In this document: positions 1 to 64,000 of the stretch, piece after piece | Numbering within the stretch: position 1 is the first letter of the stretch | How the letters are laid out: each line of letters starts with the position of its first letter | Source of the DNA: Schistosoma haematobium | Lineage: Eukaryota > Platyhelminthes > Trematoda > Strigeidida > Schistosomatidae | Assembly: GCF_000699445.3 (NCBI RefSeq) | Contig: NC_067196.1 | Span: 60,517,364-60,581,363 of the forward strand | Reading direction: 5' to 3' | DNA length: 64,000 bases | The notes under the pieces: generated by a model | What the model saw: only the letters and a program-made list of their open reading frames with translations | Database searches by the model: none | Told to the model about the DNA's origin: nothing | Made by a program: the position numbers and the translations under genes

Positions 1-2059
1 TGTGTGATTTCGCTTACCCTACTGTTTCCTTTTATTACACTATCACTACTTAAAAGGTGTTAAGTGGAATACAATTAGGCACTGCGCGACAAATAGCAAA
101 TAAAATTGCTTATCACTCGATTTAATGACGGACCAAGTCATATGAGTGAAGGAGATGCCTAGGTCTACGTAAATTACAATTATCTATTCTTAAAAAATAT
201 CGAATGTACCTGGACAGAAGTTACAGTGATGAAGATAAGCAATTTGGTAAATGGCCAAGGCGAACTATTGTTGTCAGTCGGCATGACTGAGAAACATACT
301 GGAAACTAGAATACGAAAAATCTTTTACCTATTCGCTTTGAGACACAACAAAACCGGCTGAATGCGTCAATCTCTTGATCGAAGACCCCTAGCAGGTGTT
401 TAATTATAAACCTGCGGTACAATAATGTTGAATATTGCCTGCAGCTACATGAGTCACTAAGTTTCAGGCATTTACGCATTACTGCTCAGTAACACTGGTC
501 ATTTGAAGTTGGAATAGAATTTTTCAGAAAGCCAAGGTGGAAGCTCAGTCGAAAATCACTACCGAAATTACAAAACGTGATGAAGTTATTAGCAAAGTTT
601 CAATATAATGTATAATTACAAAGCTGACTTTCTGAGATATATGGGATAATCGCATCCTATTTTTTTATGACACATACCAACTGAAAATCTAGTGCTGTTA
701 ATTAAGAACCTTAAAGACTTGAAACTTGCAAAAAAGTATAAGGATAATGAGTATAAAAACATGTGTCGTTTTGGTGGCTCTGTATCTGATTTCAACTGGA
801 TCGTGTGAATGATTGCTATCGAAATGTATATCCCGGCGACCCTCGTATATAATCATCGACTTAACTTGCGCTAGTCGATAGCGAAGTTAAATGAGCCGAA
901 TAGAAGAGTAGATGTTGAATAGGCATATTTCATACAATCGCTGATCCACACAAACGATCAGAGAAACGAAGCAAAGAAATTTAAGCGAAACGGATTGGAG
1001 AAGGCATGTGAGCCAACTCAATTTCATCAGGCGTTACTCAATATTTATGGTCGTAGCAAAAAATAAGATACAGACACTCGATAAATAGGTCAAGCAATTA
1101 ACACACATACTATAATATGAAAACAGTCAAGGTTGATAGGCGAATAATTGACAAGGCAAAAATATAACTTGAGAAGAATCAATAACTTAGTCTGTCCGGA
1201 AGATAGAATGGTTTGTGTGGACTCAACAAAGTACTACACACTACGTTGTTTTACTGACCAGTATATTTTCGTCAGAATATAGAATACGATCCATCAAACT
1301 ACACTCAGCTTTACAGAATAGAATCAATGTGTTCTTTTGCACAGACCACAAAACTTCCTTGATCCCGTATATAACCAGTATTGGTGGTGAGGCTATTCGA
1401 GTAAGATGAAAATTGTATGATCTCCTATCATATGTCAGTCTTACCTGTCGGTCAGTACCTGACCTGGGTTACTCCAACATGGTATTCAAGTAGGGCAGCT
1501 ACTTTTCTGATTCCATAGAACAGATTTATTCTTACCAGAACAGTAAAGTAAATTAGTAAGAAAGGATTAGAGAAGTATGCAGCAAGGAAACCGCATCATA
1601 GACCAGCTGATGATGTGGAACTGTTTATCGAGAGTTGGTCATTCCTGACCTTTGTAAAAATCAGTAAGTTGTTCAGTGTTCTGTAATTCACAAAGGAACA
1701 TTGAAATAGTTTAGCATGTTGAACACTAGAGTCATACCCTAGTGATATTTTGTTGGACCTACCGTAATGACCGAACCCTTATTACTTGGTATGAACACAG
1801 ATTTTTTCGATGACTGAAGTTTAAAGCGCCCTTCTGTGCGGTGTGTGGGGTTCTGAATACCGTGAAACACAAAGGATGACATGACAAAGTATATTATTTA
1901 GAGAGGTTAGAGAGTTGACAAGCGAAAGTGTGACAACCACCTCATGCACAAATCCATAGTGTGAGATTAACTGATGCATGGTGGTTGTCCTCAACCTTGA
2001 GGGGGATCGATGAGCCGTTCGACGGCTGCTGTCATCTCTTACGGACAGTATTTCAATAC
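1..2059. other. No gene recognised (upstream flank)
   Basis: Only short frames (longest about 100 codons, minus strand 2132-1821, overlapping the CR1 piece). No repeat partner was found elsewhere in the window. Confidence 0.5.
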
Positions 2060-3420
2060 CACTCGCGAAACTCTTCAACATGTCTCTTTCACTCACCCAA
2101 CTCCCTAGAGATTGGAAAGACGCTATAGTCATTCCTGTATTTAAGAATGGTCAGAGACAGATCGTATCTAACTACCGGCCTGTCAGTCTAACTAGCATTG
2201 TCGTTAAGTTACTTGAAAAGATAATTCGGGTTAGGTTGCTAAGCCACATAGATTCACACAATCTGTTAGCTCCTGAGCAACATGGATTTCGTAACAGGTG
2301 TTCATGCCTGACTAACTTGTTGCGAGAGGGGATTGGACAGCAGCCTTAGATAAAGGTCTGTCTGTCGATGTGATATTCATAGATTTTAGCAGAGCATTTG
2401 ACAAGGTTTTATGCAGAAGCTCACGAGCTTCGGAACAATAGGTATTGTACAGGAGTGGATAGGAAACTTCTTATGTGACCACAGACAGAGTAAGGGTCAA
2501 CGGAACGCTATCCGATTGGAAGCCGGTCAAAAGTGGTGTACCTCAAGGCACCATCTTAGACACTCTGCTCTTCCGCTGTTGCTCAGGTCGTCGACATTAA
2601 TGTTTGCGGATGATGTAAAGATCTGTAGAACAATAAAAAGTGAAGCTGATCATCTGAATCTTCAAACTGACTTAGACGATTTAGTTAGATGAGCTCGAGG
2701 TTGGGGTTTAGAAAGAAATTCTATGAAGAGTATGCTTATGCACATCGGTCACGGTAATAGTTACCATTATACTATTGACGGTAAACCTCTTCCATGAGTT
2801 CGAGAACATAAAGACTTGGGAGTAATAATAAGCCATGACTTAAAAACAACTGCGCATTGCAAAGCAGCCGCTGTCGAAGTTTTTCGTGCGTTATGGTCAC
2901 GTCGCCGAGCGTTCAAATCTTTTGACATGGAAATGTTTAGAATTTTATATCCTACCTATGTAAGACCATATTTAGAGTACTGTACCCAAGCAGCTAGCCC
3001 ACGCCTGGTAACGGATACTAACTCACTTGAGCGTGTCCAGCGTGTGGGAACAAAATTAGCGAAGGGTCTTTCTAGACTCCTTTACGATGAGCGTTTAAAA
3101 CGCCTAAACCTTTTCCCCTTGTCGTATTGTAGGACGCGAGGTGACCTTATACTGGCATTTCGTATCTTTAACTATGATTTGAGTGTTAATGTTTCTTATC
3201 TTTTTGCTCCCTCCAGCACTAATAATTTCCGAGGTCACAGCAAGAAGGTTCACAAACCGCGACCTAATCAACGTAAAGTGGGGTCCCCTTTTTCTGATCT
3301 AGTAATCAATCATTGGAACGCCTTACCCGAACAAGTGGTATCAGCCCCATCAGTGAATATTTTCAAGGAGAAACTGGAACTTCACTGGAAGGAAATCTGT
3401 CAGGATTAACACAGGCTCAC
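2060..3420 (+). pseudogene. CR1/jockey-type non-LTR retrotransposon, broken reverse transcriptase
   Basis: Three + frames read in succession as one RT: fingers (NYRPVSLTSIVVKLLEKII at about 2170-2230; EQHGFR), palm (IDFSRAFDKV at about 2380-2405; FADDV at 2603-2617), then thumb/C-terminal region in one open block 2816-3409 (MFRILYPTYVRPYLEY, FSDLVINHWNALPEQVV, stop). Several frameshifts and stops make it non-functional. The style fits CR1-clade elements such as schistosome SR1/Perere relatives; the exact family is not assigned. It lies upstream of cic. Confidence 0.85.
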
Positions 3421-4539
3421 CAACCTGCTATCCTTATTGCTGAAGACTGACATTCACTGACCCAACTGATGGGTGATATGGCCAGGACTCAGTGATATTT
3501 CACTGACCTCACAACCTGAATAATCGAAGTATGCCAACTCAGTCAAATCACAATTCACAAATGTAGGTATACTCGGAAAGCTATCGACATGTGGAGAAAC
3601 ATTTAATCTGAGCTGGTTAGTGGGTACAAAGAATGAGTAGCAAGGCATTCCCGCTCGAGACCCGGTGTTGATGTGTGACCGAGTACCTTCAGCTAGGTGT
3701 GTTCAGCGAAGCTAATGAGGTCAGCATCAATGTCAGAGACTTACAGAACCATAAATCTTAGGGATTTATTCAACGCTACGATGGTGATTGAGAATTGCTT
3801 CTATATGGTTGGGGATGAAGAGTGAGTGGGTTGTAAAGTGTTTCTTAAGTCTAAATTTAAAAGAAATATTTATTTTGACGTGCGTAAATAAGTTCAATTT
3901 TCAGCAAAACAGATGCTTATTATACCAAACTTTGTATGTATTACTGTGAATCGACCTAAAGTATATTGGACCAATCGGAACATAGTCTTTGTGATCAATT
4001 TCGTTTCTCAGTTTATTTCCGAAGGTCGTGTGCTTTTTGTAAGTTCAGTGGTTTGACTGTACGTTCGTTACTGAATTTTGATAGTTACATCATTATCTAT
4101 CTATACTAAAATTTAAGTGCATATGTCAGCCCTCAACTGTTTTTGTCGTAACTGTGTTATGCTACATACCACTTGACTTGATTAACTTTACCATAAAATT
4201 CCCCAAATGTAAAACTAAAAGTAGACATCTACTGATTTTGAAAACAGGTTAAATTCAGTGTATCTTTCATGACAACCGAGAGAGCATAACCACATAATGC
4301 AAACTCAATACATTCACTATGGTGCCTCAAAATACAAATTATAATTATAATTCTAATTTGTATATTAGGCTTGTTACATATATGTTCTGCGTCTTTCATA
4401 GAGCATGGATAATTTTAGGATTGTTTTCTACGGAAACAATGACATGTCCATTTTGAGACTCAATTAACTTCCCTGTAGAATGTCATTATTTTTCTTGTGA
4501 ATCTACAACACCTATCTTTTCAGCTCGCTTTAGTTTTTC
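3421..4539. other. Gap between CR1 remnant and cic exon 1
   Basis: Nothing coding is seen. It may hold cic 5' UTR or promoter, but no TATA/initiator arrangement could be singled out. Confidence 0.4.
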
Positions 4540-4556
4540 TTTGTTTACTGTCAGTT
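4540..4556 (+). promoter_or_regulatory. Candidate cis- or trans-splice acceptor before the cic start codon
   Basis: A T-rich run (TTTTTCTTTGTTTACTGTCAG) ends in AG at 4553-4554, only 15 bases before the ATG. It has the form of a 3' splice site. Schistosomes add a spliced leader to some mRNAs, so this could be a trans-splice acceptor or the end of a 5'-UTR intron. The sequence alone does not distinguish them. Confidence 0.4.
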
Positions 4557-4569
4557 ACAAATCCACATT

Positions 4570-4717
4570 ATGGACACAAACTCCTTACCGTCAGACATCA
4601 GACCAACCAGTACAGTCGTTTCTACAAACGAATTTACCGATGGAGGTCAGGTGATAAGAAATATTAATTTTGGAGATACAGTCGCTTCCATATGTTCTAT
4701 AAAGACTGAAAACGAAA
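4570..4717 (+). CDS. cic: cic exon 1 (initiator)
   Basis: The ATG at 4570 (context CACATTATGG) opens a frame of 49 codons plus one base (MDTNSLPSD...), ending at a GTACGT donor. The left-over base joins exon 2 to make an Asn codon and continues exactly in the exon 2 frame. A pyrimidine-rich stretch ending in AG at 4553-4554 lies just upstream, so this exon probably begins at 4555. There is no conserved motif; an additional upstream coding exon cannot be excluded. Confidence 0.6.
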
Positions 4718-7700
4718 GTACGTGACTTTCATTTGTTTCTGTTTATTGCTTTTATATCCACATTTAAAGTGATATATCTTGACTGAAAGCAGTGGTGCTC
4801 AGTGTTGATATTCAAAATCCATTCTTTTCTGGTTCTTTACAAAATTTACAAATCTGAGTTTCCAAGAATATAAGGTGTATGAGTGTGGAAAATTTAATCG
4901 TCACTCTTAATGCCAGTTCACGAAGATGAAAGTTACAAAAGTCACCAATATTTTGTCAAAAGTACTTAATATTCACTTAGGAGAACTAGCGTTAGCACAT
5001 GACCATCATATTTCATCACTTTCATTTGCAAACTCGCAAGTTTCGGACTTCATTATTACGGTTTACAAGGTTTTGTAGGCTATAAATTGCTGTCATCTAA
5101 TAAGTGTTGCTGGTATTCTGGGAAACAAGATTAACAATCAGATCAATATTGCCAGTTGTTTAATTTGATGGCGAGACAGTCGTTTTCAAGTACTCTTTTC
5201 ATCAAACTTAGTCCGAGGTTTCATTGATAGCACCCTAGTAGACGACCTAAATTCAAGTCATTTTTTGTCCTTCCAGGAGAAATCAATTTGAAATTCTCCT
5301 GAAGCTTAAAATGGTGGCTTAGTATAAGACTGATAACTTTACAACTAAATCTCAGAAAACAAAATTCATGAATAGTCATCTTCCTGAGACGTGAATCTTT
5401 CTCGTTATATAGATGTATTTTACTAGGCTTTCTTGTGCTACAAATGACATGTAAGATTACCTTCGTTTACTTAGTTAAGGACTGTTGAATAAAATTCGAA
5501 CTCGTAGCTGATTGCTAGAAATAAAGTCTTTAGAACCCATGAGTAACTAGTAAAAGTCTCCTATCCAACTATCTAGCCTTTAAGGAAAAAAATCAGCTTT
5601 AATCAAGACAGGATTTGGTTATCAATATAACATAGAGTCTGACTCAATCTACGGTAAACATATTTTTGGTTTACCTAGTCCGACCAGACCAAGGAGTTAG
5701 TAAAATTGAATGAATTCCGATTAACTTATTTTGGCTACAAATCTTACATACCCGTAGGGTATTATTGATAGAAAGATAAATATACCTTCGCAACCATTTA
5801 TTTGAGACTATGTAGTTAATTTTTTTGATCAAAAGCGACTATTATTACTATACTAAACATAAAGTTACCTTACAGACCCACAGTTTCATGTTTGATTGTG
5901 AAGTATTCTAAATGAACTTCGTGAAAATGATTTTCTGTTAGACTAATTGTTTTGTAACTTGATGGGTATATTAGATTTCGATGGAAATATTCAGTTAAGA
6001 TATTGTTTTCAAATTTGTTTTGGAAACTACTTGATCGCTCTTCAATTAACTCTCAGCATTGGATGGAACACCCTAAATATCTGTGTGAAATATAACTGAA
6101 TACAGATAGACTATTGTTATAAGTATTCTTGGGATCGTAACCTGAAATATAAGCTGTTAGGAAGCATTTGGGTCAGTACTTAAATTTTTAAGATAAAAGG
6201 AACAATATTTGACAGGTTGCGTTAAAAGATAATTCATCTGTTTATTTGTAGTCATGACTTTACTGATAGATTTCCCGCACCTAATCCTGCCCACCATAGG
6301 AAATCATGATGCACGGTGATCAGGCATACACAACACATCACAATCACTTAAATGGATGGAATATCACAGCTTCGTTGTGATACATGCTCTAATTGCTTTT
6401 ATATTTACATAAATTCGTGTACTTCAGCTAGAATTTACAATCCACGTCGTTTATCTCATTTGTCATTCCCTTTTTTCCACTTGTAATTTATAAATCCTTT
6501 CGCTAAAATTATTCTTTCTCTTATACATAATTTGTGATGTGGTTGGCTACTTTCCACTTCTTACGAATGACCCAGACTTCACGAAATTTATCCATAGTCA
6601 TTTAATCCTTTGTGTTCCGAGTATACGGAGCTCTCTAAGTAATTATTTTTCATTGTTTAATTTACTTGACCTGTTCATCGATCCTTGTTTAAGTATGTAG
6701 ATCACTTTGGGTTCCTTGTGTTTGACGAATTCTTTGGTAGGAAAGGACATAACTACAGGCTGTTAATATATTAATCTCAATGTATTTATACTTAAAGTTT
6801 CGTATTTATGACATTCGGGAACCATTTCGTAACCTTGAGAATGCATTAGGAACGTTCTTGTTTGGGATTTTGTTTCAAATTAGTATTGTTTTGTCTTATT
6901 TGTGTTCAGGATATCAATAAGTTTTTTTCTATTAGTCCGGACGTAATTGACATTCATCAACCAATTAACTGTTATCATGTAATACCCTAAGATGAACTTC
7001 AGTATCACTCACCATAAGCGTTATTTTTTACTAAACGGAACTATGACATCTGAATACTCAAAGTTGATTAAAATTTTTCCAGGTAGATCAGTCATGATGA
7101 AAGGATCACGTCTAAGAGTATCTATCTATAACAAAATAAGGTAAGCAAATAATGAAAGTAACTCCAATGAAATCTTTGTTGAGTAGACAACTCACAGTAT
7201 ATCTCAATTTGTCATAAACAATAAGGAATCCAGCGCAAATGTGTATAGAGTTAAGTCTTTTCATCTCACCAACGTAGAAGAAAAATTAACAATCTCCACA
7301 ACACAGTAGTAGAGTGATAGTGTTGATAATAATAAAAAGCTAAACATAGAAAATATGGCTCTAAAAGGCTGAAAAAGGTAGAGGAATAGAGTGATATTTG
7401 AGTTCAATAACTAAAAGAAAGTGGTCAATGAATGTGTAAATTCACCGCAACTGATTGTAAGCTGTGTTACCTAGGTTATGCATCCACTAAATATAATTAT
7501 CATGTGGGCTTCAATCAAGTAGTTAACACACCAAAATATCTTAAAGCGATAGCCAATGACTTCATGAACTGATGAAATGTCTCGGTTTAGCTTCTGTTAG
7601 CTCTCTTCAAACATCCCAATTCTAATATATTTTAATTACTGAGTCAGGGGCGGCGACCTAAAATGCACACCACATACCACACTCACTTCGGTCGATAAAG

Positions 7701-10700
7701 AATTATAGTAGTCATTAATCATTTAGTTAGTGAATGTACAGCCATACTATAACCATTGGTGGTGTTTGCCTTCGTTTTAGGCCACATAGAAACATCACCT
7801 AACTGTTAGAACTAACCAAGAATAACCAACATAGTCTTGACTATACTCACAAAATTAATTTTTATCTAAAAATTTTATATCGAGTTGTTTATCCACTGAA
7901 TAGCATTATAGGTGGATAAAACAAATCGATTCCACCAACGAATTATAGTTTGATTTATCCATGTCCCTAGTTAGTTTTACCAGACAAAAGTCATGTGATT
8001 ATTTCTAGGCCATTTCTGACTGCTTAATGGCCGAATTTTAAGTGTGACAGTGGTAATGATCTTTGTATTGTACGTAACATAATAAAATAAAGCGATATCC
8101 ATTAATCTAGGGGTTTTATAACTAGTATTTATATCACATGATTTCCAGCATTTTATTGTCCAATCGTAATATCGAAAAGCAGACTAATTACAAACGGTTA
8201 ACCAATTAAATTATTCTATGCAATGGATTTTTTCGGTAATCTAAGTTGAAGGTAAAGTTCGAACTGAAAGATGTTACTACAGATTACCGTAATAGTACAC
8301 TCGGACTAATTTATTATGACTTGGTTATCATTCGACTGATACATCAGTTGAGCTATTTTTACAGATATTTGCTATGGTCAAAGTATGTTTTACTTGTTTC
8401 GTTTATTTTGTTCTAGTTAACGGATCAATATATCAGGAGCAACTCACATGTTTATTTTATTTGTGTGTATATTTCTATTTTTATTGTCATATATCCCTTG
8501 AATATGATGACTGTAAATTTCATACAACCTCTAGTTTGATAGAAATATGATCACAAGATTCTCCTCAATGTTGCTCTGATCTGCTACAATCTATCCATCT
8601 ACGTAAATAAAAGTCGACCGTTTATGTATTTATTTTGCAAAGCCAATATGACAATTAACCGAAATTTTCTGTAATATTGACTCATCAGGTTTACTCTATT
8701 AATATAAGCTATCTAGTGAATTTTATGCCTATTAAGATTTATTCGTTGAGGATGTGAATATTGTAAAAATTTGTTGATCTTTTTTTCTGCTTATTTCGAT
8801 TGTGAATACAATTATTTCTGCTTTTCTATAATTTTTAGACTCTCCACTCTGTAAAGACAATGTCTGTTTTGCCGATACAACTCCCAAGTCAGTACTAAAT
8901 GCTCCAACTCTATCTACATGTTATGATGACAACAACAACAGTTCTTTGTGCCTAATACAATCGGCATCTAAATTAGATTTAACTTCACATACAGATCAGT
9001 TACCTTCTCACTGGCGAAGACTAAAAAAGCGTACTTCGGACATACTTGTAATGCAAAATAAGAATCCAACAACTTCAAGCACTCTCGAATCTCAAATCTC
9101 TTCTTTCTCTATAGCTACTTGTAACTCTGAAACTAGCTCATTTCTTCCAACTACTACAAATACTGTCAGCACTTGCGGCATTAGTGGTTATAACAATGTA
9201 GAGATGTCAAATTCTGATATGGAGTTGAACAAAAATTGCTTGTACCAAAGTTCTCCATCTTCAACTTCCGCTATTATCCCGTTGGCTAATGCATCTCTTT
9301 TGTTAAATCCCGGAAAATTCTATCCACCCAATTCTAAGTGGATTTCACCCGGTGCAAGTGGGTCTTCGATTGCAGCCGCATTGACAGCTGTAAATATACA
9401 ACAAAGATTTAAGAAAGTAAGCCCGAATTTTTCATCATAAATAACTCCTGTAAGTTTTGATAGTTTGATAGTAGCTTGCTAGATGAAGATACTCACTGTC
9501 AGTTCTGCACACTTAGTATTTCTTGCCAATATCTAGTAATCTTTAAGGTTACTAAAAATGATGACTATTAGACCATATGTGAACGCATCGACGTTGAACA
9601 CTAAAAAAAACTATGGGTTTAAGCAAACACACTTCGTATCATAAACAGTAAGTATTTGAGTCAAAAGACGAGGGTATACGTTAAATATCAGAATGTTCAA
9701 GCTCATAAAGACAGTACATTTGACCCCTTCACAATCAATTCAGAGCCCTTCCATATAGGGTCTTTTATATCTAATTCTTATCATTCCGACGATTCTGTCT
9801 GATAAAAATCTCATCCAGATGATTTACACCAAATGTTGTTGAGCTTATGAACCACTTTGGTCTTGTTACATGTAGCTTCTCTAAACTCAACCCCACCTTA
9901 AAAGGCATCTCATTGAGTTAGGTAGTGATTAAAGATACTCAACACAAAACATTCATCAATCAGCATAGATTCACGACCCCGTTGACCCAAATATCATCGT
10001 AGTTTAGGACTCAAAACACTACCAGTCCTTCACCTTGTGGTGGTGGACACGGAGAGTCCACCTAGAGGAGTCGGAAAACCCTTATTCCAAATCAATGATG
10101 CACATGGGCTCCAGTACCCTGAGGGAAAAATGGCGTATGAACAAATCGTTGGTCACCGGATACCATGGGGCTTCATCTCCTTACGATGCTCCACTGCCTT
10201 GTGGATCAGACCTTTAGGTCGAAGGCTCCGTGTGTGGCCCCCTAAGAAAACCACCTGCTTCGGTTTTGGCACCCGGGCAGTACCACACCCCTCACACATA
10301 TCAAATGAGATTTGTGTGGCGCATATGTATCTGGTGCCTCCTTGTACCAGTATTTATGTTTTCAAATAAATAAATAAATAAAAACTTAGACCGATACACA
10401 ACGTTTTTTAGGTTTTCCGTCCCTGACTTACTTTTACCTATCTTACTGTTAGTTTAAAACTCCTCTCACCTTTGATTTGGTAACACTGTATTAACTAACC
10501 CGTGCTTACTGTGTTGACTTATATAGAATTTACTTATCAACGAATAATAACCTCTAATAATAATAGTATCTCTCCAAACTATCACTTTTATTACTGTCGC
10601 TTTTTGCCTTTTTGGAAACAAATTGTCTTTAGAAAGTGTGATGATAGTTTTGATTAATTAACTACTGGAACGATTATTTAGTTAATGGTTGGTCGTTTAC

Positions 10701-13700
10701 AAGTTGTATCGACGTTTGCACAGATTTTTCCTGATAAGAAACTTCTATTTTTCTGTGAAACCATCATTTTATATTTTACTGTGACTGATTAAGTTCAAGA
10801 CCATGTTTTTTCTCTTCGCCAAGCACTTTCACGTTACTATAACTATTCCAGATCAACAATCATCAAATTTTTTGACATTCAGTCTACATTTAATTTACTG
10901 CGCAGTACAATGATCTAGATTAAATAATGCATCTGGAAGTTTTGTTTATATTCCAAAAAGCTCTATGTACGAACTCTTTAGGGTAAAACACGGACACACT
11001 ACCACTTAATTTCATTGTTTAAAATTAGCTGTGGTGTTAAGTAGGGTTGCCAAATATAATCATTGTTCTCCAATTTTACCATCAATGTTGTTTTGGAAGT
11101 TCCTTGGTGCTCCATTGTACCGAACGTTTTCCTCACCGGATTTTAATTCTATGATATCGTCAAAACTTTTACTTGTTAACAATATGGTAATTGTCAATGT
11201 AGTCGGTGTTTTTTTTTCGAATAAAAAACCTCAATCTCTTAAAATGCTTCTACGTGATTAGTATATGTGCTGTTTTGATCATATATAGGTTCTGTTACTA
11301 TTCTTAAACTTATTATGGGTAACTGCTGTTCTAAATTAAAAAGGCTACTTGTTCTTGGCTCTAGCATTTAAAGATTCTGTCTAACCTAGTTTTTGTATGA
11401 GTCAGTCAACTCAGATGTCTCATTTTTGAAAATTACGACCACAATTTCACGAACATTTATAATATTCGTAATAATAACAAGAATAATTTTAGAATGTGTT
11501 ACGTTTTACCTACAGACATTAGACGATTTCACAACTACCGTACCACAAATGATGGTCAGTAATTTAAGAAAATCTAATGTCTATAAATGACACATTGTAA
11601 TATGTTTTCACTTGTGTACTCACTGCATACCCCCAAATGTCCTGGTACGGCCGAGGGTGTGGAGAGTTAGCTCTCCCTATCTAAATACTCTCAAATGGCC
11701 ACGCGTATACAGTCGCTACCAGGTAAGTCCTACTCACTGCCTTCTCGTGGCGGGGATGTTGTTTACGGAATTAAGAGGATGGAAAGCGAATGGCCGGCGT
11801 TTTAACCGGGTTGGTGAATACGTAGGATCCACCTAGGGGAGTTGGAAAACAATGATTACAAGCCATTGGTGTACACGGGCACCAGGATCCTAAGGAAACA
11901 TGGCGTATGAATCTATTTTTGGTAACCGGCTACCATAGGACTGCATCTCCTGACGTTGCTCCATTGCCTTGTGGATTAGACCTTCAGGTCAAAGGTTCAG
12001 GGTGTGGCCCTCTAAGAAAACGACCTGCTCCGGTTCAGGAACCCGGACACCATCCCGGCCCTCACATAAGTCGAATGACTTATGTGGCGCATATCTATTC
12101 GGTACCTCTTTGTACTAATGTTTATGTTTACATAAATAAATAAAACTCGGTCTACAGAGTTAAATGCTGGATTTCGGTCAAGAAAAACTATAATTGTTGA
12201 GCGCCGATAAGAATGCCTGTGTTCCAGAACCTGACGAATGGTGAATATGTGGCCAACGCAGCCATGACCAGGTCTGAAGCCAGCTTGATTCTCTCGTGTT
12301 TGCAGTTCACGAGTCTTAGTTAGGCGTCCGACAACAATTGAGGCTAGTATTTTGGATGCTATGTTAGTCAAACTAATCCCTCTATGGTTATCACAGGATG
12401 ATTTTAACCCTTTCTTATATATTTGGACGATAAGTGATTGTGACCAGTAAGATGGGATTACGTCCAACTCCCAGATTTTAGCTAAAGTATTAGTCAACCT
12501 AATCGCTAAAATTGGACCACCATCCTTGAAGACTTCTGACGCCAATCCATCTGGACCAGCTGCCCTTCCTCGTTTCAGATTAATTATAGCCTTTTGAACT
12601 TCAGCAAGAATTGAGGGACCTACTTCAATGTTCCATTCACGCTGTCTGGGAATGGAGGGTAGTTGTAGAGTAGCCAAAGGCCAGATGAACTGCTCCTTAA
12701 AATGTTCCGCCCATCGTTCTAAACGTCTAAACTGGGAGCAGATAAGAGTGTCATCTTCTTCCGAGATAGTCTCACTCACACTTGAATTATTAATTCCAGT
12801 TTCTTTCATTGGTCTGTAGAGCTGTATTGTGTTGCCTGCTAGCCGCCACCTTTTCCATCTAGTTGGCTATTAGTGCCATCCACTTCTCACGGTCGTTCCT
12901 TAGACTTTGGCTTAACATAGATCTGATCTGTTTTCGCTCTTCATCATGTTGCCAGATTTTAGCTAAATATTGACAGAAACGACGAAAATGCAATGACATG
13001 TGTCCCTATCTTTCCGAGTTCTTACAGAGCCTTTTTGCTAATCAGTACATTAGCGACTGTTAACAGGGATCCAGTCTAATAGTGCTTGTTATGCCCTCGT
13101 ACTTAGTGCTATGCCTACATCTAGCCATCGGGGCGCCAGATACGCGGAGGATGTATCTCGTTGGCTCTCCGTTTTGCCGAGATGAGGTCAAGTAAATGAC
13201 CACACTAGGATCTTGTATGCGTGTTTCGGAGAAACAGCATACATCAATGGTACGAGATTCTAGGGTTTTAGCCAAGGAGACCTGCTGACCGTTTTGAAAT
13301 AGGGTGCATACGTTGAGGGCTTCAATGCTTAGTTCCGAGTGATGTTTCAATAGACTTGGGACAGTGTTTCGCTCACTAGAATCGTTGGTCATAGTGACAC
13401 TTGAGGGGGAAGTCAAAAGAGGAAGTTTAGAGTCGAAAGTTGACGTGGGAGAAATAATAGGAATTGAAGAGGGAGGTTGATTATGAATACTGATACGTCT
13501 TGTCGATGAAACGCTATATACGATTCCTAAGCTATCTGGTAACCCGCAGACTAGAACTACACAGCGACTTGAACACCAGAGAGAAGATGTAAGTATGAGA
13601 GGAAAAACACTTTATTCCAAGGTTCATTTTTCTTCAGAAAATCATGGGTATTTATAGATGCTGGCGTCTATTAAATCAACAGCATATTTCAGCCAATCCG

Positions 13701-16700
13701 TTAACGACATATTATGCTACCGACCAATAGTAGCACGCTACGTCGGAGTTCTATCGTGCGCTGATTGGCCAGGACTCTTCGGCTCCTTTTGGGCCTCTGG
13801 AGGCTCCGTTGAAGTTCTCCGAAAGCCGACTCAACAAATACAGTGATCTTAAGTGCTGTTAGAGGTATGAGGGCGGTTATCACTTCCCATGGAGGTACCT
13901 GAGAAGAAAATCGGTTTAGATGTAGTCATAATGACGGTCACATACGACTTTTTTGTGGGTAGTTTTTGTGTTAGCTCCGTACTTGTTGGGACCTTACCGC
14001 CGGAGACGAAAATCTATCGAATGAGGCAAAATGTGTCTTTTTAGGGTCCGCTTTTCTAACCCCACCCTTTCTTGTAGGAAGGCAGCATCACTGTTATGCT
14101 GGTTGTCTGAGGGGAACACCTTATTGCCGTCACACCTCTGTACAGCCAGCAGTTCGACTTCGCCCTCGGACCTTGAGTTTGCTGCGTTTAGTCTTACCGC
14201 TCTTCAACTGCCCTGCCTGGCATAGCAGAACCTTGAGGAACGATTGTTCCAGCCAGTATAGCTCGATTGGTTCATTACGATAGGCAAGCCCGACCACCAC
14301 GTCAAGGTAGCAGCAACGATCGGGAGATAATTCCTTTTCCGTTTTGTCATACTTTTCCTATGTGCTTTAAGATTTCAATTAGGTCATAAGGCTAAGTTTG
14401 AAATGAAGAAACATTAAACAGAGTGAATATTAACGAAGTTGACTTCTAAGCATTGTAGTGAAAATTCCCATTTTGTCATTTGGTAAATAAAGAAGGAACG
14501 AATTGAGCGAAGAAATTTCTACTCGATGAGTATTATATTATTATTGTAAACCATATATATATTAGTGTAGAGCCATGATGAAAAACTAATTGAAAAGAAA
14601 TTTCTTCGCTCAATTCGTTCCTTCTTTATAAGCAATGTATTGCATGGTTCGGCTCCCCACACACGCTTGATATGATTAATAGCCATAGTGCAAATAAAGT
14701 ATAGCACAAAGCTGACCACACAATTGTGTCACTAGATAGAATGAGTTGTATGAGATCTAATATATCAGTTGAAACACTTGATAACTTAAAATAAGTAGTA
14801 TTAGTGTTTAGTTTGAAGTCCACTTTGACACGAGTTATAATCATAAGCAGATTTGAATGGCTATTAGCTGTGGAATCCAGGACCCGCGTTCCTTCTTGTG
14901 TAAGACTTATCAGTTAGATGTCCCTGAATCCCCGGTTGGTGTTCACTCCGGGGTTCGAACATTGTATTGTGTAGCTCGATTGGTTCATCATGATAGGAAA
15001 GCCCGACCACCGCGTCATGGTAACAGCAACAGTCGGGCAATTGATGCGATTCCGGGACACTTACATTCATAACCAGTCAAAGTTAGAAGGTCGTCTTCAC
15101 CAGTGATTTTTAAAAGATTTCTATATTTTGTTGATGATCAGCGCAAGTAAATCCTAAACAATTAATTGGACTAAATAGCAGTCGATAATATATAAGACAA
15201 AGTACACTTCGTAAAATTCAATAGGGAAAATTAAACAATTTACTAATATGATTAATTTTTTATTGATTACATTCACCTAATCAGATAAAAGTTAATTCTG
15301 AGTAAATTAAATGGAAAATAAGTGATAACGATAAGTACTATCTAATAATATTTAACAATAATCATCATAAATTGAATAAATTATATTTGGTCTACTATCG
15401 ATAACTTCCTTCATCTTATCTATTTCTAACTTGTGCAATTTTAAGGGAGATGTAGTCAAAACACCTAATGGTGTAAGGAAAAAATTCAATGGAAAACAGT
15501 GGCGCCGTTTATGTAGTCGCGAGGGTTGTACCAAAGAATCTCAACGACGTGGATTTTGTTCACGTCATCTTTCAATGAAAGTAAGACTTTCTTTCATAAA
15601 ATTAAATGCATACATACACATAATTACCTGTACTGCCTGAGAAATTTTCATTTCTGGTTTTAATGTGCCGGTGAAAATAAACAAATTTTCTTGTTTAGTT
15701 ATTTGGCGCCCGTGGGATCGAACTATAAGACAAGAGAGCAGTCGTATTGATCTAGTCCGAGCATTAATTAGGTCGCCTAGATTGCCTATCTAATTAGTAC
15801 CAATGACCAGCTACTCAATGGCACGATAAATGTAAGATAACAGTCGAGAGTAACATTAATGACTATTGGTCCATAATGCAGTTACCGACACTCACTCCGT
15901 CGCTCGATTACCAGAATCGAAAACAACCTAGTAAGCGGATAGCGTCTAATTATACAGTTCGGATTTATGAATCACTCATACGATAATCTAGAGCAAAATC
16001 TTGATCACATATCAGCAGACTTAAGGAATTACAATATTGGCTGAATGATAGGCCCGTAATAAAATAACAATAATTTGGAAAAGGTAAAACATTCAACAAT
16101 AGTCTATGCATCAAACAAAAGCTTACAAGTAGAGGAATACAAAAATATAATAGTCTAAGTATTTAATAAAACTATACAACATAAATATGAACAATAAATT
16201 CAAATAGGGCTGTTCCGAAATTTCAACTGCTTAATATTTATCCTGACAGCAGGTTTACTTAAATTTATCGTTTTAGATTAATGAAATAGCCGTCAGTGTT
16301 AATTGCTGAGTTGTTTTACAACTCATCTAATTTAGTTGGAAATCGCATATATTTGCACTATATGCTACTATTATTTGTCTACTTAGATTTTTTACTGACT
16401 AACTGGTTATTCAAAGCTCTGATAACCCCGATTAGCAAGCTGACATTCTTTGAGTTAATGGTTGAAATTGAAAAGAAACCTGAGTTCCACCATGGTATGG
16501 AAATCACATTCAGATCGATATTAGTGTTTTCATTTGGGTTATGTGAAATATATTACTCCAGATTTCAGTTTGTCTTTATTAACAAAATATAGACATTATG
16601 CTGTAAAATTATACAAAAACCCCCAATTAGTAGATTTTGTATCATGAAATGAAGGTCGTAATTCGATTAGGAGGATTATGCGACTTCATTATCTTTTGTA

Positions 16701-17938
16701 TATCCATTACGCCTACAGGAATAACCCTCTGTGGTTCATTTGATTCGTTATGTTTTGTTGGATCACCATTGTGCGATTTTCTGTGACCTTTTTGTTTGGA
16801 AAAGATCAAATGAAGAAATCATTGATCAATCAAAACGCGTCTCTTTTGCTTGTAATTTAAATATGTTAATTTATTAACATGGAGTTACACAGAATGATAT
16901 GTAAGCTACCTCTTACGCTACACATTAAGTTCTCAGTCAACCATAATTTTTCGGGTCCCACATATCATTAAATCGATTGAGTTCCTCGTCTAAATATAAC
17001 AAACATAAACGTCAGATATTTGATAAAAATATATTACCGTACGTTTTATTTTCTTAATATACACGTACGTGTTATATTGTGTTGCAACTGGTATGGTACA
17101 ACGACTGTTGGCGTTTCAATTTGATGGATATTATTTATTAGTAGATTTCACGTAGCAGTTAACTAACAGTTTACCTTATTCATGTCAAAATCCACTTAGT
17201 TATTTTTTTTTGAGTTTGAATGCTTTTTGTGTAAGTATTAGCATAGATTAGTGGATGCTTTTAACATAGTAAAAAGTTGAACCAATCTCCCTGTAATACA
17301 AAGATGAACACTAAAGAGTTTGTTTCCACAGCTAAGCTGTATTCATCATGTCAATCATCCGTTTTTTTAAGTCCTAAGACGTACTTGCCAAAATACTACT
17401 AGTTGTTTGGATAACCACTATCATAGTATGTGTTCAGTGAAATTTTAAAATCTACATACGAGTATAAAGATCATAGTTCTTACAAATTTTACATAGTTCA
17501 GTTTTCTATTCCTTTTCCCAGTGTGGTTAAATGGGTTTTGTGTTCATTGAGCACTGATTACATCGTTTACTATCCTCTCCTTAGCTTCATATTGAGGTGT
17601 TGACATTGAAACAAGAATCATTTTGAATCTTTTGATTATACCTACCGCTCCTGTACAGTAATTATCACTATGCAATAGCAAAGTAAACACCTTACAAATG
17701 AATGTTAACACCAATAAAAAGTTACATGGGTTACCTACTGGGTCCTATCTGTAAATAATTTGACATTTACAAGTATTTTTAAGCAATAAATACGGTTTAG
17801 AAAACCACTTATTAATAGTAATTCCAGAATTCGGCTGCTGTCTAACCAATACTAGGACCAAAAATTCATCCGAATTAAAAAGCTGTACGACGTAAACGTG
17901 TTGCATGAAAAAATCAATGAAACTGATCCTTTAGAAAA

Positions 17939-18004
<66 letters not shown>

Positions 18005-21000
18005 TAGTCTTCATCTACAAATTTATCCTAACTTTAGGGGAAGGAAATGCGTGTAATGGGATATGCTGCTGCTGTAGCGGCTTTGAATTCTTCCGAATCG
18101 AAATACAGCACATCAGGTATCCCTAGAGAACATGGATCAAACCGTAATAAGATGAATTCATTCACACCTACCGGATTATTATCTTCATCAACACCATCAC
18201 TACTTCTCACTCCTTCCATTTTCGCGCCCTACAAACTAACTCCTTTTCTGTCAACAAGTAAGTCAGCATCTATAACAACTGAGATGGGTTCCTCTACGAG
18301 TGCAACACAAACGGTCATATCTTCTACAACTACGGAACTGCTGACGACGACAACGTCGAACATTTCACAACAATCAGTGTTCTCGCTTCCACTGACTTCA
18401 ATTCATTTTAGTGATCGCTATGATTCAAGCATTATACCTACCACTGTTGGCGCACAAGTTACTTCAATGCCTATTCCGAGTAAGTTTCATATATACCTTT
18501 TAGCTGACTTTTTACTATTTCACTGTGCAGTAATTTCTTCATGATTTTCTTATATGTATATGGTACATTTTTTATACTAAACATGACTACGAAAAATGCT
18601 ACAGTTAACGATATTCAATCATTGAAAGGAACCCAATAATCCACACCTTATTATTCCATTATTGTTTGTAATATAACCCGTTCCTTATTCAGTAAAGCCA
18701 CTAAATTGCTGTTTCATCCTCAAATTTGTTAACTATACAGGTTGGCGGTTCCTATTAGAACTGATGAAATCATCCTAAACACGGAATGATAGTCAGCTGA
18801 TAGATAAGTATAACTAGATAATGACATACCGTCGTTATATAAGATTATTAACTGTATGTCTAAGCCATGTGGAGCCAGTCGGTTTAGATAATGAGATTGT
18901 TAGAAACCAATGACTCCAGAGTAGTAATCACAACTTTAAATCTATAGATGTACTCATTATTTGTGTTACTCCACATCTTGATACCTTTGTAGCCGAATTC
19001 TTCACTTACGTCTTGTATTCTGTCCATCTTTCTGTATCCTTAAAAATTACAAACTCTATATTGTTAACTTTACTTCCTACCTCTCATATCTTGCTATAAA
19101 CACTTTAGAATGTTAACGATTTAGCTACCTGAATTTATTGCTTTCGTGAACTAGTGATTAATATTTTATATTTTCAGTATCAGTTGGATGTTTTTAATTA
19201 TCAAAGTTTCAAAAAAGTTTATACAATATACTCCGAATTTCACTTTTAGATACTTCATTCGCACCGTTACTATTTAATACTTCCGTTGGACAAATGTCTC
19301 CAATTTCTACTCCTCTTGCTTTACTTCCTATTCTCACGGATAGTATTTCTGTAGGCGAACCCTCTTTAAGAAAACAAGATGCACCAAGATTTAGTTCAAA
19401 TAATTCATCGGACTTTTGGGATAATCCAACTACAACTGAAAACGAAAATAGTAATTTTAACAAAGGTCACAGTAGTGGTAATCAGTACTGTGATAATAGT
19501 CACAAAAGTCCTGGTCATCGTGAATCAGACAGTGACCAATGTTCAACACCGTTATTAAGTCAAGTCTGCAATCTTGTAGATATTGAAAAGTCTGATCAAT
19601 CTGCTGAAACAGGTGAGTAGTTTTTGAAACGATTCGATTTTGCGATTTCCTATCATTAATTTGTAAAAGCGAATCGTTATATCCGTGTTTTCTATACAAA
19701 TTTCCTTCACAAATGCTGAGATACTTCAAATACGATATCAAATTACAAGTAAACTCAATAGAGAAGCATTACATACAAAAAACATGTACACATCAGATAT
19801 CACCGACAAAGTATTCGATTCTCTAGTAAAAATCTTATACATTTTGCATATTTCATACACATAGTTCCCTTTATCATCTTGAAGAGAGCAAGAACAAAGA
19901 TTTTAGCAAAATGGCATGAATTCATCCTATTTCGTTTGGTTCTCGTCAGCTGGTTACAACTTGTGGTAATTAAAAATGATAATTACAGAATGGGTTTAAA
20001 TCACTTACATCAAAGAGTTTAGTTGGAAGTTATGTTGAAAACACATTAGTATAGCAAGAGTTTAAATACATTTAATAGATTGAATAAAATACTGTAAATA
20101 TACACCTTATATAAAAGAACATTCTACAACATTGATTGTAACAAGAGTGCAAAAGACTAGAAACAAGCGATTACGTTATGAGTAAACGCTGATATTGAGT
20201 AAAGCTCAATTATTAAAATAAGATTACTAATATAGAAGACAGTCTAAATAAAATGACGAAATGATGTAATTAGTTAGAAGAAGAAGGACTGTATGATGTA
20301 ATGAAATAACATTTGTCACCAAATCAAAGAAAATTAATAATCATCTTTCGAACACATAAATTACGTTTTTGAATCCTAATAGCAATGGCTTCAGCAAATT
20401 CAGAAGACTGGAGCTTGGCTGTTTATTAATCACCTTGAAAGATTGAAAGATAGCGATCTAATATCCTGTGTCCAAGACATGTTTAATATTTACACTTTAA
20501 AGCCGTTCTTTCTCTTGTTCTAAGGCTTGTTGGACTGTGTTCAAAAAATCTAAGATATGCCCTCCTTTCTGTTTGGCCAATGTAGCCTGTTTTCGCAGGT
20601 ACACGTAAATTTATAAACACAGCGTTAACGTGAAAGATGTGCTTTTCAACCTTTGATTAGGTTGTTGAACATTTCGTTTTATACACGATTAATAGATTGG
20701 CTGCCGGGTAAGTTCTGGCTAATGCAGTATTAAGCCTCCTGCTGTTTGTGGTTACAACGTTATCACCTTTGAAGTTGAGATTTATAGATATTGGTTTGTT
20801 ACTTGACTAGTCACACCCATCTTATTTTACATAGATGTTTTACATGTTTCAACAAATTTCTGTTGGCGGCAGTTGTCTCTTATGTATTTTTCAACGTTCA
20901 TCAATTCTTCCAGTTTGTCAGTGGTACATATACTTTTTATCCCATAAAGTAATAGTGTTTTGACCAACGGTTTCTTGTAACTGGTTGGACAAAAAATGCT

Positions 21001-21956
21001 TAAATTCAGGTAAAGACTATTTCAAGTACTTTTTCAATAAATCGAACATTGAGCTGTCCCATCTTCTCTCAGTTGTATGGCAATAATAAGAAAGTGGAAT
21101 ATGTTATTCTTTTCGTGTTCCATAGTAAATTGTATGTTGGGATGAGCATCATTTTATCGTCATAACAGGTGGATTACATGCTGTTTACTGTTGCAGACAA
21201 TAAACGTATCGTCAACATATCTGGAGTATTCCGTCGTTTCACTAATCGCTTGTTTAAGCACCATGCTTTCAAGACACCTCGTAAAAATATATTGAAGTCA
21301 TTTTGTTGGTGTGTCATAAATGCCTAATTTATTACGTAACCTGATGTACACATAGATTATTTCTTCAACAAACATAAAGTTAACCAGACCAATAAATATC
21401 ATCAAACTTCAAAAATACTTAACTCTTATCTATATCTGGTGCTTACTAGGATTTTGAGAATAATGAGACATTAGATATGACTTGAAACCTATTCTAATAA
21501 AGTAAATACATTCTTTTTTTGCCTTAATGCAAGTAATAAAGAGTGTATTACTTCGGACTTGACCATCACACTTTTTCCTTTTCACAGTTGTTTGATTAGC
21601 TTCACTTTTAAAAAAACTCATAGAATCCTTGGACACGATGAAGACAACACCCTTCTATCTTATTATAAATGTTTTCACTAACTGATAGCTACATTGTTAA
21701 ATTGACTCATCATCATCTATTGGTTATTGATTTTATGTTTTATTGTATAACCTATATATTAGTCCTAGTAAGGAACTGATTGTATTTCTAAACTGCTATG
21801 TGTAAAATAATTATAAATACAATTACACAGCTTTACTAAATGACGTCGAAAATAAAATTGCCTTCTTCAAACTGTACTTTGCTTAATTTCAGTTATGGCG
21901 TCTTCATTCTCTTAATCAATTTGTCTCTTTCAAAATTCCCAACTGTGACAATTTGA

Positions 21957-22047
<91 letters not shown>

Positions 22048-25000
22048 CTGTTATGCTTTTTATCGTTTTAACTATTCCAATATGAGTCTAAAGTATGACA
22101 ACATGAACTGGTACACATTCAAACTGGATCCTTTGTCGTTAATAGTTATTTTTTCTTCTAAACTATAATAGAACGTTTTATAAAATTTAGATTAATTTGG
22201 TTATCAGTCACCAGTTTTAACATTTTTGATTGGTTAATCTCTTATTTGTTTATTAGAATTGTTAACACATAAACAAATGATATAAACAACCCTAACGATT
22301 TTTAATTTTTCTAATAATCACCTTTACACTTCTCACCATTATTATTATTGTCTAGATTGTATCGAAAATTCCGAGGAGACCTGTAAGCAATTGTCACGTG
22401 AGACGTCCAGTTCAGTAGTAAGTGTATTATTGAGAGTATATATCTATAAAATAATTACTTTTTTTCATGAATATATGTCTGTTTAAAACCTTTGTAGTCG
22501 ACTGAAAACTTACGATTAGCATTAACTTCCATGCTGGGTAAAATTTGTAGCTCAAATTGATATTTCTGTTGGTATTGAATTCTCCGAGCTAGATGGTCTG
22601 ATTACATATCTTTCTTTGTTATTCTGGACACCATCTTCAGCGCCGGGTTCACCTTCCTCATAGAACTCACTACTGAAAGTTCCACGTCTTAATGATAATC
22701 TTGAGCCTGTTTCTCTTATCTCACTCCAAGATATGACATCTAATCTTACAAAATGCATTTCATTTCGATATAATTCGCGGTCTGATTTAGCCACTGCCTA
22801 CTCTTCTAATACTTGAGTAATTGAACTAGTGAAAAAAGAAGGGATACTGTAATAGGGAGCTGAATGATCTTACTCACGTTGGACACTTTTACAGTGATCA
22901 TTGTTAACCGAATAATCTATTTATAAAATTTAGAATCATAGAATATTTAATAGAATTGTTTTTAAAGAACATATATTCACCTATGAAAATAGATTATAGT
23001 TCCATTTAAATAGGGAATTTTCAGAGGTTTGATTTAGCAAAATAACTTCAAAATAAATTGAAGTCGACATCAATCAATCCTTAGTTTGTAGTGGCTTATT
23101 AATTGATTTTTCAATGATAATATGTCATTTACTCCACATTCGATTTATATATATATATATTTCATGTTCTAATGTAAGTCATCTGATCATGGGAACTCGT
23201 ATTTATGCTATCCATAATTACTCTCATATATATTCATTGAAATAATTACATAGCTATTGTCAACATCATTTATAAGATATGATATCTAAATATTCTGAAG
23301 AAAATAGTTTCAAAATAATAGGAGAACATTTTGTTTCATTTTACTTTTGTAATAAATTTCATGTAAATAGTTCAATTTGGAAAAACTAAATGACCTCCGT
23401 TCATGAAATTACAAATAAATAAGAAAATGTAAAGTATAAAAGAATCTTTTAATCTAATTAATTAGCCACGCTGTAAGAAGTTATTCATACTTACTTGATA
23501 AATAAAATATATGGACTGACTCGATATCTGATAATATATTCAAGACATACATTTCTTTTCTTAACTTATTCAAGATCAATTTCAGTTTTAAAAATATCGA
23601 GATATTTGTATAAAGATGATTACTTAATCTGTAATAACCTTTGTCACTATCTAATCTTAAGTTGAAATCACTGAATCACCGCTCTAATTCTGCTATATAT
23701 GAACTAAAAGACTCCACTAATAATCAACTTCCAGTTTTGTTCTAGTCACTATGTTCTATATGCTCCCGTTGTAATTGAAAAATAAACTGAAGATCATAGA
23801 AAAATACCAATTGTTTTATTGTACCAACATATATAAGACTTACAGGTTTGAATATGGACTTATTATTGTTGAATCATTGGTTGCTTGTATTATTCACCTT
23901 GTTACTCAAATAGTCTTTAATAGGAATTGTTTAGAATGTTAACTAGACTATCTACAATATCTCTTATCGATCTTTTTTCGTTCCTCTTATGACTTCCCAA
24001 TTATTTTGATTGGTAAAGAAATAAATCATTATAAATTTTGCCAAATTTATGAAATAAGTAATATAATATAAATACTCATTATGTTAAAAGAATAATTCAA
24101 GAAGAAAACAAGTTTTAAAACATCATCTCCCGATATCAATAAATAAACAGACTAACAAAAATACTCGACCTATTTTGTCAGTGAATTATTTATCATTTAA
24201 TCACAACAAACTACTTACCGTACATATCAACTTTTGTTTAGATATTAGATTTGTTTCCTTTTTCCTATTCTGTCTATCTTCTAACATTTTTCTTATCTAT
24301 GAATAAATAAGATATAAACTTTTCAATTTCACCCATTCAATGACTCATATAGAATTTGTCAATAATGAAAATATAGCATTTCTTTTTATTTATTATAAAG
24401 AATATAAATGAATTCTTGTTCCTAGAGGTATCTATTTAATCAGTATTATTTTATAAAGACTATCCAATCATTTAATAATGAAATTTTTCTTCTGTTCTCC
24501 AATCTATTCATTCTCACATCTATTATTTTATCCCTTGGAAAATATATATATGAATTCTGATATCCATTTAATTGAGTGAATAACACATAGCGTGAAGCTA
24601 TAAACATAATGAAGTAAAATAAATTAGATTCTTACAACTAAATTTAACTTCTTTAAATATTCTATTTATTGTATTCATGTGAATCAATTTCTTTTTTCAA
24701 ATAGATTTTTTCAGTTAAAGAAAATTTCTAATTTATAGTCACTATTTATTCTTGTATTGATTGTTTGAATTGTCTCATTGTTGTTTCGGACTATAATTGA
24801 TCAGTTTCCTTTTTGGCATATATGTGTATCCTGTGCGGATTACCTCGATACTGCCAATAAATCATAAGCATTCTAAATAGAGATAAAATGGTGGCTAGCA
24901 GTGAAATCCAAGACGAGCGTCTTGTCCGATTTGGAACTTGTCAATTAGATGTACACCTACATCACAGAGTTGATTTTCACTCCGGGACAGGAAACCAGTA

Positions 25001-25814
25001 CATATGCCAATAAGAGACTGACTAATTTCTGGGTGGAGTTTTGTTCTCTGAGCTGGATGGAGCCTTCATTGTTCTTCTGAACAACATAATTAGCACAAAC
25101 TTCAGGTCCATTTTCCGCCAACAGGTGTAAGATACAGACCTCCAACCAACTGCTCAGTGAGATGGAGGATAGCTGAGTAAAGCGGAAGAAAAATGTTACG
25201 CTTAGTGATAACTGATGCACACTACAGGATCCACAAATGCCAACACGCCATGGATGACCAATAAAGGAAGCCAGAGAGGAGGACACATCAGAACATTTGG
25301 TAATTTTGACAACGGCGATCAAGATATCAGGCAGACGACATAGAGAACAAAGAAAAAACACCCTCAAGAAAAAAAAGCTAGTCAAGATTCCAAAACCACC
25401 CACGGAAGAAAACATAAACAACTGCGTGGTTAACCTGTCAAAGCAACCCCTGTCAGACATAGAAAAACACCTACTCCGAAAAGGATTAAACTACAATACA
25501 AACGATGCCTCAAAACTGCCGGAATAAGTAAAAAAGCTCAATGGGAAATAAACCGTAGTACCGTCAACTTAACGGAAGAAAGACAACATTTAAATGCCTC
25601 ACAAGGATGAAAAGTCTTAAAGAAACCCGAAATTGCGTGTTCAGTTTTTCATCTTCCCGAGTGGCCGAGTTCACAATACACCTAATCCATAATATTCTGA
25701 ACTTTTACGCCTGGTGCTATCAACAGGGGCTATTTTCGACCCACTGAATAGAAATAATGTGTCACCATACAATCTCAGATTACTCCATTCGGCTAATGAG
25801 GTATAGCAACCTGG

Positions 25815-25859
<45 letters not shown>

Positions 25860-28800
25860 TGGTCCTACGTTGTAACTGAATGGCTGACCATTTGGTACAA
25901 AGACGGCGCGTTGCTGAGATGATCTTTTAACTCTTCCACCGATGGCTTGCTATTTTCATGTAGTTTTCTTTGGTAAATAAGCTGCAGATCGGGGTTCACC
26001 GCCTGCGGAGACGACCAATCGATCTCAGGAGCTGTGCTAACATATACGGGATAGAGAATCAGCATTGTATATCGGCTTCCAGGTCGGTACTTGCACATAA
26101 AATCGAACTCTTACATCTAATCCTGCCAGCGCACCACTTAATCTTCTGGCTTGCGAAACGAACAAAGCCACTGGAGTGCATGATAGACTGGGTGTACACT
26201 AAAAGGGCGTCACAGGAGGTGGTGAGGAAAATGTTGCAAACATTTTAACAGAGCCAGCATCTCTCGGCGCGTTGTAGAATATCTCGTTCCCCTCTTATCT
26301 AGCTGTCGATTAGTGTAGGCTATGACCCGCTCCTGTCTATCTTATTTGAGACAGGACTGTTCCGATAGCTGACGAGCTAGCATCTTTGTTAAGAACTAAC
26401 TCATCTCCATTAGTGGAAGTATTCATAAAAGCTAGTACGGATGGAGCAGTAAGACATTACTTCAAAGTGCTGGTAAATACAATTTCTGATTAATGAGTTC
26501 AGCAGTACAGGAAAATATAGATTTCTCGGCTAAATCTCCTCAGGTATCTAAAATTACTGACTATAATTACAAGATGAATAAGGCGGAAGTTAGTCACAAT
26601 AAAATAAATATATCCACTCTTTCTACATTTGTTCAGTCTATTCATGCATTCCTTCTAGTCTGCTTGAAAATTTCCTACTTTCATCGAATTTTTATTTCCT
26701 GTAGGAAAAATAACGTGCATATTAAAATGCTGTATTTTACTCAATTATTCCTAATGGATTTTTTCTTAGTATTCAGTTTATTTTCAAAAGCCTCTGATCA
26801 TCAATTAAAACAACAGTAGACTGTATTAGTATCAACCTAAAGATTGGATTATCAAATACCCCTACTATTCAATGTACTATGTATAGAGAACTTTAAATTA
26901 AATTATAAGTAGAGAATATTTTCCCTTTATTACTTTTAAGTGCTAATATTTTATTTATGTATTCGTTTACAGTGAAATTCAGTCAACCTTTCTTTTTCTT
27001 TCATAGATGTTAATTCATTGATTGTAGTCTTTGTTTCATTGAATCAAATTTCTTTTTTTCTTAAAATATAATATTTTAAAGCAATACAACAAAGTAGCAT
27101 ATACATAGATATTATTTCATCGTACCCTTATGATAATCTTTTAATAGATTTATCATAAAAAGGTATATTTCTTTTGGTCTTAATAAAAAATATGAACGAA
27201 ATTTTTTAAAATCATTTATTCGTCTTACTAATAATTCTTTTCTTTGATTTTTCAAAGTTGACTCAAAATCGTAGCGGCAGCGTTAATGATGATGATGGCG
27301 GCGGCGATCATCACAGTCATGATTATGATAATCAACTTAATATTACTACTCCTGTAATTAATTTAAACATTTCTAAAACTGATAATACTCAAGTATTCAA
27401 TGAATGTTCAATAAATAAAAAATTAAAACTGTCTACAATATTAAATAAAACTAATCAAGATAAAAAACATGTACGTCGTCCAATGAATGCTTTTATTATA
27501 TTTTCTATGAGACATCGTAGTGAAGTACATCGTCTTTATCCAAATAAAGATAATCGTGTGGCAAGTCAAATTTTAGGTGATTGGTGGTATCATTTAGATG
27601 CATCAGAAAAAGCACCTTATCAACAATTAGCTCGTGAAGTAAGCAGATCATATTATGAATTATCTTTATTTATCTTTTTTTTTAGAATAATAATAATAAT
27701 CTTTATTTGATGATTTTGTTTTATTGTGAGAGGACAGATATCCAAAAGATTTATTTTACTCTTAAGTGTTATGAATATTATTCTAACTAAATAATGTACT
27801 AATTCTGTGAACGATTTATCGTGTCTATTATTTCTAGTTGCTTAAAACAAAATTTGACAGATTTATAGGCACGGGATAAATCCGTAAAAGTTATCATATA
27901 TTTTTCCTGTAGTGCTAATCGATTATCAATATTTGGGTTTCAAATCGGTGTCGTAAAATAGAAAAAGGATTGTTGTTGATGGTTTTCTAACTTTCAGTAT
28001 AGTGAAAGATTTTACCTCCTTGATATACCAAATAGAGCAACAAATATGACCCCAAAATTAAATAAACATCTATATTGTTTTAGGAAATTTCTGATTTTAT
28101 AGAGATGTTCTTACATCTAATAAACTTTCTCACAATTTTTGTAAGCAGTCTAGCTCCATGATATCTTGAAGCGTAACTTTTACATCGTACTTGGATTTAC
28201 TATCCCAACTGTCATTCAATAAAGTAGACAAACCACTTGATTTCAATTTTTTCGCTTTTCGGCTAACCTTCTCATCTTGATAGAACTACAAAGAGCAAGC
28301 TTCTTAGCGTGTAAAGATCACAAATAAACGCTATTACTTCAAAGTAAAAGGGCATAGTCATATGAAACGAGATTTGAGCTAGGAACTTAAGAGTTCAGAA
28401 TTACTACTGTAGATCATTATTCTATAATACCATATAAACACTTGTGCTATTTGTTATTCTGATATCCATTCAATTTTTCCGAAAAAAGCTTTTTTAACAA
28501 CATTGGAATTTTTCAGCAAACTTCATATTTGAAGTTCCTAAAACTGTCTTTATTAATGAATAAATTGTCCTTAGATGTAATATTTCCCATTTTTTAATAA
28601 ATTTGTAACATATAAATTTATAGCTGTTTGAAAAATATATGTTCAGATTTTGACTAGCGGTAGAGACTTGGAGTAACGTTTCATTTTATCCGAGATTCGT
28701 CGATAGGATTTACCTAAATCTCAATTTTGGCGTTTACATTGAGACTTAAAGCCAGTAACTAAATTGTAACTTACAATGAATCGACTCAGGATTCATATAT

Positions 28801-31800
28801 GTCAATCTAGATTTTTCAATTGCAGTTCTTAATATCTATGGATATTTACGTAATATTTAGATCGTTACTTCCGATTTTGATGTACCTCAATAAACATTTT
28901 TATGAATTGAAATGTTTGTTTCACGTTAAGCTCAGATATCTAACCATATTATTACGGCGATCATGATTAAGCTGTGAATATCATTGAATAGACCAAAATA
29001 AAGCGATAAACAAACTGAATAAATTGAGATACATAAATTGAATTTAACCTGTAGTAACTTTGTATACAGTCCCTAAAATAAAGGAAATGTTCATACGATA
29101 ATTATAATCAATTTATCGAATGATTACTAACCGACTGAGTAAACTTTGATTTACAATCTTGCTGATTTTAATATGATAGTGTTTCGTATTATATCACTTT
29201 TTTTATCTCCCTTTCATATTTAGCTAAAAGCTGCGCATTTTCAATTATTTCCCAATTGGAAATGGTCTTCTAAACAAAGACTTAGGTCAGAAAGTGGAAA
29301 CATTAAAAAACGATTCCTAACTGATTGTAATTCACATCCCAAAACGCATACATCACTGACTGATTCTAGCAATTTATTGGTGAATAAGTCTTTATCAGAT
29401 GAAAATAAACTTATTACACATTCATGTACCAGTAACCAGACCAATGAATCTGACAGTATTTTGGCGAATTCAGCTTTAAACGAGTTATCATTGAATAATG
29501 AATCACCTATAAGTAAGTTTTTAGTTTCTTTCAATAGATTTTATGAATTGTATAGTCTATCATCAAGTTCATGTGATGTTATATAGTTTTGTTTAATCTG
29601 TAGTTCTAATCGAATCCTATCGACCAAGTTACAATGTACCCACCACCCAAAATGACTAAACATTTTCATCACTATTTTCCGATAATTGATGGTTGGAGGT
29701 AGTCTCAGTAGGTTGTCCTAGAAATAAGTTTCGTGCTCATCATCAGCAAGGCATATCTGCAATCTTGAAAAAACTGTTACTCTTCGTGAGGTTCGAATTT
29801 ATGTTAAACTAGTTGTTGAGGATGCTAGATCCTCAGAAATCGATTGGTGAACTTCTTATTTTTGTAATTTAATTTTTAGGATTTGAATTCTTCATTTCCG
29901 CGCCAAAAGTGCCCATTTTTACTTTAAGTTTGTATTGCCCACCTGGAAGGACCCTAAAAGTAATCGGTTCGTTTTCTCTTTTGTGACGCTTTCCAAGGAT
30001 GTATTTTGTATTATTTATATTACACATGAACTGAGTGGTTTTTATTCGTTCTTCTGGATTGCTTGTGGAATTATATATTTTCCCAGGTGAATCTGGTTTT
30101 CTTCCTTTAGTTAACAAAGCTAGGGCGCAGAGGAATAGCTTAGCTTGTCCTGTTGCTGCATTACTGATTTTCCTTTTATTCATCGGTCTAAGGTGGCACC
30201 ATACATCCCTGAATATAACACTAATAGTAGAGATTTTTATAGTATTTTTAATGATTATACTGTATTTGGGATTAATTTGATGTTGTTTTGAAAAGTGGTA
30301 TTTCAAAAAATATATGTGATACTTTTGTAGTTTACATATCACCTGACATTTACATGAATGTTTATACCATTGTTTACACTGAACAAGTACATTGTGATAG
30401 CATCGTAAAGTTTATATAAAAGATTAAGTTGTATTTCATGATATTTTATTTTTGTAAATTTATATAAGTCCAGTGGTAATATCTTCATCAAATAACAATC
30501 CTTTCGAATTGCGTAATACACATATACATAATCAAAACGTCTTAAAACAAACTTGTTCAAAAACAATACATTTATCTGTAGATATTAGTACAATATCTGT
30601 CTACTTAAGTAAGTTGTGCAACTGTTTAAAGGTTGAAAAAAAACAAAGAGTAGATGGTAAACAGTTTCAATTAAAAAATAACGTCTCACATCCATTTTAT
30701 TGGTATACAAAATTTATATAAATTTATAAGAGTAGATCATGAAGACAAAGTTTTTGAAAACGATTATTCTGTCAAGTGTTCTTTGTTGTTTCTCATTCTT
30801 ACAATATATTCTATGAATGCATTAAGACACTTGATAAATATTTACTTTAAAACAGAAATCATTCCCGTCACCGGTAGACAACAGAACACTTGGAATAAAT
30901 TTTTCTTCTGAAACCAAATTACTTCTGTTACCCATAGTGGAGGAGCATAGGCTGCACATCAACATTCTCCATCCAACTTTGTCCTGAGCAATCCTTTCCA
31001 GTTGTTATCCATCCTTTTGATGTCTGTTTCCGATTCCCAACTCAATTTGTTCCTAGGTCTTCCTCTTTTCCGTTTCCCTTTCAGATTAGAAGTTAGTGTT
31101 TGCCTCATGATACAGTTTTGTTATTTTCACAATGTATTTCCTATCCACTCCTAACATCTTTCCCTAATTCCCTCAACTGGTTTGTTATCTCCCAGAGTAG
31201 GCTGTTGCTGATGGTATCCGGTCAACAGAAATTGAGTATCTTACGTAGACAATTGTTTTTAATTACTTGTACTATTTTGAACTTTTTTTAGTGATACAAA
31301 TATGATATACAGAGATTTGATTGGTCCTCCCGGTCTCTCACATTTTTCGGACATTCCATGTACCTATATTAATCAATGGTTATTCTTGTTGTTGGAAAGG
31401 GCATCGGCCTCGTGACTTCCGAAGAATATCGGATTTCACCATAAGGTGTCATGATTGTTCGATGGGAAGATCCCTCAACTGGGAGTGTAGATTTGAAATG
31501 GTTCAAATTGTTTACATATGTTATCATTCTTTTTAGTAATGTCGCTATTTACGGGATGGGGTTAATAATCCCATTCCCAACCCTTTTCCTTTGTGTGGGC
31601 TTGGGACCGGCAGTAGCTCCAGAAACGCTACTGGCGGGGTTCTGCAGCTAGATCACTATATCCCGACCGTAACTTTATGCAAATGCTATTTATCGTCACA
31701 TTGCATGTTTAACTACCTAGATTTATTTCCATTTGTTTCATGAGATTTTATAATATAAGAATTAATTTTCTTTTATTACATTCACAGCTTTATCACAATC

Positions 31801-34800
31801 GAATCTCATAGCTGAAAATATCACTCAACATAACTGTTATGATAATCATAGTTCATTCGAAGTAAAATCCTCTGTTATTGAGAATGATCTGTATGGATTA
31901 AATGGTTTAGACCTATTATTACACGCCGTTCAATATTTGGATAAAGAAAATAACTTATTTAATGATGCTTTAATACAACCTCCACCACTTGTTATTGAGG
32001 ACCTTGATACTGATTCTAAAAACGTTCAAGTCAACATTGACAAATCCAATACATCCTGTAGTGATAATTTTGAAACTATTAATAATTCCAACGAGGAATT
32101 AACAGAGCACAATTTTGAAGGTAATTATTTATTCATTTACATACGAATTACTTTTCATGTTTAAATATGCACTTACTCTTCTCATTGCAAATCGGAATAA
32201 GTAAAAGTTTATAAACTGATTATTTACGACCTATTCACTGGTACTTTGTCTAATTTACCAATTTACGTTTACTTTCTCAAACATATATATGTATATATAC
32301 AACTAAAATAGTCTTTCTAGTTCATAAAAGCCTATCGAAAAGTTGTTTTTTAATTACAAATTGGGTTTATCTGCGGTAATTAGTTCATCATAGAAAAACT
32401 GTTTACCATTTTTACTCCATTAGTTTTACTGGTTTGTAATAAATTCATCTTTCTAAATAGCCGTTTCATAATGACTGAATTCTTGAGAGATACGTGTATT
32501 CCCCCTTACTTACTTACTTACTTACTTACTTACGCCTGTTACTCCTCGTGAAGGAGCATAGGCCGCTCACCAGCATTCTCCATCCAACCCTGTCCTGAGC
32601 AATCCTTTCTAGCTCCGTCCAGTTGTAATTCATCGCTTTCATATCTGCTTATATTATCCGACGCAATGTGTTCTTTGGCCTTCCTCTTTTTCGCTTCCCT
32701 TTGGGATTACAAGTTAGGGCTTGCCTCGTGATGCAGTTCGACGATTTGCGTAATGTATGTCCTATCCATTTCCATCGTCTTTTCCTAATTTCTTCTTCAG
32801 CTGGAAGTTGGTTTGTTCTCTCCCACAGAAGGCTATTGCTGATGTTATCCGGCCAATGGATGTTGAGTATCTTGCGTAGACAGCTATTTATAAATACTTG
32901 TACTTTCTTGATTGTGGTTGTTGTAGTTCTCCAAGTTTCAGCTCCATACAGTAGAACTGCCTTGACGTTCGTATTGAAGATTCTCACTTTGATATAGGTT
33001 GAAAGTTGTTTTGAGTTCCATATGTTCTTCAATTGTAGGAATGCGACCCTTGCTTTGCCGATCCTCACCTTTACGTCTGCATCGGATCCTCCTTGTTCAT
33101 CGATGATGCTTCCTAGGTATGTGAAGGACTCTACATCTTCCAGAGTTTCGCCATCAAGTGTGATTGGATTGCTGTTTTCCGCTTTGAATTTGAGGACTTT
33201 GGTTTTCCCTTTGTGTATGCTGAGGCCTATTGATGCAGAGACTGCTGCTACACTGGCTGTCTTCATCTGCATCTGTTCGTGTGTACGTGATAGGAGGGCT
33301 AGGTCATCTGCGAAGTCCAAATCGTCTAATTGATTCTGAGCTGTCCATTGTATTCCGTGTTTTCCTTCAGATGTCGAGGTCTTCATAATCCAGTCGACCA
33401 CCAGAAGAAAGAGGAAGGGAGAGAGTAGACAGTCTTGTCTGACTTCCGGTCCTTACTTGGAATGCATCTGTCAGCTGTCCTCCATGCACTACTTTGCACT
33501 GTAGTCCGTCGTATGAGTTCCGGATAATATTGACAATCTTCTCAGGAACTCTGTAGTGTCGAAGAAGTTTCCATAATGTCCTCCTATCTACACTGTCAAA
33601 TGCCTTTTCATAATCAATGAAGTTGATGTATAGTGATGAGTTCCACTCAACTGATTGTTCGACGATGATCCGTAGTGTTGCAATTTGGTCCGTGCACGAC
33701 CGATCCTTACGGAATCCAGCTTGTTGATCTCGAAGTTGGGCGTCTACTGCATCCTTCATCCGGTTCAGCAACAATCTGTTGAAGACTTTCCCTGGTATTG
33801 ACGTGTATTCCCCCTGGTTACATTAATGTTAATAAAGGTTGTACGATCATAGAAATCAGTATGATTTCGCTCTAAAATTTCAATTATAACATTCATTGTC
33901 TCTAATCATTTGCTAACACTTCTCAATGAAGAACTCTAGCCTCAGATCAACAATTATATCACTCAAAAACAGAGACAATATCTCACTGAGCTACAATGTA
34001 ACATTGTTTACGGCTGCCATATTTCAAGACACTATTATTGAAAAGAACTGGAATTAGCACAATGACAGTCAAACATGAAATAGTTTATTAATAAGCTACA
34101 TTTTATGAAAAGACAAATACTAGTTTATGTAATTCTGGGTTCTACCTTCCCATAAAAGTATCTAAGCGTTTGGAATTTTAGTTTCAGAAGTAAATTATAG
34201 AAACTTATAGGAGCGATAACCCTTATACCCAGAGCAGTTATTTACGAACTAGAAAAGAAGGCCCAGGACAGAGTGGGTTGGAGAATGCTGGTCTGTGGCC
34301 TATGCTCCATTGAGAGTAACAGGCATAAGTAAGTAAGTTATTTACGAAAAATCTACTTATAACCGATCTCCAGTGGGGTTGTCTTCTGGATTCTGCGACC
34401 ACATCTAACTACATCTTACTCGTCACAAATTCTCTTTATCATTTCTTAAAGTCATTTTCTGATAATCAACCTTTTCACGAGAACTTTAATCTCTCATGAG
34501 TATGTAGCTCGTGTTAGCAGTTCGATCGTATGAAACCTCTTGAAATGTTTTTAACTATTTCCTAAAGCTAACAACATTTACATCCTTATATTGAGTACTA
34601 AACATTTATCATTAGTTGAAACTTTGAAACCCTATGGATTCACATATCCTGTGTCTATTAAATTCTCATACACGACCATAGAATGGTTATTCAGTTGGCC
34701 TTACCTATTTAGTAAGATAACTCCATACTATTCACTCTTCACATACATATAGCTTTAACAACTATTACCTGTGGTCTACAAGTTGTACGTATGATATTCA

Positions 34801-37800
34801 GTTTGAAAGTAGTACGAGAGCTTATCGACCAAATCTCAGTGAAAGATCTCTTATGTGTAGTTTGATTCAGTGGGACTGTGTGAACTAAAAATCATCTAAA
34901 TACGCCATGTTACTTATATTATTCCTTACCCCTCCCACTAACTGAAGTTCCAGAAGGAGGAAGGATCAGTGAATTTCGAGAGCATAAATCCAAAGGGAAT
35001 TGAAACTATATATGTGAAACCATGCAGGAATAACTTCAGTATTCTATATTTTTAGTGCAGTGTTTCTACAACCTGCCAGTCAGTCAATCACAACGTGGAA
35101 CCTAATACGTATGTACATCGTTTCAAGTTGCTTTACCCCGTTAGCACAGAGATGGAATTGTCAGGCCACATTCCAGAATAGTAGAGTGAGTAGGCTGTAG
35201 TTAAGTTTCTGTTATAACTTGTGCCCTGTGTCCTATTAGTGTATCACGTGATGATACAGCCAATTAGAGAACAGTCAATTATCTATCGGACCAATGACGC
35301 GTAAAAGCCCGTACGAACAGTCTAGAGTCCTTATCGGTCCTGCTTCCCGCCTAGCCCAGCCTGTTAAGTCCAGAACACCTATCTCAGCCTCTGCGATATG
35401 AATCACTTATTTCAAACATACGGAGTTTATATACCAATCAAACAGACCACATCGTACCATAAAATAGGAAACAACATTTGTACAAGACTTAGCCAAATGT
35501 GGCTGTGAATAAGAGAGATAGTAATTGATAGACAGGGGATAACTCAAGAATGATAAATCGTATAATAACAGTCCGTAGGTCAAAATGAAGCTTATGATAA
35601 GAGGAACACGAATATGAATAGTTTAGTTAATTAAAAATTACACGATGAAAATTTACGCATAGTATTGATCCATAAATGGGTCCCAAAAGTTACCATCCAT
35701 TATTCTCATGGGAATATGACAGTTTTACTTCCTTATTTCGTCGAAAATTCTCATAATGCTAAGTTTTAAAATAAGCGAATTGTCGATATTAATATCATTT
35801 CAATGTTATCTGTTATGCTTCGGTAAATTTTATATAACTCATTAGTTAATTGTACATATATATGGTCATTGTTGTTTCTTTGTTGAACTCCCATTGAATT
35901 GCTGTATTTGATGGAATAAACATAAATTGTCTGTCCCTGTCAACTTTTGGATCTTATGAAGATACGACAGTAACTCCTGATCAAGAGTCAACCTCACTGA
36001 GTGGTTCAATAAAAAATCTTTTAATAGATTCTAGCGTAACTACTTCTACATGTAATTCAACTAGTCAATTAGTTCTCGAACAATCGTCAAAGTAAGCTAC
36101 CATTATGTCTATTACATAAGATGATGAATAATATAAATTTTCTTTTTTAATGGTAAACCCAATTTATATGTGATTTACTGATGTTCTGTAAAATAAGAAG
36201 CAAAGTAATACCATTCTTTGTTCTATACAATGTATTGGTTCATCAAGCGTTTTAGTACCTGTATAGTTGCGCTGCATGATTGGGCTGTACTGTCCAGATC
36301 GTGTTAAAACCTTTATGGGTACCTGGTTCTCCTGAAAACCAATGTAAAATTACCCACTTTCAGGTTATATTTGTAATTGTGCAATAATAATGCCTGAAGA
36401 GAAAATTAGGGCGAATTTAACGTTACAATATCACCATTTTTACTATTAAAATTAACTCCACTAGTTTATTATTATTATTATTATTATTATTATATTTATG
36501 TGTGCATACTAGTTGTAAAATTCTTTATAACTAAATAATTCATCCAGTTCTTATGAATGAATATGGGAAAACGTACTACCTAAAAACGATAATGACCTCA
36601 TAATGCATAATAAAAACTGATTGTACAGTAGGTTTGATGAAAATTAGGAAATTTATGGACGAAAGTTATCTACTGTATTATTCTCTAAATCAACAAAAAT
36701 GATTTACGGATAGACCAAGCCAAGTAAATATCCAATCTGTTAGTTTAAATGTAAGGTTCATTGAAACCATGAACTGATCGATGTCGATCACCATGGAAAA
36801 TCTGGTAGTACTGGATCTCCGTTTCATCCTAATACAAGACTCCAGAGCAGTGCGCATCCACGGTTGCTCACGCGTAACTCGAACCCAGAACCTTTGGTCT
36901 CGTCCGAACTCTTAACCTCTAGACCACTGAGCCGACCAGAATTCAATTGTGTTAAATTTACGTTGTTAGTAATCTTGTCTACAATAGAATTTTCGATAAT
37001 CTACTTTCCCTGTATTGGTTGTTTGAATTTATTTTACTCTTAACTTCATTTAAGCAAATTTATTAATTCGTTTTTATCAATCTTAATATCACCAACACGT
37101 AAGTATTCTTTTCACTCTTAATGAAGTCAATATAAATAATCACAGTCTATACATATAGTCACTTTAACTTTCTCAAGGGCTATTGTAATGACAATTTCGT
37201 TTTCTTCCCTTATCTCTGTCTACCTGTCAAGCAATTATTCAATTTTGTTGTTAATATTTAATAAATCTTACCTACCACCTAGTGATTTCTTAATTGTCAT
37301 AACGACTGGATATTTACATTTACATTCTGATTGTTTTGTCTAAATATAATAAGTTCATTGTCTCCAACTGACATTATTTTTAATTTCAGTATTGGTCAAC
37401 ATTTTAAGTTTAATACTTTTTTTTTCTTTGTTTACGTTCACTTGTTTACTCTGTCTTTGTCTATCCATTTCATCTTTCTTTCTTTTAATCAACTGATACA
37501 CATCTCACATATCATGTGACTTTGGGGAAAATTTTCTTTTCACGAAAATATTTTAATTTGTCAACAGTAAATCCTATCAATAATCATTGTTTTTCCATTC
37601 AACTACTGTTTTCTAAAAATATAAATTTCTTTAACTCATCAATAGAATAATTAGAGAGTATGTAACACTTTCAAGTAACAACTATAAATAATATGACTAG
37701 TCTAATGTATAAAATCAGTCCATAATGATTGGTTGGTTATCTACAGACATTGTAAACAATTAGAGACTAGTTCAGGTTCATATTGTAGTCAAGATCAATA

Positions 37801-40800
37801 ATGGTTTATAACTTCAGATTTTGTCGCTAAAAGTCTGTTTTGGTAGCAAAGATAAACTCATTCTCTATTTTAATATCAGTTATAGACATTTTGTTAATTT
37901 TTCTTTCTTACTTCACATGTCTTCTTTGTTCCCTTGTAGATCTGCTGGGTTTTTTTGTTGATATGGATATTTACATGCACTTTATATAATGCTTTTCTGT
38001 ATGTTTACTTTTCTTTCAAAAACATCTAGGGAGAAAAGTTGAGTTTTGTACCATATTATACATAATCTCTTTTTTGCATATTCATTGAATCTATGCATTT
38101 GTTTATGAGATACTAGACTTTTGTCTATTAGGCTTGATACTCAAATTCATCATTTCTAATTTGTCTTGTACAATTACACCGTTGTAATTTCGTACTATCT
38201 GTTCTCTTTAGAAATGCTAATATAAATCTCAAATATCATATTTAGCAGAATAGAATCAGTTCACTGTATTTCACCAACCTCATTACAGACTGCAAATAAG
38301 TATTTAAAATGAAAAAATAGACAAGGTGAATTACAATCTGTATCACTGTTTATGTATAAACCACTGATTTTCGTATAAATGACCTAGTGTTGAATATTAA
38401 ATAAAAGTTCTTGAAATTATTTACTCCTTTTCCTATATTTATTCCATATTTGAGTTATCCTGTCTAGTTGATATATACTATAGAAATGATTTCGTTCATT
38501 TATGATTGTCATTAACTAGGATATTTTGTATCTAATTTTTATTAAACACTGAAGAAAACAAATTCATTTAAAAATCGAACGGGGTTAATTTTTTGTTATA
38601 TTGTTCTCTTTTCTTTGAAAAACCAAATAAACAAACATTACATTCTCAGTTCTGGTACTTTCGAAAACTCTGATAATTGTCTACAAAACCAATCATTAAG
38701 CGATAGCAACAAATCCAATTCAATTACAGACCTATCTCATCCTACATTTATGCTACCACAAGTTGCGGTTTGTCCCAATACATTACTAATTGAAGTGGCA
38801 GAAAATCCTCTCCTGTGTCCACTATCAATTAATATTAAACCAACGTTATTGTCGTCACCATTATCATCATCGTCTTCTTTGTCGTCCAATTGTTCATCTA
38901 CAGGTATGTTTTCTATGTATACATTTTCATTTTTCTTTATTCTATGGGATACTTGTACTGTTCATTTCGTTTGTATAGTGTTAATATCGAGTGATATTAT
39001 GGTGTGTGTTACTAATATTGACATAAGTAGTATATGATGTTAGTCGTGAACAGAAGGTCTGGTAGCAGAGAGACAAGAGGATCGAACAGTAATGAATGGA
39101 AACAGAATGCAATTTGTATGAAAATGCAAGAACAATGAGGTCTGAGTCATTTTGAGACGATTGGTGAACATTTTGCAAATTAAGCATTTACTTTATGATT
39201 GTTAGATTTTATTAACAAGTACTGTAATTTTGTGCTTAATACATTCGATTGTCCCCACTGGTGTTCTTGTTCACTACATTTGGTGTCGCTGCCAACCAGG
39301 AGGGGAGAGGTGCTGTTATGCGAACGCCACAAGTTTTTAGATTTTCTTGATTTATAAATGCATTTAATTTGTATCTTTCGTTGATGCTTCTTATTAAGAA
39401 AAAACGAATGAAAGAAGAAATCGAAAGAAGGGGGAATCATAAAATTTCGAATATTTTCAGTTAGATTCTTAAAAAATCACAAGTTTCACCCATCATTTCA
39501 AGTTTGTAATAATCGAGCGTTCTCACACTTTTTTTTCTAGAAAGAATTAATAGTTACTTCATGATTCCGTGCTCAGTTCTCACACAACACTCTGTTATCC
39601 CTTCTCTCTAATTAAGAATGTGAGTTAATATTACACTTGAATAAGTATACCATCTCGATCAATACATCTTTATTGTTATTTTGTTTATCTAAAACTATTT
39701 AGTTGGCTTGATCCCTAATCTTTCACAAGGTTTTACTACTCTATTGACGGTTCGATTTGATCGACTGACAAAAACATGTAATATTCTATTGTCTGTTTGT
39801 ATCAACCACATTTAACAATTAGATTATGAATGAGAAAACGTCACAATGCTGTTTAATGAGCTTCCTAAATATAATCGATATTTCTACACTAAATAACTTA
39901 TAGTTTCGCTCTTAGGTACAGAACTAAACAGATTACAACTATTAGAAAAGAGTTCTAAAGACTACGGGAGCAGTGTATCACTTATTTTCTAACTTTTGCT
40001 TTCAATATTCACTAACTTGGATTATAACATGTAGTTACAATTGTACTCAATCTTTATTACTTATTATTCCATTTTAGAATTGAACAACTCTTTACTTGAA
40101 ATCAATCAACAATCTATAAAAAATACTTGTGAAACATCAAAATCTAATCAAATCAATGAAATTTCTTTAGAAAATAATATTGATACTCACATACCTAACC
40201 AACAGAATTCTACAATTGTAAGTTTGATTAATATATTTATTGTCAATTATTCTACGTTGTTAATTTGGATTTACAACTATTAGAATGATTTGCAAATTGA
40301 CTGACTTATTGTCATTAGAATAATTTGAAATGTAAAATACTTCAGTGTTTTTTTACAAAATTGTTTATTTTAAATCTATATGTTGATAGTTTCTTTTCTG
40401 TAACTGTAGTAAGAAAATGATGACTGTAGTAATAAATGAAAGACAAAATGTATTTTCTTTTGGTTTCAAAGATTTATGGAAGTCGATAGTTTATGAGAGG
40501 TCAGTCTCGTTTTCTTCAGTTGCTACTGATTTTGAAGGAATAAATATTATTATACTTATTTCAGAAGATAATTATAGCATCCAAACAAATTCTACCGACT
40601 GTTAACAAATATTACAAGAAATACTGATTTGTAGTGCGTATCAACATTTTCAAGATATTTGTATGTATATAAGTGGATACTAACAGTCTTAACGGACTGT
40701 GAGATTATACTAAAGTATTATCTGCTAGACAAAATGCCATCATTTAAATCTCAGTGGTCACCTTAACCCTGATATACAATCGAACTATCGATCCTTATCA

Positions 40801-43800
40801 TTTTGATTGAGTTGACTGATACTTCTGCATTTTCTTAACACTTAGATTAGTAATCACTTGATCAAATTATTCGTAATGTTTCTAGTCGGTACTTCAGACT
40901 TGTAATTCTTACTTCGTTTCTAAGATATCACCGTTTGATGTTAACAAGATATGCTTTATATTAAAAGTAATTTTATCCTTTTTCATATTCGAAAGCAGCC
41001 GATAAATAACTCATACCATCAACCTGTTTCTTTTAAAGAAGAGAATTGTGTAATCTATAATTGTGAGAATAAATTTCAATCATCTACCAATGAAAATTCT
41101 CAGAATCAACAAACTGTTTCTTCTAAATCAAAACCTCCTCCATTGAAATTACATGATGTATTTAATTCCAGGATCATAAACAAAAATATTGAACAATCTG
41201 ATAGATCGGTTGAAAAAACTCGTGCTCCATTCTCAGCTGATGCAGCTAATCGATGTTTTAAACGGAAATTTGATGAAACTACAGAAAAGTGAGTTGTGAT
41301 AATGTCTTTTTTTCACTAATAACTATTGCATGTGTATGAAGACGGTTCAGCGAATAGACTGTTCCTTTCAATAATCTCATTTATCAAAGCTGTACAACGG
41401 TATTTATTACTAGTCTTTACACATAACAGCCTTCAATGAAAAGAGACGGGTGTCACATAATTCTTTGAAGTTACCAAAAAGTAATCAAATATTAAGATAT
41501 TGAATATGTAATTGTCTTCAATGTAATATTAAATAACATTTTATCAAAGAAATGCTACAGATAATCATACTTTTGATAAACATGAAGAAGATTTAAATGA
41601 AACAAACAGTTGGTGATAACAACTTTTCAAATAAGTAATCAAGCACATCTTTTTTGAATAGAGATCAAGCTTGAAATAGTAAACTATGAAACCTTAAGTC
41701 GTGCACAAATTTATAATCTAAATCCCTTTTGAGTTAGTTCTCTGACTGTATAAATGATACAAAATTATGCAAATAGCGGTCCGTGACTATAGTTCAAGGG
41801 CTGAACTATTGATTGACTTGGATCTCTTTTTAAATACACATACAGGTTAATCCTCGAAAATACGTCTGGAAAGTACATGTTTCATGTAGCCAGTATAATC
41901 TCCTTTACAAGAACAAGAGAACCGATTAAATGTACATATATAATTATTGATTAATCGGCTAGAAACAAATAAACAGATAAAATACTTTACGTTGTTGGAT
42001 TGATCAAAGTTGTTTGTTTGTTTTTATACATTGATTTTCATAATATTGAATTCAAGTGATTTATCAAATATTGTTTACTAATTATAATTTGGATATAAAC
42101 TAAGTGTCTGGTAATCTAATTATGATACCGTAAAACCCATACCAGACCACTTAATCCTTTTAAATAATACAAGCTCAATTAAATTAGGTGTCAATAATTA
42201 TAGTAATTTTATCCAGAAATAATAATGTTCTGTTTGATATTTAGAAGATAAAGAAAAATATATATTTAAGTCTTGAACATTCATGCCTTTAAGTCTTAAC
42301 CAAATGGGCTGGAGAGAGGTTAAATTAAAAGTAACCGAATTATAATCCGGACGATTTGGACTTCGCAGATGACCTAGCCCTCCTATCACGTACACACGAA
42401 CAGATGCAGATGAAGACAGCCAGTGTAGCAGCAGTCTCTGAATCAGTAGGCCTCAGCATACACAAAGGGAAAACCAAAGTCCTCAAATTCAAAGCGGAAA
42501 ACAGCAATCCAATCACACTTGATGGCGAAACTCTGGAAGATGTAGAGTCCTTCACATACCTAGGAAGCATCATCGATGAACAAGGAGGATCCGATGCAGA
42601 CGTAAAGGTGAGGATCGGCAAAGCAAGGGTCGCATTCCTACAATTGAAGAACATATGGAACTCAAAACAACTTTCAACCTATATCAAAGTGAGAATCTTC
42701 AATACGAACGTCAAGGCAGTTCTACTGTATGGAGCTGAAACTTGGAGAACTACAACAACCACAATCAAGAAAGTACAAGTATTTATAAATAGCTGTCTAC
42801 GCAAGATACTCAACATCCATTGGCCGGATAACATCAGCAATAGCCTTCTGTGGGAGAGAACAAACCAACTTCCAGCTGAAGAAGAAATTAGGAAAAGACG
42901 ATGGAAATGGATAGGACATACATTACGCAAATCGTCGAACTGCATCACGAGGCAAGCCCTAACTTGTAATCCCAAAGGGAAGCGAAAAAGAGGAAGGCCA
43001 AAGAACACATTGCGTCGGATAATATAAGCAGATATGAAAGCGATGAATTACAACTGGACGGAGCTAGAAAGGATTGCCCAGGACAGGGTTGGATGGAGAA
43101 TGCTGGTGAGCGGCCTATGCTCCTTCACGAGGAGTAACAGGCGTAAGTAAGTAAGTAAGAATTATAATCCGAGGGTGAAGTTTTATTTTTGACTTCACTG
43201 GGGTCTGTTCACTGTAAGATGTTTCCCTCAGACAACCAGAATCTTCAGTAGGTTAGCTCTAAAAGTAGCAACCCTCTTCTTGCCACGGGTTTCCAACGCC
43301 CACAGTAAGGTCCAACACTCTAAAAACTACTCACAGAAACACCGTATATGTTTGGTCTCAACCAATTATCCCTTGGGTCCTTCAGTGATGCTCCCAAGTA
43401 GTCAATACCATTTATGATCTAATACGTTTTTTGGGTCCTTCTTGAAATATCCCTTCACATCCGGGAATCGCCAACTGCCTTCATACCTCTAAGAACTTCA
43501 AGACTGATTATATCAATCTCTTGTTAACTATAGAGAGCGAGGTAATCGGAAGTTTTGATACTTCACCTAGTTTGAAGTATCCGTCACCTTTCCCTGGTTG
43601 GTTTTTGGGTTAAAAAAATCTCAAGCGTAAGCCACTATTGACGCAAGTAAAATGTGCATTCCCGATTCGAAGAACCAGCTAAGTGCTCAGTAGCTCTCTG
43701 TACATTGTTTCGAAGCTGTGAAATATGACTAGCATCTTCTTTCAAGTCAAATTCTGACCAACATAGGTATTGATCATAAAAAGTAAGGAGTGGTAACTAA

Positions 43801-46800
43801 ACGAAACCACTGAGTCACCAAATGCTGAACTGGACTAGATGAAAGACACAAACTCCCCCTATTTAGTGTCCCCGGTCATTGACTACTATAAATAGTTGGA
43901 GATATTAACTGATAGATCAAAATCAGTTTCAGTAAAGTAATTTCATTTATTTCTTATCTTCCTATAAATCCCGAGTTTTATCTTATTCGATCTTGTTTGT
44001 TCTTTTAGATCCATAGTTAGTTAGTTTATTTTTCCAATTTGTTAATTTCCTCACATGCACTATCCTAATGTAAAATGTACTAACTAGGTTGATACATATT
44101 GGTATCAGGTCATATCACCGTTGATAACTGACTGTCAGTACGTTCAGTTTTGAGACATATCAGCTAATCAATTGTAGCTAATACACTTTTATTTTAAACG
44201 AGAGTTAAATGAAATGTAATCGCCTACAATTAAATTAGTGTGATTACATGTGACCATTTTTATATCGAAATTCTCTTTTTTTGCGTTATTTCCTCGTTAT
44301 AACATCAACTATTGTTTAGATTGACAAACTTTTACTATTATTCACAGACCATCTTTTTTTCTTTAAATTATCATTAGTATTTTAGCTCAAATCAACTTTC
44401 GGCGTCGATTTTCTTATCTACCGAAATTTAACCCTAATACCGTCTCATCTACACAAAACTTGTCATCACCAACATCTATCGATCAATTAACCATACGTTC
44501 TTCAGGGCCTTGTTTTTACTCAGAAACTAGTCAGAGTAAGTTGTTAAAAACAAGTTTCAATCGAATAATAATAGAAGTTTTCTTGTAATTCAGAAAAAAA
44601 AAACAATGTATTTCTATAGTTTCATGTAATCGATCCTTATCATTGTCACGTTCATTTTGTACAGGTTATTGATAACTATCCTAATCTTTAAACTCTTTTA
44701 ATCTTTTGATTATTAAAATTTAATTGCCTAAATCAATAAAAATGTGTGTTGACGAGTCCATTCTGTTTTAAAAATTAAAAAAGCAAACAAATAAACACTA
44801 ATATGATTGATTGATTGGTTGATTGTATACAAAGATTTAATTATAAACATTTGTTTCATAAAATGTTTCCACAATTGATCCAAACAGTTTATCATCTCTA
44901 TATGAGCAGTAACAACAATTGAAATTAACTTATTCGACTTTTAAAGTAATTAGTCCCTTTTGATAAATTTCGATAATGTAATAAATAGACGAAGATTATC
45001 AGAACTGTGTGATATATATGAGCGTAATATATTTCAAACAACCTGATGTATTGCGTTAATATATTACATAGTTCTGATAATCTTCGTCTACTTATTACAT
45101 TATAGAAACTTATTCAACTGTTTACTACATTATTTCTATATGATTTCCTATAATAAAAATTCTCAATATAAAGATTAATGTTTATTGATAGAACTGAAAC
45201 TCATTAGCATTTATTCACAATGACATGTATATTAATGAAAAGTTTTGGAATATCAACATTGTGATCGTTACAAAATGATCATATGAAATGAGATCTAGCA
45301 TCTACATGATAAAATAATGAAATATTGGTGAATTCTAATTTTAAATGAATTAAATTGATCATTTAAGAAGGAAAATAAGATCTCATCCTAAATTTCTTAA
45401 ATCATGATTTTTGTGAACTATTTTTTGTGTTTGTCTTAGAGGTGAACAGTTTTAGAGGGAGTAAAAAGAAGAAAAAACCTGTTAACATCTGAATCATTAT
45501 TTAAGATATGAAATGTTAATATTAAGTAGCGTTCTACTATAAGGCGGAAAAATTGAAATATTTTAATACTTCGTCCTTAGAGAGATTGGAAATGCCAGTC
45601 ACTAGCTTAGTAACCCTATGTTGAAAATCCTCAAGCTTGTCAGGTTTTATACCTGCTAGATCTGATTTTATCCATATCTTAAGATGGAAGGTGAAGAATG
45701 TCAAGGCTAGAAGTCGATTTCTGTATTTAATTCTAGATTGTGTAGTTGTAAATCTGCTGCATTTATGGTGGTTTAGTTATATGTTGAACAAACCAAGAAA
45801 ATATGAAATAGGATATGGCATTAGTTTGAGAAGTGAATGATTGTTTTTTTCCTATCCAAGTACTTAACGTAAGTACAATTTTTCTAGTTTTAGTCCCTAA
45901 AATGTAAGAAAGCAATACTTGGTGACCCTAGATGATATGACTGTAAATGAAGTATAGCGGTCTAGATACATTCACTGAGTGATATCTCTAGATTCTGATC
46001 GTCTTGTAACTTTTCACTTATATGTTTCTTCTTGCCTTTACAAATACTTTATTGAAATTTTACTATTTTTATACAGAAATAAAGCGTGGCAAGTTAAGCG
46101 ACTATACCATTTAAGACGTTCCACACTGTTTAGTCTCGTTTACTCATCCATTTATCTGTCAAATCCATGCTAGTTTTTTTTAGAAGCGAAATCTACAAAT
46201 CAGTAGTTAACTTCCTTTTCTTTGATTATATGCTATATTTAACGTACAATTCTATGCTGTTTGGTTACTGACTAGTAACCAGTGTTACTTTTACGGAGTC
46301 TTTAACTCTGATTTCATTCTAAGGATCAAGTTCCAATGTAGTCACTAGGTTACGTGAATCTACATCACATACGCGAAATGTTATGTTATATGGTTGGCAT
46401 GAATCTGCTCCTTATTAGTTGTATATACACTTTACTGACGATATATTTGTTCAGAACTTGCTACCTGATCTCTTTCAACCATTTAACACTAAACTATAAT
46501 TTCCTGGCAATTCGTTTTTTAAACATTCATATTATTCTATTTTTCAATCTTTTTTTTCTAAATTTATTTGTTTTAGCTGGTTCAGTTACTCCAACACTTA
46601 ATATAGACACTAGTCAACAATTATGTACGCTTACTTCTCCAAGTTCTCATCTTAGTGATTCGGAAAATATTCATCAAAATTTATCACCCAAAAAACTTGT
46701 AAGTAGATTTTGGTTTCTTAATTGTTTTTATTCTATTTTTAAATATTTTATATGTTGTATAATGATAATTGTTTATTGTTAAAAATTGGTAGTAACTATT

Positions 46801-48524
46801 TTAAGGATTTTGGTATTTAAAGCAATTAGTCCTTTTAACAAGTTTTGATAATGCGATGAGAAGACGAAGGCTATCAGAATTATGTGGTATATATCGAACA
46901 ATATGCTCATACATATACTTGTTAAGACATTATATATGAAAAACAAAAAGTCAACTAAACAAATTAAAAGGTAATAGGAAACAAGGATAATCAAGAAAAT
47001 AATGTGAAAACCGTACTGGATGGTATGAAAGCCGACATGGATTGTGCAATATCTTAGTTTCGATAGCCACTGTACAAACGGGGATCAATAAAGGACTTAA
47101 ATAATAGCAATCGTATTTGTACTAGTGATACTATTGTGGGAAACCCAAACATTGGTGAATAATGGTTGTTCACCAATTTTTTTTAAATCCTAGGAAAGGT
47201 AACAATATGACTGGACCTACTACGTGTTTGTTACCCGAAAAACTAGTCTATATTAACCTATCACTCAGAGGTGACTCAAACAGTCTCATGTTGAAACGAA
47301 GGTTTAAATTAGCTAATAATAGGAAATTTTATACAGCCCAACTCATCATTATCGGAAAGTCAAGGTCTATGTTTCAGGAAAAACCCAAACAGCATATCAG
47401 CGATTGTGTCACATCCAACTGTATCTATCAATCTACATGTATGTACGGAAACATGTACACATATACTAATGTTTATTGAAGCCTTGGCTATACGAAAACT
47501 GAAACCCTCTTTATGTGTTTAAAAACTATTTATTCTTGTGCTTAACGTACCCTTTTAATACAGATCTATTATTCAGAGTGGTTTTCACGTTATCTTTGTC
47601 TCACTGACCTTTTATTTTTCACATATGATATCATAACAAGTATATATGTGATCATGTTGTTCGAAACGTATTACACAAATATATCACGCAATTCTGATCT
47701 TATTTCATGATCTTGGTATTATTCCGTTTATTATTATTATAACCATGTAAGATGAATTATCTTCTATCTCTTTATCACCATTTCTTTTTGCTAACAATTT
47801 TTTTCAGAATTATTAAAATGTTTGGTTCGGACTGAAAATTCAAGGCGAGAAACAAATCGAGAAAACGGGAATATAAATATGTATATAGTCCTTTCGTTGA
47901 ATAATGACAGTATATATGACTGACTGGTCAAAAACTGTCGTACAGTATAGCAAAATTAATATGTATAATTCTGGAAATAAGGACTACAGAATACTTTCGT
48001 CACAGAGTTGTTAGTGACGTGGAGCATAAGACGTGAGAAAACTGCATGATCAGCGATGGCATTACTTTACGATGCAGTACTGTTTTCGGAAATGCACCAT
48101 ATTGTTTATTAGTATTGTAGGCATAGAGTTTTGTTTATCAAATTACCATATAAACAAAATCTAAATTCGCCAAGTGGGTGACATAAACACAACATAGTGC
48201 ATGTTTTAAAATGATAGATATCATATCTTTTCAATCGAGGCTAAACTAAGTAGTGTATTCTCTACCCTACAGCTTGATACTTCGCAACACATTTGCATTC
48301 ATTACTAACTGACAGACATTTTTTACTGTTTCGGACTATATTCAACTGAAGGATTGTATAATGCGTCCACATTTTTGATGATAACCGAGTTTAGTGAAGT
48401 GACGCAAATGTGACTGCAATGAGCCAATGGGTCCGTTGCATCCTACACAAATATTTAACTGTTTTTTTTTAATTTTTAGTAGTCAGTGCAGCTCATTGTC
48501 TACATATTCACCATGTAAGGTTGC

Positions 48525-48555
<31 letters not shown>

Positions 48556-50735
48556 TATTCTAATGATAAACGGAATTTAAAAAGAACTATTTATAATCAC
48601 TCTACACATTTTTTGTATCTCCATAATCCTACAGTTGATTAAACTCAAAACCTTCAGATTTTAATAGTAAGCTCCATATTACTGAATCATTAAATTGAAA
48701 TTTAATCATTCACAGATATCATTACCAAGGTTTGACTTGATAATTTCGAATAAACTGAGCATTGAGTAGATTGTTATAAATAAATCAATATATTTGTAAT
48801 ATCCCAATGAGTAGAAAAATTAGATTTTCTAACGTTTCGTGACTCAGTGTAGGCCACTTCTTCAGAGAGGAAATAACCAAATTAAAATTAATCCAAGTTT
48901 AAAGAGTACAACGGAACAACAAGAAGAAGTGGCTTACACTGAGTCACGAAACGTCAGGAAATCTAATTTTTCTACTCATTGGGATATTACAAATTTATTC
49001 AGTCATTCACATTTTCGTAACTACAGTGAGTTTTGATTACAATAGAACTCTTATTTGGTATCATTCAATTTGGTTAACTGTAAAAGTCACAAATATTTAC
49101 TTGAATTAAATAAAAAATCTATTTTTAAAGTTACTCTTCGGTGAGTATATAATTATTACTATGTTTGATTAGGCTCTATGAAAATTCTGCCTTATTTCAG
49201 GAAAAATCTTCATGATTAACTGATGTCAGCTTCGAATTTTTTTCCTCGCACTTAAAATGTTGAAAACGACTATCTCCCTATTCACAATAATACTCAATTA
49301 CTTACGCATGTTACCCTTCATGGAAGAGCATAAACCGCTTATCAGCATTCTCCATCCATCACAATAATAACATTTATCAGTTCTAAAAGTTATACGATAT
49401 TATATCCAACTCTTTATGTATTGAAAATTTTCATTTTTGTTTGTTTTATTTAAACTAAACAGAATATGGATAAATCAAATAAATGTTTAGAAGATAATGT
49501 ATTTTTTGGTGCAAACTTTCCAAATATCAAAGAATTTAAGTGGACTACTGATTCATTGAATTCACCTTTACGTATTTCTTCATATGGTCGTTTATCTAAA
49601 AATCATCCAATTGCTCCAAAAATTATTCATCATCAAACAAGTGAAAATTCATCATTGATAACTCTTTCTCATTTGTCTGAAGCAAATGGAATTAAGTCAA
49701 GATCTGTTTTACATATACGTCGTAAACTAGTTTTACAATTGTTTCAAGAATATGGTTTGTTTCCATCAAGTATGTGAATTGTATTTATGAAACAAGTATA
49801 GTGTGTATGTAATCATAACCATATATATTTATAAACAGAGATGAATGATGGCTAGCAGTGGAATCCAGAACGCGCGTTTCGTCCTATTTGGGACTCACTA
49901 GCTAGATGTATCTGCATCCTAGAGTTGGTGTTCATTCATACATATTTATTGTACATCATAAATTCTTAAGAGAAAGAAAAGTGATAATCTAATGAAAATG
50001 ATTATTTTCATATAATTGTAAAAGTGCTTTTACGTTCGTTGAGCTGGTATTAGCTCTATAATGAACTTTTTTCATAGACGATGGTCAGTTTTAACGACTG
50101 GGACTTCTGTGTTGAAGTTGAATTCCATCACGAACTGATGTCAGCTAGAAACCACTTATAAACAGTTGGTTATTGAGTCTACCAGATTTTCACATTCTGT
50201 AGGCATGTCATAAAATTTAATGGTACTACATCAGAAACATGTAACACTTATTCTTGTTTAACTGATCGTCGACTTAAAATCCTGAGCATTCGGAAACATA
50301 TTTTTTCATGTGTGTTCATATGTTATTGTTTTCTAACTTAACTTCCCACTCCTTTTTCTTGTTTTTATTTAACTTTTACATCCAGTTCCTGTGATTACAC
50401 ATTTTCAACAATGTTATGCTTGTTACTTCCCTAGTCGTCAAGCTTTACAATTGAAAATACGTGAAATTCGTCGACGAATTATGCAAGCCGATTCTCATCT
50501 ATTTCAAAAAACTATCATCAAAGATAATTATGATTATTTAAATAATAAAAAGAATGTTGATAATGATGATAAGATTGAATTAACAAAAATAGAATGTTCA
50601 TTAAGAACTATTTCAAAACATTCTATGCCTATTGTTAAATCAACTAATACCTTACATGAATATGCGAATAGATGTTATAATGATAATAACAATACTAATA
50701 CTAATTCATCTTTATCAAATCCATTAGCAGTTTAA
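4570..50735 (+). CDS. cic: Capicua (CIC) orthologue, HMG-box transcriptional repressor; 18 coding exons
   Basis: Joined exons: 4570-4717, 8839-9416, 15446-15580, 18038-18479, 19250-19612, 22356-22417, 27258-27638, 29224-29512, 30474-30608, 31788-32120, 35962-36091, 38650-38903, 40078-40217, 40996-41288, 44378-44535, 46577-46698, 49463-49769, 50386-50735. They sum to 4620 nt (1539 residues) with no internal stop and matching phases at all 17 junctions. Domains: C-x4-C-x9-C-x2-H motif at about 265-283, HMG box at about 647-717, PPPLK/FD...RF..LP.F block at about 1180-1245, and C1 module at about 1400-1457. In flies and mammals CIC is a nuclear repressor that needs both HMG box and C1 to bind TGAATGAA-like sites, and ERK signalling relieves it. 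That role here is inferred from family membership. Length is between mammalian CIC-S (about 1600) and the much longer CIC-L. Exons 1, 6, 9 and 11 rest on phase and splice sites rather than on conserved motifs. Confidence 0.9.
4718..8838 (+). other. cic intron 1
   Basis: 4.1 kb of AT-rich sequence with GTACGT and TTTTTAG ends. I recognise no element and no frame of note in it. Confidence 0.6.
8839..9416 (+). CDS. cic: cic exon 2, Ser/Thr/Asn-rich N-terminal region
   Basis: The acceptor ATTTTTAG precedes 8839 and the donor GTAAGC follows 9416. The exon encodes residues 50-242 in the only open frame. It is mostly low-complexity Ser/Thr/Asn with a basic patch (HWRRLKKR) near its start, and it ends ...NIQQRFKK. 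That end leads directly into the GDVV... start of exon 3, a continuation that resembles the long isoform of CIC in other animals. Confidence 0.8.
10033..10385 (+). mobile_element. SR2-like RTE 3' terminal fragment with AAATAAAT tail
   Basis: This segment aligns by eye with 11829-12143 (CACCTAG.GGAGT.GGAAAA, TGGCGTATGAA, TGCCTTGTGGAT.AGACCTT.AGGTC, TGTGTGGCGCATATG) and ends in tandem AAATAAAT, as RTE 3' ends do. The last 80 bases are also found inverted at 60239-60310, next to an RT remnant, which ties this 3' end to that RT family. Truncated; no coding capacity. Confidence 0.7.
11605..12145 (+). mobile_element. SR2-like RTE 3' fragment, longer copy
   Basis: This is a longer version of the 3' fragment at 10033-10385, with upstream sequence CGAGGGTGTGGAGAGTTAGC and a final CATAAATAAATAAA tail. 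Its tail abuts the minus-strand EN/RT piece starting at 12146, so the two elements are joined head to tail in opposite orientation, probably by a nested insertion. GC content is higher than in the surrounding intron. Confidence 0.7.
12146..13650 (-). pseudogene. SR2-like RTE retrotransposon, endonuclease and RT N-terminal half
   Basis: On the minus strand the AP-endonuclease start reads [20 protein letters not shown] and [11 protein letters not shown] (13340-13200). A linker follows, then RT fingers: [52 protein letters not shown], up to IIVFLD at about 12170, where the RT palm is cut off. The 5' part (13420-13650) resembles 58440-58560. It has frame breaks and lacks the catalytic YADD segment, so it is a dead copy inside cic intron 2. 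Confidence 0.85.
13930..14340. repeat. Dispersed repeat shared with 43175-43460 and 14960-15050
   Basis: The part around 13930-14140 matches, in inverse orientation, 43195-43350 (CCCTCAGACAACCAG and AAAACTAC.CACA.AAA blocks). The part at 14255-14335 (AGCTCGATTGGTTCATTACG ... CGATCGGG) recurs directly at 14970-15045. This looks like retroelement untranslated or leader sequence; no coding frame is found. Confidence 0.5.
14487..14629. repeat. Foldback element with perfect 34-bp inverted repeats
   Basis: 14487-14520 and 14596-14629 are exact reverse complements (34 of 34, read by eye), around a 75-bp AT-rich spacer. No coding capacity. It could be a MITE-type or Penelope-derived foldback; no target duplication is obvious. 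Confidence 0.85.
14857..15075 (-). repeat. Smα-type unit with decayed hammerhead ribozyme
   Basis: On the minus strand a B-box-like GTTCGAACCCC (about 14950) is followed by CTGATAAG and GGAACGCGGGTCCTGGATTCC, the layout of Smα-family units (pol III box, then hammerhead). The core has G8 changed to A and the GAAA element altered, and stem I starts with a mismatch, so self-cleavage is unlikely. Confidence 0.7.
15446..15580 (+). CDS. cic: cic exon 3, CIC-L type Cys/His motif
   Basis: The exon encodes 45 residues (243-287), phase 0 at both ends, between TTTTAAG and GTAAGA. It includes [12 protein letters not shown] and [10 protein letters not shown]. Three Cys and one His are spaced C-x4-C-x9-C-x2-H (265, 270, 280, 283), which suggests a small metal-binding knuckle. 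I recognise this block as the segment upstream of the HMG box in long-isoform Capicua proteins. It is the second most diagnostic exon after the HMG box. Confidence 0.9.
15581..18037 (+). other. cic intron 3
   Basis: Apart from the TA repeat at its end, the higher-complexity stretch 15695-16090 looks like old repeat sequence, but no partner was found in the window. 16090-17940 is featureless. Confidence 0.5.
17942..17998. repeat. (TA)n microsatellite
   Basis: About 28 uninterrupted TA units, immediately 5' of the exon 4 acceptor region (the exon begins 40 bases later). Confidence 0.97.
18038..18479 (+). CDS. cic: cic exon 4, Ser/Thr-rich linker
   Basis: The acceptor AACTTTAG precedes 18038 and the donor GTAAGT starts at 18480. 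The exon continues SRHLSMK with [16 protein letters not shown]. The AAV.AL.SS..S.SG block resembles the part of CIC-L that follows the Cys/His motif. The rest (residues about 310-434) is Ser/Thr/Pro-rich and probably disordered. Phase 1 at the 3' end. Confidence 0.85.
18480..19249 (+). other. cic intron 4
   Basis: 770 bp, nothing recognised. Confidence 0.6.
19250..19612 (+). CDS. cic: cic exon 5, Ser/Asn-rich linker
   Basis: The acceptor CACTTTTAG precedes 19250 and the donor GTGAGT starts at 19613. The exon encodes residues about 435-555, phase 1 in and phase 1 out. It contains the short block FWDNP and long runs of polar residues. An open frame on the opposite strand overlaps it but has no splice or motif support. 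Confidence 0.8.
20510..21330 (-). pseudogene. Penelope-like element, RT and GIY-YIG remnant
   Basis: Minus strand: [20 protein letters not shown] (YVDD box at 21202-21219), then [18 protein letters not shown] at about 21130-21080, and [18 protein letters not shown] at about 20595-20540. The RT YVDDTF box followed by a GIY-YIG endonuclease motif is the signature of Penelope-like elements. Stops and frameshifts interrupt it. Located in cic intron 5. Confidence 0.88.
21957..22047. repeat. Compound microsatellite (ATT)n-(AGT)n
   Basis: About 17 ATT units run directly into about 12 AGT units in cic intron 5. Confidence 0.95.
22356..22417 (+). CDS. cic: cic exon 6 (short)
   Basis: This 62-nt exon lies between TTGTCTAG and GTAAGT and encodes about 21 residues ([20 protein letters not shown]). 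It converts the phase 1 left by exon 5 into the phase 0 needed by the HMG-box exon. It has no conserved motif, so it rests on splice sites and phase alone. Confidence 0.6.
22418..24879 (+). other. cic intron 6, 5' half
   Basis: Very AT-rich and without recognisable repeats or frames. The second half of the intron (to 27257) carries the Smα, Penelope and gypsy pieces listed separately. Confidence 0.55.
24880..25010 (-). repeat. Smα-type unit, strongly decayed hammerhead
   Basis: The + strand reads GTGGCTAGCAGTGAAATCCA then GACGAGCGTCTTGTCCGATT, parallel to the unit at 49850. On the minus strand the core is TTGACAAG and AAGAC instead of CTGANGAG and GAAAC, so it is inactive by sequence. It directly precedes the Penelope fragment at 25285. 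Confidence 0.65.
25285..25620 (+). pseudogene. Penelope-like element N-terminal fragment
   Basis: The + frame 25297-25527 is lysine-rich and contains [20 protein letters not shown] then LNYN, a pattern found upstream of the RT in Penelope-like proteins (VVNLS...L...E...L..GL.F). The frame stops soon afterwards and no RT follows. The 167-codon minus-strand frame over it is a shadow. Confidence 0.65.
25821..25856. repeat. (TA)n microsatellite
   Basis: About 18 TA units between the Penelope fragment and the gypsy pol fragment in intron 6. Confidence 0.95.
25858..26240 (-). pseudogene. Probable Ty3/gypsy pol fragment (RNase H-integrase linker)
   Basis: The minus frame ending at 25865 reads [20 protein letters not shown] followed by a PSVEELKDH segment. 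The (N/D)PDLQ..(Y/K)(Q/R) pattern is typical of the spacer between RNase H and integrase of Ty3/gypsy pol. Only about 80 codons remain and no catalytic motif is present, so the assignment is moderate. Confidence 0.5.
27258..27638 (+). CDS. cic: cic exon 7, first part of the HMG box
   Basis: This exon encodes residues 577-703. An acidic/His/Asn-rich stretch is followed by the HMG box from residue about 647: [42 protein letters not shown]. The RRPMNAF...IIFS...ILG.WW pattern with a DNR before the second helix is typical of Capicua rather than SOX or TCF. The donor GTAAGC at 27639 splits the box before its third-helix C-terminus. Confidence 0.96.
27639..29223 (+). other. cic intron 7 (splits the HMG box)
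   Basis: 1.6 kb with no recognised element. Confidence 0.6.
29224..29512 (+). CDS. cic: cic exon 8, end of the HMG box and linker
   Basis: The acceptor CATATTTAG precedes 29224. The exon opens in phase 0 with [19 protein letters not shown], matching the conserved ending K.AHF..(H/F)P.WKW of Capicua HMG boxes (residues 704-722). The remainder is a Ser/Asn-rich linker to residue 799. Donor GTAAGT at 29513, phase 1. Confidence 0.93.
29600..29830 (-). repeat. Smα-like unit, hammerhead lacking stems
   Basis: 29607-29640 (CGAATCCTATCGACCAAGTT) and 29690-29755 (GGTTGGAGGTAGTC ... TTTCGTGCTCATCATCAGCA) match 56757-56790 and 56837-56905 in the same order. On the minus strand CTGATGA and GAAAC survive, but stem II is shortened by a deletion and stem III and the cleavage triplet are lost. 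Intron 8. Confidence 0.65.
29869..30342 (-). CDS. Unidentified ORF antisense in cic intron 8
   Basis: A 157-codon open frame on the minus strand. Its C-terminal two thirds are not AT-driven low complexity: [65 protein letters not shown] do not recognise the product. Candidates are an unnamed transposon ORF, a processed pseudogene or a chance frame; open frames this long are uncommon in DNA of this composition. No splice structure was built for it. Confidence 0.3.
   Translation of the reverse strand: MICKLQKYHIYFLKYHFSKQHQINPKYSIIIKNTIKISTISVIFRDVWCHLRPMNKRKISNAATGQAKLFLCALALLTKGRKPDSPGKIYNSTSNPEERIKTTQFMCNINNTKYILGKRHKRENEPITFRVLPGGQYKLKVKMGTFGAEMKNSNPKN
30474..30608 (+). CDS. cic: cic exon 9
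   Basis: This 135-nt exon lies between TAAGTCCAG and GTAAGT, phase 1 on both sides, residues about 800-844. It is polar ([11 protein letters not shown] near its start). It is supported by an open frame, good splice sites and phase only. Confidence 0.6.
30925..31665 (-). mobile_element. Chimeric non-LTR repeat, copy 1 (RTE C-terminus plus unrelated block)
   Basis: On the minus strand the right part ends like an RTE RT C-terminus ([24 protein letters not shown] near 31090-30960). It is fused to a GGATGGGG ... CTTGGGACCGGCAGTAGC block (31555-31620) seen in other repeats. 31030-31600 is nearly identical to 52685-53255, including the same fusion points, so this is a propagated composite. Intron 9. 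Confidence 0.7.
31788..32120 (+). CDS. cic: cic exon 10, Asn/Asp/Ser-rich linker
   Basis: The acceptor ATTCACAG precedes 31788 and the donor GTAATT starts at 32121. It encodes residues about 845-955, phase 1 in and out, with a leucine-rich stretch ([15 protein letters not shown]) and an acidic C-terminal half. No known CIC motif is identified. Confidence 0.75.
32506..33800 (-). pseudogene. RTE-clade retrotransposon (SR3/Perere-3-like), 5'-truncated RT with frameshift
   Basis: Minus strand, two overlapping frames: 33774-33367 ([39 protein letters not shown]) and 33401-32649 ([81 protein letters not shown]). A frameshift near 33390 separates them. The 3' end is a (GTAA)n tandem. The 14-bp ACGTGTATTCCCCC at 32492-32505 and 33801-33814 is an exact target-site duplication. 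Intron 10. Confidence 0.93.
34249..34336 (+). mobile_element. 88-bp ultra-truncated RTE 3' end with target-site duplication
   Basis: The sequence AGGACAGAGTGGGTTGGAGA ... CAGGCATAAGTAAGTAA is the last part of the same RTE family as 32506-33800. GTTATTTACGAA flanks it exactly at 34237-34248 and 34337-34348. It is a minimal target-primed insertion in intron 10. Confidence 0.88.
35190..35590. repeat. LTR-like dispersed repeat, copy 1
   Basis: 35365-35580 resembles 56283-56560 in the same orientation (AGAACAC..TATC, ATGAATCAC, GTTTATATAC.A.CA.ACAGACC, CATC.TA.CATAAAA). It also contains a GC-richer part (CCTGCTTCCCGCCTAGCCCA). It looks like part of a long terminal repeat, but no TG...CA ends or partner was established. 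Confidence 0.4.
35962..36091 (+). CDS. cic: cic exon 11
   Basis: A 130-nt open stretch follows CTTATGAAG and ends at a GTAAGC donor. It encodes residues about 956-998 ([15 protein letters not shown]...). It changes phase 1 to phase 2, which the well-defined exon 12 requires. The acceptor has a modest pyrimidine tract, so the 5' border is the least certain in the model. Confidence 0.6.
36466..36493. repeat. (ATT)n microsatellite
   Basis: About nine ATT units in intron 11. Confidence 0.9.
36770..36939 (-). mobile_element. tRNA-derived SINE
   Basis: The minus strand starts CTGGTCGGCTCAGTGGTCTA with a pol III A box (GGCTCAGTGG, 36924-36933), then a B box GGTTCGAGTTA at 36875-36885 about 40 nt downstream, then about 100 nt of non-tRNA sequence. 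Spacing and order match a tRNA-type internal promoter. No clear A-tail or target duplication is seen, so it is an old copy. Intron 11. Confidence 0.75.
38650..38903 (+). CDS. cic: cic exon 12, Ser/Pro-rich linker
   Basis: The acceptor CATTCTCAG precedes 38650 and the donor GTATGT starts at 38904. It encodes residues 999-1083, including a hydrophobic block ([18 protein letters not shown]) and a serine run near the 3' end. Phase 2 in, phase 1 out. Confidence 0.78.
38904..40995 (+). other. cic introns 12 and 13
   Basis: 38904-40077 and 40218-40995 (with exon 13 between) carry no recognised element. Confidence 0.5.
40078..40217 (+). CDS. cic: cic exon 13
   Basis: A 140-nt exon between CATTTTAG and GTAAGT, phase 1 in and 0 out, residues 1084-1130. 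It is Asn/Gln/Ser-rich with no motif. The open frame and both neighbours' phases fit. Confidence 0.72.
40996..41288 (+). CDS. cic: cic exon 14, PPPLK motif and start of the FD...NF block
   Basis: The acceptor TTCGAAAG precedes 40996 and the donor GTGAGT starts at 41289. It encodes residues 1131-1227. It contains [17 protein letters not shown] and ends ...KRKFDETTE. In vertebrate CIC the PPPLK and FD motifs are adjacent, upstream of the C1 module. Here about 35-40 extra residues separate them. Confidence 0.85.
42350..43158 (+). pseudogene. RTE-clade retrotransposon, 5'-truncated copy with exact target duplication
   Basis: The + frame 42356-43027 encodes the RT C-terminal half ([14 protein letters not shown] ... 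[15 protein letters not shown]), almost identical to the copy at 32506-33800 (for example SESVG versus SASIG). The element begins abruptly at GACGATTTGGAC inside the RT and ends in (GTAA)n. GAATTATAATCCG lies at 42337-42349 and 43159-43171, a 13-bp perfect target-site duplication. Intron 14; orientation opposite to the intron 10 copy. Confidence 0.95.
43175..43470. repeat. Dispersed repeat, inverse copy of 13930-14140
   Basis: The blocks TTTCCCTCAGACAACCAGAA and AAAACTACTCACAGAAAC match the reverse complement of 14110-13940. It lies directly after the target duplication of the RTE copy. No coding frame. Confidence 0.45.
44378..44535 (+). CDS. cic: cic exon 15, conserved RF..LP.F block
   Basis: It opens (after one phase base) [19 protein letters not shown], which aligns column by column with the vertebrate CIC block of form VLSEVDF..RF..LP.F. 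The productive acceptor is the AG at 44376-44377. The stronger-looking TTTTAG eight bases later would put the exon out of frame and run into a stop. Donor GTAAGT at 44536, phase 1. Confidence 0.85.
44973..45103. repeat. Foldback element with 38-bp inverted repeats, Penelope-terminus related
   Basis: 44973-45010 and 45066-45103 are reverse complements with two mismatches, around a 55-bp spacer (GATATATATGAGCGTAATAT ...). The arm plus spacer resembles the inverted ends of the Penelope piece at 46870-46962 and 47600-47702, so it is probably a Penelope-derived foldback. Intron 15. Confidence 0.75.
45104..46576 (+). other. cic intron 15, 3' part
   Basis: No recognised element between the foldback and exon 16. 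Short frames here lack support. Confidence 0.5.
46577..46698 (+). CDS. cic: cic exon 16
   Basis: The acceptor TTGTTTTAG precedes 46577 and the donor GTAAGT starts at 46699; phase 1 in, 0 out. It encodes residues 1281-1321 ([15 protein letters not shown]..., ending NLSPKKL), Ser/Thr-rich, occupying the variable linker between the RF..LP.F block and C1. Confidence 0.75.
46840..47720 (+). mobile_element. Internally deleted Penelope-like element with inverted termini
   Basis: The + frame 47162-47479 reads [40 protein letters not shown] and [14 protein letters not shown]. This is the stretch between RT and GIY-YIG, plus the start of the endonuclease (SNCIY.FTC pattern). The flanks 46870-46962 and 47600-47702 are inverted copies of each other (ATCAGAATT, TATACTTGTTA, ATATGTGAAAAA.AAAA.GTCA blocks). 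RT catalytic and GIY-YIG core residues are missing. Intron 16. Confidence 0.75.
48521..48551. repeat. (TA)n microsatellite
   Basis: About 15 TA units in intron 16. Confidence 0.9.
48793..48993. repeat. Foldback with 71-bp inverted repeats and hammerhead-like arms
   Basis: 48793-48863 and 48923-48993 are near-perfect reverse complements around a 59-bp spacer. Read on the minus strand, the left arm contains CTGAAGA ... GTGGC/GTCAC ... GAAACGTT, the order of a hammerhead core with a very short stem III, as described for Penelope terminal repeats. Read on the + strand, the right arm has GAAACGTC but has lost the CTGA. Intron 16. Confidence 0.7.
49293..49358 (-). mobile_element. 66-bp ultra-truncated RTE 3' end with target-site duplication
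   Basis: The sequence TTACTTACGCATGTTACCCT ... AGCATTCTCCATCCA is the inverse of the RTE 3' end (GGATGGAGAATGCTG ... GTAAGTAA). TCACAATAATA occurs at 49282-49292 and 49359-49369, an 11-bp duplication. It inserted about 100 bp upstream of cic exon 17 in intron 16. Confidence 0.82.
49463..49769 (+). CDS. cic: cic exon 17, first half of the C1 module
   Basis: The acceptor CTAAACAG precedes 49463 and the donor GTATGT starts at 49770. Residues 1322-1423 end with [20 protein letters not shown] followed by FPS. This matches the start of the CIC C1 domain (R...L..RR.LV.QLFQ..G.FPS), which cooperates with the HMG box in DNA binding in studied animals. Confidence 0.93.
49830..49945 (-). repeat. Smα-type unit with nearly intact hammerhead ribozyme
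   Basis: The + strand reads GGCTAGCAGTGGAATCCAGA ... TTTCGTCCTATTTGGGACTC. On the minus strand stem II (GTCC/GGAC), GAAAC, stem III (ACG/CGT) and stem I pairings are all present. Two core defects remain: CTAGTGAG instead of CTGATGAG, and cleavage triplet GUU instead of GUC. Intron 17, only about 450 bp from exon 18. Confidence 0.85.
50386..50735 (+). CDS. cic: cic exon 18, second half of C1, C-terminus and stop
   Basis: The acceptor CATCCAG precedes 50386. It encodes [18 protein letters not shown] then [15 protein letters not shown], the second half of C1 (F...Y...FPS...LQLKIRE.R..IMQA). About 80 polar, Asn-rich residues follow, ending SNPLAV and TAA at 50733-50735. The tail after C1 is not conserved. 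Confidence 0.93.
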
Positions 50736-50978
50736 TACTGTTTATGTTCTTTACATTGAAATCTATCATTATTATTATTATTTGATTTGTCTTATCATCT
50801 TCTTTTCATTGATTAAATCTTTCATCAATTTCATACATTCTTCATTAGGGTTAATTTTTAATCATTAATTTATTGACTAATATTGTTCCAGTGAATTTTA
50901 ACTTGTCATTTTATGTTTTTATTTTATTTATTTATTTATATGTTCTAATATTTATTTATTCACTTTCATAGTATCTAT

Positions 50979-51038
<60 letters not shown>

Positions 51039-51317
51039 TAATTTCATATTATGCTTTAAATGACCACTCTAGTTAACATACACAAATCATGATCTTATTT
51101 CACTTTCTTTCTTTTTGTTGATCATCTCTCTTTTTCGTTCTTCTTCGATTTCTGTTTTCTCGTTATATGCTGTTCCATTTTTAATTAGCTTAAATTTTCT
51201 ATGCTTATTATACCAAAGCTCTGGTCATTCACATGTGTGCAATTCAATTATCTTTATAAAATGCCTTGTTCTTTTCTTTTTATTAATTAAACGTATTTCC
51301 TGTAATACACTGCTTTG

Positions 51318-51322
<5 letters not shown>
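50736..51322 (+). other. cic 3' untranslated region candidate
   Basis: T-rich, stop-laden sequence follows the cic stop. Possible poly(A) signals are ATTAAA at 50812-50817 and 51286-51291; no canonical AATAAA is seen before the long AT tract. A 57-bp AT microsatellite (about 50983-51038) interrupts it. The actual cleavage site is not determined. Confidence 0.4.
50983..51038. repeat. (TA)n microsatellite in the cic 3' region
   Basis: About 28 TA units. Confidence 0.95.

Positions 51323-51406
<84 letters not shown>
51323..51406. repeat. (TA)n microsatellite, longest in the window
   Basis: About 42 TA units. Spurious Ile/Tyr-repeat reading frames on both strands arise from it. Confidence 0.97.
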
Positions 51407-51409
<3 letters not shown>

Positions 51410-51588
51410 GGGGATTTTCATTAATTTAAACTTTCTTTTTCTCATTTTATTGTTATTTATAAAAATATGTATTTGGTATCTGTTGTGAGTTGAATGTTCG
51501 GCGGCCTGCTTAAGCATCTGGGCTACCTGTTCCTGCCATCTAGATATTTCAACAAGTTATCTATTTTTGTTTGTTTTATTATATCATT

Positions 51589-51870
51589 ATGTCTATTAAT
51601 CGCATAACTTATCCGGATGCATTTCTGAAAAGTGTACAACCTTTCGTTGTCAAAGTTACAAAAAGCCCAATAAGAGATAATGTGGTCGCTGGAAATATGC
51701 AGAGAAAAGAATATACATTATTCAGATGTTCATTTACTGGACTGCTAACATCTAACTGGCGATCACTCAATATTTATCGTCAGGATCGACCAAGAAGAAA
51801 GAAACGGAAACTTATTGAAATACTTTGTGCTGAGAATTCTATATTGTACCAAAAATACAATATTGAATAA
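51589..51870 (+). CDS. Small ORF of unknown identity downstream of cic
   Basis: The ATG at 51589 (MSINRITYPDAFL...) gives 93 residues with a basic block (RQDRPRRKKRKLIEI), followed by several AATAAA-like signals within 40 bases of the stop. It could be a terminal exon, a retroelement piece or chance. No motif is recognised and no upstream exon was identified. Confidence 0.25.
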   Translation: MSINRITYPDAFLKSVQPFVVKVTKSPIRDNVVAGNMQRKEYTLFRCSFTGLLTSNWRSLNIYRQDRPRRKKRKLIEILCAENSILYQKYNIE

Positions 51871-51954
51871 AGCTCAATAATAATAAATAAAATAATTAGT
51901 GACTCAAATGAATCGAACTAAATAACTAATATTTTCTGGTTAACGTTTTTTTAG

Positions 51955-52080
51955 CGAGTTAGTTTTTCACAGGATGGGTTCTCTAACCCCATGCCCAACC
52001 CTCCTCCTTTATCCGGGCTTGAGACCGGCAGTAGCCCCAGAGGGGCTCCATGCGGAGTTAAATAACCAATATACCATTTC
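51955..52080. repeat. Fragment of the GGATGGG...GACCGGCAGTAGCCCC repeat
   Basis: It matches 31555-31640 and 53210-53300 (CCCA..CCCAACCCT, GGGCTTG.GACCGGCAGTAG). This GC-rich block is found in several composites in the window. Confidence 0.6.
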
Positions 52081-52574
52081 TAAAATCCAACTAAATAAGC
52101 TGAAGGCAACAATTTGTAGAAATGTTTCTAATAAAGTTTAAGCATAAAGAAAACAACAATAACAGAAACGATTTTAATCAAAAATAGTGATTCGTGCTGT
52201 AAGTTTGCACTATAAGATTATCAATCAATTAGTCACATAACACTTTTTTTACCTAGTTGTGCTGTTCTGTCCTAATCTATGATCAACTTTATTTACTAAG
52301 TGATAACAATTGGTGATCGGAAATAAAACGGAAGATTCCCAGAGTTGATCAACTAACCGAAAGAGCTACATCTAGAATAATTATGACCGAGTTATGAATA
52401 CGAATTAATCACATAATATGCGAAATCAGAATTCAAGAAAAGAAAATATAATCTTAAGTATTATAGCCTTTTGTTGTTTAAAAGCTCCCACTTTTATTTT
52501 TTTTTTTTTACGAAATTTCAAAATCGAGAGTGATACACTTTCCAAAAATAAAACTCGATTGTAAGTTACATACT

Positions 52575-53320
52575 AACACCTGTTACCCCACGTCGTGAAG
52601 GAGCATAGGCCACCCATCAGCATTCTCCATCCAACTCTGTCCTGAGCAATCCTTTCCAGTTGTTATCCATCCTTTTGATGTCTGTTCCTGACTCCCAACT
52701 CAATGTGTTCCTAGGTCTTCCTCTTTTCCGTTTCCCTTTCAGATTAGAAGTTAGTGTTTGCCTCATGATGCAGTTTTGTTATTTTCACAATGTATTTCCT
52801 ATCCACTCCTAACATCTTTCCCTAATTCCCTCAACTGGTTTGTTATCTCCCAGAGTAGGCTGTTGCTGATGGTATCCGGTCAACAGAAATTGAGTATCTT
52901 ACGTAGACAATTGTTTTTAATTACTTGTACTATTTTGAACTTTTTTTAGTGATACAAATATGATATACAGAGATTTGATTGGTCCTCCCGGTCTCTCACA
53001 TTTTTCGGACATTCCATGTACCTATATTAATCAATGGTTATTCTTGTTGTTGGAAAGGGCATCGGCCTCGTGACTTCCGAAGAATATCGGATTTCACCAT
53101 AAGGTGTCATGATTGTTCGATGGGAAGATCCCTCAACTGGGAGTGTAGATTTGAAATGGTTCAAATTGTTTACATATGTTATCATTCTTTTTAGTAATGT
53201 CGCTATTTACGGGATGGGGTTAATAATCCCATTCCCAACCCTTTTCCTTTGTGTCGGCCTTGGCCCGGCAGTAACCCTAGAAGAGCTACAGTCGGAGTTC
53301 AATTATAGGTCAGCTGGTTG
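52575..53320 (-). mobile_element. Chimeric non-LTR repeat, copy 2
   Basis: Nearly identical to 30925-31665 over at least 570 bp, with the same internal fusions and the same frames (only one residue change in one 63-codon frame). The outer ends diverge (TAGAAGAGCTACAGTCGG versus CAGAAACGCTACTGGCGG). It lies downstream of cic. Confidence 0.72.
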
Positions 53321-54745
53321 ATATATTGCCATATGGCTTTAGTTTACCTTGATAAACTAACAAAAAGAGTATAAAAAAGCTCTGGCTACATAATTGACCA
53401 GATTTCTAATAGCAACATTATCTATTATCTTTATCATCACTTCTTAAATATTTGAGAAAAGTTTCTTTAGGCAGTGATCGCCTATATATTGCATTGAAAA
53501 TGGAAAGATCTTTCCCCTCTAAATCTCACCAAGATTATTTAAAAAACATTGTTTCCTTCCTTTTCGATTCATATTCATGACAAACCAAGTACATACTCAT
53601 TTGAACAAACGGCAACAACTTTCTCAAAAATACATTTCTTGACTTAAATTTGTACTTTTTGATAGTTATAATATACTTATAGATATTTTCCCCTTCAATT
53701 TCTTTGGGATAAAATTTATTTCAGTCATAATGTTCCATTGAGACAAAATGACTCTACTTTTATCTTTAAAAGATAGAAGCTCTCAAGGGGTATATTATAT
53801 TTTAGCCGGACAGTAAAGAATCAGGTTGGTTATCACACTAGTGAAGAAATCATGTTGATCTAATTCACAATGTTGTCAGTAATCTAAGTGATCCCATTTT
53901 ATATTACACTATGTGTAACGTTCGGAGTTAAACATCTTGAAACATTGAATTTGTGTCTTGTGTCCATGAGAATCATTCTTATTGAGTTGCTATATTCTCT
54001 CGAAAACCAGATCACCAGGGTGCCGAGTGCCACTTTTAGATATATCAAATCATTTGTGCTGAAACTTGCTGTTCTCATTAACAGTTTATCTTAATCTCAT
54101 ATAACAAATAATTTGACAATTATATGCTCAAGGGGTCTTTGTAAAAAGAAGTGGGATATTACAGGCAATAGATTGTCCACCAGTAATGGTTTAGTACTTT
54201 CAACAGTATCGAATTTATACATATCAGTTAAGTGATTTCATATTTTATTTTAAATAAAAGACTGTTTATGATGTCAAATGTGTTATTTCAAATATAATTA
54301 ATTCTAGATTATGGTTTACTACGTGAACCGAAACAATTCCTGAAAATACATCCTCAAAATAACACCTAAAGAAATCATGAAACAACCGGATCTCTGACAC
54401 ATTTTTGAATATCTGTATTTTAGTAACTTCAAATCCAGTGTATATTAATTCATTTCTACCGGTGGCATAAAGTTGTTTGGCAATTGTTGTTAAACCACGT
54501 TTGAATTGCCTCAGAAGTCAGTGAATATCAATAAGTGACTACTCTTATTTATTGAAATCAACTTTTTATACGTTAGCATTCCTGAGTTTTATAAGTGATT
54601 ACGGCACCACATCTGAGTTTTCTGTATTATAAGGAATATGAATGTAATGTAATCAGGCGTCCGCCGTATGTTTTTTGCCAAGCACCATGACCTAAATTTG
54701 TAGATGGTTTTTGAATACACTCAATAGTATTGTAGTTGACTTCGA
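53321..54745. other. Intergenic, nothing recognised
   Basis: 1.4 kb of AT-rich sequence between the chimeric repeat and the LTR pair. Confidence 0.5.
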
Positions 54746-55016
54746 GTCGCGGTTGACTATGATCAAAGCTACAAATCGACTACGTGCCAGTTACCAGGTT
54801 AGACCTCCCCGTAGGGTAAATATCAGAAGGCGGTTGAAGGCTGTGGTTAAGATGTATTTGTTGGCGATCTCGTGATATCGAAAGAATACCGAGATCGTGC
54901 CAAAATCTACAAGCGAGACTACTGGGCGTACGAGACTTCATGCAAAGTCACAAACAACGTAAGACTGTTTTTAGTACACTTAAACAAATACGTACAGTAA
55001 AACAATCACCAGTACA
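54746..55016 (+). repeat. LTR copy, left arm of a 271-bp inverted pair
   Basis: Exact start GTCGCGGTTGACTATGATCA. It is complementary to 55230-55500 with only a handful of mismatches. It is the same family as 61885-62227 and 62309-62666, and is truncated relative to them at its 3' side. Confidence 0.85.
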
Positions 55017-55163
55017 GTTTCTTCTCAACAGAGTTAATAAAGCACTTTTGACTGTACTGTTTTGACTCCAAAACTACTTCGGGTAAGTCCTCATCGTTCC
55101 CTGGTCGCGATAGATAATCTGAGACCACATTTTATCTCCCCGATGTGTGATCAGTCGTAAAGT

Positions 55164-55511
55164 TGTAGTGACCTACTTTTATCAAGAGAACGCGATTGGT
55201 ATAATGGAAATAATTATTATTATAACCAATGTACCAGTGGTTGTTTCACTGTACGTGTTTGTTTAAGTGTACTAAAAACAGTCTTACGTTGTTTGTGACT
55301 TTGCATGAAGTCTCGTACGCCCAGTAGTCTCGCTTGTAGATTTTGGCACGATCTCGGTATTCTTTCGATATCACGAGATCGCCAACAAATACATCTTAAC
55401 CACAGCCTTCAACCGCCTTCTGATATTTAGCCTACGGGGAGGTCTAACCTGGTAACTGGCACGTAGTCGATTTGTAGCTTTGATCATAGTCAACCGCGAC
55501 CCGACGCCACA
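55164..55511 (-). mobile_element. Ty3/gypsy LTR (3' LTR of the minus-strand element), right arm of the inverted pair
   Basis: On the minus strand it runs from TGTGGCGTCGG to GGTCACTACA (348 bp), ending TG...CA as LTRs do. The two copies at about 62 kb end at the equivalent GTCACCACA. It abuts a decayed RNase H region at 55512, so it belongs to that element. Confidence 0.7.
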
Positions 55512-56220
55512 CCGCACAGTCATGCTCCTTCGAGCTCAACGTCCATCGTGACATTTTCCCAAAGGGTCTTTCATTGTCTTTACCCACCGTAGTGGCTTAT
55601 GATCACCCTCATTGTGGAGAATTTGACCAAGTAGATACTCTTCATTTTTCTACCGCTAAAACGATCACAGAACGCTCTTATCTGATGCTCAAGTACTTCC
55701 GTTCACCTTGCGTTAAAACGTAGCTGGCGTATTCGACATCTTCATCGTTTTGCTTAGCAACCGCCCATGTGCCCTAATCACTGGCGTCCATTGTTACTGT
55801 AAATGGTTAGCCGGGGATCGATAATTTCAGAGTCAGATGTTTGTCATTTAACAGCTTTTTGATTCGATCAAACACTTTTTCCGCCCATCCATATTTTTCG
55901 TTACTCAGAATTCTGTAGAGTTCTCATGAAGCGACTATAAGATGCTTCACTCTCCATGAACTGTCGCAACTTCCTTTTAGAGATGTGTTCTGCTATGTTA
56001 TTGATTGTGAGGATTTTCTTGAGAAGAAACTTTATTCCTTATACTCCAACTTTATATCCTAATAGGGTAACATCTGGGATTTTTCTTCTAAGTACGTGTC
56101 ACGTCATGCGGCCCACCAATTATCACGTAACAAAATCACCCATAAGAATATCGACTGCTACGACCTTGTTTTTGTGCTAAACCAACGATATGTCAATCAG
56201 CACTGGCAGCTTTGAATTAA
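55512..56220 (-). pseudogene. Ty3/gypsy pol remnant: RT thumb and RNase H
   Basis: Minus strand: KLRQFMES-like RT end at about 55985-55950; FTVTMDASD (55777-55803), then EYASYVLTQGERKYL and VLAVEK. The TDASD...AYAS..L...ERNY pattern of Ty3/gypsy RNase H is clear. Multiple stops (for example just after DASD). Integrase is missing and the LTR follows at once, so a deletion removed the 3' part of pol. Confidence 0.8.
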
Positions 56221-56274
56221 ATTTAAATCCTTATCGATCCTCGATATAGTAGCTTTTCATCTAGCCCACCTTTT

Positions 56275-56570
56275 TCAGTTCAGAACACAATTATCAGTCT
56301 CCATTATACGAATCACACATACTTGGTTTATATACAAGCAGACCGGATCTCATCACATCATAAAAAAAGAAATAATAGTTATACTAAATCATGTTGAAAA
56401 TGTCTGTGAGTATAGAAGACTAACTAAATGACTGGGAAAAAGTCAAGAACAGTGAATTGAATGACAGCAGTTAGTGAGTCAAATGAAAACTTATGGTAAA
56501 AGATATATATATGACTTGGGTATCTAATAAATATACGACAATAATAATTATAACAGTAGTCTATAAACCG
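56275..56570. repeat. LTR-like dispersed repeat, copy 2
   Basis: Second copy of the repeat at 35365-35580, in the same orientation, sitting between the RNase H remnant and the Smα-like tandem. Confidence 0.4.
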
Positions 56571-56691
56571 TTCCTGTAAGTAACCACTCATTTATTTTTC
56601 GTTCGAACATAACAATACGTAGACAAATCTCTTTGATTCACTTCAGGACCACTTTCAAGTGTTTCATGTGGTCTTTCGATGAACGGATGTT

Positions 56692-57105
56692 ATCACAATT
56701 GATTGATCACTGGGTGGTGATCAATCACATGTGTTTCAAGTCCTTATTAGTGCAGATCGAATCCTATCGACCAATTTGCAATGTGGCTACTAGTCTAGGT
56801 GACTCGACATTGCATTCACTATGTTGAGATAAGATGGTGGTTGGAGGTAGTCAACTGGAAACCCTGGACCCGGGTTTCGTGCTTCTTGGCACTCGTCAGC
56901 AAGGTGTACCAGTAATCTCTAGGGGACTGGCGCTTCGTGATAGATTCGATCCCGTGTTATACAGCTTCACAGTCAGAAACGTTGCTGCTGGACTATCCGG
57001 GCCGCGGCCGACCTCCTGTAGGATTGAGATGCAATCACAATTGATCGATCACTGGGTGGTGATCAATGTCATGTGTGTCAAGTCCTTCTTAGTATGGACG
57101 TTAGC
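56692..57105 (-). repeat. Smα-like tandem satellite, 342-bp period
   Basis: ATCACAATTGATTGATCACT at 56692 recurs as ATCACAATTGATCGATCACT at 57034, giving a 342-bp unit, close to the roughly 335-bp Smα satellite of S. mansoni. One full unit and the start of a second are present. The unit contains the hammerhead at 56834-56920 and a B-box-like GGGATCGAATC further 5' on the minus strand. Confidence 0.75.
56834..56920 (-). ncRNA. Hammerhead ribozyme with intact core (type I, Smα-like)
   Basis: Minus strand: CUGACGA core; stem II GUGC/GCAC with loop CAAGAA; GAAA; stem III ACC/GGU with a 2-nt loop; cleavage triplet GUC; stem I ACCUUG paired with CAGGGU (six pairs including one G-U). Every conserved core position is present. 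The predicted cleavage is between 56867 and 56866. Tertiary loop contacts of stem I with loop II were not assessed. Confidence 0.82.
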
Positions 57106-57124
57106 TCTCAGTTTGTACTGCTAG

Positions 57125-57990
57125 GGTGAACAGCCTAATCTTTTGAAAGTACCCTTCATCAGCTAACGATATCGTCGCGCCTGTGTCAACCAAGTGAACC
57201 AGCGTTTTCTAATTCACTCCTATTCTCATGTAAATTAAACCCCCATTGACCACCTCGACAACCCCACCCATCGTCTTAAGAGCAAAAGGCATGTTACATT
57301 TAAATGGGTTCTTCCACTTTGTGAAGCAATCTTTCCTATAATCTCCGACCTTCCCGCACTCAAAGTGTTAACATTCCTCTTCGTGTCCACTCATATCCAC
57401 ACTACTTTTTGCTGTAGACCTCCAATCTGCTCCTTCTTGGGGACTAATGTCTTACATCTGTTCGTGATCAATGATACACTCATCCGTTGTTTGTCTGATC
57501 CAGCCCTTTTCGAGGTACCCCTTGACTGTATGGGATGTCACTCTGAAGGCACTTTTGAGGAATTATGATGCCATAAACTTTTCTCTTGATTCATCATCTG
57601 GTGCAGCCAGTGCATGTTGAGGTAGGTTGGCTGACATAGATGACTATACAGGCGGGTCTGCCTAGTGTGAAACCCATAACCCTAAGCTGCTGTTGCACCG
57701 CCTGTTGGTCAGCCGAGCTGTCAAACTCCATCAGCATTCAAGAAACAGGACTACCCTCGTCCTCAGGAGCGCCTACTTCGCTCTGTTGTGTAGTAGTGTC
57801 CCAGATTCTTTCATTTCTCGCCGCTTCCTTATATCGATCAGCCCCGTTCTGGACTCGAACTGCCTCTGTTAGCTCCTGGCGTCTCCGTTTTCAAATGCTC
57901 CGGCCAAGTCACTTTCATCCTGATCCTGACAGTGATACCATATGCAGAATGATGCAGTGTTTGTTATGGAGAATCACAGTGTTTATATAA
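57125..57990 (-). pseudogene. Ty3/gypsy gag-protease remnant
   Basis: Minus strand: a decayed CCHC-type zinc knuckle (HFECGKVGDYRKDC at about 57365-57330) and the aspartic protease motif HLVDTGATISLADEGYF (LVDTGA at 57177-57194). Upstream, toward 57990, is a gag-like region rich in Arg and Gln. Stops are present near both motifs. Order and strand agree with the RNase H and LTR at 55-56 kb, so these are parts of one element split by the Smα-like unit. Confidence 0.78.
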
Positions 57991-58439
57991 TATGTATACA
58001 TAGCGTTTGGACATCTATCAGCTTCTTGTGATGTGTTCTGCAATCCTAACTGTCTTTTCGTTTGGTCCTTAAGTGTTCTGCCTGGATTTTTCTTTAACGC
58101 ACTGCAACTCTTCTCTCTGTCTTACAACTATAACGGCTTCGACGCCACACCCCACTGCATAATACTTACGAGTAATCTTGTTAGTAATAGTCACTACACC
58201 AGTACTGATAAGAGACTGTCTTCGGGTATTCACATAACTCCAAGACACTGAAGCAATGTGTTTGAAATCAGTTAGGACTGGTACTGAATGGAAATAACCC
58301 TGAATATTTAGTAAAACCTATAGCCTTACAAGATATGACTGCCATTCTCATGGCTTTATGATGAAATTACTTCCGACTCAGTTTGCTTACTACTGATTTT
58401 AGACTGATATGTCCTCTAATTGAACGCTAGATTCTGTTC

Positions 58440-58570
58440 ATAAGCTCTTCTAGTAACCCCCAGACTAAATCTACACAGCAACTTGAACTCCAGAGAAAAG
58501 GATCGAAATATGAAGGAACCGCTTTACTCCAAGGTTCGTTTATGCACAAAAAATCTAGGACTTTATACTA
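58440..58570. repeat. Repeat shared with the SR2-like 5' region at 13530-13640
   Basis: ACCC.CAGACTA.A.CTACACAGC and CTTTA.TCCAAGGTTC occur in the same order at both places. Sequences diverge completely after about 58570. Confidence 0.5.
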
Positions 58571-60238
58571 TTTTGGACGGCCTTGGGTTTCCGGAAAATT
58601 CCGGAACGCTGCTAAACATAATAGCAGTAAGGGTTATCATCCAACCAGAAGCTCGAGATGTGACTTTTCACTTTCTAGATGTTTCTGTCAAAACTTCTAG
58701 TGAATGCAGACTAAATAAGATGCTTCTCAGAGTCTCCAGAGCCCTTTTTGGTTTTTTTAGTTTTGTGGGTCTCCCCAACATAGTGCACCAGTTATCAAGA
58801 TGGATAACATAAAACTCAAACTTTGTTGTGGCCACCATCATATCATGCGTTAGGTCTAACTGTCCGTTTTTCCAATTAAAACATACGTTCGGTCAGCCAC
58901 GTACAGACAAAGAGTGTGCAGAAGACTTGCTGCGGCCACATAAAGTCGATGCTAACACTTTAAGACGGAGCTGCAGGCCTAAATGTTCCTTAGCCTCCAA
59001 TCTTTTTCAGCCTGTACTCATCTACTCTTTAAATGTCGTCTTTCTATATCTACACTTCATATGCCGAATATCATTCATGATATTGGCATCTCCACCAATT
59101 TCTTTTCTATAACTAATAGAATTTCAACTAAGAATCCCACCACAAGAATCCCAACGTTAAATCCGACGTTTGTTGGAAACCCCAAACTAAGCGTTGAGAT
59201 GCATCTCGGGATGATGCATATTGTGTTGGCCACATTACTTAGACATCGAGTGTGAATGCTTTACTGAACAACTACGATTCTATTCTATCCCATGTTTCTC
59301 TCTGGTGTTAACTGTAAGTGACAAAAGGACAGCATTAACTTGTCTTCAAGAACATCAAGTGCTGGAGAGGAAATCGAATGTACGTAATGCTTTATACTAG
59401 TTACAGCAAGCTACTCGACATTGCAGTTGGGTCTTTTTTGTCACGTCAATGCAGCAATCAAGCAGTACCACAGAATCATGATGAACGTCTCATGCCCTTG
59501 GTTCTGGCCTACATTGCCTTATGGTGTAGAAAGCATTCCTTAATTAGACATATTAGTGTGAAATACGAGGCCCAACAAACAACACCAAAGTCATTATGAT
59601 CACGTTACCAGAACAAGTGACAAAGGAACTACCAGAAATGTGACCACAGATATCAGTACCGAAATACCGGCCATAACTCGAATGAATTAGTACGCGGAAC
59701 AAATTCACTGAAAGCCTCATACCCATCGGTTGCAAACAATGACGTGGAGTACTGAAGGACTGTTAGGAGCAATGGTAACTAAAGAGCAACCACCACATCA
59801 ATACTTTGGGATCATGTAGAGAACATCAAACAAGATTGCCAGACTTTTCAACGCTTCTGTAACTGAGAACAATCTACTGAAAAGTAGGAAAGCTTTCTGT
59901 AGGCAGCAGTGAGATAAATACTTTAACTTGCTTGTTCAAGGAATTATTCCAGCTCAATTCAGCCTGCAAACTCGGAGCCAAAGCTTTATAAAGAGTATCC
60001 ATCCTACACTTGTCGGGATAAGAACTCATAATGTATCAGAAACTAAACATAAAAGTGGTCTATGAAAATCAGAATCTTACACAAACCGTGCACTACATGA
60101 ACTCAGATTTTTCGGTAATGAGAGATAGGAACCATCACTCCAACGTTTACCTTATATGCTACAGTCCAATCACTTACAAATTCTTACTCAGAGCCTTTCA
60201 CTCAGCGAACAGCTACATTTGAACTCTCTAAATGCCGT
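58571..60238. other. Intergenic, unidentified
   Basis: Several + frames of 63-109 codons with balanced composition suggest old retroelement sequence, but no motif was identified. Confidence 0.4.
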
Positions 60239-61230
60239 ACTTATTTATTATTTATTTGAACACATAAGTATCGTTACAAATGCGCCAAATACATATGCGC
60301 CGAACAATAATAATAACAGATAGGACATGTTCAGCATACTAAAAAAAGGAGAACGACAACGAACAGAAAGTGGTGTATGAGAGTAAAATAACCAGATTCA
60401 GGCAGTTCATATAGGTAGAATACAGCCAGAAGGAATTCTTTCAGTTAAAGAAGTTACGTTCATTTTATATGAAGAAAGTGAGAGAAAATTACAGCAGCAT
60501 AGTCACTGGCTTCCATTCTGATCAATATCTGATAAGATCTCAAGCCACTGCGCCGCACCATCTCCAATTTCTCTAACCAATCTCAGCCTCGGCAAATGAG
60601 GCACATCATGGGATTCTCTGAGATGACATTCGTGCGACATGTCCAAGCCACTGAAGTCTATGTTCCAAAATAGTGACACTAATTGAATTATCGTCACCGT
60701 TCCCGAACACACAACCTCTACATCACTAATATGGTGTTGCCACTTGATGTCATTAATCCTTAGGATGATCAAATACACAGAGACGTCTAAAAGTCTCAAC
60801 TCCGAGAGGTCAGATTTCACAAACAGAGCAAAACTGCTCTCATCAACGCATTGTTTATCCGACCCTCTACATTCTGACTAGCATCACAAATACTCTAAAG
60901 GTAGTCTCCATTGGCATATGCCGCTCTGGCTTTCCACTAAAAGTGAGTTGATCTCATCACTCACGCCACCACCAGCACTTACACAGCTACTTAGGTATAC
61001 GAACTCCTCAACTACTTCTATCCGCTGACTACCCAGGGTGTTTGCGGCATTAGGGTCCTGTTAAAGTACTCTGCACTTGGAAGGTATAAAGTACACACCA
61101 TACCTAAAGACGCCGATTGCCAACTGATTAAATGCAGAGTGCATGGCCTGGGTATCATGGCATAGCATCACCACTGTGTCGTCAGAATCAACTTGACGCT
61201 GATTTGATACTAAATCGGGTAAGACTCGCG
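60239..61230 (-). pseudogene. SR2-like RTE remnant: RT palm/thumb to 3' end
   Basis: Reading the minus strand from 61200: MQ/WQSA.L-like block after a VDSDDTVVML-type palm (the catalytic YADD is degraded), then KARAAYANGDYL, GRINNALMRAVLL, a DIKWQHHISDVEV block at about 60760-60700 and LDMSHECHLRES. It ends with the (TTTA)n-containing 3' tail (60239-60310) that is inverse to the tails at 10380 and 12143. Many frameshifts. Confidence 0.7.
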
Positions 61231-61884
61231 TACCCAAGGTTAACAGAAGAATAATTTAGAATTCTTTGGGTATTGACAAACTGAAAGATGATTCAAAAAG
61301 AAGGCGGCCTAAACTGATCAGGAAATACGTATAATAATTCCGAGATGTTTGGTCTAATTTTTAACACCCTAGAAAGTTAAAATCTACATGAATATTATTT
61401 AAGAGTTGAACAGAGTGGGATTATCACAATGAATAATTATTTAATACAGGTGTATTAAACACGTCACAATAAAATGCGTAGCAACAACCGTTGGTTAAGA
61501 GCTTCAATAAGCTTGTGTACGACAAATATAGATGACATGATGTTGTACGATGGTTTCGACTACACCAAGCTTTACAAGATGATAAACAGTGGGTGCTGCT
61601 CGCGTGATTATCAGGGAGACCATAGGTTGTAATCAAGGGGTTGTAACTCACAAGCCATCGCTCTGATAATGGCATGAACCTCTGTCAGATAGCCACGAGA
61701 AAACCCTATTTAATGATAATTACAAGGCAGTCTGTCGTCCGAGATTGTGCAAATGGTTTCATTAAATTTATCAACCATGTTATTTGATTGTCAAGTCGTG
61801 AAGATATCCAGAAACAATTATGAATAACTAGTTATAGTAGTGAATGAAGATTAGATAATCAGAAATGGGTATTGTTATTTTAGG

Positions 61885-62227
61885 TGAGTCGCGTTTGACT
61901 ATGATCACCACCACAAGAAGATTGCGTACCAGAACAAGCTAAACATTTGAGTAAACCAGAAATCAGGAGGTGATTGAAGGTTGTAATGAGACATATTTGT
62001 TGGCAATCTCGTGGTATCGAAATAGTACCGAGATCCTGCCAAAGGAGTACAAGCGGAACTACTGAGCAAACGTAAGTTCGTGCAAGGTCACAATCAATGG
62101 AAGGAAGAATGTCTTTAGTACAGTTAAACAACCAAGTACAGTAAAACAATCACTAGTACAATTGGTCATAATAACCATTGTTTCCATCAAACCAATCGCG
62201 TTCTGTTGGTAAAAGTAGGTCACCACA
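61885..62227 (+). repeat. Solo LTR copy A (same family as 55164-55511)
   Basis: Matches GAGTCGCG.TTGACTATGATCA, GGCAATCTCGTGGTATCGA, ACCGAGATC.TGCCA, CAGTTAAACAA..A.GTA, and ends GTAGGTCACCACA. No internal retroelement sequence is adjacent. Confidence 0.75.
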
Positions 62228-62308
62228 AATGGATTCGAGGTACAGTATATATATTACAAATTTCCATCCAGAAATATTTTTACTCAGTGGTAATTTTAAT
62301 GGTAGGCC

Positions 62309-62666
62309 TGTAGCGTGGCGTCGAGTCTAGATTGACTATGAACACCGCTACAAAGGAACGCGTGCCAGGATATCTATAAAATCCCCCGGAAGCCAAATAT
62401 CAGAAGGCAGTTAATGGACCAAGTCGAGATATATTCGCTGGCGATCTCGTGGTATCGAGAGAATACCGAGATCGTGCCAGGATACAAGCTTGGTTACAGA
62501 GCGTAAGCGAATCCGCACGAGTTCACAATCAATGTGTAAGAATAATGGATGCTTTTTAGCACAGTTAAACAAAAGCACGTTAAAACAAGCACTGGTACAG
62601 TTGGTTATAATAATGATTGTTTTCATTAAACCAGTCGTGTTCTCGTGATAAAAGTGAGTCACCACA
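62309..62666 (+). repeat. Solo LTR copy B, tandem to copy A
   Basis: Starts TGTAGCGTGGCGTCGAGTC and ends GTGAGTCACCACA (TG...CA, 358 bp). It is in direct orientation 82 bp after copy A but clearly diverged from it, so the two were probably inserted separately or derive from an old recombined array. Confidence 0.78.
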
Positions 62667-64000
62667 GGCTGCTGATTTTCATTTCAAACTCTTGCTTGAC
62701 TAACAACTTTGTGATAGTTTAGTTATTATGCCAGCGTAGCACAATGGGGTGACTTTTTTATCTGAACCATGTTAAACGTCTTTTCAGGTAACTTATAAGA
62801 TTTCTCAATTTATAAGCCCAAATACGCATAGCAAAAACGACTATGATGTGTTTAGCGGAAAATGCTAAAATGAGTTTAAATCACCGTTAAATTCAAATGG
62901 CATAAAGGTAATATAATGCAACCCATGTAAAGGCCAGACTATCGTTCACGTTGATGAAGAATATAACAATTACAAGAAAGATGCTTGACAGTTAAGAACG
63001 TGACGGATGTAACATGGAATTTTCACGTGTGGTTGCAATAGTTAGCCCAGAAGCATTCATAAATATGTAGTAATGATAGTCAGAACTATGTCATGTCAAA
63101 CCAACGTCGAATCTATTATGGTTCTCTTGAAAAAAACACAATTTTTCATGATAGTATCACTAAATATATCCTACCCCATAAACGGTCTTGGAAGTAGTTA
63201 ATATGAAATATAAATAACTAGTCTAAGTGAAAATACATACATGTTAATAAGTAGCAAAAGCATGGAAGATCATTCAGCGGAATAGTTTAAATTGCCCGGC
63301 TTATTTTAGAAATATAGATCTTCCAAACTAACCGTGACGAAAAGTGTAGATCCGAAATGAAACCAGAATAAACGTGAAGTGTTGCGACTGATTCCTTATG
63401 CTGTTGACTTTGTCACTCGGATGACTCAATACAAATCCAAGAGTTCAGGTAAATGCGTGGATCTCACCGTATGAGCAATCTTAAATTAACTTAAGATTAC
63501 AGAAAATGTACAGCTTAAACACACCTTAAGTTTCTGGAACATCGTCATGGTTGTTTGGCAATGGAACTCCAGAATTGGAAGTCGGGCAGGCACTGGTCAA
63601 AATAAGAGATATTATAAGACAGCCCATAGTTTAAACTATAGCGAAATGTTAAGTAAAGAGACAAGATGAAGAATTAGATTCAGATTACTATCCAGCCCTT
63701 GTTTAAATTGCTAGCTAATACGTATTCACGTCGATTAAGGAACATATTTGTTAGTGATTGATGTTTAAAAAGTTTATTTCACTGAATTACGTAAATGCTA
63801 CTAAAGCCTGGCAATGAACCATCATAGCCAATCATAAATACAGTCGATCAGTAATTAGTATCGAAAGAGTTATCAAGCTGACTATGTATAATAATCAATA
63901 AATGTGGAGATAACTCAAGAGACTAGTTGAATGGTGGATTAACGTATTACTATTATTCACAAACATCTTATGGGTACATAAGTGTTGTGAAGAAACCATT
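62667..64000. other. Right flank, nothing recognised
   Basis: No frame above about 60 codons and no repeat shared with the rest of the window. Confidence 0.5.

What the first reader, a model, noticed from the sequence alone, without database searches (positions are those of the whole stretch)
56834..56920. Hammerhead ribozyme with intact core and all three stems in an Smα-like satellite unit
Every conserved core base is present, stem I has six pairs, stems II and III close, and the triplet is GUC. Its stem sequences differ from the common Smα ribozyme (GUGC/GCAC instead of GUCC/GGAC, and CUGACGA instead of CUGAUGA), yet pairing is preserved by compensatory changes. This suggests a distinct subfamily kept functional by selection.
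Basis: partly seen in the sequence, partly recalled or inferred. Interest (0 to 1): 0.75.

Follow-up and report, generated by a model that had tools for sequence, protein, structure and literature searches.

The report
Intact hammerhead ribozyme in schistosome repeat
A short self-cutting RNA motif of a well-known type sits in an old copy of a repetitive element of a schistosome-like worm genome; it is real and might still cut, but it belongs to a kind of repeat already known in these worms.

Summary
Minus strand 56905-56861 matches Rfam's type I hammerhead above threshold (40.9 against 34 bits, E 5.5e-7), with every core base and a GUC cut at 56867/56866. Corrections: stem III (ACCCGGGU) is a palindrome giving two pairs within one molecule but eight between two; position 7 is unpaired, so its C is not compensatory; stem I continues in an outer 5-bp helix. 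The ribozyme sits in a SINE-like element: A/B-box-like sites, ribozyme, tail, and 66-nt direct repeats spaced 342. The window holds a broken sibling (29590-29830) and three Smα-type copies with broken cores. Against these three, four pairs differ on both sides with pairing kept, so the subfamily's stems evolved under constraint. That does not show selection on this copy: from the repeats' 7 of 66 differences, a 13-base core survives neutrally about half the time, and a competing hairpin may block folding. Published work already reports four hammerhead families in Schistosoma mansoni (PMC8490949); I could not compare sequences with them, and the own-genome search did not complete. Verdict: a real, fairly ordinary member of a known kind.

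The parts
56861..56905 (-). type I hammerhead ribozyme: inner stem I, core, stem II, palindromic stem III; cut between 56867 and 56866
   Evidence: RF00163, 40.9 bits, E 5.5e-7; own 4-copy model 62.6 bits, built in part from this copy
56848..56914 (-). ribozyme with outer stem I helix (ACUGG/CCAGU) and internal loop UAC/UU
   Evidence: HH9 alignment; fold and energy
56942..56952 (-). Pol III B-box-like site GGATCGAATCT (2 mismatches to the recalled consensus)
56985..56995 (-). Pol III A-box-like site TAGTCCAGCAG (recalled consensus)
   Evidence: A then B at the allowed spacing in 36 of 20000 mononucleotide shuffles of the head
57028..57093 (-). upstream 66-nt direct repeat
   Evidence: 89% identical to 56686-56751, spacing 342
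56686..56751 (-). downstream 66-nt direct repeat, with the hairpin TTGATCAC-CACCCA-GTGATCAA
56686..57093 (-). whole element, 408 bp = 1.19 units of 342 bp
29590..29830 (-). broken sibling of the same subfamily: head, ribozyme with a 7-nt gap at the 5' side of stem II and a mostly unpaired stem III, tail
   Evidence: blastn 75% over 105 bp at 29601-29704; alignments
46300..46396 (-). possible tail fragment of the same subfamily
   Evidence: nhmmer with a 2-copy profile, E 1.2e-4
49863..49907 (-). Sm-alpha-type hammerhead with broken core (CUAGUGA)
   Evidence: RF00163, 50.6 bits
24906..24950 (-). Sm-alpha-type hammerhead with broken core
   Evidence: RF00163, 34.4 bits
14875..14919 (-). Sm-alpha-type hammerhead with broken core
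   Evidence: RF00163, 24.3 bits, below gathering

Best explanation
It is one inserted copy of a SINE-like, non-autonomous retroelement carrying a type I hammerhead ribozyme, a sister subfamily of Sm-alpha. Proposed working: Pol III starts at the internal A/B boxes on the minus strand and reads through the element, since the first T4 run lies beyond it; in multi-unit transcripts the hammerheads cut once per unit and release RNAs of about 342 nt, which can be ligated into circles and copied by a reverse transcriptase supplied by another element (a retrozyme-like cycle). The 1.19-unit structure with 66-nt direct repeats is what copying a little more than once round such a circle would leave. Because stem III is palindromic and too short in one molecule, cutting is probably helped by pairing of two ribozymes. 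Shown: motif, core, element layout, sibling, covariation. Inferred: transcription, cutting, circle, retrotransposition, dimer use.
For: Rfam matches; A-box-like then B-box-like site 32 nt apart upstream; first T4 on the minus strand downstream of the B box at 56501; direct repeats spaced 342; sibling with the same order of ribozyme and tail; 6 pairs with a change on both sides, 0 of 500 shuffles as high, four of the six specific to this copy; two-strand minimum-energy structure at 45 and 67 nt is exactly the double hammerhead; the 342-nt unit folded as a circle is more stable than shuffles (z -2.1, 3 of 100 as low). Published: hammerhead elements in introns of SmPoMuc genes are said to hold Pol III boxes A and B (PMC2576457, passages); most classical type I hammerheads of animals are said to lie in retrozymes giving RNAs of about 170-400 nt, and platyhelminths are listed among the bearers of such repeats (PMC7229834, abstract and one section).
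Against: A competing hairpin GAAACCC/GGGUUUC ties up the core strand in the secondary-structure model (probability of its fourth pair 0.63 at 67 nt, 0.78 at 87, 0.98 at 161, 0.99 at 276); it is also in the fold of the circle. The two-strand optimum at 51 and 87 nt is not the hammerhead. The 79-nt single-strand fold is no more stable than shuffles (z -0.37). This copy has one ribozyme, so it cannot release a unit by itself. No exact short repeat of 5 nt or more was found between the 30-31 bases outside the two direct repeats. The sibling lacks the direct repeat: its hairpin is found, with up to 3 mismatches, only at the two places of this element. The sibling and two of the three Sm-alpha-type copies show no box within the limits used, the third a B box only; one more A+B pair occurs elsewhere in the window at 36926/36885.
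Confidence: 0.7

Rival explanations
1. The copy is a dead or dying fossil: the core is intact only because too little time has passed, and the competing hairpin makes it inactive in its natural transcript. (This concerns the present copy and does not exclude the best explanation, which concerns the element's family.)
For: 1 of the 5 hammerhead copies seen in the window has an intact core with stems I and II; the direct repeats differ at 7 of 66 sites, giving a neutral chance of 0.48 that 13 core bases are untouched; competing hairpin.
Against: The same energy model also misses the hammerhead fold for the Rfam consensus, so the prediction of inactivity is weak. The neutral estimate assumes that the repeats were identical at insertion; for 41 core and paired bases the chance falls to 0.10.
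Confidence: 0.45
2. The copy has been domesticated and is kept by selection for a local role, for example cutting an intergenic or antisense transcript near the capicua-like gene.
For: Intact core and outer stem I; HH9, the better-scoring model here with permissive filters, is as recalled a conserved intronic ribozyme of amniotes; a role of intronic hammerheads in SmPoMuc transcripts has been hypothesised (PMC2576457, passages).
Against: No orthologous copy could be compared (genome search did not complete); it lies about 6 kb past the last capicua-like reading frame found and on the other strand; neutral survival suffices.
Confidence: 0.04
3. The 66-nt direct repeats are a separate dispersed repeat or a long duplication made at insertion, and the element proper is the 276 bp between them.
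For: The sibling's similarity stops near the start of the downstream repeat and it lacks the repeat; one published W25.2 copy is said to be flanked by duplicated sequence that differs from W25.2 (PMC8490949, passages).
Against: 66 nt is very long for a target-site duplication (established knowledge); the repeat's hairpin is found nowhere else in the window; a 342-bp unit is near the 332-335 bp reported for Sm-alpha/W36.2.
Confidence: 0.35

Closest known systems
Sm-alpha (W36.2) SINE-like element of Schistosoma mansoni
   Same: type I hammerhead with a palindromic or very short stem III, unit of 332-335 bp against 342 bp here; the UAC before stem I is shared with the window's copies at 49863 and 24906
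   Different: no blastn match of the element to the three Sm-alpha-type copies in the window at E 1e-3; different stem sequences and outer stem I
W25.2, W26.2 and W27.2 hammerhead-bearing W-elements (Stitz et al. 2021, PMC8490949; two sections and passages seen)
   Same: hammerheads only weakly similar to Sm-alpha, extremely short stem III, 25,162 to 55,303 autosomal copies or parts each; three of five tested candidates, drawn from W25.2 and W36.2, cut in vitro
Non-LTR retrozymes of metazoans (Cervera and de la Pena 2020, PMC7229834; abstract, passages and one section seen)
   Same: repeat of 170-400 bp size with one type I hammerhead; unit predicted to be self-paired as a circle
   Different: one unit plus 66 nt here instead of a tandem array; no RNA evidence
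Rfam Hammerhead_HH9 (RF02275)
   Same: two-part stem I and a CAANNA loop II; best-scoring clan model here with permissive filters
   Different: 42.5 bits, below its gathering score of 52; HH9's stem III is 3 bp with a 5-nt loop

Membership tests
Hammerhead ribozyme, type I | covariance score above gathering threshold | tested here: met
   40.9 against 34 bits
Hammerhead ribozyme, type I | conserved core CUGANGA ... GAA ... UH | tested here: met
   sequence
Hammerhead ribozyme, type I | three helices, stem I open-ended | tested here: inconclusive
   stems I and II form in the 45-nt fold (0.88, 0.98); stem III 0.0 in one molecule, 8 bp between two at 45 and 67 nt but not at 51 and 87 nt
Hammerhead ribozyme, type I | self-cleavage | not testable with these tools
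   needs an in vitro transcript
Sm-alpha element | sequence similarity over the unit | tested here: not met
   no blastn match to the three Sm-alpha-type copies; 0.45-0.52 identity in a forced alignment. A 2-copy profile finds 49924-49846 at E 8e-6, 24990-24873 at 0.022 and 14960-14872 at 1.9, so related, not the same
Sm-alpha element | Pol III boxes A and B upstream of the ribozyme | tested here: met
   consensus recalled; B box has 2 mismatches; the window's own Sm-alpha-type copies do not show both boxes under the same limits
W25.2 / W26.2 / W27.2 | sequence identity to the published monomers | not testable with these tools
Non-LTR retrozyme | tandem units of 170-400 bp with a type I hammerhead | tested here: inconclusive
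   342-bp unit, but only 1.19 units
Non-LTR retrozyme | circular RNA of the unit | not testable with these tools
   no RNA data
Hammerhead_HH9 | score above gathering threshold | tested here: not met
   42.5 against 52

The most novel reading that the evidence does not exclude
An undescribed hammerhead retroelement subfamily, distinct from Sm-alpha and from W25.2-W27.2, whose ribozyme is switched by structure: off in the nascent single transcript through the GAAACCC/GGGUUUC hairpin, on when two ribozymes pair through the palindromic stem III. ('Undescribed' rests only on paper searches, which cannot see figure alignments or supplements.)
Probability: 0.1. Interest if true: 0.45.

Novelty: new member of a known kind. 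Interest (0 to 1): 0.22.

Why it matters
It is a modest data point: it shows hammerhead elements diverging into subfamilies while base pairing is kept, and it offers a natural variant with a palindromic stem III for testing whether these animal hammerheads cut as dimers. About 38,500 hammerhead candidates were reported in S. mansoni (PMC2770079, passages), so one more copy is not in itself surprising.

Tried and rejected
Own-genome search for RF00163 copies was asked eight times and never answered, so copy number and orthologues are unknown. Pattern scans for the core with either stem II: 0 stretches in viral contigs, 1 in genome contigs, a CPR2 bacterium with no Rfam match up to E 0.1 in the 8000 bases held. 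Text searches for a direct-repeat string (0 papers) and for five hammerhead strings (1 paper, by its title unrelated). PMC108972 (the original Smα paper) and PMC3334697 are not held. tRNA scan of the window: 0 genes, so no tRNA-like head was confirmed. Rejected: chance motif (E 5.5e-7); a compensatory reading of position 7; selection on this copy as an established fact. My hand-written dimer structure could not be scored (value 100000); the free two-strand fold gives the same pairs for this copy, but not for the Rfam consensus, whose two-strand optimum is another structure. In one search the printed first T4 position was an empty search result; one search gives the positions. The plus strand of the ribozyme region and the Smα-type copy at 49863 were folded too; neither bears on the verdict (z -0.32; z -2.58, not a hammerhead fold).

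Full report
Observation. The minus strand 56905-56861 is a type I hammerhead. Rfam's RF00163 gives 40.9 bits (gathering 34), E 5.5e-7, one of three matches above threshold in the 64 kb window. With permissive filters the HH9 model scores 42.5 bits there, below its own threshold of 52.

Anatomy of the ribozyme. Inner stem I ACCUUG/CAGGGU (six pairs, one U-G); internal loop UAC/UU; outer stem I ACUGG/CCAGU; stem II GUGC-CAAGAA-GCAC; stem III ACCCGGGU. The last is a palindrome and has no room for a loop if all four pairs form, so one molecule can hold only two pairs; its modelled probability is 0.0 at all five lengths tried. Two molecules can form eight. In a two-strand fold of the 45-nt and of the 67-nt RNA the optimum is exactly the double hammerhead (-33.5 against twice -11.3; -47.9 against twice -18.5 kcal/mol), but not at 51 or 87 nt, and not for the Rfam consensus. 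A short or palindromic stem III is a known habit of this class: a supplementary legend in PMC3088659 (passages) and the remark in PMC8490949 that all its candidates have an extremely short stem III (passages).

Against function. The hairpin GAAACCC/GGGUUUC ties up the core strand. The probability of its fourth pair is 0.63 in 67 nt, 0.78 in 87, 0.98 in 161 and 0.99 in 276 nt, and it is in the fold of the 342-nt circle. The 79-nt minimum-energy fold contains it and is no more stable than shuffles (z -0.37, 65 of 200 as stable). Such models ignore tertiary contacts between loops I and II (established knowledge) and also miss the hammerhead for the Rfam consensus, so this is a caution, not a refutation.

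Element. On the minus strand the order is: direct repeat 57093-57028, A-box-like site 56995-56985, B-box-like site 56952-56942, ribozyme 56905-56861, tail, direct repeat 56751-56686. The repeats are 66 nt, 89% identical, spaced 342. A then B boxes at the allowed spacing arise in 36 of 20000 mononucleotide shuffles of the head; one more such pair exists in the window (36926/36885). The first T4 run, a Pol III stop, on the minus strand downstream of the B box is at 56501. The 342-nt unit as a circle folds to -93.3 kcal/mol against a mean of -81.1 (sd 5.8) for 100 dinucleotide shuffles, 3 as low. No exact repeat of 5 nt or more is shared by the 30-31 bases outside the two direct repeats.

Subfamily. 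blastn at E 1e-3 finds one other copy of the element in the window, 29601-29704, 75% identical over 105 bp. A longer alignment (29590-29830) gives 0.644 identity over 236 sites, against 0.45-0.52 between the finding's element and the three Smα-type copies. The sibling keeps CCUUG of stem I, CUGAUGA, GCAC of stem II and GAAAC, but has a 7-nt gap at the 5' side of stem II and its loop, UUC in place of GUC, and a stem III that mostly does not pair. A tail fragment may lie at 46396-46300 (E 1.2e-4). Smα-type copies are at 49863, 24906 and 14875, all with broken cores. So 1 of the 5 hammerhead copies seen in the window is intact. An unfiltered search of both strands with a model of the four alignable copies gave these four and 9 further matches at E 2.6 or worse, which I take as chance.

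Selection. On the four alignable copies 92.9% of cells pair and 6 pairs show a change on both sides; 0 of 500 shuffles reach either value, 12 of 500 reach the 7 further pair types, and slid structures give at most 42.3% and 1. Four of the six double changes belong to the finding's copy (columns 2/44, 5/41, 16/25, 33/36). The structure was taken from the Rfam family, and with four related rows the shuffles are not a probability. This speaks for constraint along the subfamily's lineage. It does not speak for this copy: with 7 of 66 differences between the direct repeats (0.057 substitutions per site per copy, if they were identical at insertion) 13 core bases stay untouched with probability 0.48, and 41 core and paired bases with 0.10.

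What is known. About 38,500 hammerhead candidates were reported in S. mansoni and about 5,000 in S. japonicum (PMC2770079, passages). PMC8490949 (two sections and passages) describes four hammerhead-bearing families: W36.2 (= Smα, 332-335 bp), W25.2 (415-428), W26.2 (399-402) and W27.2 (403), with weak similarity among them; three of the four were found in all schistosomes examined, while W26.2 had only a small part without the ribozyme in S. japonicum; three of five candidates, variants of W25.2 and W36.2, cut in vitro as predicted. The finding's element is quite possibly one of these families: its total of 408 bp is near their monomer lengths, but I had no sequence to compare. Intronic hammerheads with Pol III boxes are also reported in SmPoMuc genes (PMC2576457, passages). 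The species of the window was not tested; a schistosome is inferred from the Smα-type ribozymes and the 34% GC.

Surroundings. The plus strand carries a capicua-like gene: an HMG box at 27210-27710 (best solved relative: capicua homolog, E 2.8e-21) and two exon-like frames resembling the capicua C1 domain, at about 49.7 and 50.4-50.7 kb (C1 motif recalled). The Smα-type copy at 49863 lies between those two frames. The finding's element lies about 6 kb beyond the last of them, on the opposite strand.

Verdict. A real hammerhead with an intact core in a diverged SINE-like element; ordinary for schistosomes, with a small open question about dimer use and the competing hairpin.

Noticed in passing
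51995-52064 (-), 31577-31646 (-), 53235-53304 (-): Three sequences like the type-P1 twister ribozyme (59.6, 37.5 and 21.9 bits, all below the gathering score of 67.2); the last two lie in stretches 95% identical over 243 bp.
   Followed up: partly
whole window: The 5 hammerhead copies and the 3 twister-like matches seen all lie on the minus strand, opposite to the capicua-like gene, while frames with a reverse transcriptase match lie on both strands (12012-12866 -, 32649-33452 -, 42335-43027 +, the last below cut-off). Too few to test, and the gene's start is not known; a genome-wide test of whether ribozyme elements avoid the sense strand of introns would be easy.
   Followed up: no
49718-50732 (+): Capicua C1-like domain apparently split by an intron that holds a Sm-alpha-type hammerhead copy in antisense.
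   Followed up: partly
44990-45086: Long inverted repeat of 97 nt (weak MIR1511 match on both strands, far below gathering), perhaps a MITE.
   Followed up: no
14256-14324 and 14969-15037: 69-bp direct repeats, 87% identical, the second beside the Sm-alpha-type copy at 14875; between them a 30-bp perfect inverted repeat (14487-14516 / 14600-14629).
   Followed up: no
L001 3766-3791 (-): Exact match to the hammerhead core and stem II pattern in a candidate division CPR2 bacterium, just before a terminator-like hairpin by eye; no Rfam match up to E 0.1.
   Followed up: partly
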